The notes below the pieces were generated by a model. It did not search any database, was not told the origin of the DNA, and was given only the letters and a program-made list of their open reading frames with translations. Positions 1 to 62,839 of a stretch of DNA of 62,839 nt are shown piece after piece. The stretch covers positions 1 to 62,839 of the IMG/VR virus record IMGVR_UViG_3300044844_000500; one strand, 5' to 3'. Origin of the DNA: a virus. The stretch's first letter is position 1; each line of letters begins with the position of its first letter. The translations under genes were made by a program, and so were the position numbers.

Positions 1-423
1 TGACCGTAGAACATCGTTTTTCTCCTTTAGCTTTGCTTCGATAGCGCGGGCAAAGGAATGCACTGGTCGGAAATAGTCTGCTGGAGACGCGTTTGCTATT
101 TCACTGATCTCTTCATCCGTCAGCCCGACCCATTGGCGCGGTGCTGTGGGTTGTGCGGTGTAGCCAGATTTTGGATGCAATATTGCGGAAAGCAATCTGT
201 TAGCAAACTGTTTTTCATCCTCTGACTCTGGGTACACCAAGCATTCATCGATGATCCATGCAAGCAAGCGTTTAATGTTATCGCCCACCGGCTCCTGCTT
301 CTCAGCCTGATCGATGGCAGCGCGGAGGGCGGTGTGAAGCGCATCGCGTGTTGCAATCTGTGTCGGGTGAACTTTCACGCTATCAATAAACTCCAGCGCT
401 TGTTTCATAGCTGCAATGCTCAC
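1..423 (-). CDS. Partial small phage protein with C-terminal WVGLTDEE...AKLKEKN module
   Basis: The reading frame stays open to the window edge, so the last codons are missing (141 codons seen). I place the start at the GTG at 423, whose GTGA overlaps the stop of the upstream 44-aa gene and which has AGGGGG just before it; an ATG at 408 is the alternative. The N-terminal part is helical (MKQALEFIDSV), followed by PRQWVGLTDEEI and a C-terminal IEAKLKEKNDVLRS. The same C-terminal module ends the gene at 62220-62600, where the protein closes with one more Val, so only a codon or two should be missing here. Function unknown. Confidence 0.75.
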   Translation of the reverse strand, partial: MSIAAMKQALEFIDSVKVHPTQIATRDALHTALRAAIDQAEKQEPVGDNIKRLLAWIIDECLVYPESEDEKQFANRLLSAILHPKSGYTAQPTAPRQWVGLTDEEISEIANASPADYFRPVHSFARAIEAKLKEKNDVLRS

Positions 424-554
424 AATATCCCCCTGCCAGTAAGCACCCACATAAACGGGAATGCAATCAATCGAACCAGTCGCCCCATGACGCTTGAGTT
501 CTTGCTCGTGTTGAACTCGATGACTTGCTCTGTGTAGTCTGTTTGGTTGTTCAT
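420..554 (-). CDS. Very small single-pass membrane protein (44 aa)
   Basis: This short gene has a strong ribosome site (GAGGGTGGA directly before the ATG at 554). The polar N-terminus (MNNQTDYTEQVIEF) is followed by one hydrophobic segment at about residues 25-43 (LVRLIAFPFMWVLTG). It starts inside the stop of the 83-aa gene (ATGA) and ends inside the GTG start of the next gene (GTGA), so it is embedded in a translationally coupled chain. I cannot assign a function; a membrane-targeted host-takeover peptide is only a possibility. Confidence 0.7.
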   Translation of the reverse strand: MNNQTDYTEQVIEFNTSKNSSVMGRLVRLIAFPFMWVLTGRGIL

Positions 555-802
555 TCCACCCTCTCATACGTTGCTTCAAAGATGTCGGGCTTGCAGGGGT
601 AGTTTTCGTTTTTAACCCCGGTGATGATCCAGTCTCCGGGGGTGACGATGTGACCGCCCTCAAGGGTCTGCACCCATCCGTGATAACCAAGCCGGTATCC
701 GCTCGGCAGTCCATCCAATGGCACTTTCAAGACCGCTGGGTGATCGCCGTCCTTCAACCACTGCGTAGCCTCGATGACCACGGGCTTCTTTCTGAACTTC
801 AT
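551..802 (-). CDS. Conserved small phage protein (PGDWIITGV...KPDIFEATYE family)
   Basis: An 83-residue protein beginning MKFRKKPVVIEATQW and ending with the family hallmark GDWIITGVKNENYPCKPDIF followed by EATYE. Proteins of this type are very common in phages and prophages of proteobacteria, but no function is established that I know of. The length is normal for the family. The start overlaps the stop of the upstream gene by ATGA and its own stop overlaps the next start, consistent with translational coupling in the early small-gene operon. Confidence 0.85.
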   Translation of the reverse strand: MKFRKKPVVIEATQWLKDGDHPAVLKVPLDGLPSGYRLGYHGWVQTLEGGHIVTPGDWIITGVKNENYPCKPDIFEATYERVE

Positions 803-1050
803 TTCTCACCTCTTGCTCGGATAGAAGCAGCTATGCGTTGACGCTCAGATTGCAGTATCTCTAGCGTTCTGGTTTGTACAGCCTCTCCTGTTCCATGTAG
901 CGCTAACTGAGCGCATGCCTCTCGTTCTGCTTCAACTGCGGCGTTAACCACCTTCTGTACTGCTTCTTCCGCTGCGGCCAGAGCGTCGGCCACGCCCCTG
1001 TCGTAGCTCTCCATGAGCATGTTGGTTATTTGTTTGTTCAGGTCAGTCAT
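799..1050 (-). CDS. Small helical protein of the EREACA...IRARG family
   Basis: I chose the ATG at 1050 (MTDLNKQITNML) because AAGGGGG precedes it; the upstream extension is not needed. The 83-aa protein is predicted helical and carries AEREACAQLALHG and a C-terminal ASIRARGEK. At least three other proteins nearby (1047-1349, 2520-2717, 2884-3099) share this EREACA/AAIRARG framework, so they are diverged paralogs or share a domain. Function unknown. Confidence 0.8.
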   Translation of the reverse strand: MTDLNKQITNMLMESYDRGVADALAAAEEAVQKVVNAAVEAEREACAQLALHGTGEAVQTRTLEILQSERQRIAASIRARGEK

Positions 1051-1349
1051 GCTTGCCCCCTTGCTCGGATGGCGGCGGCACATTCTTCTGCTTGGTTGTA
1101 GGGTGTTCCGTCATTGATGCTTTCACACAACTTCGCACACGCCTCGCGCTCGGCAAACTGCCCCGCCTCATACGCCTCCTGATAGGACATAAACTTGCTT
1201 GGGTCAATGTTGGAAAGCGTATGAGCGGCGACAAGGGCGGCGAAGCGTTCAAGCCTTTTCTCAATCATGCGGCCAGTGCTCGGTGTGCGGGGTGACCCGC
1301 TGTAAAGCCCCGCCTCTCTCGCCATGCGGATGATGTCTTCGTTGGTCAT
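1047..1349 (-). CDS. Small protein of the EREACA...AAIRARG family
   Basis: A 100-aa protein starting MTNEDIIRMAREAGL at the ATG at 1349. It contains RLERFAALVAAH, then EREACAKLCESI and AAAIRARGQA. The N-terminal MAREAG...RFAALVAA half is shared with the protein at 2520-2717, and the C-terminal half with four others, which shows module sharing inside this cluster. Both ends overlap neighbours by ATGA. Such proteins are frequent in phages of Burkholderiales; function unknown. Confidence 0.85.
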   Translation of the reverse strand: MTNEDIIRMAREAGLYSGSPRTPSTGRMIEKRLERFAALVAAHTLSNIDPSKFMSYQEAYEAGQFAEREACAKLCESINDGTPYNQAEECAAAIRARGQA

Positions 1350-2035
1350 ATCGTCTCCGGCGCAAAGGCCTTCTCGTTGATCTTGTAGTCGTGGAACACC
1401 GCGCCGCGCGTTTTGTCCCCGACCTCGCAGTTCTTCACCCACACCTGCTTGCCAGACTTGAGCGTGCGCCAATGCCCACGGCGCTCGTGCCAGCGTGGGC
1501 TCGCGTGCGTGCCACCTTGGTCCTCGGACCGTGGTCTGCGCGGCTCGATCACCACCGTGGTCCAGTCGTAGGACGGGACCTTGCCCTGGCGGATTTTCTT
1601 GGCCCAGTTCGCGCGCTTGAGTGGTGTGTAGCCCGTGGCGGGGGCCACGTCCAAGGACTCAAGGAACGCGCAGATGAAGGCCAGCACGCCGGTGGCGGGA
1701 CTGGTGCGGTAGTCGAACTGGGTGCCGTCTTCGTGCCGCACCTTGACACCGTCGGGTGTGACGATGAAGGTGAACGGCACGGTCGGGTGGTAGGACTTGC
1801 CGTGGAACTGCCAGCCCACCACCGCAGTCACCGTGCCCACACGGTTGGCCAGGATCAGCACCTTCTTGCCCTCGTACCCGCACACCAGCGCGGTCTTTGG
1901 GAAGGGCAGCGGCCGCTCCAGGAGCTCGCCACTGATGTGCTGCTCGTGGCGGTAGACAGCGGTCATGTCGAACCACTGGTAGTTGATGGCCTCTTCGGGT
2001 TCGAGGCTCACCATCTCCTGGATCAGCGGGCTCAT
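1346..2035 (-). CDS. Unknown 229-aa phage protein with basic C-terminal HERRGHWRTLKSG segment
   Basis: The largest gene of the left accessory cluster. The N-terminal two thirds look like a mixed alpha/beta domain (ALVCGYEGKKVLILANRVG, a string of hydrophobic strands). The C-terminal part is rich in Arg/His (RWHERRGHWRTLKSGKQVW, then VGDKTRGAVFHDYKI), a segment I have seen in other uncharacterised phage and prophage proteins and that could bind nucleic acid. The start at 2035 overlaps the upstream stop by ATGA. I do not recognise a catalytic motif. Confidence 0.85.
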   Translation of the reverse strand: MSPLIQEMVSLEPEEAINYQWFDMTAVYRHEQHISGELLERPLPFPKTALVCGYEGKKVLILANRVGTVTAVVGWQFHGKSYHPTVPFTFIVTPDGVKVRHEDGTQFDYRTSPATGVLAFICAFLESLDVAPATGYTPLKRANWAKKIRQGKVPSYDWTTVVIEPRRPRSEDQGGTHASPRWHERRGHWRTLKSGKQVWVKNCEVGDKTRGAVFHDYKINEKAFAPETI

Positions 2036-2280
2036 TGGTCCCTCGCTTTCAGCATGGCGTCGGCATAGGTGTAGGCGCTTTCACAGATGCCCGCCTTGTG
2101 CTTGGCCATCAGCTCTTCTGGCGTTCCGTGGTGCGTCCCATCCTCAAGAACTGCTCGAATGAGCACCTCAGTCTTTTCAATCAGGGCCTGCATCGCCTTC
2201 GCCGCGAAGTAATCACGCAGAGTCATGCCTTGATAAGCCGTGCCCGTTGGAAACGCTGGGCCACCTGTTGGTTTATTCAT
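2032..2280 (-). CDS. Conserved phage protein, GGPAFP...GMTLRDYFAAKAMQ family
   Basis: The 82-residue protein matches a widespread phage/prophage family defined by GGPAFP near the N-terminus, GMTLRDYFAAKAMQ in the middle and a C-terminal YADAMLKARD helix. The family occurs in many proteobacterial phages and has no established role that I know of. Full length is preserved, and its stop overlaps the start of the 229-aa gene (ATGA). Confidence 0.85.
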   Translation of the reverse strand: MNKPTGGPAFPTGTAYQGMTLRDYFAAKAMQALIEKTEVLIRAVLEDGTHHGTPEELMAKHKAGICESAYTYADAMLKARDQ

Positions 2281-2283
2281 CTC

Positions 2284-2523
2284 TCACCTCTGCTTAAACC
2301 CAAGACGCCGCATACCCAACTCGATCAGCATCGCAGCGTCCTCAAGACTGTTTTGACTGCTGCTCATACCTGTCTGCCACTCACCGCCAATTCGTTTGCC
2401 GACCAGACCGACCGTGACGATCTGCCCGTCCTTAGCTTCCTCTAACCACTTCTCAAGCATTGCAATAGCGTCGGCGTTGTCGGGGGTCGTTGCTTTCAAG
2501 AATGGTTTGATGTTGTCGGTCAT
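2284..2523 (-). CDS. Unknown small phage protein (79 aa)
   Basis: It begins MTDNIKPFLKATTP and has a helix (ADAIAMLEKWLEEAK), a beta-like central part (DGQIVTVGLVGKRIGGEW) and a C-terminal helix (EDAAMLIELGMRRLG). The helix-strands-helix layout resembles small phage proteins that regulate or bind other proteins, but no named family is clear to me. It overlaps the upstream stop by ATGA. Confidence 0.75.
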   Translation of the reverse strand: MTDNIKPFLKATTPDNADAIAMLEKWLEEAKDGQIVTVGLVGKRIGGEWQTGMSSSQNSLEDAAMLIELGMRRLGFKQR

Positions 2524-2717
2524 TTCTCACTCCTTTCGCGAATAGCTTTCGCAAACATCACCCCGTAAAAGGGCTCTGTTTCTTCACACAACTCAGCACA
2601 CGCCTCACGCTCTGCTGCAGCGACAAGGGCGGCGAAGCGTCGCAGTGACCCGTTGTCTCCATCAAAGCCTACGAATCCAGCTTCCCTAGCCATGCGGGTG
2701 ATGTCGTCCTTGGTCAT
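2520..2717 (-). CDS. Small protein of the EREACA...AIRERS family
   Basis: A 65-aa protein starting MTKDDITRMAREAGF, then RRFAALVAAAEREACAELCE and a final AKAIRERSEK. It is a shortened relative of the 1047-1349 gene, lacking the insert between RFAALVAA and EREACA, so the two appear to derive from one ancestral module. Linked to both neighbours by ATGA overlaps. Confidence 0.85.
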   Translation of the reverse strand: MTKDDITRMAREAGFVGFDGDNGSLRRFAALVAAAEREACAELCEETEPFYGVMFAKAIRERSEK

Positions 2718-2887
2718 CTCGTCTCTCCTTTTACTTTAGGCCCTGGCTTTTTTGGTTCGTACTTCAAACCACGCTCCATGATGATTTCCATCGTCTTCCA
2801 CCGTTCACCGCACTGGCAGGCGTAGTATCTGAAATCGCCCTTGACGGTTCGATGGCGCACGTCCGCCGTACATGCAGGGCACATCAT
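2714..2887 (-). CDS. Small zinc-ribbon protein (57 aa)
   Basis: The start ATG at 2887 overlaps the stop of the 2884-3099 gene (ATGA), and its TGA overlaps the ATG at 2717. The N-terminus has CPAC, followed about 18 residues later by YYACQCGERWKTME. The CPxC...CxCGxRW pattern, with Thr-x-Glu after it, is like the zinc ribbons of NrdR and Ogr-type regulators. A Lys/Pro-rich tail follows (KKPGPKVKG). It could be a small transcription factor or DNA-binding adaptor; I infer this only from the fold motif. Confidence 0.75.
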   Translation of the reverse strand: MMCPACTADVRHRTVKGDFRYYACQCGERWKTMEIIMERGLKYEPKKPGPKVKGETR

Positions 2888-3099
2888 TTCCGCCTCCTGA
2901 TCGCCGCTGCGATAACGAGGCTGCCATAACCCTCTTGCCCCAGGTCCTCGGTCAATGCAGCGCAGGCCTTGCGCTCTGCTGTCCGGCCTGCCTCAAAGGC
3001 CTCTTGCCAGTATTTCTCCAGGCCCTGTGCACTGAAGATCCAGCCTGCTGTCAGCGCGCCGTGGTTCTCGGCCCGTGAAAGGATTTCATCTCGCGTCAT
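2884..3099 (-). CDS. Small protein of the ERKACA...AAAIRRRK family
   Basis: A 71-aa protein starting MTRDEILSRAENHGA, with FEAGRTAERKACAALTED and a C-terminal AAAIRRRK. It is another member of the EREACA family of this cluster, with the AFEAG...AERxAC spacing closest to the 1047-1349 protein (YEAGQFAEREAC). Coupled by ATGA overlaps on both sides. Function unknown. Confidence 0.8.
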   Translation of the reverse strand: MTRDEILSRAENHGALTAGWIFSAQGLEKYWQEAFEAGRTAERKACAALTEDLGQEGYGSLVIAAAIRRRK

Positions 3100-3323
3100 G
3101 TCGTCTCCTTTGGTTTGTAGGTGGGCTCAATCAACGCGCGGATCTCCGGTGGGATCTTGGGCAGTGGATACCAGCCCACGAACCACGTGTCCTTGCCATC
3201 CCACCAGCCTGTGCTGGCAATGCCGGCTTGATTGAGCAGGAGCACCTTCGGGCCTGTGGGGCAGGTCTCCATCGGCCGATAAACCAGCGTCGGGTCCGTG
3301 ATGGCGTCTTGGTTGGTGGTCAT
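3096..3323 (-). CDS. Small unknown protein (75 aa), tryptophan-rich centre
   Basis: I use the ATG at 3323 (MTTNQDAITDPTLVY), which overlaps the upstream stop by ATGA and has GAGGAACAAGG before it. The middle reads KVLLLNQAGIASTGWWDG, then DTWFVGWYPLPKIPPE, giving a compact beta-rich look. Short WWDG/TWFVGW segments occur in many small phage proteins (a display of how a value is handled rather than a catalytic site). No function can be assigned. Confidence 0.75.
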   Translation of the reverse strand: MTTNQDAITDPTLVYRPMETCPTGPKVLLLNQAGIASTGWWDGKDTWFVGWYPLPKIPPEIRALIEPTYKPKETT

Positions 3324-3634
3324 CCTTGTTCCTCGTTCCGTAGTTCTCGGGCCAGGAACCGAAGTTCCACGATCCGCGCGCACTCACGCAGTTTGCTCAC
3401 ATTCGTGCGCTTCATGACTTCGATCGCAATCGCGATGAACGTCTCAAGCTCGGCGCGTTCATCGTCGCCCCATCCAACGAGCTCGGCCACGCACTCTTGC
3501 AGGCGCTGGTCCTTGAGCCGTGAGACTCGATCGACGACGTACTCGAGGTCGTCGCGATCGAGGGCGGCTCGTTGTTGAAGCAGTGCTTGCATACGCTTGG
3601 CCTGTTCAGCAACGAAGCTGTGGTCCGGCTTCAC
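3320..3634 (-). CDS. Unknown all-helical protein (104 aa)
   Basis: It begins MKPDHSFVAEQAKRMQALL and is rich in Arg, Glu, Leu and Ala throughout, so an all-helical, possibly coiled-coil fold is likely. There are no membrane segments and no motif that I recognise. The start overlaps the stop of the upstream gene by ATGA. A structural or regulatory partner protein is possible, but this is not shown by the sequence. Confidence 0.75.
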   Translation of the reverse strand: MKPDHSFVAEQAKRMQALLQQRAALDRDDLEYVVDRVSRLKDQRLQECVAELVGWGDDERAELETFIAIAIEVMKRTNVSKLRECARIVELRFLARELRNEEQG

Positions 3635-3846
3635 GCGCCGCCTTTGCGCTTGGCGGGCACGACGAAGGACTGCAAGGGGACGCTGGGATCGCCGGGCTCG
3701 TCGTAGAAGTTCCTTTTGTGTAGGTCTGCGGGCAGCAGGAAGTGGTTGGGATAGATCTGTCGGACCCTGTTAATGGCGTCGTCAAGATCTTTGTTGGGCT
3801 TGGCGTAGTCCTTGGTCCGTGGGACGTTGCGCAGTTCATCAAACAT
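3631..3846 (-). CDS. Unknown small protein (71 aa)
   Basis: The start at 3846 (MFDELRNVPRTKDY) follows a GGGG-containing ribosome site and overlaps the end of the 95-aa gene by 8 bases. The protein contains NRVRQIYPNHFLLPADLH and NFYDEPGDPSVPLQSFV and ends in a basic tail (PAKRKGGA). I do not recognise a family. Its tight overlap with both neighbours supports it being translated. Confidence 0.75.
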   Translation of the reverse strand: MFDELRNVPRTKDYAKPNKDLDDAINRVRQIYPNHFLLPADLHKRNFYDEPGDPSVPLQSFVVPAKRKGGA

Positions 3847-4126
3847 CGTTTTTCCCCGAGAAGAAGCGCTTGATGCGTTGCCAGAGGATCCGGCGAACGG
3901 AAAGGTTGGAAAGACGGCGATGGAGTTCGGCGTTCTCAAGCTCCAGCGCGGTGGTGTGCTTGGAAAGGAGGGCATAGGCGTGCTCGTACTCCGCGCGGAT
4001 AAGCCCGCGTTCGGCCTCTAGTAGAGCGTCGCACTGGTGTTCAAGTTCCAGTATCGTTTGAGCGCGTATCTTCTCCGTCAGCTCTGCGAAGGTGGGGCGG
4101 GGTCGGGCGGTGCGTCTTTTGTTCAC
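3839..4126 (-). CDS. Small coiled-coil protein (95 aa)
   Basis: The sequence starts MNKRRTARPRPTFAEL with a basic N-terminus, continues as a long helix with heptad-like spacing (ALLEAERGLIRAEYEHAYAL, LELENAELHRRL), and ends in RILWQRIKRFFSGKNDV, an amphipathic aromatic/basic tail that could associate with membrane or nucleic acid. It overlaps the 71-aa gene upstream (4 bases) and downstream (8 bases). Function unknown. Confidence 0.75.
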   Translation of the reverse strand: MNKRRTARPRPTFAELTEKIRAQTILELEHQCDALLEAERGLIRAEYEHAYALLSKHTTALELENAELHRRLSNLSVRRILWQRIKRFFSGKNDV

Positions 4127-4338
4127 AGCAGTTCCTCGATGGTTATTTTGACTCGGGTGATGGTGGGGCTTGGAAGGCGTTTGCCGCCAAGCAGGTCGTA
4201 GTACTTGAGATAGGTCTCGGCGTCACGCTTGGTTTTCCAAATGCCGTAGGGCACCAAGGCGTCGTCGTCGCCTGTCTTGACCACTCCGGCATTGGATGTC
4301 TGGATGATCCAGCCCCATTTGACGATGCGCGTGGTCAT
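4123..4338 (-). CDS. Unknown small protein (71 aa)
   Basis: It reads MTTRIVKWGWIIQTSNAG, then ALVPYGIWKTKRDAETYLKY and ends ITRVKITIEELL. The alternating hydrophobic strands around one helix suggest a small alpha/beta domain. Many phages have similar short proteins, but I recognise no named family. Its stop overlaps the downstream start by ATGA. Confidence 0.75.
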   Translation of the reverse strand: MTTRIVKWGWIIQTSNAGVVKTGDDDALVPYGIWKTKRDAETYLKYYDLLGGKRLPSPTITRVKITIEELL

Positions 4339-4343
4339 GGCGA

Positions 4344-4541
4344 TTAAATGTGGACGGGCATTGAGGGCTCTTCGTCGCTGCCCCGGCCGATGAACTTGGA
4401 GAAAAGTTCGATGGCGATATCGCCGTGGGTGGTGTGGACAATGAGGCGGCGAAAGCAGTAGGACTGGCTTTCAGTGATGCTCTGGGGTTCCACGGTGATG
4501 TGGGTGACGTCGTGAACTTGGAAGGCGCTGATGGTGGACAT
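4344..4541 (-). CDS. Unknown small beta-rich protein (65 aa)
   Basis: I start it at the ATG at 4541 (MSTISAFQVHDVTH), because AAAGGAG lies at the ideal distance. The same frame is open 33 codons further up to an ATG at 4640 with a poor ribosome site, so a 98-aa form or a leader peptide fused in frame cannot be excluded. The protein is mainly beta-like (RRLIVHTTHGDIAIELFSKF). Function unknown. Confidence 0.7.
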   Translation of the reverse strand: MSTISAFQVHDVTHITVEPQSITESQSYCFRRLIVHTTHGDIAIELFSKFIGRGSDEEPSMPVHI

Positions 4542-4624
4542 GGTTTCTCCTTTCTGAGAGGTGGGTATAGTGCAGGAACCTTGGCCGGGCGCGATGTTCA
4601 TCCACACCCAGGCGTTGTTGGGGA

Positions 4625-4819
4625 TCACAGGAAGTTCCATAAAGACCTACGGGGCTTGGGCAAAAGGCTGCGTTGAATGATCCTCTCATCGCGCGACATG
4701 GCCGGCGGTGGGCGCTGATAGAGAATGCCAATGCGGACCTTGCCCGTGTTGTAGAAGAAGGTCTCGCGCGGGGACGGGACGATTTCAATCTTGCCGGTCT
4801 GCGGGTTCTTGACGAGCAT
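4625..4819 (-). CDS. Unknown small protein (64 aa)
   Basis: It begins MLVKNPQTGKIEIVPSPRET, has a short beta-like stretch (KVRIGILYQRPPP) and a basic C-terminus ending in PRRSLWNFL. It is separated from the 61-aa gene above by only 2 bases. No recognised family; kept because of gene-like spacing and codon use in an uninterrupted series. Confidence 0.65.
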   Translation of the reverse strand: MLVKNPQTGKIEIVPSPRETFFYNTGKVRIGILYQRPPPAMSRDERIIQRSLLPKPRRSLWNFL

Positions 4820-4821
4820 GA

Positions 4822-5007
4822 TCAGAACCTCGCCTCTGGAACGTCGGACAGGTCCGGGGTCCGGGAAGATTTTTTCTCGGAACGAAGGAACTCCTTGCGC
4901 TGCGCGGGCGTGAGCCGCTCAAGCGGAGGGACGAACCGCTCACCATCCCATGTGGCAAAGGGCCATATGACGGCAGGTAGCTCGACAGGGGCGGACTTCT
5001 TGGACAT
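4822..5007 (-). CDS. Unknown small protein (61 aa)
   Basis: A clear ribosome site (AGAAAGGAGAACGCG before the ATG at 5007) precedes MSKKSAPVELPAVIWPFATW. The middle is DGERFVPPLERLTPAQRKEF and the tail is charged. No known motif. The strong ribosome site matches those of the replication genes, suggesting independent initiation after the 36-base gap upstream. Confidence 0.7.
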   Translation of the reverse strand: MSKKSAPVELPAVIWPFATWDGERFVPPLERLTPAQRKEFLRSEKKSSRTPDLSDVPEARF

Positions 5008-5043
5008 CGCGTTCTCCTTTCTGGTTGCGACTAAGACTTGCGT

Positions 5044-5217
5044 CTAGGATTTGGATCTTAACACTTCCAATTCACGTGTCAAGGCCTCATTGCGAAGTTC
5101 TGATTGAGTCCACGCAAGCTTCCATTGCCGGGACTCCTCGAGCTTGTCGGCGCAGGCGGCCAGGAACTCAGCGTGCTCTGGATAGCGGCTGCCAAGAGAG
5201 CGTAGTTCGTCACTCAT
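5044..5217 (-). CDS. Small helical protein (57 aa)
   Basis: The start at 5217 (MSDELRSLGSRYPEH) overlaps the 83-aa gene upstream by 8 bases. The sequence is helical and rich in Glu, Ala and Leu (HAEFLAACADKLEESRQW, ALTRELEVLRSKS), which suggests a short coiled coil. Function unknown. Confidence 0.65.
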   Translation of the reverse strand: MSDELRSLGSRYPEHAEFLAACADKLEESRQWKLAWTQSELRNEALTRELEVLRSKS

Positions 5218-5461
5218 TTTCACTGTATGCCTCGATGATTTCATCTTCTAAGAGTATGCGCAGGTCGTCGTCGATGCCTTGTGTGATATCAATCGTCCGG
5301 GGCTTGCCGCTCGGGCCGGTGACCGTGAGCATGACGCGTGTGATATCGACCATCGGAGGCATCATCGTACCGTTGATTTCCAGCGATGGCCAGACCTCAA
5401 AAGTGAGTTCGACGGGGAGCTTTAGCTCCGTCTTGTAGTACATCTTCGTTAGCTTTTCCAT
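5210..5461 (-). CDS. Unknown small protein (83 aa)
   Basis: The start at 5461 (MEKLTKMYYKTELKLP) has AAGGAAAG upstream and lies inside the 3-prime end of the AT-hook-like gene in another frame (65-base overlap). The protein is beta-rich in the middle (VELTFEVWPSLEINGTMM, ITRVMLTVTGPSGKPRTIDI) and acidic at the end. No family recognised. Confidence 0.7.
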   Translation of the reverse strand: MEKLTKMYYKTELKLPVELTFEVWPSLEINGTMMPPMVDITRVMLTVTGPSGKPRTIDITQGIDDDLRILLEDEIIEAYSENE

Positions 5462-5978
5462 CTGCACTTTCCTTCTGTCGGTTGGCTTCAATGCGTGCGA
5501 GGAGGGCGGACTCTTCCGAGGCCCTTGCAAACGCCTCGTCGACGAGTTTGGATATGACCTGTGAGATCGGCATTTCGTAAAAGAGAGACATCTCTTTGAG
5601 CTGCGCGTGGGCGAGCTCTGGAACGCTGACCGTGTGCCATCGTGCGCCGGGGCGCGTGGACGGTGACAAGCGGTACGGGTCCTCGCGCCACTTTTTCTTT
5701 GGCCCAATCTTGCGTGGGCGGCCGCGCTTTTTAGGCTTGGGCGGCTTGGGGGGTTTCTTTAAGTGGTCCAATCCGTTAGCTCCTAGACGATCTTTGAATT
5801 TGTACTTCTTGGGTTCAACCTCCTTGGGGAGGTTCATCCAATGTTCAATCACCCAGTCTTCTGGGACGCGATAGCCGTTGACGACCTCTCGTGGGACGTA
5901 AACGATTTCAAGGGGCCGTGGACCGCGCTTGTACTTAGGCGGGATCGGGGGCTGCTTGATGACATATCGCTTTTTCAC
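5397..5978 (-). CDS. AT-hook-like basic protein (193 aa)
   Basis: I use the GTG at 5978 (read as MKKRYVIKQPPIPP) because the longer frame to 6026 would run through the terminator hairpin at 5997-6024. The centre is PPKPPKPKKRGRPRKIG, containing the RGRPRK core of AT-hook DNA-binding motifs. A later segment (WHTVSVPELAHAQLKEMSL, ISQVISKLVDEAFARA) resembles ribbon-helix-helix repressors. So it may be a DNA-binding regulator or chromatin-like protein. It is the first gene after the polymerase terminator. Confidence 0.75.
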   Translation of the reverse strand: MKKRYVIKQPPIPPKYKRGPRPLEIVYVPREVVNGYRVPEDWVIEHWMNLPKEVEPKKYKFKDRLGANGLDHLKKPPKPPKPKKRGRPRKIGPKKKWREDPYRLSPSTRPGARWHTVSVPELAHAQLKEMSLFYEMPISQVISKLVDEAFARASEESALLARIEANRQKESADGKANEDVLQDGAKAPRRTHF

Positions 5979-5996
5979 AAGCTTTCTTTCTTTCTG

Positions 5997-6024
5997 AAAA
6001 AGGGCCGGGAAGTGATCCCGGCCC
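5997..6024 (-). terminator. Rho-independent terminator after the DNA polymerase gene
   Basis: A 9-bp perfect GC stem (6002-6010 paired with 6016-6024, loop AGTGA) is followed on the minus strand by five T residues. It lies 38 bases past the polymerase stop, so it would end replication-module transcripts and set the small-gene cluster under partial read-through. Confidence 0.85.
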
Positions 6025-6062
6025 AACCATCACCACAAGGAGACAACGGAAACCAGCATCCA

Positions 6063-7943
6063 TTATGCCGCCTCTCCCCAAGAAGGTCCAGTCTCCACGT
6101 CCACGCGTGAGGGTACTTCCAGGCTCACCGCCTTGGTCATGATGTCCGCCGCTTCGCGGGCCTCGTCCCGTGAGCCGACCGACACGGCCAGCTCGTCGTG
6201 GACCTGGAGCAAAAGCTTAAAGCCCGCCTTGTGAAGCGCGACCATGGCAGCCTTGGTCTGATCCGCTGCCGAGCCTTGGATGAGGCGATTGAGGCCCTTA
6301 TAGGTGCCGGCGCGCTTAATCCGTTGTCCGTAGGCCATGATCGCCTGCTCGTACGGGAGCGCCTTGTTCACGCCGTACTGCACGGGCTCCCAGAGCGGGA
6401 AGCGGCACTTGCGGCCGAGCAGGGTGCGGATCGCGCCACCGGAGGCCGGGTGCTCGATGCGGCGCATGACCGCGTCCACCGTACCGCGCAGGAAAGGGAC
6501 TTTGGCGTGGAAGGTTGCGATGAGCTCGCTCGCCTCTTCCAAAGGCAGATCCAGGCTGTTGGCAAGCTTTTGCTTACCCATGCCGTACATAAGCCCCAGG
6601 CCGATGGTCTTGGCGGCCTTGCGTTTGATGCCGGCCATGTCCGCGACCATTTGGTGGAAGTCGGTATTGGGGTCGGAGCGATAGGCATCGGCCATCTTCT
6701 CAGCGCCGGGAAGACCGAGTAAGGTGGCGTAGTGCACCAGCAGCCTCGGCTCCTGTGAGGAGAAGTCATTTGCCGCCCAGATCTGGTCCTCCTCCGGCAG
6801 GAATAGACTGCGCACCATCGGGCCGATGATCTCGTGCCGACTCGGAACCTGCTGGAGGTTGGGGTTGGCAGCCGACAGGCGGCCGGTGACCGTGCCACCG
6901 TCCTCGTTTCGCATCTGATTAAAGTGCGTGTGGATGCGGCCGTCGCGTCGAGCGTGCTCCAGGTAAGGTGTCAAGAACGTGCCGTGGGTCTTGTTCAGTT
7001 CTCGCGCCTCCACGATCATCTTGGCCATCGGATGGTCGTGACTGTCCAAAAAGCTCTTGGTGAAGCTTGGTGCCCCTTGAGCCGTGCGCGGGTATTCGAT
7101 GCCCAGTCTGTCAAACGCCTTGGCAATGCTTGCCGCCGCCCAGATATCGACCTGCTCTCCGGCCTGCTCTTTGAGCGTTTGCAGGATCTGTTTTTCTTGT
7201 TGCCGCAGATTGTGGACAAGGCGGTCACATTTTGTGTGATCGAAACGGATGCCTCGATAGGTAACGTCAATGAGGATGGGCAGCAGTTCCGTCTCTAGGT
7301 TGAAGATGGATTCGACGTCCTCAGAGCGAAGGAGGGACTTGAGGTGATGCCAGAGCTTGAGCGTGAGCGCTGCGTCCTGCTCGGCGTACTCGCCCACGTG
7401 CATGGCCGGCAGCTTCCACAGCTCCTTTTTGGCATGCACACCAAAGTCCTGTGCGGCCTCCTTCAGCCCCTGCTCAGACTTCACCTCCTTGAGGTAATCA
7501 AAGCCCAGGCTGTTGAGCGCGTAGCTGAAGCGGTTCTCGTCTAACAGAGGCGCGGCGAGCATCGTGTCGATGATGCGGCCGTTGACCGTGAAGCCCGATG
7601 CTCGAAGCCAGCCTATGTCGTAGGCGGCGTTGTGGCAGATTTTGTCAGCCGGCGTCGCAAGGACATCGGCCACCCATCGCTCCACAATCCGACGATCAAG
7701 GTTACCGCCGCCGCCATGAGCAACAGGAAAATAGCCTGCCCATCCGTCAACGGCAACAGCGTACCCAACAATGTAGCCGTCACGACGAGGCCAGCCTGGG
7801 CCCATGGATTCCATGTTGGGGTCGCAGGTTTCGAGGTCAATTGCAATCTCCGTGGCTGTGGATAGGTTGGGGAAAGACTGTGGAGGGATCCACTCCGACT
7901 GTCGCGGAAAGAGAGATAGGGTATTAAAGTCGCGTTTGGTCAC
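6063..7943 (-). CDS. polA-like: Family A DNA polymerase with 3-5 exonuclease domain
   Basis: The replicative polymerase. Exonuclease motifs are intact: AIDLETCD (Asp36, Glu38), HNAAYDIGWLRA, and YAEQDAAL. Polymerase motif A is NDFSSQEPRLLVHYA, motif B is RKAAKTIGLGLMYG, and motif C is LQVHDELAV. There is no 5-3 exonuclease domain, and the 626-aa length is typical of T7-like and other phage PolA proteins. In motif B the residue equivalent to E. coli Phe762 is Leu (residue 449). The gene starts inside the stop of the UvrD-like helicase gene (ATGA), so the two are translationally coupled. Confidence 0.97.
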   Translation of the reverse strand: MTKRDFNTLSLFPRQSEWIPPQSFPNLSTATEIAIDLETCDPNMESMGPGWPRRDGYIVGYAVAVDGWAGYFPVAHGGGGNLDRRIVERWVADVLATPADKICHNAAYDIGWLRASGFTVNGRIIDTMLAAPLLDENRFSYALNSLGFDYLKEVKSEQGLKEAAQDFGVHAKKELWKLPAMHVGEYAEQDAALTLKLWHHLKSLLRSEDVESIFNLETELLPILIDVTYRGIRFDHTKCDRLVHNLRQQEKQILQTLKEQAGEQVDIWAAASIAKAFDRLGIEYPRTAQGAPSFTKSFLDSHDHPMAKMIVEARELNKTHGTFLTPYLEHARRDGRIHTHFNQMRNEDGGTVTGRLSAANPNLQQVPSRHEIIGPMVRSLFLPEEDQIWAANDFSSQEPRLLVHYATLLGLPGAEKMADAYRSDPNTDFHQMVADMAGIKRKAAKTIGLGLMYGMGKQKLANSLDLPLEEASELIATFHAKVPFLRGTVDAVMRRIEHPASGGAIRTLLGRKCRFPLWEPVQYGVNKALPYEQAIMAYGQRIKRAGTYKGLNRLIQGSAADQTKAAMVALHKAGFKLLLQVHDELAVSVGSRDEAREAADIMTKAVSLEVPSRVDVETGPSWGEAA

Positions 7944-9439
7944 AGCCGAAATCCTTTTCGCTCATCCTTCGGGAGCACGATGTGCAGGGTCTGTTTGGCG
8001 CGGGTGATGCCCACATACAGCAGCCGGTTCACGTCGTCCGCGTTGCGATCGTATTCTTTTGCGAATTTGGTGGTCAGATCCGCCATCAGGAGCACGTTGT
8101 CCGCCTCGCCGCCCTTGGCTGCGTGAATCGTGGACAGCTTAATGGGCACTTTACCCGTGAGCCGTGTTCCGCGACGCAGAACAGCGATCAAGTAGCGTCG
8201 CTGGTTCTCGGCGATCTTGGTAAGCGCCTCATGCCAGATTTCTGTAGAAAGAAGTCCGTGCTTTTCTTTCAGGAGATCGAGTGTGTACAGGGCCGCCGGG
8301 TCGGCGGTGCGCAGGCCTTTGTAGCCGTGTTTCACGAGCTTGGTGTCAATGTACTTGTAGATCGTCTGGACGACTTGGAACGGCACTTCCTGACCCTTTC
8401 TCAGGCGCTCCCAGCCGATGACGGCCGTGAGCACGGACTCAGGGATGGACCGTTGCCCAAAGCGCTCAAAGAGTAAGCCCTGGCTCTTGAGCCAGTCGTA
8501 CATGTCGGCGAGCATGTAGTTGGCGGCCGCAAGGATCAACCAATCGCCTTGAGCGACGTTGACGTCGTGCCAGTCCTGGTAGTACTGGATGCTGCCGACT
8601 TCTTCGCGGGCACGCCACTCTTTGGGCTGGCGCTTTTTGATCCGGTGGACGACGGCGTTGGCAAGCTTGTGGATCTTGGCCGGCACGCGGTACGACTGCT
8701 CGAGCACTTTGATCTGGCCTGCAAAGTTCAGAAAGCTATCGACGTCGGCCCCGGCCCAGGTGTAGATGGCTTGGTCGTCGTCGCCTGCCAGAAAGCAGCG
8801 CTGGGAGCGCAACGCGAGTTGCTCTACCAGCCTCCATTGCAAAGGTGAAAGGTCCTGTGCTTCGTCGATGATGAGCGCCTCGAGCCGTGGCAAGCGCTCC
8901 GGCTGCTGGACGATCAGCTCCAAGAGGTCAGTGAAGTCCAGAAGGTTGCGGGCGTTTTTGTAATGACGGTACGCACGCTCAATGAACTCAAAGTAGTGCC
9001 ACTCGATTTCAATCTCTGAGCGGTTGTAGTGCTCGCGCAGGTCCAGGCCCTTGATCCGTGCGATGTTGATCTCGTTCAGAATCGGGTGGTCCGTCTTGAC
9101 AATGAAATCCTCTTCGCCCGTATCAGTTGCGAGCGTGATGCCTGCCTCGCGTGCGAACTCCTGGTAGTGCTCGACATCCATCATGTCTTTTGTGCCGAGG
9201 CCCAGGCAGCGGTAGGCGAGGCTGTGGAGCGTGCGAAACCAGGGAAAGTCAGTGTCAGGTTTTAGGTGCGGGAACTTTGCAACGCCCCGTTCCTTGGCTT
9301 CGTTTGCAGCCTTGCGCGTAAACGCAAAGTAGCCAATGCTGGCAGGGGCGACGCCGGACTCGAGCTCGTGCTCAACGATGCTTAGGAGGAAGGTTGTCTT
9401 GCCACTACCTGGGGGACCGAAGACTTTGGTGATGTTCAA
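7940..9439 (-). CDS. UvrD/Rep-like superfamily 1 DNA helicase
   Basis: All the main SF1A motifs can be read in order: Walker A GPPGSGKTT (residues 8-16), motif II LIIDEAQD, motif III AGDDDQAIYTWAGA, motif IV LEQSYRVP, motif V TIHAAKGGEADNV and motif VI RLLYVGITRAKQTLHIV. It would use ATP to unwind DNA at the fork or in repair. At 499 aa it is shorter than bacterial UvrD (about 720 aa), as is usual in phages. It overlaps primase upstream and polymerase downstream by 4 bases each, forming one replication cassette. Confidence 0.95.
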   Translation of the reverse strand: MNITKVFGPPGSGKTTFLLSIVEHELESGVAPASIGYFAFTRKAANEAKERGVAKFPHLKPDTDFPWFRTLHSLAYRCLGLGTKDMMDVEHYQEFAREAGITLATDTGEEDFIVKTDHPILNEINIARIKGLDLREHYNRSEIEIEWHYFEFIERAYRHYKNARNLLDFTDLLELIVQQPERLPRLEALIIDEAQDLSPLQWRLVEQLALRSQRCFLAGDDDQAIYTWAGADVDSFLNFAGQIKVLEQSYRVPAKIHKLANAVVHRIKKRQPKEWRAREEVGSIQYYQDWHDVNVAQGDWLILAAANYMLADMYDWLKSQGLLFERFGQRSIPESVLTAVIGWERLRKGQEVPFQVVQTIYKYIDTKLVKHGYKGLRTADPAALYTLDLLKEKHGLLSTEIWHEALTKIAENQRRYLIAVLRRGTRLTGKVPIKLSTIHAAKGGEADNVLLMADLTTKFAKEYDRNADDVNRLLYVGITRAKQTLHIVLPKDERKGFRL

Positions 9440-10965
9440 AACGGGCTCCCTTTCTTCTGTTCAGGGGACTCGAAAGGCGAGTCTTGCTTGGCAAACGCAG
9501 GCATGTGCCAGCAGCGCACGGTCCTGTTTTTGATGAAGAGGCTGATCGGCTCACCGCCCAGTTCACGCATGCGCTGCGCGATCTTCGCAGTGGACAGGCC
9601 CTTGAAGTTGCTGCGAAGCAGATGAGCCTCGAGGTCCTTCATGCGGAAGTAGACGCGGGCCTCGTCCTCATTCACCCAAGGACGGCCCATGAGCAACTCG
9701 TCACGGTCCATGGCCTGTTGTCGGTGGGCCGCGAACTCTTCCAAGAGATCATTGAAGCGGCCGGTCAGGCTCGTGTCTTCAGGCGCTTCGACGATCTGCT
9801 CGCTCTCAACCATCTCGCGCAAGAGCGCGTTGAGCGTCTGCTCCCAGTCTTGCTTACGCAGCGTCGGAGGCAGCACGTTGATTTTCTCCAAGCACGCCTT
9901 CTGGAAAGCGGCTTGGTTAAAAAGTGCCTCGGTGTCAAGCTCGATGCGTCGGCCGTTGATGTCGAGGAACCAAAGTGGTGGCTCGCTGTTGTACTTGGAG
10001 AGCGACGACATCTGCGGGCTGTCCGGCCCGTCTGCGCCCACGCCGTACTTGCGCGTGCGGCACAGGCCGCTATTGCAGAACTGGTTGAGCGGGGCGTCCT
10101 TGCACTTGTACTTGTAGTCTTTCTTGTGAAGCTGCTTGATGATGATCTGGAGCTCGTTGTTCGGGAGCGGCGGACCTACGTACTTGAGGTTGTGCTCGAC
10201 GAGCTTGTCATCCCAGTGCACAGGATCCAGGCGCTTCAAGTAGATCCCGATGTTGAAGAGTGAGTTGTTCCGTGTTCCTTCAGGCACGCCCTGTGTGCAA
10301 AGCGTCTGGAGGCAGGGCGGGCCGTCTTTGATTGGATGGTCAGGCTTTTTGGGTTCTTCGGGCGGATCGTGGTCCGGGGGCCGTGCCCACTGGGCGTGTA
10401 GCTCGTAGAACTCTTCGAGGGTCGCGGCGCTGCCATCGTCGCGGATGGCGTAGCGCATGGTCTGGTCGCCGCCGAAGTAGGGCAGGTTCAGAAAGTTGCC
10501 GGTGTCGCCGCGCTCGACCAGGATCTCGGCTTGCTTGGGGAAGATCTCGCGCCCTGCTTCGCCCAGCACGGCCGCACAGGCCTTGAGGTAGCGCTGCATG
10601 TTGGCAGCGGGCATGGGCTCGGTAGAGAAACGAAAGACGTGAGCGCCGCCTGACTTGCTGCGGCAGACCACCAGCGGCAGCTCAAGCTTGCGGATCTTTT
10701 GCACCAGCCCCGCGTGATCGAGCGGATACTGGTCGATGTCGATACAGCCCCAGATGCAGGTGTTGTCTGCGCGAATGGGGATAATGCCTAGCGAGGGCTC
10801 TACGCCCTCCAGATGCTTGGCCCAAAGATCGTCGGTCGGCGGCTTGCGAACGACAACAGCTTTGCCAGCTTGTTTGCCGCTTTCCTTCGACGTCTCGATC
10901 TTGTACGTCCCATAAGCGACGTCAAGACCGCTAAAGATCGCCTTGAAACGGGTGATGTCTGTCAT
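9436..10965 (-). CDS. Archaeo-eukaryotic-type (TOTE-like) primase
   Basis: The N-terminal domain has the AEP signatures: a DxD in GCIDIDQYP (residues 73-81) and SKSGGAHVFRF with the sxH motif (His109). A PriCT-like segment follows (TQGVPEGTRNNSLFNIGIYL), then a Cys-containing region (CKCKDAPLNQFCNSGLCRTR) that could bind a metal. The fold matches primases of the TOTE conflict-system type used by several phages in place of DnaG/T7 gp4 primase. It should make primers for the family A polymerase encoded in the same cassette. No ring helicase domain is fused to it. Confidence 0.85.
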   Translation of the reverse strand: MTDITRFKAIFSGLDVAYGTYKIETSKESGKQAGKAVVVRKPPTDDLWAKHLEGVEPSLGIIPIRADNTCIWGCIDIDQYPLDHAGLVQKIRKLELPLVVCRSKSGGAHVFRFSTEPMPAANMQRYLKACAAVLGEAGREIFPKQAEILVERGDTGNFLNLPYFGGDQTMRYAIRDDGSAATLEEFYELHAQWARPPDHDPPEEPKKPDHPIKDGPPCLQTLCTQGVPEGTRNNSLFNIGIYLKRLDPVHWDDKLVEHNLKYVGPPLPNNELQIIIKQLHKKDYKYKCKDAPLNQFCNSGLCRTRKYGVGADGPDSPQMSSLSKYNSEPPLWFLDINGRRIELDTEALFNQAAFQKACLEKINVLPPTLRKQDWEQTLNALLREMVESEQIVEAPEDTSLTGRFNDLLEEFAAHRQQAMDRDELLMGRPWVNEDEARVYFRMKDLEAHLLRSNFKGLSTAKIAQRMRELGGEPISLFIKNRTVRCWHMPAFAKQDSPFESPEQKKGSPF

Positions 10966-11018
10966 TTCTTCTTTCTCGAAGGCAGGGCCTACCGGCTAAT
11001 GCTTTCGGCCCCGGTCAA

Positions 11019-11786
11019 TCAGAATGGTGCGTCAGTGGGTGTTCCCTCTGCACCCTCGTGCTTGACCTTCACGTCGCCGGCTGACACCGACTGCGCGAAT
11101 GCCTTGCAGGTCTGGTAAAGGCCTGCGTCTTCGACCGGACCAAAGCGCTCAACTTCCCAGCCGTACCACTTGCCCTTGTCGTTGCTCTCGGCAACGGTCG
11201 TGAGCTGGTAGATCTGGCTGTACATCGGGGGAGTGAAGAGACCGTTCTTACCCTGCATCTTGACGCTCTGCATCATGCTGTTCCACTTGCGGCTCTTTTT
11301 GAGCTGCGTGGACTTCATGCTGATGAGCGCGGGGCTCGGCACGCCGTCTTCGTCGATGACCATCACGTAGTGATTGGCCGTGTTCTCGATGTAGTTTCCG
11401 TTGTCGAGATAGTCCTTGTTGTCCCCCGGCTCGCGGTGCGTCTTGGACAGAATGTCGCTGGTGGCTGGGTGGATATGCACCGGGGCACCCGTGCCTTGGC
11501 CACGCGGAGCCCATTCGATGTACTGGCGAACGTAGGCGCACGGAATGACTTGGATGCCTTTCTTGCCGTCATAGATCTTGCCTGTAACGGTGTTGTAGAT
11601 CATCCCAGGCATTGCGCCATCGATCTCACCCACTTCCGGTGAGGTGTTGGTCAAGAGCCGCAGGAATGGAAGTGCGTAGTCTTCCTGCGTCATGCCGTCA
11701 AAGCCAGCGCCAGCATCCTGCTCAAGGTCGCCGAGGATGGCGAGTGCAGTGCTCGCCGTTTTTACTGCAACGTCAGTCTTAGCCAT
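11019..11786 (-). CDS. Probable single-stranded DNA-binding protein
   Basis: A 255-aa protein with a conserved core (DYALPFLRLLTNTSPEVGE, GMIYNTVTGKIYDGKKGIQV, QYIEWAPRG) seen in phage replication modules next to primase and polymerase. The C-terminus ends in TPTDAPF, resembling the acidic-then-Phe tip with which SSBs recruit partners, though it is less acidic than usual. I assign SSB by context and tail; no OB-fold motif is readable by eye. It begins the replication genes after the two small leader proteins. Confidence 0.65.
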   Translation of the reverse strand: MAKTDVAVKTASTALAILGDLEQDAGAGFDGMTQEDYALPFLRLLTNTSPEVGEIDGAMPGMIYNTVTGKIYDGKKGIQVIPCAYVRQYIEWAPRGQGTGAPVHIHPATSDILSKTHREPGDNKDYLDNGNYIENTANHYVMVIDEDGVPSPALISMKSTQLKKSRKWNSMMQSVKMQGKNGLFTPPMYSQIYQLTTVAESNDKGKWYGWEVERFGPVEDAGLYQTCKAFAQSVSAGDVKVKHEGAEGTPTDAPF

Positions 11787-11815
11787 GATTCCTGATCCTT
11801 GGTTCGTGATAAATG

Positions 11816-12370
11816 TTAAACAGACTTGATAGTTGCTTTCTGGCCGATGAACACGCCAAAAAGCTCCGAATCGACGGGCTGCCCCTTCTCGATCCGTTCC
11901 TTAACCCAGGCCTTGAGGGTCTGGGGCTCTACCTTCTCCGACTGCTCAGGAATGAACCCTTGCGTACGAAGAAGCTCCAGCAAACGAGAGCACAACTCAT
12001 CCTCTCGCCGGCCGAATCGGACACTGACAGTGTTCTTGATGATGTCGTCAAAGCCATGGTCGCGCAGCCATTTGAACGCCTCGGCTTGGCGCGCTTTGGG
12101 AATGCTCGCGCCGTAGAACGGTTTGACGTCGATCATCGACCCATCCTCCATGACAAACTTCTTCATGCCCGCTTCGGCCATGGCCTCGGGGATGGACACC
12201 TCAGTGAGGTTGCGGTACTGCTCTTCCTTTTCCTTTAACGACGCGCCGAGGTCCTCGAGCTCTTTCTCAAGCATCTTGGCACGTTTGGCGAGACCGGCAA
12301 TGCCAGACACGCTTTCGTCCGACACCTTGAGGGCGTCGGCGTCGTTTTCGAACAGGTTAGTAAGAGTCAT
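11816..12370 (-). CDS. Coiled-coil replication-module protein (184 aa), function unknown
   Basis: Start at 12370 (MTLTNLFENDADALK) with AAAGGAG upstream. Residues about 25-55 form a coiled coil (KRAKMLEKELEDLGASLKEK). A conserved block follows (EAMAEAGMKKFVMEDGSM, DVKPFYGASIPKARQAEAF), then a C-terminal part with LRTQGFIPEQSEKVEPQTLK. Proteins of this kind sit beside SSB and primase in several phage genomes; a role in ssDNA handling or nuclease inhibition is possible but not shown. Confidence 0.8.
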   Translation of the reverse strand: MTLTNLFENDADALKVSDESVSGIAGLAKRAKMLEKELEDLGASLKEKEEQYRNLTEVSIPEAMAEAGMKKFVMEDGSMIDVKPFYGASIPKARQAEAFKWLRDHGFDDIIKNTVSVRFGRREDELCSRLLELLRTQGFIPEQSEKVEPQTLKAWVKERIEKGQPVDSELFGVFIGQKATIKSV

Positions 12371-12692
12371 CAGATTCTCCTTTCTTGAACAGATCAACCT
12401 CGATGGGGATGTAGCGGTGCTCGCGCTTGTCCCATTTGAGGCACTTAAAACGGCCGTTGTTACGGGCCGCAGCTACTGCGCAGCAGATGCCAATCGCAGA
12501 GGGGTCGCCAATGAGGAGCAGGTAGTCCTCATCAGAGAATTTTTCCAGCTTGCGCTGAACGCGGCGCACGGTAGGTACGATGCTGAACGCGACCTGCGCA
12601 TTGGGCGGGAGGATTGTTTCAATTTTGCCGTAGTCCAAAGCCGGCGCAATGTTGTGCGTGGTTGTTTCGGATACGACGTAAACGGTAGGCAC
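12357..12692 (-). CDS. First gene of the leftward replication operon, unknown (111 aa)
   Basis: Starts with GTG at 12692 (read MPTVYVVSETTTHNIAP) after AAAGGAG. The protein is alpha/beta, with SDEDYLLLIGDPSAIGICCA as its most conserved-looking part and a tail VDLFKKGESDDSY. Similar proteins head the replication cluster in related phages. It overlaps the coiled-coil gene by 14 bases. Function unknown. Confidence 0.8.
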   Translation of the reverse strand: MPTVYVVSETTTHNIAPALDYGKIETILPPNAQVAFSIVPTVRRVQRKLEKFSDEDYLLLIGDPSAIGICCAVAAARNNGRFKCLKWDKREHRYIPIEVDLFKKGESDDSY

Positions 12693-12703
12693 TGAATTTC
12701 TCC

Positions 12704-12753
12704 TTTCTCAAGTAGAGCGGCCAGTGTACACTACGTCGCACGGGTCTTGTCAA
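12704..12753. promoter_or_regulatory. Divergent promoter region with a shared palindromic -10
   Basis: Only 86 bases separate the leftward 111-aa gene and the rightward helicase. On the minus strand TTGACA (12748-12753) is followed 17 bases later by TGTACA, or 19 bases later by TACACT. The 10-base palindrome AGTGTACACT (12723-12732) supplies TACACT on both strands, so one symmetric element could serve as the -10 for both directions. The plus-strand -35 is weak (TTTCTC at 12704-12709). The palindrome could also be an operator. Confidence 0.65.
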
Positions 12754-12778
12754 GCCCCGCCATAGAAAGGAGATCCTC

Positions 12779-14230
12779 ATGGACCATTTTCTCTCGACGT
12801 ACCCATTCAAGAACAAGCCTTACACGCACCAAGCCGCTTACCTTGAGCGCTTTTGGGATCAGCGAGTTGCGGCCCTCTTTGCTGAGATGGGCACTGGTAA
12901 GAGCTACATGCTCATCAACAACATTGCCATGCTCTACGACAAGGGCAAGATCAACGCCGCTTTGATCGTAGCGCCTAAAGGGGTGTACCGCAATTGGGTG
13001 AACATCGAGCTGCCCAAGCACATGCCCGACCACGTCGAGCACCGTGTGGCGCTGTGGGCCGCAACGCCACGTAAAGCCGAGCAGCAGGCGCTCGACAGGC
13101 TGTTTGAGGTGACTGAGGACTTGAAGATCTTGGTCATGAACATTGAGGCGTTCAGCACGAAGAAGGGCACCGCTTTCGCCACCCGCTTTTTGCTCTCGCA
13201 CGAGGCGTTGATGGCGATCGACGAGAGCACGACCATCAAGTCCCACACCTCTGCACGCAGTAAGAACACTGAGAAGGTTGGAATCGGCGCGCGCTACCGG
13301 CGCATCATGACAGGGTCTCCGGTCACCAAGTCCCCGATGGACCTCTATCAGCAGTGCGCGTTCTTGTCCGATGATTGCCTGAACATTCACAGCTTCTACG
13401 CTTTCCAGGCGCGGTATGCCGTCGTGGTTGAGCGCCAGCTTGCGAGCCACAGCTTTAGGCAAGTCGTGGGCTATCGGCACTTGGATGAACTCAAGATCAT
13501 GCTGGACACCTTTAGCTTTCGCGTAAAGAAGGAAGAGTGCCTGGATCTGCCGGAGAAGGTCTACATTCGTCGCGAGGTCGAGTTGACCGACGAGCAAGTC
13601 AAGGCATACAACCAGATGAAGGAACTTGCGCTCGCCAACATTGAGGGGGGCTTTGTCTCAACGGTCAATACACTCACCCAAATCATGCGCCTGCATCAGA
13701 TCGTCTGCGGCCACGTGAAGCTCGATGACGGTACGGTGGTGAACCTTCCCAACAAGCGCATCGACGAATTGCTTGCCACACTTGAAGAGGTGGACGGCAA
13801 GGTGATTATTTGGGCGACCTATCGTCACGACATCGAAGACATCAAGTTCCACCTGCAAACGGCCTATGGCATGACAAGCGTAGCGGCCTATTACGGCGAC
13901 ACGTCGAGCGACGAGCGCGAGCGCATCGTGAACGACTTCCAAGACCCCAACAGCGAGCTGCGCTTTTTCGTGGGCAATCCGTCCACCGGCGGCTATGGCC
14001 TCACGCTTACAGCGGCGAACACGGTCATCTACTACAGCAACAGCTTTGACCTTGAGAAGCGCTTGCAGTCCGAGGACCGCGCTCACCGTATCGGGCAAAC
14101 CAAGAACGTGACCTACGTCGACTTGATTGCACCCAACACGGTCGACGAGAAGATCGTCAAGGCGCTCCGTGACAAGATCGACATCGCAACCCAAGTGCTC
14201 GGCGAGGACCTCCAACAATGGCTCATCTGA
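12779..14230 (+). CDS. SNF2/SF2 family DNA helicase
   Basis: Motif I is EMGTGKS (Lys41), Ia is LIVAPKGVYRNW, motif II is MAIDESTTIKS (a DEST variant of DEAH), motif III region GSPVTKSP, motif V GNPSTGGYGLTLTAAN and motif VI QSEDRAHRIGQTKNV, which is the classical SNF2-type arginine-finger motif. It is 483 aa with no accessory domains. Together with the exonuclease that follows, it could remodel or unwind DNA during recombination-dependent replication. It has a good ribosome site (GAAAGGAG) and is one of only three genes on the plus strand. Confidence 0.93.
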   Translation: MDHFLSTYPFKNKPYTHQAAYLERFWDQRVAALFAEMGTGKSYMLINNIAMLYDKGKINAALIVAPKGVYRNWVNIELPKHMPDHVEHRVALWAATPRKAEQQALDRLFEVTEDLKILVMNIEAFSTKKGTAFATRFLLSHEALMAIDESTTIKSHTSARSKNTEKVGIGARYRRIMTGSPVTKSPMDLYQQCAFLSDDCLNIHSFYAFQARYAVVVERQLASHSFRQVVGYRHLDELKIMLDTFSFRVKKEECLDLPEKVYIRREVELTDEQVKAYNQMKELALANIEGGFVSTVNTLTQIMRLHQIVCGHVKLDDGTVVNLPNKRIDELLATLEEVDGKVIIWATYRHDIEDIKFHLQTAYGMTSVAAYYGDTSSDERERIVNDFQDPNSELRFFVGNPSTGGYGLTLTAANTVIYYSNSFDLEKRLQSEDRAHRIGQTKNVTYVDLIAPNTVDEKIVKALRDKIDIATQVLGEDLQQWLI

Positions 14231-14922
14231 TCCGTCAGCGGCAAGACTTCAACTACCCTACGCTGTCCCGCGTCGATGCGGCGACCGGCCGCGTCTACAA
14301 GGTGCCGGAGTTTGAGAACGTACCGTCGGTCACGACGATCCTTGACCGGACCAAGGACAAGGCCAAGCTCAAAGAGTGGGCCGATCGCGTGGGCCATGAA
14401 GAGGCAGAACGGATCAAGCGCGAGGCAGCCTATGTGGGCACCACCATGCACGCGACCATCGAGTCATTCTTGGCCAGTGAGCCGTTGACCATGGGCCAGG
14501 ACTGGCTGGCCTTGCGCGGCCATCAGATGGCGTTCGCCCTCATCAATCGCCACTTCAGGAACATTGACGTTGTCCACGGCTTTGAAGTGGGCCTGCATTA
14601 CGAAGGTCGTTATGCAGGGACCACGGACATGGTGGCGCAGTACCGTGGCAAGCTTGCGATTGTGGACTTCAAGCAAGCGCTAAAGCCGAAGCGCCATGAA
14701 TGGATCACGGACTACTACCATCAGCTCGCGGCCTATGCGCTCGCGCACGACAAGATGTTTGGGACCAACATCGAGCTAGGCGTGATTCTGGTGGCCGTGC
14801 AGGACGGCTCCACGCAGGAGTTCACCACAGCCGGCCGAGAGTTTGAGGACTACAAGGCCGGCTGGATGGAGCGACTTAACCGGGCGGAGGCGGCTGCTGT
14901 TGCTGGGCAGCCATCGCGCTGA
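14218..14922 (+). CDS. PD-(D/E)XK exonuclease (RecB/Cas4/MGME1-like)
   Basis: Nuclease motifs are visible: GTTMHATIE with His78, GTTDMV with Asp137, AIVDFKQA giving the D150-x-K152 pair, and a C-terminal YYHQLAAYALA carrying the QxxxY motif of the RecB family. At 234 aa it is a stand-alone nuclease like MGME1 or phage recombination exonucleases. Its start overlaps the helicase stop by 13 bases. Its 3-prime end overlaps, tail to tail, 47 bases of the 1213-aa structural gene on the other strand, so the two transcripts share antisense sequence. Confidence 0.92.
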   Translation: MAHLIRQRQDFNYPTLSRVDAATGRVYKVPEFENVPSVTTILDRTKDKAKLKEWADRVGHEEAERIKREAAYVGTTMHATIESFLASEPLTMGQDWLALRGHQMAFALINRHFRNIDVVHGFEVGLHYEGRYAGTTDMVAQYRGKLAIVDFKQALKPKRHEWITDYYHQLAAYALAHDKMFGTNIELGVILVAVQDGSTQEFTTAGREFEDYKAGWMERLNRAEAAAVAGQPSR

Positions 14923-17900
14923 TGGTGTCAAACGGGAATAGCTGCTCAAGCATGGCACGGCTCTGCGTACTAGGGCCTTGTGACTGCGGGCCTGAAGGCG
15001 GCTGCCCACCGCCTTGACCGCCTTGCGGCATGCCAGGAACGCCGCGTGTGCTGGGTGCAGGAGGCATCTGTTTGAACATCCGCGAGGACTGCGAAGGCTG
15101 GGAGAACGGTTCCGGTTCGGGCGGCGGGGGCTCGTCGAAAATCGAGCTAACCGCATTCAATCCTGAAGAGATCATGTAGGAGTTGAGTTTTCTTGCGATC
15201 TCAAACTTCTCTCGCGCAGTGCGTCCTTGCTTGAGAAGCTCCGCCATGAACGCAGGATCTTGGCTTGCCTTTTCGATGACGCGGCGAAGCTCCAGTGTTG
15301 GGAGCTGGTCGAAGATCTGCCGCATGTATTTCGAGCCCGCCGAAGCAGCGATTAGGGATCCTGGGCCTGATCCGGCAGCCGAGGTTCCAATCCGTGAGCC
15401 GATGATCCGAAGCGCAAGGTCTTCAATCGCACCAGCACCGGTGATGAAGTTATCCAATGGCACATTGTTCTCGATGCCGTTTTCAATCCGAATCATCGGA
15501 TTCATCAAACGCTGAATGTTCTTTTGTTCACTCAGTGTAATGATGCCGTTCTGGCGCATGATGTTCATGGCAGACGGCTGCTGGAACGAGGGCCCCTGCT
15601 CTCCAGGAGCGCGGCCGTACAGAATCTCCAGATATTTTTTCGGACTAAAGTTTCCTGCACCACCAGCAGCGTCGTAGGCATATTCATACACAGAGGCCTT
15701 GAGCCCGTTGATCGCCTCAGGGCCCCCGGCTCGGGCAAGCTTGGCGATCTGTGCGAAGTCGCGAACTGGATTCTTGCCTTTGAGGGCATCTGCTACTGCA
15801 ACAACAGGATTCTCTCCACCAGCCAGCACCTTGGCAAAGGCGGTTTGTTCCCGCAGGGTCTTATTGAGGGCGCTGTTCTCAAGGCGCACAAGGTCGAACG
15901 CGTTCTGAGCCTTAACGGCGTCCGTTAAGGTGTCGGTCAGTCCAAGGCTGTCCAGGAGTTGCTTGTTCTCCGTGACGAAGTTGGTGAGCGCAGCCGGATC
16001 GACGCGAGTTGCCATCTGCCCCGTTGCGGGATCCATCTGCTGCTTCATCGTCTTCGTTGCTGCGGTCAGCAACACTGACTGGAACGCGCCGTTGAGCGTG
16101 TCAAGCTGAGAGTCCGCCATCTCGGCCAAGGGCTTGAGACCGATCGTGATCTCATTGTCGGGACCCAGGCGTTGTAGCGCGTCCTCGTACTGACGTTTTG
16201 GGAACTCCAGCGCGCCACGCAGTTCCGTCATCCGCGCCGTCGTCTGGTCCATGTTCGACGGACTGAAAGCACGGCGCACGAGCATTTCGGGCGTCATGCG
16301 CTCTGCGCCGCGTCCGCTCATTGCCGTGATGTCGTTGGCATAGGTGCGTGTGAACGTATCGTTCAAGGCCTTAGAGAATGCCCGTGCTTCGTCCAACAAC
16401 GGCGCATTCAATGACCCGATGTCATCCAACAAGCCTGCTGCGACCGTGTCGTAGATGCCTGCGAGGTTATTGTCGCCCTGTGCCCGTGCAGTACGGGCAA
16501 GATTCATGAGCTCTGAGCGATTGCTCAGGAGATCTACTGCATTGACGGCCTTGAGCTTGGGCAAGAATTGCTGAGGCACGGACCCTGTCTCAAGGGCCTC
16601 CACCGTCCGAGCGCCATTCTTGTACGTGTTCCAGACATTGGCGTTAACTCCAAGACCCTGCATGACGTTACGCAACGAGGCGGGCAAGGACTCAAAGTTC
16701 TCCAGACTGATGTCTTTAGTGCGATTCAGGAAGTTCTGTGCCGCGTTCGAGGGGACCACATCAGCAGGGTTCGCGGCTCCAGTGCCCTTCTTCAGCGCTT
16801 CGATCTCAAGGAAACTTCTGATCGGATTTAGATCGTTATAAATCCTTTGAGCTCGGGTAGGAATCGTGCTTAGGTATTCGGACCTACGCGGGCCAAACGG
16901 CGGAATGGTCGTCCTTAGTTGCTGTTCTATGTCCTCAAGGGACTGCGATGCTTTTTCCCGCAAGAAAGGATTTGTTCGTATGTTTGCTTCGATACTATCG
17001 TATTGCTTTTGGGACATGCCGGCCGTCTTCATGGCCTCTTTGGCCGCAGCCGCCTGCGCATCCGGATCGACAGCAGAACCCTTGAGTACCTGAAGCAGTC
17101 CCGCGCGCCACAGTTCGCCCTCTACCATCCGGGCGTTTTGAAGCGCCAGCTCAACCTCTGTCTTGACCGTGTCGCCCAGTTCGCGTCGGCCCGCTACATC
17201 GACGCGTGGAATGCGGGCAATCTTTGTCGCTGCATCGGCTTCCGCCGCCGTCAGGCGGTTTTGAAGCATTTGATTGAATGCGGTCTCGCGCATCTCTGCC
17301 GCTAACCGCAGCGCTTCAGGATCACCAACCTCGCTCAGTCGCCGTGTGAGAATCCGAAGCGCGTTAAACGCAAGCTCTCCCTGCTTTAGAGTCTCAGGGG
17401 CATAGCGGTCCTTGCCGCCAAGGGCCAGCCGGGCTTCTAGCCCCGCCAGCGTCTTGTTGCCCGTCTTCTGCGCCGCCGTCATTGTGGGAATGCCCTCAAT
17501 ACCGGGGTCTTCCAACGCACGAATCAGCGCAGGGATGTCTTCTCTGTTTTGCTCAAGGATGTCGTACAGTGTGTTCGCAGCACGCGTGTACTGCCGCGTG
17601 CGCAGGGCTTCGGTTGCTGAATCCCGCAGTTCCCCGAACCGTTCTCCAGGGCCCGCGACCCACGGCAGAGGATTCGCGGCATCGGCAACCGCCCGCAGTC
17701 CTCGCCCAGTCTTGTCAATGACGTTCTGCACAATGGACGATGGGGCCGAGAACAACACGCCCCCAATAACCGACCCACCCAAACGAGGCAATGCCTCCCC
17801 AGGAGCCATCCCTTCAGCCAAACCAGCCCCTACGCCGGATCCAAGCGAAGTCAATGACTCAGCGGTCAGATAAGCTCCCGGTGACTTACGCGCCGACTCG

Positions 17901-18517
17901 CCAATCTTGGAGATGAAAGTCGCAATGCGGCCGCCCGTCTGCACCGGCAAGAAGAAGGCCGTCGGGGCAATCGCCATCGACTCGCCAATCGTCTGGCCCA
18001 TGATTCGTAAAGGAAGGTCCTCGGGCCGTGCTTGGGGAATCAAGGGCTTCAAGCCCTGGCCACCGAGATAGCCTGCAAGGAGCCCGGTCCCCGCGCCAAT
18101 GGCTATGCCTGGGAGACCGGCCGGAGCACCGCGCACGGCTCCTGCAAGCATGCCCGCAAAAGGAAGGCCTGTCTCAGCCGCAGCCTCGGACATGCCGTAG
18201 CCGATTTGCTTCAAGCCGCCCATGAATCCGCCTTCTCCGAGGTCTGAAGAGGTCGTATTTAAGAGGCGAAGAAAGGCTGCTTGATCAAACTCGGTGCTTG
18301 GCGCAACTGAAAGCCCGGAGGCATCAGGAGGCACCGGGACCATGGCAGGGCCGGTGTCCGGGGTCGATGGACGACGGAACTGCTGCGCCTGGATGTTGGG
18401 GGCCATGCCCTGCGGCGACGTGCCGGTGGCGGAAGGAGGATAGCGAGGAGTCTCGCGGGAAGGCTCCTCGTCCAAGGGACGCGAGGTGGACTCGAGCAGT
18501 TTTTCAAAGTCATTCAT
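14876..18517 (-). CDS. Large internal virion / ejection-like protein (1213 aa)
   Basis: Last gene of the structural block. An N-terminal Pro-rich stretch is followed by a Gly/Ala-rich hydrophobic region at about residues 105-165 (AGMLAGAVRGAPAGLPGIAI, GAGTGLLAGYLGG), then a long helical remainder (NLARTARAQGDNNLAGIYDT, ALQRLGPDNEITIG) and a Pro/Gln-rich C-terminus. The size, helicity, membrane-active segment and position at the end of the virion genes resemble the ejected internal proteins of podoviruses (T7 gp14-16 type). No lytic transglycosylase motif was found. The assignment is by context and composition. Confidence 0.7.
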   Translation of the reverse strand: MNDFEKLLESTSRPLDEEPSRETPRYPPSATGTSPQGMAPNIQAQQFRRPSTPDTGPAMVPVPPDASGLSVAPSTEFDQAAFLRLLNTTSSDLGEGGFMGGLKQIGYGMSEAAAETGLPFAGMLAGAVRGAPAGLPGIAIGAGTGLLAGYLGGQGLKPLIPQARPEDLPLRIMGQTIGESMAIAPTAFFLPVQTGGRIATFISKIGESARKSPGAYLTAESLTSLGSGVGAGLAEGMAPGEALPRLGGSVIGGVLFSAPSSIVQNVIDKTGRGLRAVADAANPLPWVAGPGERFGELRDSATEALRTRQYTRAANTLYDILEQNREDIPALIRALEDPGIEGIPTMTAAQKTGNKTLAGLEARLALGGKDRYAPETLKQGELAFNALRILTRRLSEVGDPEALRLAAEMRETAFNQMLQNRLTAAEADAATKIARIPRVDVAGRRELGDTVKTEVELALQNARMVEGELWRAGLLQVLKGSAVDPDAQAAAAKEAMKTAGMSQKQYDSIEANIRTNPFLREKASQSLEDIEQQLRTTIPPFGPRRSEYLSTIPTRAQRIYNDLNPIRSFLEIEALKKGTGAANPADVVPSNAAQNFLNRTKDISLENFESLPASLRNVMQGLGVNANVWNTYKNGARTVEALETGSVPQQFLPKLKAVNAVDLLSNRSELMNLARTARAQGDNNLAGIYDTVAAGLLDDIGSLNAPLLDEARAFSKALNDTFTRTYANDITAMSGRGAERMTPEMLVRRAFSPSNMDQTTARMTELRGALEFPKRQYEDALQRLGPDNEITIGLKPLAEMADSQLDTLNGAFQSVLLTAATKTMKQQMDPATGQMATRVDPAALTNFVTENKQLLDSLGLTDTLTDAVKAQNAFDLVRLENSALNKTLREQTAFAKVLAGGENPVVAVADALKGKNPVRDFAQIAKLARAGGPEAINGLKASVYEYAYDAAGGAGNFSPKKYLEILYGRAPGEQGPSFQQPSAMNIMRQNGIITLSEQKNIQRLMNPMIRIENGIENNVPLDNFITGAGAIEDLALRIIGSRIGTSAAGSGPGSLIAASAGSKYMRQIFDQLPTLELRRVIEKASQDPAFMAELLKQGRTAREKFEIARKLNSYMISSGLNAVSSIFDEPPPPEPEPFSQPSQSSRMFKQMPPAPSTRGVPGMPQGGQGGGQPPSGPQSQGPSTQSRAMLEQLFPFDTISAMAAQQQQPPPPG

Positions 18518-18530
18518 CGATCACCTCGGA

Positions 18531-21065
18531 TTAGTCTTTCTGGCGAATCTTACCGTTCGGGTGAATGTAGTATGCACCAGAGGGTAGCGCGAGGTAAGCA
18601 TCCATTCCCTCTTTACTGTTGATGATCCGTGGCGGCATGCCCAGTTGGGCGCGGAGGTTCCGGACCTCTTCAAAGTTCGCGGCTGCTTTGCGAATATCGG
18701 CGACGTTCATCGTGGGCGAGTTGTACGACCGGATGGCCCGTTGTTCGAGATTGCCGAGCAGATTGTCCAGGCCCAAGAGCCTGTTGCGGTAGGCAGCCGG
18801 GTTGTCAATCAACTGCGGCAGGGCGTCCAGTTGGTCTTGGATCTGTTTACGCTCACTTTCTGTAAAGCGATCGCCGACCGACAGTGAGCGGTTGATTTGA
18901 TTAGCCGCGAGACGCAGGAAGGTTGTTGCAGTCTGCTCTTCTGGGGCAAGGTTACCGAAGCCCGGGATCTTTGCCGCTGCCGACCCTATGACAGGAACCG
19001 GTCCCGTACCCTTACCCGCAAGATTGAAAAACGTGTTGGCCTGTTCTTCAGGGGTAAGTGAGAAAGGACGCGTGTCTAAAGGCTGACGCCCCGGAGGAGG
19101 CACTGTCCCGGGAGCCGGGGTCGGTGCGCCAGGAGCCGCGCCCGCCGCAGGCGCGCCCATGGTCGGCGCGCCAAGGGGCACTTGGCCGCTTTGCGGAATA
19201 AGATCCTGACGACCGCGAGCGGTCAACGCCGTGACAACAAACTTCGGAAGCGCCGGGACACGACTAAACCGTTCGCCCGTAACCGGATCGGTTGTTGAGG
19301 TCGTGTTGCGGTTGATGTAATCCACCACTGCCGTCTCAAACATCCGATCGCCCTCTTCCCCGAGCGAGCCTGAGGCAAAGCCAGGAGAGAGCTGGTAGAA
19401 GGTGTTGAGCTGGGTTGCAGCCAGCCCCTTGCCGAAGCCGGGCGTTGCGGCCGCTGATGCACGCTCCGCCGCCACTTGCAAGATGGTGGCATTGCGATCC
19501 AGCGCATTCAACCGCGAGGTGAGGTTCTTGTCGTCGGCGATCCGGCCTTGGAGTTCCATCCGCGCCGTCTCGAGCTTGTCACGCAGCGCAAGGCGCTCGG
19601 CTTCCAGCCCTTTCTTGGTGTCGTTGTCCAAGTTCGCGATCTGCAAGCGGCTCTCAAGCTGCTTGTCCAAGCGCTCCATGGCGGCAACTTCTCGGGCCTT
19701 AGCCATATTCTCGGCAGAGCCGATTTTGGCTCGACCCAGCGCATCTTGCATCTCAGCAATGCGTGAGTTCAACGCATTGACTTGGTTGGCCATGTTTTGC
19801 TTGGCTTCCAAGCCCATCGTAGTGGTTTGAATCTTGGTAGCCAAGGCATCGCGCTGACGCTCGGCCTCTGCAATGTTGTTGACCTCGGTCACAAAACGAC
19901 GCGTGTCGTTGGTGGCCTGATTGCGTAGCGTCAAAGCCTCTTGCCTGTTTTTCTCGAGCTCAGATCGCGCGGTCATCGCATCACGCTGCAAGCGTTCCCG
20001 GCGCTCGTCTGTACCCTCCCTGACTGCCTGCCCGGACAACGCTCCCAAAAGCTTGTCCTGCGACGTTTGCAGGCGCTGATTGAGCTCTTGAATACGCTGT
20101 GCTTCCTTCTCCGCCGAACTAAGCGCAGCAGACTTGATTGCGCGCTCGCCTTTCTCAAGCTCCGCGACCCGCGCTCCAATTACACCCGGAAGACCTTGGA
20201 AGGCACCAGCAAGACGCGAGAGCTGACCGCCCCGCATCGGTCGACCCCGCTCATCGACGTTCGCGGCATAGCCAAAGGCCCGCTGCGCGAGATCAAACAG
20301 CATCTGCGATTGCGTAGCCTGCTGGTTCTCCCCAAGCAAACGACGGTAGGTAGGCAGCTTGGCCTCGTAGAGAGACTCAATGTTCGGCACCTCTTGAGGC
20401 TTTTGCCCAAGCGTCGATTCAATCCGTTGCCGCAATAGGTCTCGAACGGCGGGGTTGTACATCGCTGCCGAGGAGGGCTCTTCCGCAGGGGTCACGCCCT
20501 CCTCATCTGACCCCTCTTGAAAACGCTGTACAAACCCACCACGCGCCATGCCAACCGGCGGCTGGCCCGCAGGCGGCCCAGGCGGAGGCCCGGGAGGCGC
20601 TCCCATCGCGCCCGGAGGCGGCATGGCACCGAGCCCTGCTCCGGGGCCCATGGGCGGTGGTCCGGGAGGCATGCCGGGCGCACCACCCGGAGGAGGCATC
20701 ATCGGGGGCTGTGGCCCTTGGGCCATGGGCTCTGACTGGGGAAGCTCGCCGATCCCACCGCCGCCTTGTTGCGCGAGCACGGGTTGCAGCATCGCGAGCA
20801 CCGACTCGGGGGTCTCGGTGGCCGCCGCATAGCCGACGAGGTCAGCAAGCTCTTCACGGCGAGCGTCAATAGAGCGCATGTCACCGCGAAGGTTGTTCAT
20901 GAGGATTTCGGGCGAGTCGGGACGGCGCTCCATCATCTCGCCTTCATCCCGGTCATTGCCTTCCTCGTCGTCGCCCTCGAGATCGTCCTCGAACATGTCA
21001 AGGAAGCCTTGCATGATGCCGACATTGTCAATCGGGGGGTTGCCATTCATTGCCTTGTCTTTCAT
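18531..21065 (-). CDS. Large coiled-coil structural protein with Pro/Gly-rich segment (844 aa)
   Basis: The N-terminus is acidic (DMFEDDLEGDDEEGNDRDEG). Residues about 115-165 are a Pro/Gly/Met-rich linker (PPMMPPPGGAPGMPPGPPPM), followed by VGMARGGFVQRFQEGSDEE, one of the recurring AxGG motifs of this genome. A long coiled-coil rod spans about residues 250-530, and a second Pro-rich linker lies near 640. It probably is an elongated virion or ejection protein. Ribosome site AAGGGAT precedes the ATG at 21065. Confidence 0.75.
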   Translation of the reverse strand: MKDKAMNGNPPIDNVGIMQGFLDMFEDDLEGDDEEGNDRDEGEMMERRPDSPEILMNNLRGDMRSIDARREELADLVGYAAATETPESVLAMLQPVLAQQGGGGIGELPQSEPMAQGPQPPMMPPPGGAPGMPPGPPPMGPGAGLGAMPPPGAMGAPPGPPPGPPAGQPPVGMARGGFVQRFQEGSDEEGVTPAEEPSSAAMYNPAVRDLLRQRIESTLGQKPQEVPNIESLYEAKLPTYRRLLGENQQATQSQMLFDLAQRAFGYAANVDERGRPMRGGQLSRLAGAFQGLPGVIGARVAELEKGERAIKSAALSSAEKEAQRIQELNQRLQTSQDKLLGALSGQAVREGTDERRERLQRDAMTARSELEKNRQEALTLRNQATNDTRRFVTEVNNIAEAERQRDALATKIQTTTMGLEAKQNMANQVNALNSRIAEMQDALGRAKIGSAENMAKAREVAAMERLDKQLESRLQIANLDNDTKKGLEAERLALRDKLETARMELQGRIADDKNLTSRLNALDRNATILQVAAERASAAATPGFGKGLAATQLNTFYQLSPGFASGSLGEEGDRMFETAVVDYINRNTTSTTDPVTGERFSRVPALPKFVVTALTARGRQDLIPQSGQVPLGAPTMGAPAAGAAPGAPTPAPGTVPPPGRQPLDTRPFSLTPEEQANTFFNLAGKGTGPVPVIGSAAAKIPGFGNLAPEEQTATTFLRLAANQINRSLSVGDRFTESERKQIQDQLDALPQLIDNPAAYRNRLLGLDNLLGNLEQRAIRSYNSPTMNVADIRKAAANFEEVRNLRAQLGMPPRIINSKEGMDAYLALPSGAYYIHPNGKIRQKD

Positions 21066-21074
21066 GACGATCCC

Positions 21075-21857
21075 TTAGAAAAGTCCACCACCACCCTGGT
21101 TACCGCCGCCACCGGGTTGATTGGGCCGGCCGAATCCCGGCATAACCGCAGCCGAAAACGTATTGTCGCTGCCGTAGTTTGTAGGCAGAACTTCCGGATT
21201 AGCGTTATAGCTCTGCGGCATAACCGCAGCCATGGCCATTGGCTGCCCCATGCCCGGAGCGCGCTGGTTTGCTCGCTGCATCTTGCCGAACATGTCGGAT
21301 AAAAAGTCCCTCGGGCCTGTCGGCTGCGCAGGCTGTGCCTGTTGGCCCATTGAGGGCGTTTGCGCCATGCCTGGACCTCCTATACCTAAGACGGGAGGCG
21401 GACTTTGCTGGGGCCCACCAAACGGTGCCTGTTGCATGGGCTGCACTTGCGCACGCTGTTGTTGACGTTGGTTAAACACGGCCCTCATGGAACTATACGG
21501 ATTCGAGGGCGGGGTGGGCTGAGGCGTGCCACCAAACCCAACCATGGGCCGTTGACCGCCGTACATGTCAAACCCGCCGCCATAACCACCCATCATCTGT
21601 GGGGGGAAGCCGCCGTAACCACCGTAGCCCATCATCTGTGGAGGAAAGCCCCCACCGTAACCGCCGAAAGACTGCTGCATACTCAACTGCTGGGCCAATA
21701 GTCCTCCCATGCCACCCATGCCAGGGCCATACGGGCCGATTTGCCCCAGCCCTTGTGACATGTCGCCCATGTAGTTGCTGTAGTCCACCGGGCCTGATAG
21801 CCAGTTTTGCTCGGCTTGGGCTTGGGCTGGTCCATAGAGTCCCGGCATAAATAGCAT
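21075..21857 (-). CDS. Gly/Met/Gln/Pro-rich low-complexity virion protein (260 aa)
   Basis: The sequence is dominated by Gly, Met, Tyr, Pro and Gln, including two near-copies of FPPQMMGGYGG separated by YGGYGG, and a C-terminus PGGGGNQGGGGLF. The only part that looks folded is GPRDFLSDMFGKMQRANQ. Low-complexity sequences of this kind are likely disordered. It lies between two giant low-complexity genes and ends 9 bases before the 844-aa gene, suggesting they act together. Confidence 0.75.
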   Translation of the reverse strand: MLFMPGLYGPAQAQAEQNWLSGPVDYSNYMGDMSQGLGQIGPYGPGMGGMGGLLAQQLSMQQSFGGYGGGFPPQMMGYGGYGGFPPQMMGGYGGGFDMYGGQRPMVGFGGTPQPTPPSNPYSSMRAVFNQRQQQRAQVQPMQQAPFGGPQQSPPPVLGIGGPGMAQTPSMGQQAQPAQPTGPRDFLSDMFGKMQRANQRAPGMGQPMAMAAVMPQSYNANPEVLPTNYGSDNTFSAAVMPGFGRPNQPGGGGNQGGGGLF

Positions 21858-21866
21858 GTCAGTTCC

Positions 21867-24800
21867 TTAGAAGAGTTTGATGCCGGCTCGTTGAGCGCCA
21901 GCAGCCGTGGCCAAGCCGCCTAGCCCAATGCCCACCGCCTGCTGGAAGGGGCTGGCAGAGGGCTGGCTTGCCGCTGTGGTGGACATCTGCGAGGACGGCG
22001 CACCGCGATAGATGTCTGACAAGAACGCCGCCTGTTGGTACGGTGCGTAAACCCCTTGCATGGTATTGGCACGCTGCGCATCCAGGATCTGCTGGTTGAG
22101 CGCCTGTTGCGACTGCCCGACGTTGTACAGGAAGTTGACGTCGCCTTGTTGGAGCGCCTGTGCGGTTTGACCGAGCGCTGCCTGTTGCACACCCATCTGG
22201 CCAAGCTGCCCGCCCAACTGCCCAAGGCCCTGCGCAGTGGACTGCCCGATGCCGAACTGTTGCCCGGCCAACTGCCCGATGCCCTGTGCAATGTTCTGGA
22301 ACTGCCCAGCTTGCTGGCCATAGATGCCGGCCTGCGCCTGCCCAGCCTGGACGCGCTGCGCGCCCTGTTGCATGAGCAAGTTGGCGATGTTCTGGTTGAT
22401 CGAGGCCTCCTGCCCCGCAAGCGCGCCCTGCTGCGACGCCAGATTGCCATACTGCTGTGCGGCTTGTTGATACAGCCCGGCTGCTCCCTGCCCCAACTGC
22501 GCTTGCTGCACGCCCAACTGACCAAGGCCCTGGCCCGCTGCAATCTGCTGTTGCGAAAGGTTGCCGTAAAGCCCCGCACCCGCCTGCCCAAGCTGCGTTT
22601 GCTGCACAGCCTGCTGGCCAAGCGTCTGGCCGATGTTGGCCAATTGCCCAGCCGCTGCCTGTCCAAGCTGCGCTCTCTGGGTCTCAAACTGCCCAAGCTG
22701 CGCCCCGCCCTGAAGCCCGAGCTGCGCCCTTTGCATGGCAGTCTGTGCAGCCTGTTGCCCCAGCGCCCCTTGCGCCTGCGCTTGCTGACCGTACAAGCTG
22801 CCAATTCCTGACATCAACTGAGACTGCTGCGCGGCCTGCTGCTGTTGTGTTTGTTGCAGTTGCGCCATCTGCATGGCCGTCTGTGCATCAAACCCCGCCG
22901 CTTGGAACTGCTGTGCTGCTGCCTGCAATCCAAGCTGCGCTTGCTGGCCCGCCAGTTGGCCCGTGAGCCCCGCTTGTTGTGCCTGTAGCTGTGCTGCCTG
23001 CTGCCCAAGTCCTGCTTGCTGTGCAGCAGCACTGATCGCGCCTTGCCCGGCCTGTTGCGTCATGCCCGCTGCCGCTTGGCCCAGCCCTGCCTGCTGTGCA
23101 GCGGTCTGGGTTTGCAATTGAGCGGCCTGCGCCAGTTGCTGGGCGGCGCTCTGCCCGAGCCCTGCCTGCTGCGCGGCAATCGAAGCTTGCAGACCGGCCT
23201 GCGTGCCGAGGGCCTGTGCGCCTTGTTGTTGGAGGGTGGCCTGCTGTGCTGCCGCTGCGGTCTGGGCAGCGCCTGCTTGGCCGAACTGCTGTGCCGCCGC
23301 TTGGCCCAGCCCCGCTTGTTGCGCGGCAATTGAGGCCTGTTGCGTGCCAAGCTGGCCAATGCCTTGGGCTGCCGCTGCTTGGCGTTGCTGCTGTTGCTCA
23401 AACGCAGCCATTGATTGCGCTTGAGCTTGGCTGTAGCCCTGCGACAAAAGGTTTGCAATGGTGCTGGCCTTTTGCTCGAGCAACCCTCGCTCCATCTCCG
23501 CCCGCTGCACGCCCTCACGCGTGCCGCCAAACGCGCCTGCCCGAACCGCCTGTGCTGCCAGCCCTTGCTGCGCGATCTGCCCCTGTCGATTGATCTGGCG
23601 CATCGCCTCGTCGATCACCTGCTGTTGATAGGGGTTCATAAAAGCTTGCGCAGCAGCCGGGTTGTAGGCTTGCGCAGCCCCACCCAATCGGCCGATGCCT
23701 TGTTGGATGGCTTGTTGCGCAGCAGCAAAGCCCGGCTGACGGGCTGCTTGTGCGGCCTGTTGCGCCGCCGTGAACTGTGCGCCGACACCCTGCTGTAGCC
23801 CTGGCTGGAATGCAGCAGCTTGCGCGGCCCGCGCCGCTTCCATGCCGGTTTCTTGTGCGCGCTGAAATCCGGGCTGTGCGGCGGCTTGCTGCGCCCTTTG
23901 CGCAGCAGTCAACGCGGTTTGAATGCCTTGTTGAAACCCTGGCTGACGCGCGGCAGCGGCGGCCTGTTGCGCGCCCCCAAACAGAGCCTGCGTGCCTTGT
24001 ATAAACCCTGGCTGCATGGCCGCGCGCTGTGCCATTTGCACAGCCTGCTGACCTTGCAGCCCTGCCTGCCCAAACCCCGCCTGACGCGTGGCTTGTTGCG
24101 CCATTTCGGCAGCAGTCTGGCCTGTAGCCGTTGCCCCCAACAGCCGTTGTTGCGCTGCGGCAAAGTCAGAGGGCCCAGCACCGGCTGCTGCAAGCCCTGC
24201 CAAATCCAAATACTGGCCCTGTTGCGCGAACCCGGGTTGTTGTGCCGCTGCGGCGGCCTGCTCGGCAGCAGTTCCCGCTTGGCCAAGACTACCCAGCGTG
24301 GTCCGTCGTGCGTCACCAAAGCGTGGTGCTGCGGCTTCGAGCGCCGTAGCAGCTTGGCCCAACAGGCCCTGCGAACCAGTAAAATCGGCCCCTCCCGACA
24401 GCGCAGCCATGCGCTGGGCCTCGGATATTCCCGTGAGCCCTTGACCAATCGCGGCGGTCGCCGGTGCCAGATTCGCTTGGCTTGAGGCGGCTGCCATGTT
24501 TTGCGCAGACGCCAGCGCGCCAATGCCCGTGTCGATATCCTGTCGAGCTGTCCCAAATCGGCCCGTCGTGTCCGACGCAATCGCACGCTGCGCAGCCAGA
24601 TCCAAAAAGCCTGGGACGTACTGGCCCTCAGCGGTGGTATAGCCGGTTGCCGCTTGCAACTGCCCAAGGCCCGACGTTATGCCTGCTGTCGCACCGCCCG
24701 CCTGTTGCATGGCGAGCTGGGCGTCGGTGAACTGGTTGCGGGTATCTGCGCCACGCAGAACATCAGCAGCTTCGGCTGTCGTCCCGATCCCAGCTCCAAG

Positions 24801-25046
24801 CGCTTGATTGGCAGCCGTCATATAGGGGCTGTAGCCGCCTACGCCTTGCGCTTCTGCGGCTTGAATGGCTGCAACCTGGGCCGGAGAAAACCCGGCGATT
24901 TGATACTGCGGGAGCTGCTGGCCAAGCGGCGTTCTACCGCCTACGTTTAGCGCAAGATTCTCCGCCTCGCGCAGCAAGCGCAGCTTATAGTCCTCGATTT
25001 CCTTCGCTTCGCGGACAATCTGTTGCGTGGTGGTGATGTCTGCCAT
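21867..25046 (-). CDS. Giant Ala/Gln-rich repeat protein (1059 aa)
   Basis: The N-terminus (residues 1-100) and a central block (NPAAAQAFMNPYQQQVIDEA, QAVRAGAFGGTREGVQRAEM) look conserved in related phages. The rest is dozens of diverged copies of short units such as AAQQAGLGQAAAQQ and QLGQAAAG, mostly Ala, Gln, Gly and Leu, predicted as very long helices. It is intact despite the repeats. Position in the ejection-protein-like block suggests a virion component that forms a fibre or channel; no enzyme motif is present. The opposite strand has long shadow frames because of the repeats. Confidence 0.8.
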   Translation of the reverse strand: MADITTTQQIVREAKEIEDYKLRLLREAENLALNVGGRTPLGQQLPQYQIAGFSPAQVAAIQAAEAQGVGGYSPYMTAANQALGAGIGTTAEAADVLRGADTRNQFTDAQLAMQQAGGATAGITSGLGQLQAATGYTTAEGQYVPGFLDLAAQRAIASDTTGRFGTARQDIDTGIGALASAQNMAAASSQANLAPATAAIGQGLTGISEAQRMAALSGGADFTGSQGLLGQAATALEAAAPRFGDARRTTLGSLGQAGTAAEQAAAAAQQPGFAQQGQYLDLAGLAAAGAGPSDFAAAQQRLLGATATGQTAAEMAQQATRQAGFGQAGLQGQQAVQMAQRAAMQPGFIQGTQALFGGAQQAAAAARQPGFQQGIQTALTAAQRAQQAAAQPGFQRAQETGMEAARAAQAAAFQPGLQQGVGAQFTAAQQAAQAARQPGFAAAQQAIQQGIGRLGGAAQAYNPAAAQAFMNPYQQQVIDEAMRQINRQGQIAQQGLAAQAVRAGAFGGTREGVQRAEMERGLLEQKASTIANLLSQGYSQAQAQSMAAFEQQQQRQAAAAQGIGQLGTQQASIAAQQAGLGQAAAQQFGQAGAAQTAAAAQQATLQQQGAQALGTQAGLQASIAAQQAGLGQSAAQQLAQAAQLQTQTAAQQAGLGQAAAGMTQQAGQGAISAAAQQAGLGQQAAQLQAQQAGLTGQLAGQQAQLGLQAAAQQFQAAGFDAQTAMQMAQLQQTQQQQAAQQSQLMSGIGSLYGQQAQAQGALGQQAAQTAMQRAQLGLQGGAQLGQFETQRAQLGQAAAGQLANIGQTLGQQAVQQTQLGQAGAGLYGNLSQQQIAAGQGLGQLGVQQAQLGQGAAGLYQQAAQQYGNLASQQGALAGQEASINQNIANLLMQQGAQRVQAGQAQAGIYGQQAGQFQNIAQGIGQLAGQQFGIGQSTAQGLGQLGGQLGQMGVQQAALGQTAQALQQGDVNFLYNVGQSQQALNQQILDAQRANTMQGVYAPYQQAAFLSDIYRGAPSSQMSTTAASQPSASPFQQAVGIGLGGLATAAGAQRAGIKLF

Positions 25047-25050
25047 GGTT

Positions 25051-27144
25051 TTACGCCTTTACAGCGCCACCTTCCAGCGCTTTCATGAGTTTGTACATGC
25101 GAGCCGCACCCTTGCGTCGACTGCCATTGCCCGCATTGCGTACCGCCTTGGCCGTGAAGACGAACTCTCCGTCAGACAGCATCGCCGGAATGGAGTCGGA
25201 CGTCCCCGTGCCAGGGCCGTTGATCGGGCCCGTTTTACGCGGGAACTCCGTCATCTTCATCTCGCCGCCGCGTGCCCGCTGTACCGGCTCTTGCCCGTAC
25301 AAGAGAGGGATGCCGTACAGGCCGGCTACGTTGTAGGGTTGCGCCACGCCTTGGGGCATGTTCGTGATGCCCGTAGGCATTGACACTGGGGCAGCCGTCT
25401 GCGCCATGCGAGCGTATGCGGGAGTTTCTACAAGAACAGGCCCACGAGGAGCTGGCCCCATCGAGCCCCTGGTCAGCCCGTATCCGTACAAATCCAGCTC
25501 TCGTTGACGGGCTTCAGCGCGTTCTCTCGATTCTTTTTCCTGCTCAGAAATCTTGTACAAGGGTTCTGGCTCGTCCGCAGGCTTCTTAAATGCCCCACCG
25601 GCCGCTGCAACACCAAGGCCGGCCCCCAACAACGGCCCGTACCGCCGCAACAACCCAGCATCCGGTGGCAGCCCAGGACGATCCGGCGAAAGATATTCGC
25701 CGTACAAGTCCTTGGCGCGTTGGATCAACCCCGGTGCCGAAGCGCCGGGCAGCGCCCCGGTGCCGATCGCCGCCTGCTGTGAGGGCGATACGGTATCCAT
25801 CCAACTCAAGTCCCCTTGAGGGGTGGTGGGCGGCGCAAACTGGCTGGGCGGCGGTGTAAAGGGCAATCCACCCGGTTCGCCAGCGGCCGGCAACATGCCT
25901 GCTGCCGTGCCGATCCGTTCGACGCCGCCGGCAGGGCCTGTCGCACCCGGAGCACCCGTTCCGGTAACTGCCGAAGCGGTGGGCGACGCAGGGATGGCAC
26001 CTTCGGCACCGGGCAGCGGCCCTGTGCCAATCGCCGCTTCCTGAGAAGCCGAGGTGACAGGCTGTTGTGGGCCTTGAAGGCCTTGCAACGCACCCGCAGT
26101 CAACCCGGCCATCGCACCCGAACGAAGTGCTTCACCCGGTTTCATGCCCATCACCAAGCCTGCGCCAGTGCCCAAAGCAGCCGTGGTCAGACCGGTGTTG
26201 AGCGCCGAACCGGCGGCTCCTGGCAAGTAGCTGCTCAAGCCCTTCAACGGGCTGCCAAGGCCTCCAAAGTCGCCGCCACCGCCGATGTAGCCTAGCGCAC
26301 CCGAGACCAGCGCATCCTTGATGTTTCCACCCGCTAATAGCGTGGTTCCAGCACCGGCAACCGCCGCCGCAGCCGGCGCGCTCATCAAGCCAAGACCCAT
26401 GGCCCCTGGTCCGAGGACCGTGGCCAACGCAACCGTAGCCAGGACTCGGCCAACCGGCGACTGAACGACCTTTTTGGCGATGTTTACAACGCTTTTGACG
26501 ACTCCGGTTACTGCCCCAACAACGCCTTTGACCAGTTTCTTGATAAAGTATTCAGGCAGCCCTGTATCGGGGTTGATCGTCCCCGATCCACCCATGCGCT
26601 TGAGCATCTGCGCCTCTTCCGGCGTGATGTGCGCAAGCATTGTGTCGCCATGTCGGCCTTTGGACGCCAGATACTGCGCCATGTCCGCTAGGCCACCCTG
26701 GGCCATGGCCATAGGAGCAACAGGCTCGGCCATTGCCGGGCCCATGGTTGCCGCTTGTTCTGCCCCTTGGATTTGACGTGATTTCAGCTCGTTGAGCACC
26801 GCAAGAACGGCGCTCAAAAACTCCATGTCAAACTCTTCGGGCAGGTCCTCTGGATCCACCCCTTCTGCGATCACCTCTTGCCGCCGTTTTTTGTACTCTC
26901 GCGGGCTTTGTAAAAGGTACTCAAAGAGCCCAATGGCGGCGTCTATCTCGTTCGGGGTAAGTTCCATCCCCTGCGAGTTGCGGTCAATCTCGGCACGCAG
27001 ATCTGTAACTGCCTGGGGATCCAACATCCCCATAGCCGTCGTTGCGGCATCATAAGCATCATAGCTGCTGACCGCCTGCGGGGCACGACCGTTGCCTTGC
27101 ATGGCTTCCATTCCGGGAAGCGACATGATGCCTTCATTTTCCAT
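25051..27144 (-). CDS. Virion protein with amphipathic membrane-active region and TINPxTGLPEYF module (697 aa)
   Basis: In order: helical N-domain (about 1-115); AMAQGGLADMAQYL, then GRHGDTMLAHITPEE and GSGTINPDTGLPEYF (about 145-200), a module shared with the 1426-aa protein; an amphipathic/hydrophobic stretch (IKKLVKGVVGAVTGVVKSVV, then Ala/Gly-rich to about 330); a Pro/Ala/Gly-rich linker; and a C-terminal block with RARGGEMKMTEFPRK and GPGTGTSDSIPAMLSDGEF, which is widespread in phage structural proteins. A role in membrane penetration during DNA ejection fits but is inferred. A promoter lies about 75-105 bases upstream. Confidence 0.75.
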   Translation of the reverse strand: MENEGIMSLPGMEAMQGNGRAPQAVSSYDAYDAATTAMGMLDPQAVTDLRAEIDRNSQGMELTPNEIDAAIGLFEYLLQSPREYKKRRQEVIAEGVDPEDLPEEFDMEFLSAVLAVLNELKSRQIQGAEQAATMGPAMAEPVAPMAMAQGGLADMAQYLASKGRHGDTMLAHITPEEAQMLKRMGGSGTINPDTGLPEYFIKKLVKGVVGAVTGVVKSVVNIAKKVVQSPVGRVLATVALATVLGPGAMGLGLMSAPAAAAVAGAGTTLLAGGNIKDALVSGALGYIGGGGDFGGLGSPLKGLSSYLPGAAGSALNTGLTTAALGTGAGLVMGMKPGEALRSGAMAGLTAGALQGLQGPQQPVTSASQEAAIGTGPLPGAEGAIPASPTASAVTGTGAPGATGPAGGVERIGTAAGMLPAAGEPGGLPFTPPPSQFAPPTTPQGDLSWMDTVSPSQQAAIGTGALPGASAPGLIQRAKDLYGEYLSPDRPGLPPDAGLLRRYGPLLGAGLGVAAAGGAFKKPADEPEPLYKISEQEKESRERAEARQRELDLYGYGLTRGSMGPAPRGPVLVETPAYARMAQTAAPVSMPTGITNMPQGVAQPYNVAGLYGIPLLYGQEPVQRARGGEMKMTEFPRKTGPINGPGTGTSDSIPAMLSDGEFVFTAKAVRNAGNGSRRKGAARMYKLMKALEGGAVKA

Positions 27145-27170
27145 GACATTCCTTTCCTTGACTGGCCAAT

Positions 27171-27186
27171 GGCCCTAACGAGGGCC
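27171..27186 (-). other. Perfect hairpin in the leader of the 697-aa gene
   Basis: GGCCCT and AGGGCC form a 6-bp stem with a 4-base loop between the promoter at 27219-27248 and the start codon at 27144. It has no T-run, so it is more likely an mRNA leader structure or processing/stability element than a terminator. Confidence 0.45.
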
Positions 27187-27218
27187 GCGCGCCGGGAAAG
27201 GACGCGAGATTGGCTGAG

Positions 27219-27248
27219 ATTATCCGATAGGTCATAGGGCCCTGTCCA
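27219..27248 (-). promoter_or_regulatory. Sigma70-like promoter for the late distal virion genes
   Basis: On the minus strand TGGACA (27243-27248, 5 of 6 match) is separated by 18 bases from GATAAT (27219-27224, 5 of 6 match). It lies in one of the few real gaps of the structural block, upstream of the five large ejection-like proteins, so these could be transcribed separately from the head genes. Confidence 0.6.
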
Positions 27249-27251
27249 CTG

Positions 27252-27584
27252 TCAAGTCCGGTCAATTTCTAGGTAGGAAAGCCAGAAATCGACGTCCGCA
27301 ACGCTTGAGGTCACCTTCAAGACATCGCCCGCCTCCAAAATGCACGAAACACCCGACAACACGTCCATGGTTTGCATGGTAGGCAAAGCGTATGTCTTCA
27401 AAAGCTTGTAGTTGGTGCCACCGCCGCCAGGATAGACGGCAACCGTCAAACTGGTGACGCTAGCGTTCTCGTTGGTCACCCGCAATGACGAAATGATGGC
27501 CGCGTTTGCTGCCGGTACGGTGTAGAGCGTCGTCTCCGTGGCGGCAGAAGGCGTGAGGTATTTGCGCAGATACTTGTTGGCCAT
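27252..27584 (-). CDS. Small beta-rich structural protein (110 aa)
   Basis: A beta-rich protein (AIISSLRVTNENASVTSLTV, GDVLKVTSSVADVDFWLSYL) of a type common in phage tail or capsid clusters. The protein at 40965-41267 has a similar layout (small beta sandwich after a short N-terminal arm), so the two may be distant relatives. It might be a decoration or tail-accessory subunit; its exact role is not clear. Confidence 0.7.
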   Translation of the reverse strand: MANKYLRKYLTPSAATETTLYTVPAANAAIISSLRVTNENASVTSLTVAVYPGGGGTNYKLLKTYALPTMQTMDVLSGVSCILEAGDVLKVTSSVADVDFWLSYLEIDRT

Positions 27585-27585
27585 G

Positions 27586-28299
27586 TCACATCGCCGATAT
27601 GAAGTTGATGGTGAGAATCACCGAGGAGATGGCCGGGCGTGTTGGTGTGGTGTCCGCCCCATAGTGCTCCAAGAACACGTCTGTGCTGCTCGCCCACCAC
27701 GCGATCTCCAGATAATTGACGCTTGGGTCACTAACCGTGAAGATGCCTGTGACCGTTGGAACCACATGAGACCAGGTAGTGGCGTCCTTGCGGGCGGCGA
27801 TGTCAAAGCGCGTTCGACTGTCCGGAAAATTAACGCCTGTGTCTTTGGCCCAAATTTCTACTTCTTGGGTGGCATTGCTGCGGTTGGAGACCTGTAGCCT
27901 GAAGGTCACAAGGTACTGCCCCGAGCACGGGACATAGATCTTACTGTTGTCCACCACGCGGATGCCATTGGCAGCGGCGACCACGTCGTAAGTCAAAAGC
28001 TCTTCTGTGGTCGTGCTGGTCAGGTCTTGATCCAACACAGAAAGCAACATCGCGTGCGGCAAGATGATGCCGTTAGAGAGCTGAAACCCGCGTACCCCAC
28101 CAGCAAACCCGCCGCCTGCACCGCTGCCCGCGGCCATCCAAGTGGATGCCCCAGCTTTGTCGTCGCTGGTAGTGGGCGTGTAGGTGCTATTTAGTTGCAG
28201 GATGACCTGCTCAAGTGAGCGCACCAACTGATTGAATTGTTCTGGGCTGTAGGCCGGCGTGATCGCATTCGGCAACCGAACATTGGTGATCTTGCTCAT
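27586..28299 (-). CDS. Tail fibre / receptor-binding-like protein with TNF/C1q-like C-terminus (237 aa)
   Basis: The N-terminus (MSKITNVRLPNAITPAYSPE, FNQLVRSLEQVILQLN) is a helical anchor followed by a Gly-rich hinge (SGAGGGFAGGVRG). The C-terminal half alternates strands (VPCSGQYLVTFRLQVSNRSN, EIWAKDTGVNFPDS, NYLEIAWWASSTDVFLEHYG) as in C1q/TNF-like trimeric knobs that bind receptors. It follows the nozzle-like gene with a 4-base overlap, a typical place for a short tail spike or tip protein. Confidence 0.65.
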   Translation of the reverse strand: MSKITNVRLPNAITPAYSPEQFNQLVRSLEQVILQLNSTYTPTTSDDKAGASTWMAAGSGAGGGFAGGVRGFQLSNGIILPHAMLLSVLDQDLTSTTTEELLTYDVVAAANGIRVVDNSKIYVPCSGQYLVTFRLQVSNRSNATQEVEIWAKDTGVNFPDSRTRFDIAARKDATTWSHVVPTVTGIFTVSDPSVNYLEIAWWASSTDVFLEHYGADTTPTRPAISSVILTINFISAM

Positions 28300-30146
28300 C
28301 GCAAGCCATCCGGCTGGATGTCGACCCGCATCGTGCCAAATCGCCAGTTCGTATCAATCTCGTCGCTTTCAATCCGTAGACTGATTTGACGTCCGCGTGC
28401 GCGAGTGTCGACTTTCTCCGTGCTTGAGGTAATGACGTAAGGGTCCAGCGAACTGGGCACCGCAGAGGACTGCGGGTAGGGTCTCAGCAACAGGTGAACC
28501 GTCAGATTCCCGTCTTGGTTCTTAAAGTCAGGGATGAAACGCTGCATGAACATCATCTGATCGCCATCGCCAATGTCAAAGTACCCAGACTTGATGTACG
28601 CCGTCATTGGTTGACCGTTAGCATTTTTGCCGGTTTCTTGGTTAAAGATCACAGATCTCCCTGCGGTAAGGCCATAGATGGTGGAAATGGTAGCCGCATT
28701 ACTATCCGGATCGTAGAAGCTGGCAAGTGGTCTCTCAAATACACCAGAGTCCCGCCATGCGGTTCGAGGCATCGTCCCTACAGACCAAACATTCTCCAAG
28801 TAGTTGTAGGTCACGTAGCGATCGATATAGTCATTGTCGTCGGCGCAATACCACCAAGTCACTTCGTTAAATTTGGTGTTGACACCAGCCGCTACTTTAT
28901 AGCCTTGTACGGGGTTGAACGCATCAAAGACGTAGTCCTGCACGGTGCAAGGCAGCTTCTTGGTCACCCCATCAAACACAAAGAAAGCGTCTTTGGACAT
29001 CCAGTAGGCAACACCGTTGACGTCCACCGCTGCGTGCGGTCCCACCACCCCACAGTTAGCACCCAACTGGGTGAAACCAAACGTGTAGGGCGGCCCGATA
29101 AACTGCATGCCATGCAGCGCCGTGTCGGTCCAAATTAATATCTGACCGCGAGAACGTGCTGCCGAAATGATGAGGTTGCCGTCGGTTAGACGTTGGCCGC
29201 CCGCGGTGTTTGTGGCGGTCGACTCAAAGACGTTGATGTCTTCTTGATTAGAAAACCGGACAAACATTGGATCCTGCGTAGCAGGCACACCGATGGTCCC
29301 TTCTGTCCCAAAGCAGACCAAATGCCTGTCAGGCGTTGAGACTAAGGCGAATTTGCTCTTGGTCGGAGCGCCTGCAATCGGGGTGGCTCGCGTACTTAGT
29401 CCCAACGTGGGATCCCACTCGTAAATCCCGCCATTACACAACTGCAGGATCAGTTTTTGTCCAAATTCGTCAAATTGCCAGACCCGAGAAAACAGTTGTA
29501 AGGCTGCCGTAGCTGGCCGTGCCGTTCCCCAAAAACCTAGTCCATACAGTCCCACTCCCCAACCAAAGTCAAAGAAACTGCGGTCTTGACCTACATTAAT
29601 CTGGAACGTCGCGGTGGCCGTACCAGCTGCCGTGGCGGTGGAAGTCGCATTTACGGGGCAAGTGATGACAAAAGTGTTGGCGGTCAAAACGTCAACAATT
29701 TCATACTCATTATTCAATGTTGCATTAGGAATGCCACCGGGATCCCCCGTTGTGCTGGAAAAGGTGACAAAGTCCCCAACAATGGCCCCATGTGCCGTTG
29801 CATTGACTGTCACGGTAGGCAAGTTGATCGTGGTGTCGAACGTCACCGACTTGGTCGTGCGGATTGGCGTGATATCTGCCCAATCTCCGCCGTAGTACGC
29901 ATATACCTTACGGTTAGTGCCGATTGCAGCGTAAGGAGCACCGCTTAGGGTATTCCAAGTAAAAATCTCACTGACGGATCCGACAAAGTACGTCAATCCA
30001 CCATCAAGGGGCTCCCAGCCACCGATCTTTTCAGGCAGCCCGTACTGGAAGCGTACGTGGTCGCTGTCAGTCCAGCCGCCCTCCGCCCCGTATTCGGTGT
30101 TTTGCTTGTCAATTCCAGGCTTTAAGAACAGTCGTAACAGCGGCAT
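28296..30146 (-). CDS. Tail nozzle / DNA-stabilisation-like protein (616 aa)
   Basis: Long beta-rich protein. Near residue 95-190 there is an inserted domain (VTVNATAHGAIVGDFVTFSS, LNNEYEIVDVLTANTFVIT) of a type seen in phage gp10-like proteins. The rest shows blade-like repeats (QFDEFGQKLILQLCNGGIYE, DPMFVRFSNQEDINVF), and the C-terminus RARGRQISLRIESD...WRFGTMRVDIQPDG is characteristic of the P22 gp10 / podovirus nozzle group. It would form the short tail tube below the adaptor. The presence of this gene and no tape measure supports a podovirus. Confidence 0.75.
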   Translation of the reverse strand: MPLLRLFLKPGIDKQNTEYGAEGGWTDSDHVRFQYGLPEKIGGWEPLDGGLTYFVGSVSEIFTWNTLSGAPYAAIGTNRKVYAYYGGDWADITPIRTTKSVTFDTTINLPTVTVNATAHGAIVGDFVTFSSTTGDPGGIPNATLNNEYEIVDVLTANTFVITCPVNATSTATAAGTATATFQINVGQDRSFFDFGWGVGLYGLGFWGTARPATAALQLFSRVWQFDEFGQKLILQLCNGGIYEWDPTLGLSTRATPIAGAPTKSKFALVSTPDRHLVCFGTEGTIGVPATQDPMFVRFSNQEDINVFESTATNTAGGQRLTDGNLIISAARSRGQILIWTDTALHGMQFIGPPYTFGFTQLGANCGVVGPHAAVDVNGVAYWMSKDAFFVFDGVTKKLPCTVQDYVFDAFNPVQGYKVAAGVNTKFNEVTWWYCADDNDYIDRYVTYNYLENVWSVGTMPRTAWRDSGVFERPLASFYDPDSNAATISTIYGLTAGRSVIFNQETGKNANGQPMTAYIKSGYFDIGDGDQMMFMQRFIPDFKNQDGNLTVHLLLRPYPQSSAVPSSLDPYVITSSTEKVDTRARGRQISLRIESDEIDTNWRFGTMRVDIQPDGLR

Positions 30147-30153
30147 AGTTCAC

Positions 30154-30591
30154 CTATCGGATGGGACCGCCCACGAGCCATGCGTCGCAAGTGCGGTCAC
30201 CCGCACACTTGAAGTGGAACAGCTCGCAATAACCCAAGTTAGCAGCTTCAATGACCTCGTCCGCATAACCTTCGTGCTCTTCCGGCTCGTCATGTATGCC
30301 CTCAGCCATGCATTTCAGCATCTGAGGTGTCTGGATAAACGCTCCACAGTTTCCGCATCGCGCCTTCTTGGCCTCGCGTACCGTGGTATCCCACATGTCC
30401 GCCTTCTTCTGCCAGAAGACTCGCGACTCTGACTCCGGATTCAATGGCCCATAGCCATACTCTTTGATCGCATTGTTGCGGTTCTTTAGGTTGATATGGA
30501 TGTCAACGGTCGCAGTCGGACAAGCCCTGACCCCCTTGGCGTAGGCCTGCTTGATACCGTCAACGATTGCATCTTTTTTCACCGTAGCCAT
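30154..30591 (-). CDS. Conserved Cys-rich phage protein (145 aa)
   Basis: Contains ARCGNCGAFIQTPQMLKCM and, about 30 residues later, LGYCELFHFKCAGDRTCDAW with GGP at the end. Six conserved cysteines in CxxC and CxC-like spacing suggest one or two zinc or disulfide sites. Proteins of this family occur among structural genes of many phages, but no role is established that I know of. Confidence 0.75.
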   Translation of the reverse strand: MATVKKDAIVDGIKQAYAKGVRACPTATVDIHINLKNRNNAIKEYGYGPLNPESESRVFWQKKADMWDTTVREAKKARCGNCGAFIQTPQMLKCMAEGIHDEPEEHEGYADEVIEAANLGYCELFHFKCAGDRTCDAWLVGGPIR

Positions 30592-30594
30592 GAT

Positions 30595-30825
30595 TTACCT
30601 GTAGCTTGCTGTTTTCTTGGCGATCGTTTTGGGCTGTTTTACAAACTGCTTGCCCTGTGCATTGCCCTTGGCCTTCGCCCGATTGGTGGCCGCCTTCTCC
30701 CCAGGCGACAACGACTTCCACGCCGCATCCGGAAGATACCGCTTCTTGCCCTTGCTGGGCTTGCCATCAGACGTGCGCCACTTCTGCGCAGTCCAATCCT
30801 TGAGCGACTGCTGCGGGGCCTTCAT
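30595..30825 (-). CDS. DUF5872-like basic protein, copy 1 (76 aa)
   Basis: MKAPQQSLKDWTAQKWRT begins it and QFVKQPKTIAKKTASYR ends it, with about 20 Lys/Arg. The protein at 48425-48658 is a clear paralog (same ends, same length), and both are followed by the same second gene. The family (DUF5872 as I recall) occurs in many phages and in some giant viruses; function unknown, though the charge suggests nucleic-acid or capsid binding. ATGA overlap with the gene upstream. Confidence 0.85.
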   Translation of the reverse strand: MKAPQQSLKDWTAQKWRTSDGKPSKGKKRYLPDAAWKSLSPGEKAATNRAKAKGNAQGKQFVKQPKTIAKKTASYR

Positions 30826-31004
30826 GACTTGTAGCCTCCGCCCTTCTTCTTATACTGCTGCGCCAAGAGCTGAGCTTTTCTCGCGGACCACTCGCCCGGG
30901 TCGCCACCTTTGGTCCCTGCCTTGATCTTCTGAAACAGCGCCTTGCGCATGCCCGGCTTGGTGTAGTTACCCGCTGCGTTTACTTTGGACTTGCTGGTTG
31001 CCAT
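30822..31004 (-). CDS. Small basic protein NYTKPGMRK...WSARKAQLLA family, copy 1 (60 aa)
   Basis: Reads AGNYTKPGMRKALFQKIKAG, then PGEWSARKAQLLAQQYKKK and GGGYKS. Half of the residues are Lys, Gly, Ala or Ser. It is a paralog of the 48655-48855 gene. The motif recurs in phages from marine and freshwater sources and in larger viruses, always uncharacterised. Its coupling to the DUF5872-like gene in both places shows that the pair functions or moves as a unit. Confidence 0.85.
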   Translation of the reverse strand: MATSKSKVNAAGNYTKPGMRKALFQKIKAGTKGGDPGEWSARKAQLLAQQYKKKGGGYKS

Positions 31005-31016
31005 TTGTCTACGCCT

Positions 31017-31229
31017 TTACATAACCCCACCCGACGCCGCAGGCATCGTGGTCACCTGAATATGCACGCTTTGCTGGAGATTGAGCGGCTGGCCGCAGTC
31101 GGAACACGTGTCATTGGCTAGTTCCGAGGCGTCCAGATCGTATCCACATGCCTGACAACAAATCTCAACCGCATGCGTAGGCTCGATCGTGCCGTTCTCA
31201 AGCGTGCGACATACATTCAGAACTCTCAT
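31017..31229 (-). CDS. Small zinc-ribbon protein (70 aa)
   Basis: Two cysteine pairs, ICCQACGYDL and TCSDCGQPL, separated by about 12 residues, form a typical zinc ribbon. It lies directly before the endolysin gene, with an ATGA overlap. The role is unknown; such ribbons can bind nucleic acid or protein. Confidence 0.75.
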   Translation of the reverse strand: MRVLNVCRTLENGTIEPTHAVEICCQACGYDLDASELANDTCSDCGQPLNLQQSVHIQVTTMPAASGGVM

Positions 31230-31861
31230 GCCAGTGCCTCCATCGCCGCAGCGTGCAACGAGGCCCGCTGCTCAAGGCCGATTGTGCCTCCGTTGACGCG
31301 CTTTGTCATGCCCTCGACATCTTCTTCATCGGCGAAAAGATTGAGGCCCTTAGACTGCCAAAACCAACCGGCCGATAAGGCAGCGACAACCGGGTCGGTC
31401 AGTCGATCCGGGTCATCCAACAATGCTACTCCAAGCGCCTGACCACACCGACGATAATTGTCACGCCCAGTTAGTTGCTTGAGGCCACGCCCACGGTACT
31501 TCCACCCATCACCGGGTTCCGTGTTGCCCAAATTCTTAGCCCCCCAATCCCCACCGTAAAGAAGGTTGGCGATTCGCTCTTGGTCAGCAGGCTGATCTTT
31601 TGTCCTGCCGTACTTCTTACAGTCTGCCTCACTAATACGGTGTCGTCCAAACATGGCCATTAACGCTTCTACCCGGTAGTTCAGGTTCTCCGTCATGGTG
31701 GACAGCCCTGCAGACTCATGCCCAATTTGCGATAAGAATCCCGCTTGCCGCTGCGGCGTGTCGATGCCGTACAGTTGCATGGCGTCTTGAATAGGCTTCA
31801 AGAACCGCTCCGCGTGTTCCTTTTTAGCGCCAGTACAGATCATCAGTTCTTCAAGAGTCAT
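31226..31861 (-). CDS. Endolysin, glycoside hydrolase family 19 (chitinase-like lysozyme)
   Basis: The GH19 lysozyme pattern is clear: AGFLSQIGHESAGLSTMTEN, with the catalytic Glu49 in GHES, then ANLLYGGDWGAKNLGNTEPG and GWKYRGRGLKQLTGRDNY, which are the hallmark of phage and bacterial GH19 muramidases. The 211-aa length is usual for a globular one-domain endolysin; no signal peptide is present, so release needs the holin encoded directly upstream on the transcript (32349-31858). It would cut peptidoglycan glycan strands at the end of infection. Confidence 0.95.
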   Translation of the reverse strand: MTLEELMICTGAKKEHAERFLKPIQDAMQLYGIDTPQRQAGFLSQIGHESAGLSTMTENLNYRVEALMAMFGRHRISEADCKKYGRTKDQPADQERIANLLYGGDWGAKNLGNTEPGDGWKYRGRGLKQLTGRDNYRRCGQALGVALLDDPDRLTDPVVAALSAGWFWQSKGLNLFADEEDVEGMTKRVNGGTIGLEQRASLHAAAMEALA

Positions 31862-32349
31862 TTTTTAAGTTCCGCGGCCAATGCCTCTGTCTTTTCCTTT
31901 GACCCCGCACTGGACCCCAAAAAGAAGTTCAGGATCGTCGCTACTACAGTGCCCAGAAGAAACCCAAGGATCGTATCGGCAAACCGAATGTTTAGCTCAG
32001 GGATGTTTGTGAACGTGATCAGAAATATGTACACCACCGCAGTAAATGACCAGAACATCGCCAGATACATCACAAAACGCTTAGAAAACCTATCGTCCTG
32101 CTGCAGCGCAGCTACCTGCATGGCCCGCGCATCGGCGGTGTTCTTGTTGGCCTGTTCGACCATGAACTCTTCATGCTTCATGGCGGATTCACGCAGAGCT
32201 TTGACCTCTTCCTGGCTCATGTCCGGTTTAAGCTCAATGCCCGTCTTCTCTTGTACGTAATCCAACCCCTTGTCAACAACCGCTTGCGCAACCTTCGGCA
32301 GGTTGTTTTGCAGGAGCGAAGAGACGATGCCTGCAAGTAATGGTGCCAT
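31858..32349 (-). CDS. Holin with two C-terminal membrane helices (163 aa)
   Basis: The N-terminal 90 residues are soluble and helical (NLPKVAQAVVDKGLDYVQEK). Two hydrophobic helices follow (residues 92-113, VMYLAMFWSFTAVVYIFLIT, and 124-144, ADTILGFLLGTVVATILNFF), then a basic tail. The layout and the 4-base overlap with the GH19 endolysin gene make it the holin of the lysis cassette. No spanin gene was recognised nearby. Confidence 0.8.
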   Translation of the reverse strand: MAPLLAGIVSSLLQNNLPKVAQAVVDKGLDYVQEKTGIELKPDMSQEEVKALRESAMKHEEFMVEQANKNTADARAMQVAALQQDDRFSKRFVMYLAMFWSFTAVVYIFLITFTNIPELNIRFADTILGFLLGTVVATILNFFLGSSAGSKEKTEALAAELKK

Positions 32350-32799
32350 TTATTGCTCCAACATGAAGGACAGGTTCTTGTGCCGTGGGTAAGTGACTAC
32401 GCGCTCGCCTTCTGGGCACTTGTACTTGATCGTGGCAAGCAATGTTGCTTTACCCGGCGCAGGGTCTTCTTTGAGCGTCAAGAAGTAGGTGAATGTATCT
32501 ACTTCGGGCCCAGCAGGCCCAGAGAACTTTGAGTTCGAGGGCACCGCTTCACGAACCACGCCCTTGCCGTCTCTAATGGCTGGGATGAACGACTCTACAG
32601 AGCAGTCATCACGCTTCTTGATGCGAGCGACCGTTACTTCAATTGGCGCTCCAATCTTGGAATTTGCCACGTTGAAGTGGTCCGGCGCCCACTCAATGAT
32701 TGACTTCTCAAACCATCCAAACTTGTCAAATAGCGTATAACCGCCCCCAAGGGCGGCAACACTTGCAGCAACAGCGCTGATAACCTTGGGTATATCCAT
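32350..32799 (-). CDS. Membrane-anchored unknown protein next to the lysis genes (149 aa)
   Basis: The N-terminus (PKVISAVAASVAALGGGYTL) is a probable membrane anchor. The remainder is a beta-rich domain with two Cys (RIKKRDDCSVESFIPAIRDG, ATIKYKCPEGERVVTYPRH). It abuts the holin gene (stop next to its ATG). It could be a lysis accessory or a superinfection-related envelope protein; the sequence gives no decision. Confidence 0.6.
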   Translation of the reverse strand: MDIPKVISAVAASVAALGGGYTLFDKFGWFEKSIIEWAPDHFNVANSKIGAPIEVTVARIKKRDDCSVESFIPAIRDGKGVVREAVPSNSKFSGPAGPEVDTFTYFLTLKEDPAPGKATLLATIKYKCPEGERVVTYPRHKNLSFMLEQ

Positions 32800-32808
32800 A
32801 TTTTCCCT

Positions 32809-35199
32809 TTAGATGAACATAAGGAACATATTGCCCCCAGGGAAAATCCAGCCGGTGTTGTTGCCCAGGTTGGTGCTATAGAGCGCGTTCCACACCGCCC
32901 CACCGGTGGCGTTACTGTCCCGAATAGACAAATACTGGGCATCGACAGTGCCAGAGGCTTTGGACAGGGTGAACTGCGAACCCGGCGTAGAACTGTTAAT
33001 GGTAATCAAATTCCCAGCAGTACCGGACAAGCCAAAATTTGATACGGTCTGCGTTGTGCCCGCTGTAAACGTCACCGTGGCAGGCTGGGTGTTATTGGTA
33101 ATATTGTTGAAAGTGTTGGAGCCGCTGATGGTAAGCGCCCCAGCGCCACCTTGGTTGAGGTTGTAATAAGTCAACCCACCTCCGGCAAAAATCTTTGCCG
33201 AAGCATTTGTCATGGTTATCGTGGAAGTGCTGGCGTTGATGGTCAGGTTTGTACTTGTCGCGGTGTTCCATGTCGTAAACGCATTACTCCCAGAAACTGT
33301 CCAAGTGCCTGTCCCCATATTAAGTGTCCTCGTGTTTGAATTATTCGAGGAAAAATAAACGGTTGTGACATTAAAATTTGCAGCGTCAAATGTGCCCTGC
33401 GTAAGCGTAAGCGTATTGTTAGAAGCCATTGCATCCGCAAGCGTAACGGTGATTCCGGAGCCGTTAACCGTTGTGTTGCCAAGAGTTTTACCTACGCTTG
33501 TAATGGTTCCAGACGCAAGGAATGTTGGGGCAAAGGATGTGTAAGTGCTTCCAACACCAGCAATCAAAGTCAAGTTGCCATATAAGTTAGTGGTGCCAGA
33601 AATTGTCTGTAACGAAGGATTTGCGGTGGAGCAGGTGATGCTTTTGACTGATGAGCCATTAGGAAACTCAACAATTAGCCCCCCTGACGTTGAAACAACT
33701 AAATCAAGTACGTTTGAACTTGTTGCTCCTCCCGTGGTGCCAAACGCAAAACGTCCAGTACCTGCGCCGCCTGTCAACGTAACACCACCCGTACCCGACC
33801 TTGTAAAGTTGGTAGCGGTATCCATCCGAAATAAATCTATGTCATTACTGGTTAGTGTAATGCCCCCACCTGAGCCAAAGTTTATGCTGCGAACATTGCT
33901 GCCGGAGGATGACAACCGAGGCGCGGTTAAAGTAAACCCTGCAAGAGCAATTGTGCCTTGCGTTAGGGTGAAATTTGTAGCAGAAACGCCGACGGTCACT
34001 GCGTCAGCAAGCGTGACAGTAATTCCGGAGCCGCTAACCCCCATGTTTCCAATTGTTCGACCTAAAGTCGAAATAGTCGCGGACGCAATAAACTGAAAGC
34101 CTACGCCTGTGTAAGTTCCGCCTGCGGCAAGAGTCAGATTTCCCGCAACATTTAGTACGCCCCCACCAGTACCGCCCAGGACAGTGCATGTACTCCCAGT
34201 AAAGATAAGGTTTTTGAAATAACTGCCGCTTGAAATGGTTGCTTGGGACGCACCTGCATTGATTGTGAGGTTGCAAGCATTTGATGCGGTGCCACCCGTC
34301 GGGCCAAACTGTATAGTGGAGGTTGCTGCCTGATTGCGAGTAAAGCCCCCACCACTGGTAGTCATCGTAAAGTTGGTGGCCGTTGACATAGATAACACGG
34401 TCGCTGCTGCGGTAGTGCTTGTCAGCGCAATGTTGCCTGAACCAAAAGAAATTGCGCGAGTATTGCTGTTACTGGAACTAAAATTTCCAGTGCTTAAAGT
34501 AAAGTTTGCAAGCGCGAGAGTCCCGGCAGTCAGAGTTGTGGTGTTTGTAATACCCGTCGTCATCGCATCAACAAGCGTAACCGTACCAGCGGCAGTATTG
34601 ACCGTTGTATTACCAAGTGTTTTACCTACGCTTGTAACAGACGCGCTGGCAAGAAATGTTGGGGCAAGAGCTGTAAATGTGCCGCCAGACGATAAGGTCA
34701 AATTCTGGTACATGGAAATAGAACCAGAGGCGGTGCAACCACTGCCCGTAAATGTCAACGCTCTAAATCCTGTGCCGCTCAAGGTTAGCGCATAAGTTCC
34801 ACCGGTAAAACTAAAGTTTGGAGCATTGGTAGCACTTGGGCTGGCATGATTACAGGTCACCGATATGGCTGTAGAACCCGTAGAACTTACAGTTAGTGTT
34901 GGTGCGCCAGTAATTGTGCAGGTTGACGGTGAAGTCCAAACGGTGCCCGTAGCGTTAAGCGTTTTGTTTTGACCGGCCGTTGCCAGTGTACCCGTGAAAC
35001 CGGTGCAATTGATGCTTCTTACTGTCGCACTAGCACCGCCCCAAGTAACCGTTACGGCCCCTGATGCCGCATCAAAAAACACATCATCGGCGGAAGTTGG
35101 TACGGCCTGACCGCCAGCCCCGCCGGACGTTAACGCCCATTTGGTGCCCGCAGTGCCATTCCAAGTGTTCGTGCCGCCGACCCAGTACCTTGCAGCCAT
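32809..35199 (-). CDS. Large Ser/Thr/Gly-rich beta-solenoid fibre-like protein (796 aa)
   Basis: The N-terminus (MAARYWVGGTNTWNGTAGTK, PTSADDVFFDAASGAVT) resembles the entry domain of phage and bacterial repetitive adhesins. The rest is made of repeated strands rich in Thr, Ser and Asn (LTLSSGGTFTALAPTFLAS, GNTTVNTAAGTVTLVDAM), with recurring FLASxxxTSxGKTLGN and ATNFTxxxSGGxF blocks, as in a parallel beta helix. It is probably a host-recognition fibre or appendage. The DNA is visibly less GC-rich than its neighbours. Ribosome site GCAGGAG lies inside the preceding 55-aa gene. Confidence 0.75.
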   Translation of the reverse strand: MAARYWVGGTNTWNGTAGTKWALTSGGAGGQAVPTSADDVFFDAASGAVTVTWGGASATVRSINCTGFTGTLATAGQNKTLNATGTVWTSPSTCTITGAPTLTVSSTGSTAISVTCNHASPSATNAPNFSFTGGTYALTLSGTGFRALTFTGSGCTASGSISMYQNLTLSSGGTFTALAPTFLASASVTSVGKTLGNTTVNTAAGTVTLVDAMTTGITNTTTLTAGTLALANFTLSTGNFSSSNSNTRAISFGSGNIALTSTTAAATVLSMSTATNFTMTTSGGGFTRNQAATSTIQFGPTGGTASNACNLTINAGASQATISSGSYFKNLIFTGSTCTVLGGTGGGVLNVAGNLTLAAGGTYTGVGFQFIASATISTLGRTIGNMGVSGSGITVTLADAVTVGVSATNFTLTQGTIALAGFTLTAPRLSSSGSNVRSINFGSGGGITLTSNDIDLFRMDTATNFTRSGTGGVTLTGGAGTGRFAFGTTGGATSSNVLDLVVSTSGGLIVEFPNGSSVKSITCSTANPSLQTISGTTNLYGNLTLIAGVGSTYTSFAPTFLASGTITSVGKTLGNTTVNGSGITVTLADAMASNNTLTLTQGTFDAANFNVTTVYFSSNNSNTRTLNMGTGTWTVSGSNAFTTWNTATSTNLTINASTSTITMTNASAKIFAGGGLTYYNLNQGGAGALTISGSNTFNNITNNTQPATVTFTAGTTQTVSNFGLSGTAGNLITINSSTPGSQFTLSKASGTVDAQYLSIRDSNATGGAVWNALYSTNLGNNTGWIFPGGNMFLMFI

Positions 35200-35202
35200 G
35201 CT

Positions 35203-35370
35203 TTACTCCTGCGGAGCTTCGACGGCAGGATTGACCACGGCAAGCCAGTTGGTCAGGCGTTCTTGCTTCATGGCCTCCAGTTGCTCATCAGACAGGCCGT
35301 GATCATCGGGCAGATGTAACGCATCGCAAAACGAGCCAAACGGGGTGTCAAATTTGAAGATGATTTGCAT
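35203..35370 (-). CDS. Small tail-fibre-associated protein (55 aa)
   Basis: AGGAGAAATC precedes the ATG at 35370. The protein reads MQIIFKFDTPFGSFCDALHL, then a helix (SDEQLEAMKQERLTNWLAVV) and ends EAPQE. It fits exactly between the 310-aa and 796-aa fibre genes, and its 3-prime end holds the ribosome site of the latter. Small proteins here are often fibre-assembly helpers, but nothing specific is recognised. Confidence 0.75.
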   Translation of the reverse strand: MQIIFKFDTPFGSFCDALHLPDDHGLSDEQLEAMKQERLTNWLAVVNPAVEAPQE

Positions 35371-35379
35371 GATTTCTCC

Positions 35380-36312
35380 TTATGCTTGCGTAGTGACCGC
35401 AACAACATCCCAACGGGTGTTTGCAGCGTTGTAAATGCACCCAACATAAGTCATCTTGTTTGCGGTCGTCGTGGTCGGAAGCGTCGTTCCTATGACCGTA
35501 TAAGTACCGTCCCAAGTCAAGGCTCTTGGTGTTCCGTTGTCTAAAAGCCGAAAGATCAGCCTGTTGCCATCGACCGGGGTGCCCGTTGGGGCGTTGATTG
35601 CCAAAGCAGCGGCCTGAGCCGTAACAGCGTACTGATCAAAAGAACTGATGTCAGGGGTAATGGAGGCTGTGGAAGCAGTACTCGATACACGCGGGTCAAT
35701 CCGTTTGTTCGTCAACGTCGCCGTACCGTTAATGGTCGTAAAACCATTAGAAGCATTTGCCGTGTTCCCTAACGCCGTTGCAACATTAGTGCCCAATCCG
35801 GCAACACCGGTGGATATCGGCAATCCCGTGCAACTGGCCAAGTTCCCTGAAGAAGGCGTACCCAGCACCGGTGTCAAAAAAGTTGGACTTATAAGGTAGT
35901 CCACCATTTGCACGACATCCGTGCCGTTGACATATACGTGTGCTTTCCTGCCGTTGGGAATGGTGACCCCGGATCCCGCGGAGGTCTTGACCGTTATACT
36001 TTGCGCACCGGTTGTGTTGTTTTGAACAATGTACTGTTTCTGATTAGTCGGGACAATCAGCTCTCGTGTCACGGTCAGACTGACTGACGAAGTCACATTG
36101 AGCACAAGCGCTCGAGCAGTCTGCGACGCGTTGCTGTCTGTTAAAGAAATCGTCAGATTGGCGTCCGAAGCGTAGTCAGGATTGCCCAACCCCACAATGG
36201 CTTGCTCAAGCGCTGTTCCTAAGTTGGTGTTAGTCGTGCTGCCCCACGTGCCGGAGTTCTCCCCGGTCGCCATTAATTCGATTTTTAGGTTGGTTGAGTA
36301 GGTACTAGGCAT
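35380..36312 (-). CDS. Tail fibre / structural protein (310 aa)
   Basis: The N-terminus (MPSTYSTNLKIELMATGENS, GTWGSTTNTNLGTALEQAIV) is a very common phage structural-protein signature. Following parts are beta-rich (VTRELIVPTNQKQYIVQNNT, SITVKTSAGSGVTIPNGRKA) with a repetitive Thr/Asn/Ala-rich C-terminal half (GVAGLGTNVATALGNTANAS, GTATLTNKRIDPRVSSTAS). It is probably a fibre or baseplate-like appendage protein attached through its N-terminal domain. Confidence 0.8.
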   Translation of the reverse strand: MPSTYSTNLKIELMATGENSGTWGSTTNTNLGTALEQAIVGLGNPDYASDANLTISLTDSNASQTARALVLNVTSSVSLTVTRELIVPTNQKQYIVQNNTTGAQSITVKTSAGSGVTIPNGRKAHVYVNGTDVVQMVDYLISPTFLTPVLGTPSSGNLASCTGLPISTGVAGLGTNVATALGNTANASNGFTTINGTATLTNKRIDPRVSSTASTASITPDISSFDQYAVTAQAAALAINAPTGTPVDGNRLIFRLLDNGTPRALTWDGTYTVIGTTLPTTTTANKMTYVGCIYNAANTRWDVVAVTTQA

Positions 36313-36323
36313 TGCGCTTTCCT

Positions 36324-37625
36324 TTACGAGACAACCGGAACCCAGACCACTGTGTTCCCGTCATTAACAATTTGCCATGTTATGGCTTGACCATCATCCA
36401 CGGCCTGCCAATTAACAGTCTGACTGCTATCGACTCCCTGCCAACTTGAGGCTTGCGCATCATTTACAGCTTGCCAGTTGGGAACTTGATCGTCGTTGAT
36501 TACACTCCATACCAACGCCGATGATACAAATCCGGTCGCTGTTACTCCAATGGGATAGACAGTTGCATTGCCCGCCACCGTAACAGCACCAACAGCGCTC
36601 GTGCCGGCTACCCCTGATACGGGCACGTCCGCGCCCGCCTGTGCCTGCGCAATGCCAACTTCACCCGTTGCAAAGACGCCTGTTACATTGACATCGACGC
36701 CACAGATTACGCTAACGCTGCCCACCGCGCCAGTAGCGGAAAGTCCCGTTACAGAAACAATGGCGTCTGCGGTGATCGCTACCGTGCCGACCGCGCCATT
36801 GGCCGCGATACCGGTAACGGCAACATTAGCAGTCCCAGTTGTGGTTACAGAACCAACGAATCCGGAAGCCGTGACACCAGTGACAAAAATATCCGCATTA
36901 GCTGAAACGGTGACTTGGCCAACTTGGCCCAATGCGGCTAAACCACTAACGGGTACGTTACCCTGACCAGAAACGGCAACTTGGCCAACATTTCCGGTTG
37001 CCGAAATTCCGGTCAACGAAATGTCGGCTGTACCCGTGACATTTACCGTGCCAACTGCGCCAGTCGCTGAGAGGCCGGTAACAGGTACATCGGCACCCGC
37101 TTGGGCTACAACCTGCCCAACCAGCCCCGTTCCAGCTACGCCAGTTAGAGTAACCAGGGCCGTGCCGGTAACCGCACCGGACCCAACGCTGCCCGTCGCC
37201 GATAGGCCCGTAACAGAAACATTGGCCGCGCCAGCGACCGCAACTGACCCAACGCTGCCTGTTGCAGATAACCCTGTAACAGAGACATTAGCCGCACCAG
37301 CAACCGTAACCGACCCGACGTTGCCTGTTGCAGATAACCCCGTAACAGAAACATTGGCTGTTCCCGTTACAGTGACCGACCCGACGTTGCCTGTTGCAGA
37401 TAGCCCCGTAACAGAAACATTGGCTGTTCCCGTTACAGTGACCGACCCGACGTTACCGGTAGCCGAGACCCCAGTAACCGATACGCCTACTCCCTCGGCA
37501 ACAGTAACTGTTCCAACCGCACCCGTACCGGTGGGCAGAGCCGCAAGACTCTGCCCCCACGGGTCGTCACCCCAGCCTACGCCGGAGGCATTCCACCCTT
37601 GGAATGCAACGGTTGCATCAGCCAC
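36324..37625 (-). CDS. Repeat fibre protein: 22-residue repeats and an 11-residue Trp repeat (433 aa)
   Basis: After a short head (FQGWNASGVGWGDDPWG) about fourteen copies of a 22-residue unit follow (VTGLSATGNVGSVTVTGTAN), each one built as two beta strands and Gly turns. From about residue 375 the sequence changes to five copies of an 11-residue unit with Trp-Gln-x-Val (NWQAVNDAQAS, SWQGVDSSQTV, NWQAVDDGQAI). This is a rod with a tip of different design. I know related repeat proteins in freshwater phage genomes, but no tested function. Confidence 0.75.
   Translation of the reverse strand: MADATVAFQGWNASGVGWGDDPWGQSLAALPTGTGAVGTVTVAEGVGVSVTGVSATGNVGSVTVTGTANVSVTGLSATGNVGSVTVTGTANVSVTGLSATGNVGSVTVAGAANVSVTGLSATGSVGSVAVAGAANVSVTGLSATGSVGSGAVTGTALVTLTGVAGTGLVGQVVAQAGADVPVTGLSATGAVGTVNVTGTADISLTGISATGNVGQVAVSGQGNVPVSGLAALGQVGQVTVSANADIFVTGVTASGFVGSVTTTGTANVAVTGIAANGAVGTVAITADAIVSVTGLSATGAVGSVSVICGVDVNVTGVFATGEVGIAQAQAGADVPVSGVAGTSAVGAVTVAGNATVYPIGVTATGFVSSALVWSVINDDQVPNWQAVNDAQASSWQGVDSSQTVNWQAVDDGQAITWQIVNDGNTVVWVPVVS
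37195..37455 (-). repeat. 66-bp direct repeats inside the 433-aa fibre gene
   Basis: Four to five consecutive 66-bp units (for example the ACAGAAACATTGGC-type segment recurring at roughly 37208, 37274, 37340 and 37406) are nearly identical at the nucleotide level, while repeats further along the gene are diverged. This points to recent expansion by slippage or recombination. Confidence 0.75.
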
Positions 37626-37634
37626 CTAGACTCC

Positions 37635-38072
37635 TTAAGCAATCCGAATGATCGCACTGGTCGAGTCAGCAGTCGGGAAGATGATAGTAAAGGTGCCGCT
37701 GGTTGAGGTCTTAGCGCCCCCAAAGTCCAGCACAACAACGGATGGATCGCCCACTGCACTGTCGTTGTAAATCAAAGCGCCATATGCTGTGATGGTGGCG
37801 CTGGTGAAGGACAGGTCAGCAAAATCCGTGAACGCCGTTGTACCAGAGCTGGTCGGAGTCACATTTGTCAACGTGCCGCCGCCCGCCGAATACGTACCAG
37901 AAGCCCCAACCTCACCAGAAGACGTGTAAGCCGTAGTGGCGGCAGTAAACGACGGGGTATTGTCGTACAACGCCAACTTGAACGTGTTACCCGTACCATT
38001 GGTAAAGTTGTGCACGGCTTGCATAAGTTCGACTTTGAAGCTGGTACACATAAAGTTGCCAGAGAAGGCCAT
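37635..38072 (-). CDS. Conserved structural protein, MAFSGxFMCTSFK family (145 aa)
   Basis: GGAGAG precedes the ATG at 38072. The conserved N-terminus (MAFSGNFMCTSFKVELMQAV) is followed by TFKLALYDNTPSFTAATTAY and beta-rich repeats of Gly/Ser/Thr. Members are common in phage head-tail clusters and probably form a small virion subunit (decoration or tail accessory), which is inferred from context. The gene starts 3 bases before the end of the 95-aa gene upstream. Confidence 0.8.
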   Translation of the reverse strand: MAFSGNFMCTSFKVELMQAVHNFTNGTGNTFKLALYDNTPSFTAATTAYTSSGEVGASGTYSAGGGTLTNVTPTSSGTTAFTDFADLSFTSATITAYGALIYNDSAVGDPSVVVLDFGGAKTSTSGTFTIIFPTADSTSAIIRIA

Positions 38073-38074
38073 GA

Positions 38075-38362
38075 TCACTCTCCAATTAAATGAACAAGTT
38101 CAGGATGACCGGCCTCGCGAACCCGCATGGCAATCGTGGCACGATCCTGTTCAACAGCTTCTTTCAAATAAAACGCCACAACTTGCCGCACGGCATCCTT
38201 GAAGGCTCGAGCTTGTGCCTGAACAGCCGGATGAGACTTGTCCCCAACATACACAATTTTGTCAGCGGCGCGTTGCGCTAACTCTTCGATCGTCCAGCCC
38301 CGGTGTTCAGTCGTAGCAACCTGAACACCGCTAGTGAGCACTGGTGCTGAAACTGTAATCAT
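38075..38362 (-). CDS. Conserved helical phage protein (95 aa)
   Basis: Begins MITVSAPVLTSGVQVATTEH and continues with WTIEELAQRAADKIVYVGD, SHPAVQAQARAFKDAVRQVV and AFYLKEAVEQDRATIAMRVREAG. This is a widespread small phage protein usually found among the structural genes; its role is unknown. It overlaps the adaptor gene by 4 bases. Confidence 0.8.
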   Translation of the reverse strand: MITVSAPVLTSGVQVATTEHRGWTIEELAQRAADKIVYVGDKSHPAVQAQARAFKDAVRQVVAFYLKEAVEQDRATIAMRVREAGHPELVHLIGE

Positions 38363-39015
38363 GGCCCTGGAGACTCCGATTTAAGCGGAATGCGCAGCAT
38401 TCCGTCTCTGTATTCATCCCGACGACGACGGCCTTGCTGTTCATTGCCAAGACCCTGTAGCGCCTCTTGATATGCTGCTCGGAAATAGTCCATCATTTCT
38501 TTTGGACCCTTAGTGTAGCTGTATGCCTGAATCAGGCAGGCGTACAACAGTGCTTCAGGCGCGTTATTACTGATCCACGTCGTAGTGTTTGTTGACGACA
38601 ACTGCGCGGGCCGGTAGATGTATCCCATCTCAGCCGTAAACGACGCATTAGGCGTTGGCGCCACGTAGAACGTGTTTTGATCCCATACGGAGTAGTACTT
38701 TGGGACGCCTGTACTTGCACCATTCGGCCAATACTCCTTCATGAAGGACGTGTCCCGAAAATCCAAAAAAATCTGATCCGTTCCCGACGTGATCATCAGG
38801 TATCGATGGGTCAGTATGTCCGATGGCGCCGTCAAAAACTTGTTGCCCGAAGTCATGTTGCCACTGACCTCGAGCTTGAACACGTCCAAATCAATCTGGC
38901 GAAGGATCTGGTTCTCCGCCATGGTGATGAAGGTATTGATCACAGAGTTTGTGAACACATTTGCGTTCACCTCTGTGTAATTCCGGATGTTGGTGACAAG
39001 CTCATCGTAGGTCAT
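38359..39015 (-). CDS. Head-tail adaptor protein, SU10-like (218 aa)
   Basis: MTYDELVTNIRNYTEVNANVF is followed by ENQILRQIDLDVFK, FLTAPSDILTHRYLMITSG, VPKYYSVWDQNTFYVAPTP and PEALLYACLIQAYSYTKGPK, the typical layout of short-tail connector/adaptor proteins of the SU10 and P22 gp4 type. Twelve copies would sit below the portal. The neighbour at 39364-40029 is a second adaptor-like protein, so the connector may have two layers. Confidence 0.75.
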   Translation of the reverse strand: MTYDELVTNIRNYTEVNANVFTNSVINTFITMAENQILRQIDLDVFKLEVSGNMTSGNKFLTAPSDILTHRYLMITSGTDQIFLDFRDTSFMKEYWPNGASTGVPKYYSVWDQNTFYVAPTPNASFTAEMGYIYRPAQLSSTNTTTWISNNAPEALLYACLIQAYSYTKGPKEMMDYFRAAYQEALQGLGNEQQGRRRRDEYRDGMLRIPLKSESPGP

Positions 39016-39362
39016 GACGTGCTCACTGTGACAGACCCGACGGAACCCAAGGCAATGAGCGCTTGGCCCTGTACATAAGGCCGCATGTCGTTGGTGCCTC
39101 GCGCACTACCATAGCTCTGAAAAGCGGTGAAGCCGGGAGCCCCAACAAAAACAGAGACCGGTTCGATCCGATCAGGCCTCGGATCGCGTAGCGCAATCGC
39201 ATCACCTCGATAGCGCAACGGCTCGAGCTGCGGCTCTTTAGGCTCATAGTCGTCTGGGCAGACCATGTAGCCTTCCCAGTTCTTGCGCAAGACATTGTAC
39301 GGATACCGCTGTCCGCAGAAGTCGCAGAGCGCAAGCGCGTATTTGCCAGTTGCATACGCCAC
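39012..39362 (-). CDS. Zinc-ribbon structural-cluster protein (116 aa)
   Basis: The N-terminus has LCDFCGQRYPYNVLRKNWEG and MVCPDDYEPKEPQLEP, a CxxC...CxxD variant of a zinc ribbon very common in phages between connector genes. The C-terminal half is more variable. Note that the second pair is CPDD rather than CxxC, so one ligand may come from Asp or His. Overlaps its neighbour by 4 bases. Confidence 0.8.
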   Translation of the reverse strand: MAYATGKYALALCDFCGQRYPYNVLRKNWEGYMVCPDDYEPKEPQLEPLRYRGDAIALRDPRPDRIEPVSVFVGAPGFTAFQSYGSARGTNDMRPYVQGQALIALGSVGSVTVSTS

Positions 39363-39363
39363 T

Positions 39364-40029
39364 TCACACCCCTAGATCGGGCACAAACTGCACGCTGGCA
39401 GTGTCCCGATCTTCCAAAGCGGCTCGCTGAAAGTCCTCTTCGTAAATCGCCTTGAGCGCCGCTGACCGATCAGGAGCAAACTTGAGCGACAGGTAGTAGG
39501 CAAGGCCCGACGCCAAGCACGGCAAGAACCTAAAGTTTACGTCCGCCGTGTTGGTGTAGTCGCCCGCATCTTGGATGCGGCGGATGCGATAGTAGACAAA
39601 GGTGTAGTTCTGATCGGCCGCAGGGTAGAAAAAAACCTTCGGTGTGTTGGTCCGCTGCACATAAAACTGCGCCGGCCGCGCCTCTGAGGTCTTGTTCGGG
39701 ACGTTCAGCCAGTCCTCGCGACTGATGCGTTCAATGTAGACGTCAGTGTTAGTGCCTTGGCTGTTTTGGCGGATGATCGCCTCCAACACGTTCACCGTGT
39801 CGGTCGGCAACGTGATCTCATTGACGCCTTGCGTCAACGCGTATGTCGCCTGCTCGATGGTCCAAAGGTTCAAACCACGATTGGCCCAGTCCAAGAAAAG
39901 CAGATTGAGCGAGCGGCGTGCGGTGTTGAGCTGATATCCGCTCTGCGGCCGCATGCCACAACGCTCAAACGCCTCCTCAACAAGGTCGTCAATCGACAGG
40001 TTGAAGTCAGTGGTGCCCGAGGTGGCCAT
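39364..40029 (-). CDS. Second adaptor / tail-connector-like protein (221 aa)
   Basis: FNLSIDDLVEEAFERCGMRP, ARRSLNLLFLDWANRGLNLW and TIEQATYALTQGVNEITLPT form a well-conserved phage family usually placed between capsid and tail genes and considered a head-tail connector (gp4-like) protein. The C-terminus carries DVNFRFLPCLASGLAYYLSL. I take it as a connector from the company it keeps; the exact ring it forms is not clear. Confidence 0.75.
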   Translation of the reverse strand: MATSGTTDFNLSIDDLVEEAFERCGMRPQSGYQLNTARRSLNLLFLDWANRGLNLWTIEQATYALTQGVNEITLPTDTVNVLEAIIRQNSQGTNTDVYIERISREDWLNVPNKTSEARPAQFYVQRTNTPKVFFYPAADQNYTFVYYRIRRIQDAGDYTNTADVNFRFLPCLASGLAYYLSLKFAPDRSAALKAIYEEDFQRAALEDRDTASVQFVPDLGV

Positions 40030-40254
40030 TTAGGAGCACATCCCGCCTTTGCGATAGCCCTTGACCATCCCACCGCCCATGTAGCCCTTGACCTTTTTGC
40101 CCATGGCCATGCGCTTGTGCTGATTGATCGCGCCGCCCTTGGACATCATCACAGGACCCGTCTTTTTGCTGGTCTCAGAGACCATCTTGTTGGCTGGACC
40201 GCTCTCCACGGCACCACCGCCACGCGTCGCGCAACCCATTCCACGTCCGGCCAT
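40030..40254 (-). CDS. Small basic Gly/Met/Lys-rich protein (74 aa)
   Basis: Begins MAGRGMGCATRGGGAVESG, then NKMVSETSKKTGPVMMSKGG and ends MVKGYRKGGMCS. It is highly basic with repeated KGG and GGM units and is probably disordered. Several such proteins are encoded side by side (40030-40965). A DNA- or capsid-binding internal protein is possible. SKGGAI matches the recurring AxGG-type motif. Confidence 0.75.
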   Translation of the reverse strand: MAGRGMGCATRGGGAVESGPANKMVSETSKKTGPVMMSKGGAINQHKRMAMGKKVKGYMGGGMVKGYRKGGMCS

Positions 40255-40256
40255 GA

Positions 40257-40424
40257 TTATTTCCCCTTTTTCATTGCCCGACCGCGCGCGTCAGCGGTCT
40301 TGGTTTTCATGGCACGGCCCATCTTGTCCGCCATGCCGCCCTTTTTCATCTTGCCCACGCCATCGGCCGCGAAAGAAGGCACCATTTTGCCTCCTTTTTT
40401 GACCATCTTCATCTTGCCCATCAT
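40257..40424 (-). CDS. Small Lys/Met-rich basic protein (55 aa)
   Basis: The start at 40424 (MMGKMKMVKKGGKMVPSFAA) has an AAAGGCAGGG site upstream. The protein continues KMKKGGMADKMGRAMKTKTA and ends RAMKKGK. It is nearly all Lys, Met, Gly and Ala, like a histone tail or protamine. Function unknown; it ends 2 bases before the 74-aa gene. Confidence 0.7.
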   Translation of the reverse strand: MMGKMKMVKKGGKMVPSFAADGVGKMKKGGMADKMGRAMKTKTADARGRAMKKGK

Positions 40425-40428
40425 CGGA

Positions 40429-40674
40429 TTACCCTGCCTTTCGGATTTCGTCCAGTTTTGCTTCCAGACGGTTAAACCGTTGATCAACGTGGCTGACAAA
40501 ACGATCGATTCGCTCGTCAACCTCCTTACGCGTGACATGGTCGCGCGCCACTTCCTCGCGGGTTTTGTTGAGAAGGATGCCTAAACGCGCCAATTCATCC
40601 ACCTTACTCTTCAACAAAAACCCCATGACACCTACCACCGCAGTCAAAACCACGTTCCAGACCATCATTTCCAC
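40429..40674 (-). CDS. Small membrane protein with coiled coil (81 aa)
   Basis: Starts with GTG at 40674 after GGAGG. One transmembrane helix (VWNVVLTAVVGVMGFLLKS) is followed by a long charged coiled coil (RKEVDERIDRFVSHVDQRFN, RLEAKLDEIRKAG). The layout of anchor plus coiled coil is similar to some i-spanins or superinfection-exclusion proteins, but it is far from the lysis genes. Unknown. Confidence 0.7.
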   Translation of the reverse strand: MEMMVWNVVLTAVVGVMGFLLKSKVDELARLGILLNKTREEVARDHVTRKEVDERIDRFVSHVDQRFNRLEAKLDEIRKAG

Positions 40675-40677
40675 AGG

Positions 40678-40965
40678 TTAGCACCTCCATCGCCTGCGCG
40701 CCTGTCGAATTCGACTGTTTGGATCCTTGGCTGCCTCTGGAAACATCTTCATCTGGCCCGCCGATCGCGCGCAAAACGACGCCCGTCGTTTAGAACGAGC
40801 GGGCGACGGGTCCTTTTCAGTCACTGCCGTTTGCAGCTTGCTACCAGGGTTGGCACGCCGGTAAGCGGTCACCCCCTTTTTGGTCATGCCAGCACCTTGC
40901 TTGGTGGGTCGGAAATTGCCCGACTTCACCGAAGTTTTGATGCCCATGCCCTTTTTGGTAGCCAT
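40678..40965 (-). CDS. DUF6321-like basic protein (95 aa)
   Basis: The motif KKGVTAYRRANPGSKLQTAVT followed by RSKRRASFCARSAGQMKMF is a well-known pattern in phages and some giant viruses (DUF6321 as I recall). It is strongly basic (many Arg/Lys) and ends in RRRWRC. A capsid or DNA association is likely from charge and context, but no function is known to me. Confidence 0.75.
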   Translation of the reverse strand: MATKKGMGIKTSVKSGNFRPTKQGAGMTKKGVTAYRRANPGSKLQTAVTEKDPSPARSKRRASFCARSAGQMKMFPEAAKDPNSRIRQARRRWRC

Positions 40966-41267
40966 TACGCAGCAGCCCCGCCCTCAAAAAGCAGCGTCAC
41001 ACTGGTGATCTCGGCCGAGCTCAGGTCAATATAGATCCCGTTCTCAAATAAGATCCCCATGTCGGGGATGATGAGATCCTGCGAGCCAATTGCTGCGGGC
41101 GACGACAACGTCAACTTGGCCGTACCACCACTCGTGCTCCCGTCCTTGAGAGTAATCGTGGCAGAGGTAGCCGTGTGCGTGAAGTAGACCCCCAGCAAAC
41201 GCGTGCGGCCAGAGACCGCTGCCGCAGCAGCAGTCTTCCGTACCGACTGAATGTTGCTGAAGCTCAT
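40965..41267 (-). CDS. Small beta-sandwich structural protein (100 aa)
   Basis: An N-terminal arm (SFSNIQSVRKTAAAAAVSGR) leads into strands (RLLGVYFTHTATSATITLKD, AKLTLSSPAAIGSQDLIIPD, EITSVTLLFEGG). This pattern fits a capsid decoration or tail accessory subunit and is similar in layout to 27252-27584. The ATG is 12 bases past the end of the 236-aa gene. Confidence 0.7.
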   Translation of the reverse strand: MSFSNIQSVRKTAAAAAVSGRTRLLGVYFTHTATSATITLKDGSTSGGTAKLTLSSPAAIGSQDLIIPDMGILFENGIYIDLSSAEITSVTLLFEGGAAA

Positions 41268-41279
41268 GACGGCCTCCTA

Positions 41280-41990
41280 TTAACGGGTGGCCGCTGCGAA
41301 GATGTAGTCAACAGTGGTCGTCCGAGTCCCCGTGGCACTGCCCGACAGCGACATGGCGGCAAGCGCCAGCTCGGTCGTCGGAATGTTAGTGCTGTGATAA
41401 GCAACCTGGGTGCGGTCGATGTAGAAGAACACTTGGCCCGTGCCCACGACCCGAATGCCTAGCGTCACATACGTGTTGTCAACGAGGTCAATACCCGAGT
41501 CCGTGGAGGTTTCGGTGCCGCCCGACTCGGTCTTGCACAGGATCGATGCATTGCCGTCGTCGATCTGGAAGCAGATCCGATCGGCAGCGGTCAGCATGTT
41601 CTCGGGGTTGGTCGCAAAGTTTACCGTCAGGCCCACGCAAATGTCGGTCTGATCAGCGTCGTTGCACTTGATTTTGGTCTCAAACCAAAGCGACTTGTCC
41701 GCTTGCGCTTTGAAGATCTCATTGCCCTGCACCGACGCGCCGTCGTTGTCGGTCGTAGCGGCAGAGGTCAGCTCGAGAACACCGTTGACAATATCCGCGC
41801 CAATGCCGGCCGAGGCTCCAGAGTCTTTGACCACGGTCCAGTCATTGGTCGAATCCAGCGCAACAGCCGTGAAGTCGTCCATGTACGTGACGACGTCAGT
41901 GTCAACAGCGGTGGTGAGATCGGTGCCCCAGGCACCGGTTGCGCCTTTTCCAGAGTACTGGAGCGGGCCGGAGTAGTGGGTAGCAGCCAT
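41280..41990 (-). CDS. Jelly-roll structural protein, possible capsid decoration (236 aa)
   Basis: GAGGAAAG precedes the ATG at 41990. After MAATHYSGPLQYSGKG the sequence has a concanavalin/laminin-G-like series of strands (NDWTVVKDSGASAGIGADIV, KSLWFETKIKCNDADQTDIC, TYVTLGIRVVGTGQVFFYID). Proteins of this family occur directly downstream of the major capsid protein in other phages and are found in virions. It lies after the MCP terminator, so it may be made at a lower or different level. Confidence 0.75.
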   Translation of the reverse strand: MAATHYSGPLQYSGKGATGAWGTDLTTAVDTDVVTYMDDFTAVALDSTNDWTVVKDSGASAGIGADIVNGVLELTSAATTDNDGASVQGNEIFKAQADKSLWFETKIKCNDADQTDICVGLTVNFATNPENMLTAADRICFQIDDGNASILCKTESGGTETSTDSGIDLVDNTYVTLGIRVVGTGQVFFYIDRTQVAYHSTNIPTTELALAAMSLSGSATGTRTTTVDYIFAAATR

Positions 41991-42105
41991 AACTTTCCTC
42001 ACATGCGAGTGATAGTGCGCCTGTCTGCATGTCGTCAGCCGGGACTGTCAGACGCACCGAGAATGACCCCGGAATGCCCTCAATATACTCGATGTTGAGG
42101 GAAAG

Positions 42106-42130
42106 AAAAAGGGGGCCGAAGCCCCCTTTT
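42106..42130 (-). terminator. Strong bidirectional-looking terminator after the major capsid gene
   Basis: A perfect GGGGGC / GCCCCC stem (42111-42116 with 42121-42126) and a four-base loop (TTCG as read on the minus strand) is flanked by five A and four T, so it works in either direction. It lies 9-34 bases past the MCP stop and would raise the relative amount of the head-gene transcript. Confidence 0.9.
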
Positions 42131-42138
42131 CTAGGCCA

Positions 42139-43044
42139 TCAGGCCCCAGGCGATCCAAACAAGCCGCGCGGATCGCTAAAGCCGAAGCTGTAGCGCTCGC
42201 GAGCCTTGTAGCGGACGTTGCCAGTGTCGAAGTCGCCCTCGAAACCGGTCTTGATCGCCACGCGCGAGAACATCTTCATGCCGTTCGGCGCATCGGTCTT
42301 GATGAACCATGCGTCGGGGTCGGTCAGGAAGTGGTTCACAGTGTAGCCCTGCGGAACCATGCCCATGTTCCGAACCGCGTTGATGTCGTTGTCAGCCGTG
42401 CCAACACGAAGCGTGGACTTCATGATGCGGTCGGCAGTAAACATCAGCTCTTTCGGAATGATGAGCTTTAGGCCCTGAACAGCGATCTTCAGGCCACGCT
42501 CGTCCGTGAACGCGGCGATGTCGATCAGCGCCTGCTCAAGGGAGGTCTCAGACAGGTCAGCCGGAACGGTCAGCTCGTTCTTCAGGTCCGGGCCGCCCAG
42601 GGTCGGGTGATCCAGAGCACAAAGAGGCTTGCCGTCACCGCCGATCGAGGTGTCGAACGCGCCATTGAGCACGGCCGCCGCCTTGATCTGCTTGGTCTGC
42701 GACATCGAACGGGCCAGCGCCTTGGTGTAACGCGCAGACAGACGATCGTAGAGGTTGTCCTCCACGGCTTCTTCGGTCAGCGAGAACGCCAGCGCGATGG
42801 TCTCGTGCGTGTAGCGAGCGGTGTAGACTTCTTGCGCTTGGTCGTATGCAACGCCAGCACCTTCGGTCTTGACCGGAGCCTCGCCGAAGCCCGATTCCAT
42901 CACCTCTTCCTCGAACGCGCGGTCAGAGGTCTCGATTGCATAAATTTCGGTGTGTTCCTGCTCGTAGTTTTTGTACTCCAAGCCGAACAGAGCATTGAGA
43001 CCGGGCTCAAGCTCTTTCACCAGTTGTGCACGTGAAATTGCCAT
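42139..43044 (-). CDS. Major capsid protein (Mu gpT-like, HK97 fold expected)
   Basis: MAISRAQLVKELEPGLNALF is followed by EYKNYEQEHTEIYAIETSD, ARYTHETIALAFSLTEEAVE, LYDRLSARYTKALARSMSQT and near the end YKARERYSFGFSDPRGLFG. This corresponds to the Mu-like major head subunit (gpT) group, which takes the HK97 fold. At 301 aa it is of usual length. It is followed by a strong terminator and preceded by a decoration-like protein and scaffold, the typical head-gene order. Confidence 0.93.
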   Translation of the reverse strand: MAISRAQLVKELEPGLNALFGLEYKNYEQEHTEIYAIETSDRAFEEEVMESGFGEAPVKTEGAGVAYDQAQEVYTARYTHETIALAFSLTEEAVEDNLYDRLSARYTKALARSMSQTKQIKAAAVLNGAFDTSIGGDGKPLCALDHPTLGGPDLKNELTVPADLSETSLEQALIDIAAFTDERGLKIAVQGLKLIIPKELMFTADRIMKSTLRVGTADNDINAVRNMGMVPQGYTVNHFLTDPDAWFIKTDAPNGMKMFSRVAIKTGFEGDFDTGNVRYKARERYSFGFSDPRGLFGSPGA

Positions 43045-43046
43045 GA

Positions 43047-43628
43047 TTAAGCTCCTTGACCGGCAACACCAGCACTACCGTACAGGTGCTCGTTAATCTT
43101 CACCACAACCACAGCATTGGTGCCAAAAGTGTTGCCTGGAACATCCCACAGGCCAACAATCTTCAGGTTCAATGCGGCCGTTTTGTCAATGGTGGACGAA
43201 TCCAGTTCCATCGTCGAAACGCCCGTGGTCGTGCTACCGCCGGTACCCACAACGTCAGCGTTCATCCCCACTTGAGTCTGAGCAACCGACTCATCTACTT
43301 GGATGATGAACAACTGGTTGGGATCATCAATCACGTCGGCGATGATCTTGCCTTGCGTGATGTTGATCGAACCTGGATAAAAATTCTTCCAAGTCGGCTT
43401 GCCAGTGGTTGGGTCAATGTAATTGCAGCCGTTAAACACACCCACCGCAGCGGTATGGGTTGCAGGTGCAAACTTGACGAGGTAACCGTCATAAACGGTG
43501 ACCAAGTCGCCTTGGTAAATCGCCCCGGACTGGTTATCGGCAATCTCGTATCCGTACTGCTTTTGGCCGCCAGTGGCGGACAGATTGCCGAGGGCACGCA
43601 GACCAAAGGGCTTGTCAACATTAGCCAT
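43047..43628 (-). CDS. Head decoration-like protein (193 aa)
   Basis: The start NVDKPFGLRALGNLSATGGQ and then YQGDLVTVYDGYLVKFAPAT, VGVFNGCNYIDPTTGKPTWK and FIIQVDESVAQTQVGMNADV place it with the small capsid-associated proteins encoded next to gpT-like MCPs in many phages. It is probably a capsid cement or vertex protein. It ends 2 bases before the MCP start. Confidence 0.8.
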   Translation of the reverse strand: MANVDKPFGLRALGNLSATGGQKQYGYEIADNQSGAIYQGDLVTVYDGYLVKFAPATHTAAVGVFNGCNYIDPTTGKPTWKNFYPGSINITQGKIIADVIDDPNQLFIIQVDESVAQTQVGMNADVVGTGGSTTTGVSTMELDSSTIDKTAALNLKIVGLWDVPGNTFGTNAVVVVKINEHLYGSAGVAGQGA

Positions 43629-43649
43629 TTGATGGTTCCTTCAAAGGGG

Positions 43650-44144
43650 TTACTGGTCTTTCGACCCGCCAAATGAGACTCGAGATCTGCGGGTTGGGCG
43701 TTCGATGACCATGCTCGAATGCGCATTGGCCTTCATCAGCTCATTGTCCGCAGCTTGAAGCTGATCTCCCGCTCGTTGTTGGTAGTACGCGTTTCGTTCC
43801 TGAACTGTCTCTTCGGGGATACGGGCCAGAAGAAGGGCACCGACGCTAATCACGCCAGCATGCCGACCATCTTCAGGACTGGATGAGTGAAAGTCAGGGT
43901 ATTCATCGGCACGTACCAGTTCGTAGCCTTCGCGAAGACGGCCTGCGACGTTGGTACGGTCTTGAATGCCTGCTGATTCAGCTCGAATCCAGCGGTGTTT
44001 GTATCCGGGAGGCGGCTCAGGTGCATCAAGCCGCGAAGGTGCCTGCCACGGACGACGTCGCGTAATCTTCGCGCGAAGCTCTGCGTCTCGCGAAGTACGG
44101 TTAAGAGCTGGAGCAGCTCCTACTACAGGTTTAACGTCACTCAT
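43650..44144 (-). CDS. Capsid-assembly-associated protein (164 aa)
   Basis: AAGGAG precedes the ATG at 44144. The conserved-looking part is RPWQAPSRLDAPEPPPGYKH, RWIRAESAGIQDRTNVAGRL and REGYELVRADEYPDF, followed by a charged helix (ERNAYYQQRAGDQLQAADNE) and a basic tail (RPTRRSRVSF). It is found between scaffold and MCP in related phages. Function in assembly is inferred. Confidence 0.75.
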   Translation of the reverse strand: MSDVKPVVGAAPALNRTSRDAELRAKITRRRPWQAPSRLDAPEPPPGYKHRWIRAESAGIQDRTNVAGRLREGYELVRADEYPDFHSSSPEDGRHAGVISVGALLLARIPEETVQERNAYYQQRAGDQLQAADNELMKANAHSSMVIERPTRRSRVSFGGSKDQ

Positions 44145-44146
44145 GA

Positions 44147-45076
44147 TCACTCCTTCACGTACTTGGCGTATTCCTCAAGCGGAACACCCAGTTTTTTGGC
44201 AATGGCCACCTGACTTGGAGTCAGACGTACCGTGCGGCGTGCAGCTTGGTTGATCCCGGAAGACCGGGAAGCGGGTGCGACCGGCTGCACGTTACGCGCC
44301 GCCCCGTTTTGCGCACCGGAAAACTTCTTTGGAAAAGCGTCCCGGATACGTCGATCCAATTCATGATAGTACTCGTCAGAGCTGGCGTCAAACCCCTCCG
44401 CCTCAATTAGCTGACGGTGTATGCCCCACGCAGCATGTGTCATGGCCGTATCGCGCCCATACCACGGGTTGCGCTCCGCCCAATCCTCTACCTTTGGATC
44501 GACCTGACGTTGCTGCTGTGCAGGCTGTTGATATGCCACCTGCTGCGCGGCTTGCTGCTGTTGCGCTACAAGATTCTGCTCATAGGCTTGGCGCTGCGCA
44601 TTTTGCGCCTGGACAGAGGCCTGCTCCATTGTCAGCGAAGTCAGGCGCTGTTGTGCCTCTGTTTCCGTGTCAACGTCGCCTTCTTCGCGCGCTTTGCGAA
44701 TGATCTGCTTAAGCGCCATGACCTGCGTTTCAATACGGCCCGTAGCCTCGGCCACGCGCTGCTGATCCGTGTTCAGGTACTGGTATTCAAGCTGCTGGGC
44801 CCGCGCCTGTACGTTTCGTGCGTAATCAAGTGCCGCCTGCTCGCGTCGCTGCGTCTCCCGCAGCCGCGCCGTCAGTTTGTCGATCCGTTTTTTGACGTTT
44901 TCGCTGTATTGATCCAGCTCGCCTCGGTCACCGTGATCACTTTGATCGCCGCTGGGGGCAACAACCTCCGGGGGCTGTGGCTTGTCAATGACTTCTGCCT
45001 GCCCGTCCTCACTAAGCCTGACGGTGGCGGGTGCTTCGTCCTCTCCAATCTTAAACTCCAACTGCTCACCACTCAT
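44147..45076 (-). CDS. Scaffolding protein (309 aa)
   Basis: Acidic N-terminus, then a long coiled coil (SENVKKRIDKLTARLRETQR, YARNVQARAQQLEYQYLNTD), a Gln-rich middle (VAQQQQAAQQVAYQQPAQQQ) and a C-terminal part with NPWYGRDTAMTHAAWGIH, DEYYHELDRRIRDAFPKKF and LTPSQVAIAKKLGVPLEEYA. This is the pattern of phage scaffolds that leave or are degraded before packaging, and the position between portal and MCP supports it. Confidence 0.87.
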   Translation of the reverse strand: MSGEQLEFKIGEDEAPATVRLSEDGQAEVIDKPQPPEVVAPSGDQSDHGDRGELDQYSENVKKRIDKLTARLRETQRREQAALDYARNVQARAQQLEYQYLNTDQQRVAEATGRIETQVMALKQIIRKAREEGDVDTETEAQQRLTSLTMEQASVQAQNAQRQAYEQNLVAQQQQAAQQVAYQQPAQQQRQVDPKVEDWAERNPWYGRDTAMTHAAWGIHRQLIEAEGFDASSDEYYHELDRRIRDAFPKKFSGAQNGAARNVQPVAPASRSSGINQAARRTVRLTPSQVAIAKKLGVPLEEYAKYVKE

Positions 45077-45087
45077 GATGCTCTCCT

Positions 45088-45555
45088 TTACATGTGCAGA
45101 ATGTTTTCTGGATCACTGACCACGCCCAAAACCTCGTCGTCATTGATCAAACGGATCTCCCCACCATCGATGGGAATGCGTGCGCCTGCATATCGGCCGA
45201 AAATGATCCAGTCCCCCTCCTTGCACCACGCGCCGGTGGGAAATTTGGACTCATCGTTGTACGCCAGACTGCCAACCTTCAATACGTAGCCGCAAACGGT
45301 CGCAAGATTGGATTTGCGCTGAGTCTCCTCGGCCAAAACAATTCCGCCCTTGCTTTTTTCCGCGCCACGATAAGGAAGAATCGCGATCCGCCAACCTGTA
45401 GGCGTTGGGATACGATCCAGTACAGTCTCATGAAGCTTTGACGGGTCAAAGCCGTCCTCGGTATACGAGTCCTCAAGCCTTGGTCCCTTGTTCTCAGCCT
45501 CTTCGCGCCACTTGCGCTCCAATGCCGTCAAGCTTTCGTCTGCTACAGCTTCCAT
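45088..45555 (-). CDS. GroES-like co-chaperonin (155 aa)
   Basis: Ribosome site AGGAG before the second ATG (45555) decides the start. From about residue 45 the chaperonin-10 fold can be read: RIPTPTGWRIAILPYRGAEK, then SKGGIVLAEETQRKSNL, ATVCGYVLKVG, GDWIIFGRYAGARIPID and EIRLINDDEVLGVV. This equals a GroES domain with an N-terminal extension; the mobile-loop region is SKGGIVLAEETQRKSN, in the expected place. Like T4 gp31 it could team with host GroEL to fold the capsid protein. It lies between portal and scaffold. Confidence 0.88.
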   Translation of the reverse strand: MEAVADESLTALERKWREEAENKGPRLEDSYTEDGFDPSKLHETVLDRIPTPTGWRIAILPYRGAEKSKGGIVLAEETQRKSNLATVCGYVLKVGSLAYNDESKFPTGAWCKEGDWIIFGRYAGARIPIDGGEIRLINDDEVLGVVSDPENILHM

Positions 45556-45564
45556 CTGCATCTC

Positions 45565-45762
45565 CTAGTCAAGAAGGTCTTCGTCCGAATGCTTTTTCAA
45601 AAGCCCTTTCACGGATTCTTCGACCATCCTCAACCCTTCGAGCCGTCCCATCATGAAGCGATAGCGCTCCATGTCGGCAATCGTGCCGTTTAGCACGATC
45701 TGCTCTGACTGATGCTGTAGCTTTCTGACTTCTTTCAGAACTGCTTCTGCAAATTCGAGCAT
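45565..45762 (-). CDS. Small conserved helical protein (65 aa)
   Basis: MLEFAEAVLKEVRKLQHQSE, ADMERYRFMMGRLEGLRMVE and GLLKKHSDEDLLD form two amphipathic helices. The GRLEGLR...LLKKH pattern is common in phages between portal and capsid genes. It is followed by the GroES-like gene after 9 bases, whose ribosome site overlaps the stop (CTAGGAG). Confidence 0.75.
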   Translation of the reverse strand: MLEFAEAVLKEVRKLQHQSEQIVLNGTIADMERYRFMMGRLEGLRMVEESVKGLLKKHSDEDLLD

Positions 45763-45778
45763 GGTGATTCCATGAAAG

Positions 45779-45801
45779 CAGTCGGTTTACCACACCGACT
45801 G
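45779..45801 (-). other. Stable hairpin between the portal-side gene and the GroES cluster
   Basis: CAGTCGGT and ACCGACTG pair over 8 bp with a 7-base loop, just upstream of the 65-aa gene. Only a short CTTTC follows, so it is a weak or attenuating terminator, or an mRNA processing/stability site separating portal from scaffold expression. Confidence 0.55.
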
Positions 45802-45819
45802 AAAGCGGTCTTACAGAGC

Positions 45820-46092
45820 CTAGTATATGCGAACCGGGCGATTGCCGTCCTTCTTTTTGACAATCTGCACAGCCTTCTGCACTCCTTTGGGCGTCGAAAT
45901 CATCGTTCCGCCCTTGGCCATCTTGCGCGCCTTGCCCGCCTTCTCGTATGCAATAGCCGCCGCCTGCTTGGTGGCCGCTTTTACGCTCTTGGGCTTGCTC
46001 GTACCAAGCTTGCCCGACTCCTTGTACGATCGGACCATCTCACCAATGTTGGAACTAATGGTCTTTTGACTTGAACCACGTTTAAGCGGCAT
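45820..46092 (-). CDS. Small basic protein, MPLKxGSSQKTIS family (90 aa)
   Basis: AAGGAG precedes the ATG at 46092. MPLKRGSSQKTISSNIGEMV is a well-known N-terminus of small phage proteins that usually continue with KPQKQAVAIALxKARK; here it is SKPKSVKAATKQAAAIAYEK followed by ARKMAKGGTMIS and a basic end. The family (related to DUF6496, as I recall) has no known function. It overlaps the portal stop by 11 bases and carries the recurring MAKGG motif. Confidence 0.8.
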   Translation of the reverse strand: MPLKRGSSQKTISSNIGEMVRSYKESGKLGTSKPKSVKAATKQAAAIAYEKAGKARKMAKGGTMISTPKGVQKAVQIVKKKDGNRPVRIY

Positions 46093-48409
46093 TTCTAGCT
46101 CCTTGAGATTGCATGGTCTTGACTTCCTGCAAGCGCAGGCGTTGCTGGTTGAGCTGATTGTTCTGCTGAAGCTTTTGTTGGTCAAGTCCCAAGCGCTGTT
46201 GCTCCATCTGAATGCGTTGTTGATCGGCCTGCGCACGCTGTTGAATCTCCATGCGTTTCAGTTCGATCAACGGATCCTCTCCACCCTCGCCAGAAAGCTT
46301 GCCTTGCAGGTCTTTCATCTCCTGCATGTACGTCGCAACCTTGATGGCGACCATGCCTTCCTTCTGGATTGGCGAAACCATGCGGTCAGGATCAGTGCCA
46401 TACGTCTTGAAGAGGTCTGCTTCCACATCCTCCTCCGCTTTCAGCCGGATGTGCTCCAAAATATGCTTTTGCAACTCCATTGCCGACATCGGATTGGACT
46501 GCAAGAGCGGTGACATGCCCATCATCAGGTGTGCGGCGATGTGTGCATCATGTTGCTGGCCTGCAAACGCCTTCAACTTCATGCCGTTCAGTACATCGCT
46601 GTTCTCGGCCGCCGGATCACGGGGCATATTCGTGTTTTGGGGCATCAAAATGCCGTCGATATCCCGAATGTTGAGCGCCGCGTACATCCGATAGTACGCC
46701 TCGTACATGTTGTGCATGTTCGGCGCGCTCTGGGCAAGCTGCAACTGCATCTGAGCAAGCTGAATACGCTGCGCAGTGCTGAAAATGTTGGGATCGGCCA
46801 CCGGCTGGACCGAAACCATGCGACTGAAGTCCGCCTTTTTGATTCGGCGGCTTGCTCCAGGCACATCGTAGGGGTATTCGTCCGGCAAATAGTACGCAAA
46901 GCCCTCAAAAAGCAGTCTGAACTCGAGCGTTTGCGCATAATGAAGCCGTTTGTGGATGCTCGACATCACCATCGAGCCCCGTTCCAGGAGCGCAAGCGTC
47001 GTTCCGACCTGCGCGTACTGGTTTCCATCCCCCACTTGCATGTCCGCTGTGCTCGAAAGCCGCTTTCCAGCGTCCACCAAGAAGCCCAACAGCGCAAAAA
47101 GCACTTGACTGGGCTCTTTGTAGGGCAGCGGCATGAGCGACGCGCTCAATTCCGCCCCACCCGCATCAATATCGCGCCATTCCCCAGGCTGGATCGGGTC
47201 CGAATCGTCCGCGATCCGCGCGCCTTTGGCCTTGAACCCCGCCGGCAGGTTCGCCAGCGTGCCCGCATCGATCAATTGGCGCAGCGCACTGGTCGCTGCC
47301 TTGGACAAACCACCAATCAAGTGCACAAAACCAAGGCCATAGGCCCCCGGACCCTCAACCAAGACGTAGTGAACGAAGTAGTTCCGACGATTTTTTTGCT
47401 CGTCGTTCTCTTTCCAGTTCCTCCGAATGCCTATAACCTGCAACGAATCCTCGGCCAAGGTCACCACATAGGGCAACTTCACCCCAGTTGGGTTGCCATC
47501 TTCGTCCTTGTCCTCAAAACCAGGGATGTCTAGGTCAACCAACTGCTCAAGCAAGAACACTTCGCCCACGTCATCGGTCGGCTGCACGCCCACAACCTTG
47601 TCCGTTGCCGCTTGGATGGGGCTCGGATCGGCTGGCGCGGCCGACGTTTCCACCGGGATGTCCAAGTACTCACCCGCAAGCACCCGCTTTTTGTACTCGT
47701 TCGAATCCATCGCGATGCGATGCGTCAGTCGCGGGCACTGGGACACGACACTTGAGCCGTTATACGGGATGTACACGTCATCGGCCAAGCAAAGCTTGGA
47801 CACCATGCGCTTTAGCTGATGGTCGTAGTAGACCTTCTTGAACGTCGAGCCGCCGTAGCCGGTGTAAAAGAGGAGCTGGTCGAACTCGGGCGTGTACTCT
47901 TCCATCACGGTCGTGATTTGGTAGTTCATAAAGTCCTGCACGCGACCTGCCTGCTGGTACTTCTCGACCGTTTCTTTGCCCATGATTTGCGTGCGCACAG
48001 GGCCACCCGCCGGCAGGAGCTCTTTCAAAGCCTGCGCCTGGAACTGGATGATCGCTTCCATCAGCATGGGATGAGCGACGCCCGCCGCGCCCCGGAAGGG
48101 CTTCGTGCGCTCTTCCATCCGCAAGCCCAAAAGATCAAGGCCCTTGGCGAACATGTTTTCCCAGTCGGACCGCGAACCCTTGTCCGCTTCGAACATCGCC
48201 GATACGTCGATCGAGATCTTGGCCAAAGCCTCCGGCTCGATCACACCCGCGAGGTTGGCGTAGAAGTCAACCTCCTCAGCTTCGTCGCTTCCGATTTCGA
48301 TTGTCGCGCCGCCGTCTTCGTCGATCTCGATTTCAATGTCAACTGGCTCGTCTTCGAGCGCGATGATCCCGAGTGACGGGGCAGGATTTACAGACTTGTC
48401 GATAGGCAT
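46082..48409 (-). CDS. Portal protein (775 aa)
   Basis: After an acidic N-terminus (VDIEIEIDEDGGATIEIGSD), residues 80-300 contain MFAKGLDLLGLRMEERTKPF, GVAHPMLMEAIIQFQAQALK, QIMGKETVEKYQQAGRVQDF and MEEYTPEFDQLLFYTGYGGS, typical of large podovirus-like portals. The C-terminal region is a very long Gln-rich helix (RAQADQQRIQMEQQRLGLDQ) that probably forms a barrel inside the capsid. It is preceded by DUF5872-like genes and followed by small head genes. Confidence 0.92.
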   Translation of the reverse strand: MPIDKSVNPAPSLGIIALEDEPVDIEIEIDEDGGATIEIGSDEAEEVDFYANLAGVIEPEALAKISIDVSAMFEADKGSRSDWENMFAKGLDLLGLRMEERTKPFRGAAGVAHPMLMEAIIQFQAQALKELLPAGGPVRTQIMGKETVEKYQQAGRVQDFMNYQITTVMEEYTPEFDQLLFYTGYGGSTFKKVYYDHQLKRMVSKLCLADDVYIPYNGSSVVSQCPRLTHRIAMDSNEYKKRVLAGEYLDIPVETSAAPADPSPIQAATDKVVGVQPTDDVGEVFLLEQLVDLDIPGFEDKDEDGNPTGVKLPYVVTLAEDSLQVIGIRRNWKENDEQKNRRNYFVHYVLVEGPGAYGLGFVHLIGGLSKAATSALRQLIDAGTLANLPAGFKAKGARIADDSDPIQPGEWRDIDAGGAELSASLMPLPYKEPSQVLFALLGFLVDAGKRLSSTADMQVGDGNQYAQVGTTLALLERGSMVMSSIHKRLHYAQTLEFRLLFEGFAYYLPDEYPYDVPGASRRIKKADFSRMVSVQPVADPNIFSTAQRIQLAQMQLQLAQSAPNMHNMYEAYYRMYAALNIRDIDGILMPQNTNMPRDPAAENSDVLNGMKLKAFAGQQHDAHIAAHLMMGMSPLLQSNPMSAMELQKHILEHIRLKAEEDVEADLFKTYGTDPDRMVSPIQKEGMVAIKVATYMQEMKDLQGKLSGEGGEDPLIELKRMEIQQRAQADQQRIQMEQQRLGLDQQKLQQNNQLNQQRLRLQEVKTMQSQGARNAA

Positions 48410-48424
48410 GATGTGTCCTTGGCG

Positions 48425-48658
48425 TTATCTAAAACGCGCGGTCTTCTTGGCAATGGCCTTGGGCTGTTTGACGAACTGCTTGCCAGCGGCCTTGCCTGCC
48501 CGCTTGGCTCTTGTGGTCGCTGCGTATTCTTGCGGGGACAAGGACTTGATGGCGGCCTCCGGCAGATAGCGCTCGCCGGTCTTAGAGGATGGCTTACCGC
48601 TCTTGGTCCGCCATTTTTGGGCGGTCCAATTTTTCAGGCTTTGCTGCGGCGCTTTCAA
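48425..48658 (-). CDS. DUF5872-like basic protein, copy 2 (77 aa)
   Basis: Nearly the same protein as at 30595-30825: MKAPQQSLKNWTAQKWRTKS, ERYLPEAAIKSLSPQEYAAT and KQFVKQPKAIAKKTARFR. The copies differ at about a third of positions, so the duplication is not recent or the copies came from different sources. It overlaps its partner gene by 4 bases as in copy 1. Confidence 0.87.
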   Translation of the reverse strand: MKAPQQSLKNWTAQKWRTKSGKPSSKTGERYLPEAAIKSLSPQEYAATTRAKRAGKAAGKQFVKQPKAIAKKTARFR

Positions 48659-48855
48659 TCTTTATACCCTCCGCCCTTGGCCTTGTACTGCTTCGCCAAG
48701 AGCTGGGCTTTTCTCGCGGACCACTGGCCTGCGGCCGTACCTTGCGTTGCCGAGGCCTTGATCCTGCTGAACAAAGCTTTCCGCATGCCGGGCTTCGTGT
48801 AGTTGCCTGCTTGGTTCACGCGGCTCTTACTTGCTTTGGTGCTCTTGGTTGCCAT
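48655..48855 (-). CDS. Small basic protein NYTKPGMRK...WSARKAQLLA family, copy 2 (66 aa)
   Basis: I start it at the ATG at 48855 by alignment with copy 1; a GTG at 48873 overlapping the 1426-aa stop (GTGA) would add six residues. It reads NQAGNYTKPGMRKALFSRIK, GQWSARKAQLLAKQYKAKGG and GYKD. It directly follows the 1426-aa gene and precedes the portal. Confidence 0.82.
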   Translation of the reverse strand: MATKSTKASKSRVNQAGNYTKPGMRKALFSRIKASATQGTAAGQWSARKAQLLAKQYKAKGGGYKD

Positions 48856-48869
48856 GGCTGTGCCTTCGC

Positions 48870-51800
48870 TCACGCGGCCTTCAGTTTAGCAAGCTGGCCC
48901 TTGGCCGTCGAGGTGTCTACAAGACCCCCTTGAGCGTAGCCTCTTTGAAGTTGATCTCCAAGCTTTGACATCCACGTGTCCAAGATGTCTTGTGGCATCT
49001 CGTTTTCAACCGCCATCTGCCTCAATTCATCCAAAGAGTAAAGGCCTGGAGGAATGGTCTTAGAGAACCCTGGCAGGCGCTGGCCTTCGGTCACACTGAC
49101 CAGTCCAGCGTTTTGAAGATCACCGATCGATTCCCAATTGCCGCTTCTTACGAAGTCCTGCACGAAAGGCAAGTACTTTTCCTTGGGCGCGGCATTGCTC
49201 TTTCCCTTGATCTGAGTGATCTGGCTGAGATCGTTTTTTCCCTCCATAAGCTCAACCACTCGCTCTGCAAAAGCTTGGCCACGGAGCCCTTCTGCCCGCG
49301 CCTGTTTTGCTGCTTGATCCTGAGAAATACCTGGAGTAGAACCGACCTCGATCGTCACGTGGGGTTCGCCTTTCTCATCAACCAAAGAGTAGACTTTTGC
49401 TCGTCCGCTTTTGATGGCTTCCCAGCCGCCATGGCCGTAACTGGGATTACCAAACCTTTCGGACGCCTCTATCCAGTCGGGATGTCCTTTTGGAGGCTCG
49501 TACCCTCGAACAGAGTGCCCCATGGCCTCAGACTCGGCGACAAAGGACCCTGGACGATTGAGCTCAATCCAACGGAATTTTTCTGGGTATTCTTTGTAAA
49601 CCGGAAGCCCCTCCCTGGCTGACGCGCGAGCTGCGTTTGCTTTTGCAATCAGCTCCTGGTCGTATTCAAATGTCCTGCGAACTGCTTGGTCCATTGACAC
49701 CTTGTTCAACTGTTCGGGACGAATGCGCCCGCTGGCAAGGTCTTCCCGAAGAACATCGACCACGTGGTCAAACCCGAAGTTCCTCATAAGACCTCTGGCG
49801 GTGTAGACCTGGGTCTCGTCTGGCAGCTTGTAAATCCAAGGGTTCTGAATTGCCAAAAGCTCATCATCCCCCTCGTTAAACGACTTGTCGTTTTTGTAAA
49901 ACGACGCAGGCCTGGGATCAATCATGCGGTCCGTCAAATCTTCCCATGCTTGGCCTTGAGCGGTCTGCGACACAGGTGCTGGAGGCATGCCGGCCGTCGT
50001 GCGCTTTTGCGCAAGAGACATTCCTGGGGTCAGTTGTAAATTTTTGGCAACAATCCCTTGTTCCGCGAGCAGTCGAACGGGATCGTCCACCGTGCCCATT
50101 TCTTTTTTGACATAGTTCGTCAGGTTTCGGTCGATCCACTGGTTTAAGGCAACATTCTTCGGCTCGTCCTCAAGCCTTCTGATTGCATTGTCCACCTGCC
50201 ATTGGGAGGCATAGGGCCTTGGACCGGGCTTGTTTGAGATTCCCGCAATATCTTCCAACAGGGATTTTTCTTCCGCTGTCATTTCGTCGCTTTTGAATGC
50301 GGCCAATTGCTCTTCGACAGGGCCTTTGAGCCAGTTCCCTCCCTTGGGCTTGATGACATACGACGCTCCTGCGGGGCCCAAGGCACGGTTGTACTGCTGG
50401 AAGTCCTCGGCCAACATTCGCGCTGCCTCGCCCGCTTTCTCCGCGCCACGGGCCGCTGCACGCACCGGTGCCGCCGGGTTGACAAGGCTGCTTCCGATGT
50501 CGGCGGCTGAGTACAGGGCGCGCTGCGTGGGGTCCGTAGGCGGCTCAGGCCGCACGCCAAGGTCCGTCATTTTTTGCTTGATCCACTCACTGCCCATGAC
50601 CGGGCGCTCTGAGCCCAGCCCAGCCGGCGTCAAGAGCATGTTCGCCAAGTCAACCGGCGCACCGACGAGGTTGTACGGCATGTTCGCCACGCCCTGCGCA
50701 ACTGCGCGACTCAATGCTTCGTTTTCTTCTTGAGTCGCGCGTCGGCGCGTGCGCTGCTGCAAAGGTTTGCCGGACCGGAACGGATCGTCGTATTGCGGCC
50801 GTGCTTCTTTCTCACTTTCTTCGGAGGACTTTTTTACCTCACCGCCTTCCTCAAACCGGCGCTTGGTCAGGGAGCCTTTGGTAAGTGAAGGTTTTTCCAA
50901 GGTCGGGGCGTTGAACGTGTCACGAGACAGGCCACGGGCCATGTTCTCCGCCTCTCGCGCCTTTAGCTTGTACGTTCGTGCAAGCTCCATGAAGTCGTCT
51001 TTGGCCGTGTTCTTGAGTGCCTTGGGCGATGTGCCTTTGCTCGTGGTCAACGACTCGACTTCCATCGCCATGCCCTTACCAAAGCCCTCACTGCTCTTGG
51101 CTTCCAACGGCCGCTTCGTGATCTTTTTGACCGTCTTTGTAGACGGCGTTTCACTGTAGCGCGTCTCACTCATGCCCGGCATTTCCTGGAGCATGTTGCG
51201 CGACTCGCTGTAGTACTCCGGATCGTCCCCGTACAGGTTGTATTCGTTCACGCGCTGCAACAAGGCGTCCGTGCTCACGTCCCCGCCGCGCGCAAATGCG
51301 AACACCGGGCGCGGCATCATCGGCGAACGAATCATGTTGCCCAGCCGGTCCGTCATGTAGCCCATGTTGCGCTGACCACCCAGCGGCTGCGGAGCGAGTG
51401 ACGGGTTCTGCTGCAAAAGGTCCACGGCCGTCGGGCCTTGGTAAGTCATAACTGGGATGTAGGGCCGCGTGCCCGGCATACCCCGAGCAACAGGCTTTGG
51501 GGGAACAGGCGTAGGCGCGGGTGCTGGCGCGGGCGGCAAAATGGGTGAAGGAACCGTCGGCTGGCGCGGCGTCTCCTGGCCCGGGAGCCGTGGCCCAACA
51601 AAATCTGGCGGCAACGGTGGATAGTCCGTCCCAGGGCCTGATAGCGGTGGCGTCGAGGGCTTCCATCCCTTGGACACGGCCAACGCATCGGCCGACGTGA
51701 TTCGCCCGTCCCCATTGGTGTCGTACTGCAAATCCGGCGTGATCTTTTTGACCGCCATCTGCAAAACCCGCTCCGCCAATGCCTGATTAGGATTAGCCCC

Positions 51801-53150
51801 TTTAGGTGGCTGTGCTACAGGCGGCTGTGACTGCTTTGGCGGCAGCGGCGGTCCTACGAAATCCGAGGGCGGGGACTGGTTTGGTTGGGGCAAGAAAATC
51901 GGTGCGCCCATGTTCGGCGACGAGTTAACCGGCGGGGTATTGGTCGTCGGGCTCGGAAGCGGTTGATTACTTACCGGGCTGTTGTCCCACCACTGGCCAC
52001 CGGAGTAAAACTTCTGACCGTCTGGAGATTTAATCGGGGCATACTCGCTTTCGCGACCGCCCACGCCCGAAATTGGCTTAATAAGTGCGGGCCCTCCACG
52101 AACGATCAGATCCTCCCTACGAGAGTCTGGCGCTGGCTGGGTAGCCGCTGGGGGTGCAACGGTGGGGGCTTGACGCGTGGGTTGTGACGGCGTTGTCGCT
52201 CCACGGATCAAGGACCCAAAGTTAAAGGTCGGCACCGGAGAGACGCCCGTGGGAATCGGCGATCCGCTTAGCCCCTTTTGCCCAGCCGCGCCTACGCCCG
52301 GCGTCTCGACCAACGGCGATACGGGGGATCGGGGGGTTGTTGATGTTGCTGCTGCGGCCGATGGCGGTGTTGCTGACGCAGGTGTTGCCGCTGCCGATGT
52401 TGCCGCCGGTGGTGGCAGATTTGAGGCCGCGATGACAGCCGCCACCTGATTGGAGATTGGCCTTAACACAGAAGCAAAATACTCCGGCAACCCCGTCTTC
52501 GGATTGATCGTCCCCGCCCCGCCCATGCCCTTGAGCATGTCCCGCGCCGAAGGACTTAAATACGCCAGCTTCGTGTCCCCGTTGCGCCCGGCTTTCGCCA
52601 CACGCCTCAACATATCCTTTGCCTTCACCTCGCCTCCCTTCGCCATAAAGGCACTGGCCACGGACAACGAGCCCAGGTTGTATTTGCTCGGATCACTGAC
52701 CACGTCAATCGCAAGCCCTCGCTGTGCAGCCGCTTCCTGCGCCCGCCGGGCCGCCGCCTTCTGAAACTCCACCACCGCCTGCGGGTCAAACGACACCTCC
52801 GGCTTGGCAACCGTGAACGGCGCTAACTCCGGCGCGGCCGGCCCAGCATAGTCCTCGGTCCGTGGCCCTTCATTCCAGGCGTTGATCGACTTTTCGTATT
52901 CCCCATACGCTTTTTCGTAAGGGGTATACACGTCCCGGTTGTACGCCTCTACCGCCCGATCGTACGCCGCCAACCTTTCAAGATCCGCCTGCTTCCCCTC
53001 CAAATACTCCCGGTCCGCCTTGGACAAGAAAGGCTGCTGGCTCGGGTTCGCTATCCCCCCGAACGCAAACCGCTGAACAGGCATCTCACTGTTCAGGTCG
53101 TTAGGCACCGATACATTTTCAGCGCCCTGGAAAGGCAGGTAATTAGGCAT
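48870..53150 (-). CDS. Giant multidomain protein between TerL and portal, with EF-hand-like loop and PcfJ-like region (1426 aa)
   Basis: In order: a start with FAFGGIANPS (about 28), a helical segment, MAKGGEVKAKDML and NGDTKLAYLSPS then GTINPKTGLPEYF (about 168-225), a long Pro-rich linker, DTNGDGRITSADAL (about 476-490, EF-hand/dockerin-like), a second Pro-rich linker, FARGGDVSTDALL (about 618), FEEGGEVKKS, a hydrophobic Gly/Ala part, and a C-terminal domain with MGHSVRGYE (about 1210), VYSLVDEKGEPHVTIEV and ITQIKGKSNAAPKEKYLPFV, which resembles PcfJ-like proteins; it ends with YAQGGLVDTS. It may be an injected polyvalent protein or very large head accessory. The class is inferred; the coding frame is certain. 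Confidence 0.75.
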   Translation of the reverse strand: MPNYLPFQGAENVSVPNDLNSEMPVQRFAFGGIANPSQQPFLSKADREYLEGKQADLERLAAYDRAVEAYNRDVYTPYEKAYGEYEKSINAWNEGPRTEDYAGPAAPELAPFTVAKPEVSFDPQAVVEFQKAAARRAQEAAAQRGLAIDVVSDPSKYNLGSLSVASAFMAKGGEVKAKDMLRRVAKAGRNGDTKLAYLSPSARDMLKGMGGAGTINPKTGLPEYFASVLRPISNQVAAVIAASNLPPPAATSAAATPASATPPSAAAATSTTPRSPVSPLVETPGVGAAGQKGLSGSPIPTGVSPVPTFNFGSLIRGATTPSQPTRQAPTVAPPAATQPAPDSRREDLIVRGGPALIKPISGVGGRESEYAPIKSPDGQKFYSGGQWWDNSPVSNQPLPSPTTNTPPVNSSPNMGAPIFLPQPNQSPPSDFVGPPLPPKQSQPPVAQPPKGANPNQALAERVLQMAVKKITPDLQYDTNGDGRITSADALAVSKGWKPSTPPLSGPGTDYPPLPPDFVGPRLPGQETPRQPTVPSPILPPAPAPAPTPVPPKPVARGMPGTRPYIPVMTYQGPTAVDLLQQNPSLAPQPLGGQRNMGYMTDRLGNMIRSPMMPRPVFAFARGGDVSTDALLQRVNEYNLYGDDPEYYSESRNMLQEMPGMSETRYSETPSTKTVKKITKRPLEAKSSEGFGKGMAMEVESLTTSKGTSPKALKNTAKDDFMELARTYKLKAREAENMARGLSRDTFNAPTLEKPSLTKGSLTKRRFEEGGEVKKSSEESEKEARPQYDDPFRSGKPLQQRTRRRATQEENEALSRAVAQGVANMPYNLVGAPVDLANMLLTPAGLGSERPVMGSEWIKQKMTDLGVRPEPPTDPTQRALYSAADIGSSLVNPAAPVRAAARGAEKAGEAARMLAEDFQQYNRALGPAGASYVIKPKGGNWLKGPVEEQLAAFKSDEMTAEEKSLLEDIAGISNKPGPRPYASQWQVDNAIRRLEDEPKNVALNQWIDRNLTNYVKKEMGTVDDPVRLLAEQGIVAKNLQLTPGMSLAQKRTTAGMPPAPVSQTAQGQAWEDLTDRMIDPRPASFYKNDKSFNEGDDELLAIQNPWIYKLPDETQVYTARGLMRNFGFDHVVDVLREDLASGRIRPEQLNKVSMDQAVRRTFEYDQELIAKANAARASAREGLPVYKEYPEKFRWIELNRPGSFVAESEAMGHSVRGYEPPKGHPDWIEASERFGNPSYGHGGWEAIKSGRAKVYSLVDEKGEPHVTIEVGSTPGISQDQAAKQARAEGLRGQAFAERVVELMEGKNDLSQITQIKGKSNAAPKEKYLPFVQDFVRSGNWESIGDLQNAGLVSVTEGQRLPGFSKTIPPGLYSLDELRQMAVENEMPQDILDTWMSKLGDQLQRGYAQGGLVDTSTAKGQLAKLKAA

Positions 53151-53184
53151 GGCTCACGGCTCCCGGCTCACGCCATTGTAGTCG

Positions 53185-54651
53185 TCAATAGTACTCCGGA
53201 ACAAGATCACGCTGCACAGGCTCCCCCCAATCATCCGTCTTCAAACTCACAAAGTTCCCCTGCCGGAACCGCATTAGCGCCATCGTCGTCACGTCCACCA
53301 TGTCGTCATTGTCCCCGTTCGGGAACGACGCACACTCCTCCACCAACTGCTCGGCCCAGTCCGTGTCCGGGGCCCACACAATCCCCGACTCCAATACCGG
53401 CGCAACCGCATTGGCCCGCGCCACCTTGTCCGTCCCCGACCTTCGCCCGCCCGGCGAATACGTCGTCACCGGAATGTTCATCCGCCGCAACTCCTGCTGC
53501 AACGGCGTCCCCGTCGCCTTGGCCTCAATCAAAAGGTTGTCCGGCTGCCAGTGGTCATACTGCTCTTTCGCGACCCGCTTCAACTCCGGAAAGTCCCACC
53601 GCCCACGCTTCACGTCCAACAAGATGATGTGCGCGCCCGAGTCCTCGTCCGGATAAAACACTCCCCACGTCGTAATCACCGAGTAGTCAGCCGTCTCCTT
53701 CTTCGAGTACGCCGTGTCCATCGTCTGAATGATGTAGTTCACGATCGGCGGGTCATCGTGCGGCCACACGCGCCACCACTCCCGCTTCAGAATCGCACCC
53801 TCATCGTTCGTGGGCTGCTGCTGGTACATCGCATTCCACTTTTGCACCGACAACGACGCCTTGACAGCATTCAACTCCTCCAGCTTCCAAAACTCCGGCC
53901 ACAACGGCCGGCCACTGGGCAATATCGCCGGGAACTCAATCACCTCCCACTTGTCCGCGTTGTGACTGGACTGCGCCTTGATCAAGCGCGCCGTCAGATC
54001 CTTCGTCCCCCACCGCGTCATCACCAGGACCACGGCCCCGCCCGGCTGCAAACGGGTGCGGGGGCCAGAGCTATACCACTCCCACGCGTTGTCCAAAGCA
54101 AGATCACTCAACGCATCCTGCTCCGAATGCGGGTCGTCAATAATCAAAACGTCCGCACCCCGCCCAGTCATCGCCCCACCCACGCCGACAGCAAAATACT
54201 CCCCACCTTTGTTCGTGTCCCACCGGCCAGCAGCCTTTGAGTCCTGCTTCAAACTCACATCCGGAAACACTTCTTTGTATACGTCCGTGTCCATCAGGTC
54301 CCGGACCTTCCGGCCAAAGCGCACGGCAAGTTCGCTGTTGTGGGTCGCTTCAATGGCCTTGGTTCGCGGATCACGGCCCATGAGATAGGCAGGCAAGAGA
54401 TAAGACGCAAACTCAGACTTCGTGTGTCGAGGCGGCATGTTGATGATCAGCCGCTTCAAGGTTCCCTTTGCAATCCTGTCAAAAGCTGTCGCCATCTTCG
54501 AGTGGTGAGGACCAAGGATCGCGGCCGGCCAGACGTACTTCACGAAGTCCAGGAAGTTGTTCCTGGCGCGTTCTTGCGCCTCAAGCTGCGAGAGCCGCAG
54601 CTCCAAACGAAGACGTTCCGCTTCTAACTCTTCAGGGATCAGATTTGACAT
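53185..54651 (-). CDS. terL: Terminase large subunit (488 aa)
   Basis: I start at the ATG at 54651 (MSNLIPEELEAERL); a TTG further upstream would add 17 residues and is unlikely. The ATPase has NMPPRHTKSE (Walker A variant, residues 71-80) and VLIIDDPHSEQD (Walker B with the catalytic acid). The nuclease domain has TMDTAYSKKETADYSVI, NLLIEAKATGTPLQQEL and NDDMVDVTTMAL. It drives DNA packaging into the prohead and cuts the concatemer. TerS is encoded about 5 kb away (59808-60575), which is unusual. Confidence 0.96.
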   Translation of the reverse strand: MSNLIPEELEAERLRLELRLSQLEAQERARNNFLDFVKYVWPAAILGPHHSKMATAFDRIAKGTLKRLIINMPPRHTKSEFASYLLPAYLMGRDPRTKAIEATHNSELAVRFGRKVRDLMDTDVYKEVFPDVSLKQDSKAAGRWDTNKGGEYFAVGVGGAMTGRGADVLIIDDPHSEQDALSDLALDNAWEWYSSGPRTRLQPGGAVVLVMTRWGTKDLTARLIKAQSSHNADKWEVIEFPAILPSGRPLWPEFWKLEELNAVKASLSVQKWNAMYQQQPTNDEGAILKREWWRVWPHDDPPIVNYIIQTMDTAYSKKETADYSVITTWGVFYPDEDSGAHIILLDVKRGRWDFPELKRVAKEQYDHWQPDNLLIEAKATGTPLQQELRRMNIPVTTYSPGGRRSGTDKVARANAVAPVLESGIVWAPDTDWAEQLVEECASFPNGDNDDMVDVTTMALMRFRQGNFVSLKTDDWGEPVQRDLVPEYY

Positions 54652-55238
54652 AACGCGGCTTTCTTCAAGTTTTACTTTAACTTTGGATCCACGTGAAACC
54701 AAAATTTATGGGGGAGTGCAGCAATCATAGAACAAGGGGGTGGGTTTTTGGAACAAGGCAAAGAGGGCCAAAGCTGGGTGGAAAAGGGGACCCAATTCTG
54801 TTTTGAGCAGCATTTAGCGTGTGAAATCGGGCCAAGGCCCGCGCAGCTCGCGACCCGGTCTGTTTTTTGGCCCCTGGTCCTCGGGCCTGGGTTCGCGGGC
54901 CGGGAGCCTGGGGACCCGAACCGCGTACCAGGGCGCTCGGTCCAGGGAGCTCGGGCGGTTCGGCCGGAGCTCGGGCCACGTACCAGGGAGCTCGGCGCGT
55001 GAGCTCGGCGCGTGAGCTCCAGGGCCGATTGCCTGCCGATTGCCCCGAAAAGAGCCAATCGAATCAAGCCATTATCACAATGCACGGCCTGGACGAATCA
55101 CACGCCAGGGCCGCGATACACGCGCCACGGGCCAGGGCCTGAGCGGGCCGGCTCGAGGGCCAAGCTCGGGCGACTAGGTAAAACGGCGGCCGGCCTGGAC
55201 GATCTCAGGCGGCCGGCCTAAATCGCGATACCTGGGCG
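54652..55238. other. GC-rich non-coding region with short direct repeats upstream of terL
   Basis: About 590 bases without a convincing gene; open frames exist only because the DNA is GC-rich. It contains a 17-bp near-repeat (54924-54940 and 54979-54995), a 13-bp tandem GAGCTCGGCGCGT (54988-55013, followed by a third partial copy), a 10-bp direct repeat GCCGATTGCC (55024-55033, 55035-55044), and two copies of GGCGGCCGGCC (55185-55195, 55208-55218). A possible extended -10 promoter (TGTGATAAT on the minus strand, 55071-55079) is present. It could be a packaging (pac) site, origin or untranslated leader. Confidence 0.6.
54988..55044. repeat. Iteron-like short direct repeats
   Basis: GAGCTCGGCGCGT repeated twice in tandem with a third GAGCTC following, and then GCCGATTGCC repeated with one base between the copies. 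Short repeats of this kind are typical of origins and terminase recognition sites. Confidence 0.6.
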
Positions 55239-55264
55239 AAAAAAAGCCCGCCGAGAGGGCGGGC
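55239..55264 (-). terminator. Rho-independent terminator closing the DUF932 operon
   Basis: A 7-bp GC stem (55246-55252 with 55258-55264) is followed on the minus strand by seven T. It is placed 27 bases past the stop of the 30-aa gene, so it separates the accessory island from the non-coding region and terL. Confidence 0.87.
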
Positions 55265-55290
55265 CTGAGAGAGGAAAAGCGCTCCCGAGA

Positions 55291-55383
55291 CTATGGGAAA
55301 AGAGCACCTAATCCGTGCAAAACCGCGAGGGCCACGGCAAGGCCCGCTAGGGCCCCGCCGATGATGTTGGCGTCCGGTTTCAT
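55291..55383 (-). CDS. Tiny membrane peptide after the DUF932 gene (30 aa)
   Basis: The start (ATG at 55383) overlaps the DUF932 stop by ATGA, and a terminator follows the stop. The protein is MKPDANIIGGALAGLAVALA, then VLHGLGALFP, a single hydrophobic helix of Ala, Gly, Leu and Val. The translational coupling and hydrophobic sequence support a real membrane peptide rather than chance. Confidence 0.6.
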   Translation of the reverse strand: MKPDANIIGGALAGLAVALAVLHGLGALFP

Positions 55384-56474
55384 GCGGCGACGAGCTCGAG
55401 AAGGTCGCCGGCCTGGGTTTCAAATTCGACACGGTCGGCCGTCCAGGGGATCGAGCGAGCGTAAGCCGTCGCGCCGGTTACCGCGTCCCAGAGAGTCTCA
55501 ATCGGGCGACCTTCGTCAAGAACGTGCGCATGCTCGATTCGCTGAGCGATACGCGGGCCGAATCGTTTTGCGAGCCAGTCTTGCGAGCGATCAAGCTTCG
55601 TCGCCTGGGCGGTCCGCAGCACTGTCTCGACGTTTTCCGCGCTCGAGTTTGCATAAGCGATCAATGCCGGCGCGGCCTGTTCGAGAAAGCGATCAGGCGC
55701 GCTCGCAGTGTGGCGAATCACAATCTCATCGAGCTCATGAGCACCCCACACAATTCGGTTTTCGCAAGCGTAATCGAAGAGAAAAGCTTTCAATCGGAAA
55801 GTGCCCGCGCCGGTTTCAGAATTCGACGCGAAAAACCCACGGGCGAGCGTGCCGGTTTTCCCGTCGCGCCGATTCGGGAGCTCGAGCCGATTTATTTCGT
55901 CGGCCAGGAAAACGAACATATCGCGATCGCCGGCGTAAAGCGTAGTGTTATCGGCCGTGACACTGTCCAGGGCCTTGCCCCGAATCCCGGGGACGCGCCA
56001 ATCGCCGCTCACCCCGTCGCCGAATCGATCAATTAGGGCTCGCACTACGTCAGAGTCCCAGATTCGCCCGTATTTGGGGCCCGTCGCCGCTCGCAACATG
56101 GGCTCGCCAGTCGAATCGCGCGACAGTAAAACGCCGATATCCTCGACGGCGCGGGTCTGCAATCCATAATCAATGCAATCGGCCGCGAGCGGCGCGGGTA
56201 GATCGCGAAGATAACCGGCCGGCGCGCCGGCGAGATTAGACAATTGCCCGAATGCCCAATGAGTCGGGGCAATCGGATTGCCTTTCGGGCCGACAATGGC
56301 CACGCCGGCGTTATCCTGGGTTGCGACGGCGCGAAGCGAGCGCGACGAAAGGACGGCCGCGCGACTGATTGCCTTGCGGGCTTCCATAGCGGCGAGCATA
56401 GCGGGCAGGGACGTGAAACGCTCTTCGGCCGGACGGGTTGCCCATTGGCGATTCGCTTGCATGAGTGTCGACAT
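55380..56474 (-). CDS. DUF932 family protein (364 aa)
   Basis: The family, found on plasmids and phages, has a typical pattern: FTSLPAMLAAMEARKAISRA, TYGQ-like NPIAPTHWAFGQLSNLAGAP and AGYLRDLPAPLAADCIDYG, ending with the DALWDAVTGATAYARSIPWT type block. No catalytic role is established. GGAG precedes the ATG, and a good sigma70-like promoter with a leader hairpin lies just upstream (56525-56554, 56499-56519). The CpG-rich DNA differs from the replication and virion genes. Confidence 0.9.
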   Translation of the reverse strand: MSTLMQANRQWATRPAEERFTSLPAMLAAMEARKAISRAAVLSSRSLRAVATQDNAGVAIVGPKGNPIAPTHWAFGQLSNLAGAPAGYLRDLPAPLAADCIDYGLQTRAVEDIGVLLSRDSTGEPMLRAATGPKYGRIWDSDVVRALIDRFGDGVSGDWRVPGIRGKALDSVTADNTTLYAGDRDMFVFLADEINRLELPNRRDGKTGTLARGFFASNSETGAGTFRLKAFLFDYACENRIVWGAHELDEIVIRHTASAPDRFLEQAAPALIAYANSSAENVETVLRTAQATKLDRSQDWLAKRFGPRIAQRIEHAHVLDEGRPIETLWDAVTGATAYARSIPWTADRVEFETQAGDLLELVAA

Positions 56475-56498
56475 TTTGCATTCTCCAATCTAGGGTTA

Positions 56499-56519
56499 CG
56501 CGGGCCGGATTGGCCCGCG
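56499..56519 (-). promoter_or_regulatory. Perfect 8-bp leader hairpin before the DUF932 gene
   Basis: CGCGGGCC and GGCCCGCG pair exactly with a 5-base loop, between promoter and ribosome site. It could protect the mRNA 5-prime end or be a protein-binding site; there is no T-run, so it is not a terminator. Confidence 0.6.
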
Positions 56520-56524
56520 AACAA

Positions 56525-56554
56525 ATAGTAACTCGAAAAAAAGTTAGTCGTCAA
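56525..56554 (-). promoter_or_regulatory. Sigma70-like promoter of the DUF932 gene
   Basis: TTGACG (56549-56554) and TACTAT (56525-56530) are separated by 18 bases on the minus strand. The -35 overlaps the last codons of the upstream gene. Confidence 0.7.
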
Positions 56555-57315
56555 GCGGCGATCCGAACACGCTCGAAAGCGCGGGCGGCCGGACCATGCA
56601 CGATGATCGCAATCGACGCGCGGCCGGCATTCGAGCCCGCACCGTCGCAAGCTTGGCACTCAAGACACGTCCGACGGTTCCCTCTCTCAGGGCTCGCCGG
56701 GCATGCAATCTCACGAGCGGCGAGCGCTTCGCCTTCGGTCCGCACGCGAAAAACCCTCCAACCCAGCGAACGCGCGACGTCGCGATCGAGCGATGAATCG
56801 GCGCTCGCCATGACGATATCGCGAAAGTCGGCCGCGACGAGTTTTCGCCATTGGTGGGTGTATCCCGTATGCCCTGAAGCTTGCGCCAATAACGCGCGCC
56901 AGATATGCGCAGGGATCGCGGCCGGATCGCCATATGTGCCAAGTCGGACCGCGCGGCCGGCGAGCGCTTGCGCACCGTCGGCCGGATCGATCAAGGGATA
57001 CGCGCCGCGAATCCATGCGCCGAACACGGACGCGACGGATTGGCCAACATTGACGTAACACGTCCGAACACGCTTCGAGCGCTTGCGGCCGCGCTTGTCA
57101 ATGGTTTCGACGGTGCGAGCGCGGTGCATACAATCGCCGCATATGCTCGAATCCTCCCCTGTGCGGATCGCGTCGACCGGGTGCACGTCCGATCGAATAA
57201 TGTAGGTTTGCACCATGTCGCCGGTTTTGCGATTACTCGAGCGCAAAACGGCAATTCCGACAATAGGCGCACCGTCGAGCATCGACGGACCATCATAAAA
57301 AACAAAGCTTTTCAT
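56551..57315 (-). CDS. Conserved phage/plasmid protein with Cys pairs (254 aa)
   Basis: Start at 57315 (MKSFVFYDGPSMLDGAPIVG) after AAAGGAT. The conserved blocks SSNRKTGDMVQTYIIRSDV, GEDSSICGDCMHRAR, RTCYVNVGQSVASVFGAW and SGHTGYTHQWRK identify a widespread phage/plasmid protein group without assigned function (I believe a DUF7227-type family). The C-terminus has a second Cys cluster, RTCLECQACDGAG. The Cys pairs suggest metal or Fe-S binding. CpG-rich, as is the DUF932 gene. Confidence 0.8.
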   Translation of the reverse strand: MKSFVFYDGPSMLDGAPIVGIAVLRSSNRKTGDMVQTYIIRSDVHPVDAIRTGEDSSICGDCMHRARTVETIDKRGRKRSKRVRTCYVNVGQSVASVFGAWIRGAYPLIDPADGAQALAGRAVRLGTYGDPAAIPAHIWRALLAQASGHTGYTHQWRKLVAADFRDIVMASADSSLDRDVARSLGWRVFRVRTEGEALAAREIACPASPERGNRRTCLECQACDGAGSNAGRASIAIIVHGPAARAFERVRIAA

Positions 57316-57390
57316 TGTGCGATCCTTTCTAACTTTCTCTCGGCGGCCACGGAATGCGGCTGCACAATCGGAAGCATACCGGGCTATTTT

Positions 57391-57422
57391 AAAAAATGCA
57401 AAGCCCGGCACGCGGCCGGGCT
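57391..57422 (-). terminator. Rho-independent terminator after the 66-aa gene
   Basis: AGCCCGGC and GCCGGGCT (57402-57409 with 57415-57422) form an 8-bp stem; after it the minus strand reads TTGCATTTTTT. It ends transcription of the upstream two small genes before the 254-aa gene. Confidence 0.75.
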
Positions 57423-57445
57423 CGAGCGGCGCCAGGGCGGCCGAG

Positions 57446-57646
57446 TCAGGCCGGCACCCTCACCCATTGCAGGCCGTACACGCTCGGGAAGTACTCTCCC
57501 CCTCCCCGCGTGTATACGCGGCCGGTCGAGCCTGGATGATGAGGCGGCCGCGCGTATTCAATGACGTCACGCCTGCCGCGAAAGCTTACTGCGTCACGCG
57601 GCAGTGTGGCCAGCTGGCCATCTTCGGTTCTAAGTTCCCATTGCAT
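57446..57646 (-). CDS. Small conserved protein, WxLxTEDGxxxTLPR...YxPSVFGLxWV family (66 aa)
   Basis: TAAGGAGGG precedes the ATG at 57646, the strongest ribosome site in the window. MQWELRTEDGQLATLPRDAV, RPPHHPGSTGRVYTRGGGEY and FPSVYGLQWVRV form a compact beta-rich protein found in phages and plasmids, usually beside DUF932-type genes. Function unknown. Confidence 0.85.
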   Translation of the reverse strand: MQWELRTEDGQLATLPRDAVSFRGRRDVIEYARPPHHPGSTGRVYTRGGGEYFPSVYGLQWVRVPA

Positions 57647-57658
57647 GGTGGTCCCTCC

Positions 57659-58093
57659 TTAGATTGAAAGCTTGACAGTGTTTTCGCTGAAAAAATCAGA
57701 TATCGCGCCCTCAAGGTCGATATGCTCCGCGATGCTATCCAGGTCAAATTCCCCCGCGAGCTCCGACAAGTCGATTCCACTGACAATTTCGCTATAGTCC
57801 AGGACTTCGGACCAGTCTACGCATTCAAGCAGATCAGGCAATGAGATATTGCGCGCGATGGTGCGGAGCTGGGCGTCAGTCAGGAAGCCTGCGAGCTCAT
57901 GAACCGAAGCACGCTCGATCGCCTGCTCTTCGGGCCTGTCCCGCAACATCCGAATTTCACCCAGGGCCCCGTCCAGCAGGCGGCCTTGCGACTCGAGGGC
58001 CTGCTCAAGCTGAACAATGCGCAACTGCAACGGATCAGTGAAAAGCGCAATGTAATCGCGCAGCGCACTGGAAAAAACAGCGTTCAAGTCCAT
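57659..58093 (-). CDS. Unknown acidic protein (144 aa)
   Basis: The N-terminus is helical with a coiled coil (LQLRIVQLEQALESQGRLLD) and the C-terminal half is a series of short acidic repeats (NISLPDLLECVDWSEVLDYS, EIVSGIDLSELAGEFDLDSI). The strong negative charge could mimic DNA, as anti-restriction proteins do, but that is speculation. A promoter with a hairpin leader lies directly upstream. Confidence 0.7.
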   Translation of the reverse strand: MDLNAVFSSALRDYIALFTDPLQLRIVQLEQALESQGRLLDGALGEIRMLRDRPEEQAIERASVHELAGFLTDAQLRTIARNISLPDLLECVDWSEVLDYSEIVSGIDLSELAGEFDLDSIAEHIDLEGAISDFFSENTVKLSI

Positions 58094-58142
58094 GATGTAC
58101 CTTTCTCTCTTTCTAGACAGCCCTCCGCGAGGGCCAGACTCA

Positions 58143-58172
58143 ATTGCAGCACGAAATCAAAACCAGTGTCAA
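58143..58172 (-). promoter_or_regulatory. Promoter upstream of the acidic 144-aa gene
   Basis: TTGACA (58167-58172, perfect) and TGCAAT (58143-58148, 4 of 6) with an 18-base spacer on the minus strand. A hairpin (GCCCTC/GAGGGC) follows in the leader. Confidence 0.6.
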
Positions 58173-58175
58173 GCG

Positions 58176-58364
58176 CTACCTTCTGCGGTTGCCTGTCATC
58201 GCCTGGATGATGCCGTGCCATAGAAGAAACAAAGCAAGCTTTCCTATCTCCCGCCATGTCCGATGCTGGGCAGCACGGCGGGCCTCTTCGTCAATCTCCT
58301 TTCTTCTCCTCTGGTTCTGAATCGCATCTCGAATGTGTGGAGGCCATCGCACAGGCCGCTTCAC
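58176..58364 (-). CDS. Small basic protein with hydrophobic helix (62 aa)
   Basis: GTG start at 58364 overlapping the upstream stop (GTGA). The sequence has a basic N-terminus (PVRWPPHIRDAIQNQRRRKE), a charged helix and then REIGKLALFLLWHGIIQAMT, a possible membrane helix, with a basic end. Unknown. Confidence 0.6.
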   Translation of the reverse strand: MKRPVRWPPHIRDAIQNQRRRKEIDEEARRAAQHRTWREIGKLALFLLWHGIIQAMTGNRRR

Positions 58365-58681
58365 ATTCCAATGCCCTGCGGGATCTCTACCTCATCCCCT
58401 AGTTTGTTGGCGACATAGCAGCGCATTGCTGCAATGAGGGGGGTGGGGCCGGTGATCCCGTCCTGACCCACCTGACGGCTGTGTGCAACCCACAACGTGC
58501 CGTGCTCCCGCGCATCGATGGTGATGCGCTCTCGCTCAATGATCGGTCCTCCCTGCCTCCAATCCGACGAATAGTTGCAGTCAACACGACAGTTACGCCA
58601 AACAAACTCGAAATTGATTTCGTAGTTCGCTCGAGTCACCGCCCAGTCGAGAGCGCGGCCGGTCAGTTCACTTGTCTTCAT
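58361..58681 (-). CDS. ninX-like: DUF2591 / NinX-like phage protein (106 aa)
   Basis: The family pattern is clear: MKTSELTGRALDWAVTRANY, YSSDWRQGGPIIERERIT and GITGPTPLIAAMRCYVANKL then GDEVEIPQ. NinX of lambdoid phages belongs to this family; no biochemical role is established. TAGGAGAAAG precedes the ATG. Confidence 0.93.
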   Translation of the reverse strand: MKTSELTGRALDWAVTRANYEINFEFVWRNCRVDCNYSSDWRQGGPIIERERITIDAREHGTLWVAHSRQVGQDGITGPTPLIAAMRCYVANKLGDEVEIPQGIGM

Positions 58682-58700
58682 CTTCTTTCTCCTATCCTCA

Positions 58701-59402
58701 TCAAGGACGACCATCTCTGCCGACCCAGCCCATGCCAGCGTAATCGTTGGGGTCTTCATGCTCGGGCAGTTCCTTGCGCCATGCCTTGATTTCCCAATCA
58801 CCGATACGCAGCGAATGTGTCTTGCGGCGACCGAACGCCCAGTCGTTCGCAAACTTCTCGAATGCCGCGACCGTCTCGACGGGTATGTCCGGATGCGGTA
58901 CGCCGACGGTGTCGTCTGCGCCATCGTACTGCCAGCCCCACCAGTGATAGCTGTCACCCGGAGGTGATATGTCTTCACCCCAGCCGATGTTGACTAGGTA
59001 GGTCTCGACCCACGATAACAGTGGCACCCCCTCTGCGGCCTCTTGATGTTTCAAAATACTAAATCCTTCGTAGGTCTGGTTGATGTCCCGGTCAATCTCG
59101 GCTTCCTCCCATGCCTGAGCCACCGCTTCCGCGACCGATTCAAGCGTTGCCTCGCTTGCGGTTACGCCCCCGTTCCCACAGGTGTCGAAGTCATCCGATA
59201 CGCTAGCCTCAACCTGAATGAACTTGCCATCGAGCGAGTAGATGCGGGCGCTGGCGATCTCTTTCTTACTTGAGTACCACCCGGTATCGAACGGGGCACC
59301 GTCGGCAAGTGCAGCGGCGAGCGCAGCCTCTTTCTCCGGATACCAATCTGACAGACCACAATGTGCTCCGTCGCCGTGCTGAAATGCTTCTAGCTTTTTC
59401 AT
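58701..59402 (-). CDS. Unknown 233-aa protein
   Basis: Start at 59402 (MKKLEAFQHGDGAHCGLSDW) by the GAAAG site. The protein is acidic and Trp/Gly-rich in its middle (SPPGDSYHWWGWQYDGADDT), with GRRKTHSLRIGDWEIKAWRK near the end. No family recognised; the SLRIGDWEI segment looks like a beta-domain edge. It is part of the island between the terminase subunits. Confidence 0.75.
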   Translation of the reverse strand: MKKLEAFQHGDGAHCGLSDWYPEKEAALAAALADGAPFDTGWYSSKKEIASARIYSLDGKFIQVEASVSDDFDTCGNGGVTASEATLESVAEAVAQAWEEAEIDRDINQTYEGFSILKHQEAAEGVPLLSWVETYLVNIGWGEDISPPGDSYHWWGWQYDGADDTVGVPHPDIPVETVAAFEKFANDWAFGRRKTHSLRIGDWEIKAWRKELPEHEDPNDYAGMGWVGRDGRP

Positions 59403-59458
59403 CTTCTTTCTCACTTTCTGACCCCTCGAGCACCATTGCCTGAGGACGAATCGCCAGT

Positions 59459-59896
59459 CTACCCATCAATCGGCTGGCCTGTCAACAGCACGTGCTTGAC
59501 CATCGGCCACTGTACCCCCAGCCATGGCCAACGGGCCAACGGCTCGGCCTTAACGCCCAGTTTATGCACGTCCATGATTTGGTCACCACCATACACCAAG
59601 AGCTCAGACTCTTTACGCTTCCCAACAGGCGCATACAGCACCAGGACAAAGGTCGGGCACCGCATGTCCGCGTGCTTCAGATGAAAGGCGATCTGATGCG
59701 GCGATAGATTTACCTTCAGCCCCCTGCTGACAACCTTGAGCTCTACCATCACAAACTCGCCCGAGCGCTTGAACGCGATCAGGCAGTCAGGGATGCCGAG
59801 GCCTACCCTACTTTCGATTCGGGTTAAATGGCAATCGGACGCTGAGAGGTTGTCTCTCAGCCGCCGATACAGGGCGCTTTCTGGCTTCGCTGGCAT
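59459..59896 (-). CDS. VRR-NUC-like PD-(D/E)XK nuclease (145 aa)
   Basis: Start at 59896 (MPAKPESALYRRLRDNLSAS), preceded by AAAGGAGAAGG. The nuclease core has GIPDCLIAF (Asp37) and VMVELKVV (Glu52, Lys54), followed by NLSPHQIAFHLKHAD with the Gln typical of VRR-NUC enzymes. Such phage nucleases are seen as Holliday junction or structure-specific nucleases, useful for packaging or host DNA breakdown. The gene overlaps the end of terS by 89 bases in another frame. Confidence 0.85.
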   Translation of the reverse strand: MPAKPESALYRRLRDNLSASDCHLTRIESRVGLGIPDCLIAFKRSGEFVMVELKVVSRGLKVNLSPHQIAFHLKHADMRCPTFVLVLYAPVGKRKESELLVYGGDQIMDVHKLGVKAEPLARWPWLGVQWPMVKHVLLTGQPIDG

Positions 59897-60575
59897 CTTC
59901 CCCTTCTCCTTTGCTTTCAAGCGCTCCTGGAGCCTCCTGGAGGCCTTCGGGGGCGTCTTCAACCGGGTCGGTATCCGGCAGCTCTCGCACGTCAACGCTC
60001 TCGCGCACCTGATCAGGCGTGATATCGATGATCGGGCCGCCATTGCCTCCCCCGTAAAGCTTTTTGATCTCCTCCAGCTTGCGCATGACCTCCTCCTTGC
60101 TCATGGAGTCGATCGTGCCGTGCCTGATCTCCTTGCGGTCGATATAAATCGTCCCAAGGGCCTGCCCGCGCCTGTATTCGGCCTGGACGGCCGCGCCATA
60201 CGCGCCAGCGGCCAAAGCCTGATCCCTGATCACCTGCAAGTCCCGCATGTGCCGCTCATACGTGGTGCCGTACTTCTCGCCCAGCTCCCTGCGCCGCTCC
60301 TGGATCGCAGCCACGATATGCGGGCTCTTGTCCGGATCCGTGAGCTCTCTTGCCCTGGCCCTTGCCCAGGTCTCAGCGTAGCCGGCTCGTAAAGCCGCCT
60401 CCTTCAGGGTAACGTGCCCCTCGCCCGCGACAAACTCTTCAACAAACTTCCATTCCTGCGGCGACAGCACTTTAGGTTTGACAACTTTGACAGGCCGGTT
60501 GATACGCTCTTCAACGCGCTCATCACGGCGACCTAACTTCTTGCCCTGCATGAACTGATCATCTCTTGATGGCAT
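59808..60575 (-). CDS. terS: Terminase small subunit (255 aa)
   Basis: GGGAGG precedes the ATG at 60575. After a basic N-terminus, residues about 36-85 form the helix-turn-helix domain (LSPQEWKFVEEFVAGEGHVT, LKEAALRAGYAETWARARAR), matching Terminase_2 proteins. Residues 95-150 are an oligomerisation helix, and the C-terminus is acidic and disordered. It should recognise the packaging site and pass DNA to TerL. Separation from terL by an accessory island is unusual. Confidence 0.9.
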   Translation of the reverse strand: MPSRDDQFMQGKKLGRRDERVEERINRPVKVVKPKVLSPQEWKFVEEFVAGEGHVTLKEAALRAGYAETWARARARELTDPDKSPHIVAAIQERRRELGEKYGTTYERHMRDLQVIRDQALAAGAYGAAVQAEYRRGQALGTIYIDRKEIRHGTIDSMSKEEVMRKLEEIKKLYGGGNGGPIIDITPDQVRESVDVRELPDTDPVEDAPEGLQEAPGALESKGEGEDASEARKRPVSAAERQPLSVRLPFNPNRK

Positions 60576-60597
60576 CACCGGCCTCCCAGCTTAACAA

Positions 60598-60816
60598 TCA
60601 GCTAACGCGCCAGAATCGCCAGCCCTTGTCAACTCGACGACAGGCAAACTTATGTCCACTGCGTTTGCTGTAGACATAGGCAGCCGCACGTGCGTTCTTT
60701 ACTACATCCTCATCAGTCACTACAAAGCTGTCACCGATCTCCATCAAACGAAACGGATAAACAGACCCAGACTGTCGGACCTCGGGCAGTGGTACACCTT
60801 TCTCAACTTCAAACAT
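60598..60816 (-). CDS. Small conserved phage protein (72 aa)
   Basis: Pattern GVPLPEVRQSGSVYPFRLME, IGDSFVVTDEDVVKNARAAA and a C-terminal FACRRVDKGWRFWRVS. The xPLPxxRG...YPxxxMEVGDSF...AAAxxYxxRxG layout is frequent in phage small proteins of unknown function; it resembles a tiny DNA-binding domain. Preceded by GAGGAGAAAG and by the regulatory region at 60.85-61.05 kb. Confidence 0.8.
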   Translation of the reverse strand: MFEVEKGVPLPEVRQSGSVYPFRLMEIGDSFVVTDEDVVKNARAAAYVYSKRSGHKFACRRVDKGWRFWRVS

Positions 60817-60866
60817 TCTCTTTCTCCTCTATGGCAACCCAGGCAGGATTGCCAGGGCAGAGCTCC

Positions 60867-60875
60867 ATCATACCA
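60867..60875 (-). promoter_or_regulatory. Extended -10 promoter for the terS operon
   Basis: On the minus strand TGG precedes TATGAT (60867-60872), which fits an extended -10 element; the -35 is poor. It lies about 50 bases before the 72-aa gene and could drive it and terS. Confidence 0.5.
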
Positions 60876-61052
60876 AAAAGCGCGTTTTAGTAGTCCCTGT
60901 GGCCAAAAAAATAAAAACAAAAATCAACTACCTGCGCGCGCGCGATCCCCAGAAGAATTTCACCTGTTTACCTATATGTAATGCAGTGTAGAGTTCTAAG
61001 CCATTGATTTGATTGATCTATTACGTCCATTACGGCATTACGCTCATTTTTC

Positions 61053-61080
61053 AAAAAAAAAAAAAAAAAAAAGAAAAAAA
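61053..61080. repeat. Poly-A tract (20 A, G, 7 A)
   Basis: Twenty identical bases in this GC-rich genome are striking. The length may vary between reads. Confidence 0.9.
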
Positions 61081-61121
61081 CAGCCCGGGGGGGACGATTT
61101 TGGCTTTTTTGCCCTTGTCCC

Positions 61122-61151
61122 TTGATCCGCGCCCCTCGAACCCCTTAAAAT
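61122..61151 (+). promoter_or_regulatory. Plus-strand promoter for the HNH gene
   Basis: TTGATC (61122-61127) and TAAAAT (61146-61151, 5 of 6) with an 18-base spacer; the ribosome site GAAGGAAC follows before the ATG at 61221. Confidence 0.6.
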
Positions 61152-61220
61152 GCGCAGGGCTCGGATGCTTCCAACACCCGAGCCCCACTTTCCACCCCAT
61201 CGTTTTGAAGGAACGACAGC

Positions 61221-61493
61221 ATGAACACTGACTATCTTATCCTAATCAAGAACCTGTACCGCTACAACGCCCAGAACGGCCAGATCTATCTTCAGCCTCA
61301 TGTTTCGGGGGGCAGGCGGGCCTATCTTCGCAGGTGTCCCAGTAATGTTTACCAACTGCGCGTAGGCTATGACTATTTAAAGGTTCAAGATGTTGTTTGG
61401 TTCTTGGTCCATGGAACATGGCCAGAGTCTACGGTTAAGCATCGAAACGGTTGTTGGTGGGACAACCGCATCGAGAACCTCACCCTCAATTGA
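61221..61493 (+). CDS. Free-standing HNH endonuclease (90 aa)
   Basis: The HNH core is readable at the C-terminus: VVWFLVHGTWPESTVKHRNG (His in VHG and in KHRNG) followed by DNRIENLTLN with the Asn and final NL, the HNH_3-type arrangement of phage homing endonucleases. The N-terminal part (YNAQNGQIYLQPHVSGGRR) is the usual beta domain. It is short but complete, on the strand opposite its neighbours with its own promoter, as expected for a selfish insertion. Its end overlaps the neighbouring convergent gene by 8 bases. Confidence 0.88.
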   Translation: MNTDYLILIKNLYRYNAQNGQIYLQPHVSGGRRAYLRRCPSNVYQLRVGYDYLKVQDVVWFLVHGTWPESTVKHRNGCWWDNRIENLTLN

Positions 61494-61734
61494 CATCCTC
61501 CCCCTCAAGGTAGCTTCCCTGCAAAAGCTTGAGAGCTTGTGAAGCTTCGACGACTTCACCGAAGGTGATGTCATACACGTTGACTGAGCCTTCCTGTTCG
61601 AACAGTTCCTCGATCACGGGTCCGATGTAGAGGTGCTTGACTCCATTGATAGTGATGGTGACAAACTGCACCAGTTTGACATCTTTGTCCATACCGAGCA
61701 GTCGCTGGAGTCCGTCGAGAAGGTTGGGTTGCAT
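61486..61734 (-). CDS. Unknown small acidic protein (82 aa)
   Basis: MQPNLLDGLQRLLGMDKDVK, VQFVTITINGVKHLYIGPVI, then an acidic helix (EELFEQEGSVNVYDITFG) and EASQALKLLQGSYLE. No known family. It is the last gene of the right-hand small-gene cluster, meeting the HNH gene tail to tail. Confidence 0.7.
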   Translation of the reverse strand: MQPNLLDGLQRLLGMDKDVKLVQFVTITINGVKHLYIGPVIEELFEQEGSVNVYDITFGEVVEASQALKLLQGSYLEGEDVN

Positions 61735-61736
61735 GA

Positions 61737-61985
61737 TTAGCCTTTACGAGTTTTGTCTGACAGGGCCAAGTCCAAGGTAAACCGTTCGATCATATCTTCG
61801 AGGCTGGCGATCGTCTTCTGCGCGGATTTGAGCTGATCTGCGAGGATTTCGAGCTGGATGTTTTGGACCTCGATCCGTCGTCGAAGTTCGTTGACGTATT
61901 CTTGGAGGCCCTGGTCCGTGATCCGTGATGGGGGATTCTCGGTCGAATTCAATGCGGGGCGCAGGGCTGTGGTTTGTGTGCTCAT
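61737..61985 (-). CDS. Small coiled-coil protein (82 aa)
   Basis: GAAGGAG precedes the ATG at 61985. After MSTQTTALRPALNSTENPPS the protein is one long coiled coil (YVNELRRRIEVQNIQLEILA, DQLKSAQKTIASLEDMIERF). Function unknown; probably a dimer or trimer. Confidence 0.7.
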   Translation of the reverse strand: MSTQTTALRPALNSTENPPSRITDQGLQEYVNELRRRIEVQNIQLEILADQLKSAQKTIASLEDMIERFTLDLALSDKTRKG

Positions 61986-62239
61986 GTGTTTTTCTCCTTC
62001 AGCTTTGCTTCTGCCCACCAGACTGCCGACTCAAAGGCCTGCTCGGACACCCAGGATTCTTTTTTGCCCTGTTCGATCTCCTCCTCCGTCAGCCCAACCC
62101 ACGGTTTTTTAAACGCCCGGTGCGGTGTGACAACCAGTGGCGCTGAAGCATCCCAAGTCACGAGGTCTGGGCATTTGCAGGTGCTTGCTGTTCCAAGCTC
62201 CCAGCGTTCGCCGCAGGCATTACACTGACCGTAGAACAT
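61982..62239 (-). CDS. Zinc-ribbon protein with C-terminal WVGLTEEE...AEAKLKEKN module (85 aa)
   Basis: MFYGQCNACGERWELGTAST with CKCPDL gives a CxxC...CxC zinc site. The C-terminus has PWVGLTEEEIEQGKKE and WWAEAKLKEKNT, the module also seen at the left edge (1-423) and in 62220-62600. The first 14 bases of the window repeat the first codons of this gene, so a second copy probably starts beyond the left edge. Confidence 0.8.
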   Translation of the reverse strand: MFYGQCNACGERWELGTASTCKCPDLVTWDASAPLVVTPHRAFKKPWVGLTEEEIEQGKKESWVSEQAFESAVWWAEAKLKEKNT

Positions 62240-62600
62240 CGTTCTTCTCCTTTAGCTTTGCATCGACTATATAAATTAACGCCTGCCAGTTGGTTCTATC
62301 GCCGAACGTCACTCGATTAACCAGCGCACGCGCTTCGTCGTCTGTAAGCTCGACCCATTGGCGCGGTGCTGCCGTCCGTTTAAGTTCAGCTCTCAGCCTC
62401 TGAATCTCATCCAGCATTTCAGCAAACTTTTCGTCGTATGCCTTTACCGTGTCCCAGTCAGGCTTAAAGTCGTTAATTGATTGTGGTGCTGTGTAGAGGG
62501 GCGTTCCGACTGGCGGTACATAGCTGATGTAGTCAACCTCGCCACGCTCATTCAGAACTTCGCCTACCGGCTTCTGATTCATGTTGTGATCGCCACTCAT
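62220..62600 (-). CDS. Small protein with WVELTDDE...AKLKEKNDVLRSV module (126 aa)
   Basis: After KPVGEVLNERGEVDYISYVP and PVGTPLYTAPQS, a common opening of these small phage proteins, there is a helix (YDEKFAEMLDEIQRLRAELK), APRQWVELTDDEARALVNRV and the C-terminus DAKLKEKNDVLRSV. It is a full-length relative of the protein cut by the left window edge. Its start overlaps the next gene by ATGA and its 3-prime end overlaps the zinc-ribbon gene by 20 bases. Confidence 0.82.
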   Translation of the reverse strand: MSGDHNMNQKPVGEVLNERGEVDYISYVPPVGTPLYTAPQSINDFKPDWDTVKAYDEKFAEMLDEIQRLRAELKRTAAPRQWVELTDDEARALVNRVTFGDRTNWQALIYIVDAKLKEKNDVLRSV

Positions 62601-62824
62601 GATGCGTACCCGTCCTTAATAATCTTCGCCTTCGCCTCTTCAATCGCGCCGATCAAACTCAGCCTGTCTTGCTGCATAGACGTTTTAATCATGAATTGAT
62701 TGCGAGCTTTCCAGAACAGCATCACTACAACTGTGTCCGGGTTCTCGTCCATCGCCTCTTGCAAAACCTCGTGTGCAGATTCTTTGTATTGGTTGGGAAT
62801 GTCTACAGGTTTGATGTTAGCCAT
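62597..62824 (-). CDS. Unknown small protein (75 aa) at the right edge
   Basis: GAGGTG lies just before the ATG at 62824 (MANIKPVDIPNQYKESAHEV). It reads LQEAMDENPDTVVVMLFWKA then RLSLIGAIEEAKAKIIKDG, a small alpha/beta protein. An upstream TTG at 62836 is a much weaker start. Joined to the left edge of the window this frame would continue the gene at 1-423 without a stop. Confidence 0.75.
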   Translation of the reverse strand: MANIKPVDIPNQYKESAHEVLQEAMDENPDTVVVMLFWKARNQFMIKTSMQQDRLSLIGAIEEAKAKIIKDGYAS

Positions 62825-62839
62825 TTCACACCTCAACCC

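Follow-up and report, generated by a model that had tools for sequence, protein, structure and literature searches.

A short Ala-x-Gly-Gly motif that recurs in several virion-linked proteins of a single virus may bear on the way in which large injected phage proteins are divided. What is such a motif doing five times in one protein, and again in others from the same genome? The window, i.e. the whole stretch of DNA analysed, is a virus contig of 62,839 nt (IMG/VR record IMGVR_UViG_3300044844_000500, positions 1 to 62,839), with ORFs for a family A DNA polymerase, a UvrD-like helicase, a primase-like protein, TerL and portal-like, major-head-protein-like and GroES-like proteins. Its TerL is 78% identical to that of phage DSL-LC04, and 56-61% identical to those of phage 023Pt_psg01 and the Pelagibacter phages HTVC027P and HTVC023P. 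Phages of the HTVC023P type are classed as Podoviridae in a published abstract, and the annotation of DSL-LC04 includes Pam1-type adaptors, from which we infer that the group is podovirus-like. No long-tail genes were recognised in the window phage, and no major tail tube protein among the window ORFs scanned.

An initial annotation of the window had named ten sites of this type, and all of them were located in the ORFs to which they had been assigned. It knew of no published explanation, which agrees with our literature searches for the motif itself; the modules that surround it, the hook of tape measure proteins (TMPs) and the polyvalent domains, are known.

Recurrence and form of the motif

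The motif has the form [F/M/Y]-A-[K/E/D]-G-G-[E/I/P/L]-[V/A]. Searched for as [FYMLR]AxGGx[VILMA], it gives seven matches in three long window proteins against 0.31 in shuffled sequences, with none of 400 shuffles reaching seven, while the window's 34 non-virion ORFs yield no match. The annotated pattern had been fitted to the window, that is post hoc, and independent genomes therefore weigh more. The count against shuffled sequences in related genomes, a check that the annotation itself had proposed, did not give the random level that would have spoken against it: phage DSL-LC04 has eight matches against 0.94 (0 of 200 shuffles), and in 46 non-redundant relatives of the 1426-aa protein [FYM]AxGGx[hydrophobic] is matched 103 times against 1.5 expected, a count that is inflated by homologous copies and was therefore collapsed to 74 distinct combinations of left and right flanks. 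Control spacings in the same 46 relatives were unenriched for F.GG (16 against 12.1) and [FYM]A..GG (1 against 4.0); the highest, F...GG, reached 3.5-fold, and the other shifted spacings were around or below expectation. Plain A.GG is not enriched in the virion ORFs of the window (19 against 17.4), and because of this the hydrophobic residue before the Ala and the Val or Ala after the Gly pair must belong to the signal.

Ala occupies position +1 in 51 of the 74 flank combinations; Lys, Glu or Asp predominate at +2 and Glu, Pro, Ile or Leu at +5, and +6 is Val in 46 and Ala in 25; at +6, as at the aromatic position, the residue set was built into the search pattern and only the relative weights are informative. 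Lys or Arg stands immediately before the aromatic in 24 of the 74 (32% against a background of 12%). The Gly codons are mixed at both positions, with all four in use and near background frequencies at the first Gly, and the selection is thus on the protein level. GGT is slightly over-represented at the second Gly, as is TTT at Phe, and many third positions differ between copies.

Among the 1822 ORFs of the loci gathered, which are biased to virion genes, 127 carry the motif. Four of these are singletons, and the rest make up three families: a cluster of the 1426-aa and 697-aa proteins, joined by a common module, the 844-aa family and the 90-aa family. The 1213-aa and 1059-aa proteins of the virion region of the window are without a full-motif match, and Gly-rich fibre proteins were excluded by counting isolated GG pairs only. 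Two look-alikes were rejected as members, namely FRQGG at the C-terminus of pelagiphage TerL, where the window TerL reads FRQGN, and the GHSVGGY matches in relatives, which belong to the PcfJ domain. In the marine relatives L031, L033 and L035 (HTVC027P, 023Pt_psg01) several proteins whose genes are similarly placed carry xADGGR(V/I)G(Y/F)xxG(G), a variant that may be the lineage-specific form of the motif.

Modules joined at the motif

Five copies lie in the 1426-aa protein, with the following features:

48870-53150, minus strand: polyvalent-type protein of 1426 aa in the interval between TerL and portal, hypervariable in size among relatives with conserved TerL
53049-53069, minus strand: FAFGGIA, residues 28-34, opening an N-terminal block
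52626-52646, minus strand: MAKGGEV, residues 169-175, opening the GDT module
52470-52646, minus strand: GDT module, residues ~169-227, MAKGGEV..GDTKLAYLSP..LKGMGGAGTINPKTGLPEYF, common to the 697-aa protein (tblastn of window and loci)
51276-51296, minus strand: FARGGDV, residues 619-625, in low-confidence coil of the AF2 model
50835-50855, minus strand: FEEGGEV, residues 766-772, the seam preceding the swapped C-terminal cassettes (DUF6973 or LPD23 after the same seam in relatives)
48945-49772, minus strand: PcfJ-like effector domain, residues ~1127-1402 (AF2 pLDDT 70-90 over most of it)
48918-48938, minus strand: YAQGGLV, residues 1405-1411, opening the C-terminal tail that is retained on cassette swap

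In 80 loci with a related TerL, the gene between TerL and portal has several motifs and encodes between 739 and 1852 aa, in some loci divided over two ORFs, and proteins of these sizes adjoin TerLs that are 81-95% identical. The N-terminal part and a C-terminal tail of the form xxGGxV(D/R)TSTAKGQLAKLKAA are retained, and the domain between them is swapped. Edges of homology lie no more than 15 aa from a motif in 18.5% of cases, 2.3 times the 7.9% obtained when positions are shifted circularly (10.4% at most); the same test on other GG sites gives no excess (18.2% against 16.2%). Flank clusters, 44 on the left and 46 on the right, join at the motif to give the 74 combinations, and one left block pairs there with ten right blocks. 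DUF6973 (Pfam) begins 15-19 residues past the first Gly of sites of the type RFxxGGE(V/A)KK in most relatives having the domain, and LPD23 (Pfam), which was found in four relatives, about 70-80 residues past the first Gly of the seam motif. In the window copy itself the only such domain is the PcfJ-like one, seen by fold as well as by sequence, and the Foldseek matches of its domain (E 3e-23) are PcfJ-like phage proteins.

The 1426-aa protein is thus of the polyvalent type in the sense of Iyer et al. (2017, PMC5512222), with its seams marked by the motif. It is, like the proteins described there, a large multidomain protein beside virion genes: unrelated domains are combined in one large chain with swapped architectures (LPD23, PcfJ-like, DUF6973 and transglycosylase domains in relatives), known associated domains are present, and the gene is found among virion genes, between TerL and portal in the window and in relatives. 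In contrast to them it has no recognised metallopeptidase domain; a self-processing peptidase is common, not universal, in polyvalent proteins, and the window ORFs gave neither a match to one nor any HExxH. The repeated seam motif is also a difference, as we did not find it described in the passages of PMC5512222 that were searched.

The initial annotation had placed the motif always in linkers at domain borders. For the long proteins this agrees with the AF2 models, where the tested copies are in low-confidence coil, three of them outside the confident PcfJ-like domain. As a general rule it goes too far, since one copy is the fixed start of a conserved 55-aa module, and the models of both long proteins are poor overall (mean pLDDT 40 and 49) and were used only to tell whether a site is inside or outside a confident domain. 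A PDB fold search with a model of the fragment 560-1426 gave nothing significant, and sequence searches for solved structures of the 697-aa and 1426-aa proteins gave none of value. For the model of the fragment that contains the PcfJ-like domain (window 48945-49772), Foldseek matches GNAT acetyltransferases weakly and below significance (ESCO1, NatD; E 0.2-1), possibly a hint to the PcfJ fold.

Immediately before the main swap seam there is a conserved block, T(F/L)GAPTLExPTLTKGSLTKKRF (window 50847-50933, with equivalents in L024-L109), which meets ten different downstream blocks and matches no known family. In locus L080 (2395-6948) the polyvalent gene is broken by one in-frame stop, 8 codons past RFAEGGPV, with an ATG about ten codons further downstream, and this split is either a genuine two-gene form or a nonsense change.

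Tape measure proteins and possible processing

The second long carrier resembles tape measure proteins:

25051-27144, minus strand: TMP-like internal virion protein of 697 aa, with a C-terminus that matches PHROG tape measure families
26686-26706, minus strand: MAQGGLA, residues 147-153, with A148, G150 and G151 invariant in 17 homologues
26545-26706, minus strand: GDT module, residues ~147-200, duplicated in some homologues
25258-25278, minus strand: RARGGEM, residues 623-629, with the layout of the T5 pb2 cleavage site
25096-25299, minus strand: TMP hook module, residues ~616-683, GPGTGTSDSIPAMLSDGEFVFTAKAV
25054-25077, minus strand: LEGGAVKA, residues 690-697, at the C-terminus

Its homologue in DSL-LC04 is annotated as a tail tape measure protein, and the protein itself, with a length of 697 aa, has, like TMPs, the hook module near the C-terminus. 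The 55-aa GDT module has the form AxGG...GDTMLAHITPEEAxxLKRxGGSGTINPxTGLPEF, and where it is duplicated in homologues its motif is duplicated with it. The same module (GDTxLAxxxP..GGxGTINPxTGLPEF) is also found on plasmids of intracellular bacteria, CP113869, AP017967 (Candidatus Megaera) and NZ_CP133271 (Candidatus Bealeia).

RARGGEM stands before GPGTGTSDSIPAMLSDGEFV, the part that matches the PHROG tape measure families, and the hook module does so with E down to 2e-11. It occurs in 713 phage records, and among the annotated matches listed nearly all are TMPs. A profile of it matches two TMPs in the PDB, chains 8zdo and 8rk3, in both of which the module is absent from the resolved parts; AF2 predicts it in the 697-aa protein as a hairpin plus two helices, at low confidence. 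In eight proteins from unrelated phages (of Vibrio, Arthrobacter, Streptomyces, Pseudomonas, Erythrobacter, Prochlorococcus, Mycobacterium and Gordonia) xAxGGx(V/I) or a close variant precedes the hook, and in most a second one follows it, to which LEGGAVKA would be the counterpart. This layout recurs in lambda gpH, FATGG..HRGEFVFTKEA..RGYATGGYV, with FATGG and YATGG flanking GEFVFTKEA.

Processing of the TMP is known for lambda and T5, and we know of no general TMP-processing signal. An exact cleavage site for lambda gpH was not found in the literature searched, and the TP901-1 TMP paper contains no cleavage data. In T5 the cut in pb2 lies after R1127, localised by proteomics and by LC-ESI-TOF-MS intact mass (Linares et al., PMC10038345). 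The translation reads NSFVPR↓AEGGMM (arrow, cut), which is the sole AxGG within the last 1000 residues, and by our own estimate, made post hoc, the chance that a bond picked at random from the last 219 residues of pb2 lies equally near an AxGG is about 2%. Relatives of T5 at 41-68% identity (distant Demerecviridae) have PRAEGG, PRANGG, PRAAGG or GRASGG at the site, and one Gly is lost in Aeromonas Akh-2, where the sequence is broken, and in Vibrio D51. QRARGGEM in the window has a layout identical to PR↓AEGGMM. The suggestion of the initial annotation that the motifs are maturation cleavage sites thus gains support from T5, with R↓AxGG kept to about 41% identity, while its placing of the cut at the Gly pair does not, as T5 cuts before AxGG and not after it.

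The likeness of the window protein to T5 pb2 and lambda gpH consists in an AxGG at or beside the hook. It differs from these TMPs in that it ends about 10 residues past the hook, that it belongs to a phage without recognised long-tail genes, that the motif is also found in a non-TMP protein and that the case here is known from sequence alone. In phage JBD30 the hook (PDB 8rk3) is proposed to hold the TMP in the baseplate (PMC11445458); it is the FASGGHIKGPGTGTSDSIP module, residues 1018-1066, predicted like that of the window as a hairpin plus two helices. The authors there speculate on a cut at R1066, from a generic cleavage predictor, and do not take up AxGG in the section consulted.

The most rational explanation, to which we would give a probability of roughly 45%, is that the motif is an exposed processing and hinge site at module seams. 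Its recurrence, its selection as protein, its place at module seams, the mixing of modules across them and the coincidence with the mapped T5 site are shown here. [F/M/Y/R]-A-x-G-G-x-[V/A] is a short unstructured seam, at the protein level, between separable modules of phage proteins that are expected to traverse the portal or tail during infection, placed in the hook region of TMPs in long-tailed phages, and in the TMP-like internal protein and the polyvalent effector protein in the podovirus-like group. The chain would be cut there, or kept flexible and cuttable, in virion assembly or ejection, and the anchor, pore and effector parts would thereby be free to separate. As a single explanation processing does best, for it spans both TMPs and polyvalent proteins and has one mapped precedent, the T5 site, which was matched post hoc and suggests the link to cleavage. 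Cutting would then take place in this phage group too, presumably by one mechanism for all copies and by a protease that is host-encoded or yet to be recognised. Some observations speak against it: cleavage at the copies in the C-terminal tail would free only 15-20 residues, which looks pointless, T5 has Arg at P1 where most copies have Phe, Met or Tyr, no peptidase was recognised among the window ORFs scanned, and the guess for JBD30 is another site. More tentatively, [F/Y/M/R]AxGGx[V/A] could be a phage-wide processing signal, shared by TMPs of long-tailed phages and injected polyvalent proteins of short-tailed ones, that separates anchor, pore and effector, with swapped cassettes inserted between the sites. 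If the motif is a processing signal, the sequences of many phages would reveal where their proteins are processed, the borders of effector cassettes could be set automatically, and T5 and lambda would allow a genetic search for the protease.

The tight constraint on F, A, G, G and V/A suggests recognition by something, and the motif could be a docking or packaging tag through which its carriers attach to one shared partner (portal, adaptor, hub or prohead interior) and are loaded into the virion, with several copies acting multivalently. Its carriers are confined almost entirely to the virion region and, with few exceptions, to three families, and the tails that bear it are retained under cassette swapping. 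There is a precedent in P1 DarB (PMC9024508), likewise a large protein that enters the host along with phage DNA, whose short signal for localisation to the capsid carries a reporter into the head; that signal is N-terminal and single (within residues 1-30), has no GG motif reported, and there is no Dar consensus. We find a tag less probable than processing, as was also the outcome for the tags into the prohead that the initial annotation had suggested. Four standalone PcfJ-type ORFs are all without the motif, and all 25 fused versions have an upstream copy, a contrast that is suggestive only, for the lineages are related, the standalone versions are shorter, and that of L080 comes after the single in-frame stop. 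Moreover, a tag would not be needed at every seam, the 1213-aa and 1059-aa virion-region proteins do without the full motif, and the T5 data indicate cleavage at it. An inherited Gly-Gly joint, spread as modules duplicate and recombine and giving flexibility for threading with no partner at all, would fit the predicted coil around the copies, the modules that duplicate with their motif attached and the obvious mosaic exchange. Flexibility cannot, however, account for the conservation of F/M/Y, A and V/A over 74 flank contexts with varied codons, and the motif is also present in TMPs of unrelated phages, which makes a passive joint unlikely. Two further readings were rejected. Sites of the form xAxGG↓x resemble known GG-processing consensus sites, as if a cysteine protease specific for GG, of C39, adenovirus-protease or ULP type, cut immediately behind the second Gly, but no such enzyme was recognised in the ORFs scanned and the sole mapped cut precedes AxGG, and we regard this as highly improbable. 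The clustering of breakpoints at the motif, with the slight GGT and TTT excess, could point to a translated DNA-level recombination site, but this is largely refuted by the codon diversity and is the least credible of all.

Minor carriers and neighbouring genes

The remaining copies are found in three other proteins:

20529-20549, minus strand: MARGGFV, residues 173-179 of the 844-aa virion-region protein (18531-21065, minus strand)
45901-45921, minus strand: MAKGGTM, in a 90-aa ORF (45820-46092), a weak member
40126-40143, minus strand: SKGGAI, in a 74-aa basic ORF (40030-40254), a weak member

In the 844-aa family the site is conserved as MAxGGxVQRF(Q/E)EG. The 74-aa and 90-aa proteins are short, basic and Lys-rich, have little beyond KGG in common with the other carriers and are probably of another class. 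The former, rich in Met, Lys and Gly, has several GG repeats (MMSKGGAI, YMGGGMVKGYRKGG) and no family match, and is 76% identical to its counterpart in DSL-LC04 (L030 1318-1542). Adjoining the portal gene there is a pair of genes for 77 aa and 72 aa (window 48425-48873), a diverged copy of which, with 76 aa and 60 aa, lies near the endolysin gene (30595-31004); the 72-aa member matches phrog_17747.

Follow-up and report, generated by a model that had tools for sequence, protein, structure and literature searches.

Genes at the TerL-portal locus

The source record, a viral contig, is 62,839 bases long; this whole stretch is referred to below as the window. A large gene on its minus strand lies among virion and packaging genes, between those for the terminase large subunit (TerL) and the portal protein. 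This placement was described in the initial annotation and holds: the 1426-aa frame is open throughout, both flanks match by PHROG, and the sequence strings quoted at that time are all found in the protein. The following genes were assigned.

48870..53150 (-), whole ORF of the 1426-aa polyvalent-type protein; open frame, same-slot homologues in related phage contigs
53185..54702 (-), TerL; phrog_38 (1e-114), PF17289
46082..48409 (-), portal protein; phrog_1216 (3e-39)
48425..48873 (-), pair of small basic ORFs, at 48655-48873 and 48425-48658, between the 1426-aa gene and the portal gene

A phage-encoded GroES-like co-chaperonin (45088-45561, minus strand; Cpn10, E 4e-10) is kept downstream of the portal gene in relatives.

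A gene of this size had been considered unexpected at this position. Loci were collected by TerL- and portal-anchored scans with both genes on one contig, which gave 114 loci, including some duplicates. In all 114 the interval between the two genes carried an ORF of 250 aa or more; in this phage group, a big ORF at the TerL-portal slot is the rule. The window's own group, defined by TerL at least 58% identical, comprised 95 loci with 85 distinct slot proteins, which fell into 74 clusters (75% identity, 80% coverage). Pfam domains among the 74 representatives were DUF6973 (21), LPD23 (6), PcfJ (3), CBM_14 (3), Zeta_toxin, ART-PolyVal, DUF6884 and DUF4214 (2 each) and SLT (1). The PcfJ-type motif GH[SC]VxG[YF] was found by pattern in 32 representatives. 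One slot protein (L225:2941-8988) contains a Zeta_toxin domain (E 5e-12), and another (L064:4534-8124) has an SLT lytic transglycosylase at its N-terminus (2e-11). PADLOC, run on 37 homologues, gave two single matches only.

Architecture of the slot protein

The window protein has the following segments and motifs.

52476..53150 (-), N-terminal trunk, conserved, aa 1-225; 82-83% identity in relatives with other cassettes
53049..53069 (-), GG motif 1, FAFGGIA, aa 28-34; conserved in homologues
52467..52661 (-), FMAKGG and TINP module, aa 164-228; common to a 697-aa tail/ejection-cluster protein
51486..52475 (-), Pro-rich spacer of variable sequence, aa 226-555; a close relative, L004, has unrelated sequence here
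51687..51722 (-), EF-hand/dockerin-type loop DTNGDGRITSAD, aa 477-488; common to L057, absent from the L004 version of the segment
50826..51479 (-), second part of the trunk, also conserved, aa 558-775
51276..51296 (-), GG motif 3, FARGGDV, aa 619-625
50826..50861 (-), cassette seam RRFEEGGEVKKS, aa 764-775; DNA identity to L057 (96%), L059 and others stops abruptly
50361..50825 (-), cassette leader, aa 776-930, common to PcfJ and ART-like cassettes; DNA alignments of the window with L055 and L054
49641..50363 (-), helical conserved region (VIKPKGGNW ... NYVKKEMGT ...), aa 930-1170, upstream of the PcfJ-like domain; alignment, model pLDDT
49020..49640 (-), PcfJ-like domain, its fold predicted to be GNAT-like, aa 1171-1377; PF14284 in aligned homologues, model and fold matches
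49128..49720 (-), stretch where L004 carries unrelated DNA instead, aa 1144-1342; blastn gap, flanks 95% and 94% identical
48873..48938 (-), conserved C-terminal tail YAQGGLVDTSTAKGQLAKLKAA, aa 1405-1426; DNA 94-100% identical in relatives with different cassettes

The trunk had no Pfam or PHROG match in the window protein. The TINP module noted in the initial annotation is present (aa 164-224), and the 697-aa protein encoded at 25051-27144 on the minus strand contains it as well (E 6e-14). The sequence FMAKGG...GGAGTINP also occurs, with variation, in a protein of phage DSL-LC04 annotated as tail tape measure, the cluster of which includes a DNA transfer protein. The 697-aa protein itself likewise carries GG motifs, and its C-terminal end matches tape-measure proteins. 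In L004, the spacer is replaced (aa 225-569). Between the near-identical genes of L114 and L117, the copy number of the repeat PGATLPGQVNATT differs at about aa 530-620 of the slot protein.

The loop within the spacer had been proposed to bind calcium. It is a good match to the pattern, the chance of which was 0.0018 in shuffles of the whole protein, and Dockerin_1 scored it below cut-off (16.7 bits against the curated score of 22.9; E 0.008). The pattern occurs in only 3 of the 74 homologues, two of them at other positions. Calcium binding as a feature of the family was rejected, the loop lying in a variable segment and not being conserved.

Four or five AxGG motifs had been counted. Four were located in the 1426-aa protein (aa 29, 170, 620 and 1406), together with one variant, RFEEGGEV, at aa 766. 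Across the whole window A.GG was not enriched (24 observed, 21.5 expected). Among homologues enrichment was strong: the wider GG motif was observed 102 times in 30 homologues (8.8 expected), and [FYM]A.GG 162 times (7.5 expected from local shuffles), with the motif present in 62 of the 74 homologues. In many homologues GG motifs are found close to the N-terminus and again 19-28 residues before the C-terminus. AxGG is better read as a mark of module boundaries than as an independent domain.

Exchange of cassettes between closely related phages

The portal protein of L057 is 100% identical to that of the window. The DNA of the two slot genes is 96-98% identical over the compared trunk, except for a short variable stretch, up to KRRFEEGGEVKKS; past this point it is unrelated, and from VDTSTAKGQLAKLKAA it is 100% identical again. 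In place of PcfJ, the L057 cassette contains LPD23 and an HExxH motif. In L055 the swap occurs at PGAS, leading to ART-like sequence, and the gene is window-like again at the tail; the ART call depends on the WHGSP motif only, Pfam giving a weak RES match. DUF6973 cassettes were found in L059 (by Pfam) and L069 (by sequence match), and L062 has LPD23 with an added DUF6884. One cassette of L059 is missing from L069, with the junction lying within the common GGEVKKS. Throughout these exchanges, the two small basic ORFs stay near-constant while the cassettes differ (460-bp alignment, seven relatives).

In the slot protein, exchangeable cassettes thus lie between a trunk and a C-terminal tail that are both conserved. 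In L107 the trunk and the PcfJ protein are encoded separately: the trunk gene stops at TKKRFAEGGPVEGELSQ, a PcfJ gene of its own follows, and the split lies just past a GG seam. A similar arrangement, with one gene for the trunk and an adjacent one for a second large protein, is seen in L149, L165, L173 and L174; this second protein has a PcfJ-like motif in L149, L165 and L173.

Breakpoints were defined strictly, as places where identity is lost abruptly at the end of a block that is 94% identical or more. Of these, 40 of 96 fell at GG windows, where 11.3 were expected; the breakpoints are not independent, because many pairs have the tail and trunk seams in common. A looser analysis that admitted diverged pairs gave no GG enrichment (251 observed, 336 expected). 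Only the strict blocks were used, since the looser analysis is dominated by ordinary divergence. At the protein level, 21 of 58 breakpoints lay at GG (9.4 expected), by a method that over-extends. Seams at GG were seen in several separate lineages, e.g. L077/L083, L094/L098, L149/L173 and L205/L206. Several exchanges lie away from GG motifs, e.g. window/L004 at aa 1144-1342 and the PGAS seam. From the aligned DNA, GG motifs appear often to mark the seams of cassette exchange. RAEGSPxEGE is a second recurrent linker at cassette breakpoints (L095, L096, L098, L104 and others).

The PcfJ-like region and its predicted fold

The C-terminal part had been called PcfJ-like, and three lines of evidence agree with this: PF14284 matches in homologues, structural matches in BFVD, and the 'PcfJ-like protein' annotation of a homologue in phage DSL-LC04. 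Residues 900-1426 have 53 relatives in IMG/VR. PF14284 matches 13 of 30 homologues at E up to 0.5 (best 5e-9) and exceeds the gathering score in the C-terminal domain of six of the seven homologues that were scanned singly; the aligned homologues share about 46% identity with the window copy over this domain. The PcfJ blocks GHxVxGY, P[HT]xTxE and QxKGxxN are present in the alignments, and the conserved order GH[CS]VxGY ... P[HT]xTxE ... QIKGKxN is common to the family. The window copy differs from it: PF14284 gave no match on the window protein itself, which reads HSV and not HCV, has an insertion and places the domain inside a 1426-aa protein. Three types of core were aligned, the canonical MGHCVGGYC, the window's MGHSVRGYE and a diverged type in L004. 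For the homologue L013, identity with the window over the PcfJ-like domain is 46%.

The phage DSL-LC04 was the sole match when a phage collection was searched with the 1426-aa protein. Its major capsid protein, TerL and portal are 90%, 78% and 72% identical to those of the window, respectively, and its PcfJ-like protein (OR003939) occupies the same gene position and has a homologous PcfJ core. This protein differs in being 825 aa long and of the canonical HCVGGY type, with 25% identity over aa 911-1373.

A search of PDB sequences with aa 900-1426 gave no match. The model of aa 910-1377 had a mean pLDDT of 83, and that of the canonical L013 domain a pLDDT of 88.6 and a pTM of 0.82. In BFVD the structure matches of the model were PcfJ-like phage proteins (E 6e-28). 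In the PDB structure search, 50 of the 50 VIA rows were GNAT-superfamily transferases for both models (for the L013 domain, one was an L-PGS). Hat1 aligned to the aa 910-1377 model with Z 7.6 (122 residues, 4.3 A) and, as the best match, to the L013 domain model with Z 8.9 (121 residues, 3.6 A); only three chains reach Z 8. Foldseek matches were weak, the best (ESCO1, E 2.5e-3) not falling below 0.001. The AlphaFold models of the PcfJ-like domain therein resemble GNAT acyltransferases. The GNAT acetyl-CoA loop (R/Q)xxGx(G/A) between strand 4 and helix 3 is not evident in the models, where IKG closes the strand and the loop has the sequence KxNxxPxx. QIKGKG of some homologues resembles the acyl-CoA loop pattern, but stands at the strand end. 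Because the typical loop is not evident, acetyltransferase activity is put forward as a hypothesis. In the literature searched, we found no function for PcfJ-like proteins.

A proposed dedicated slot for delivered effectors

Polyvalent proteins of phages, with ARTs and GNATs among their reported domains, show recombinational mosaicism and are likely packaged (Iyer et al. 2017, PMC5512222). The slot protein resembles them as a large multidomain protein beside virion genes with mosaic architectures, and LPD23, ART-PolyVal and HExxH occupy the same slot in relatives of the window, which favours the polyvalent reading of the initial annotation. The window copy has one recognised effector-type domain besides the TINP module. 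The present system differs in that one fixed TerL-portal slot is used and cassettes are swapped between near-identical phages, in its repeated GG linker and conserved C-terminal tail, and in the PcfJ domain, which is not named in PMC5512222 (0 occurrences).

We favour, at a probability of about 0.62, a phage polyvalent protein in a dedicated TerL-portal effector slot, the swappable cassettes of which would reach the host together with the phage genome. The gene position suggests a virion-associated protein, and the TINP module in common with the tail/ejection-cluster protein also speaks for this reading. The virion would handle the protein by its trunk and short C-terminal tail, and the exchangeable effector cassettes would be the stretches that lie between GG-motif linkers. 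The cassette of the window, PcfJ-like and predicted to be GNAT-like, would most likely be a transferase modifying a host molecule. The protein would most likely be packaged alongside the DNA and enter the cell with infection. Swaps are seen directly in the aligned genes; homologous recombination at the repeated linkers and conserved ends may be their route, and would exchange cassettes with the rest of the genome hardly altered. Probably the swaps let each phage deliver a different tool into the infected bacterium.

The fixed TerL-portal position would also suit a head or portal assembly protein, such as a minor head protein, scaffold or packaging accessory. This protein would remain in the virion or be taken out of it and would not act as an effector, and its variable middle would be fast-evolving filler. 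The conserved trunk and tail, the Pro-rich spacer and the second copy of the TINP module in a tail-cluster protein are in keeping with such a role. However, the variable parts match polyvalent or enzyme families (LPD23, ART-PolyVal, Zeta toxin, SLT), and whole segments are exchanged with abrupt ends rather than by gradual drift, so that we consider this explanation unlikely. The MuF polymorphic toxins of temperate phages (Jamet et al. 2017, PMC5576092) also join a constant N-terminal part to exchangeable effectors and adjoin the portal gene, which raises the thought of a toxin against other bacteria or phages with cognate immunity genes. MuF genes lie downstream of the portal, whereas the window gene lies upstream, and the cassettes here are internal, between trunk and constant tail. 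No MuF family match was obtained for the window protein in Pfam and PHROG scans, its trunk included. No co-varying immunity gene is seen adjoining, because the two small downstream genes are nearly identical across relatives with different cassettes. A MuF toxin with immunity was rejected on these grounds, and a MuF-like toxin in the broader sense is very improbable.

The GG motifs might instead be cleavage sites at which a maturation protease frees single effector units. They lie at module borders and near both protein ends in many homologues, the trunk and PcfJ can be separate genes, some cassettes contain HExxH motifs, and DdrB of phage P1 is processed before packaging (PMC5512222). No protease reading the GG motif was identified, though, and the motif may be a mere flexible linker or docking site; we give cleavage a low probability. 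It is compatible with the polyvalent effector slot, not exclusive of it. In a broader version of the latter, which we put forward tentatively and as less likely than not, the GG linkers would act at two levels, in the DNA as recombination seams and in the protein as borders that may also be cleaved. The phage population as a whole would then have a combinatorial repertoire of injected effectors, and the PcfJ-like domain, which is widespread, would be a GNAT-fold transferase that has gone unrecognised.

In the literature searched, neither the slot nor the GG seams were found described, nor was a GNAT-like fold of PcfJ, and PcfJ appeared together with phages in one incidental mention only. If the polyvalent reading is true, these phages form a natural set of near-identical genomes differing mainly in one putative delivered effector, and polyvalent cassette function therefore becomes directly testable. 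A GNAT-like fold would be a first mechanistic lead for PcfJ-like proteins. Core homologues also occur in seven bacterial genome records (L230-L236), mostly Burkholderiales and other betaproteobacterial MAGs, a possible hint at the host.
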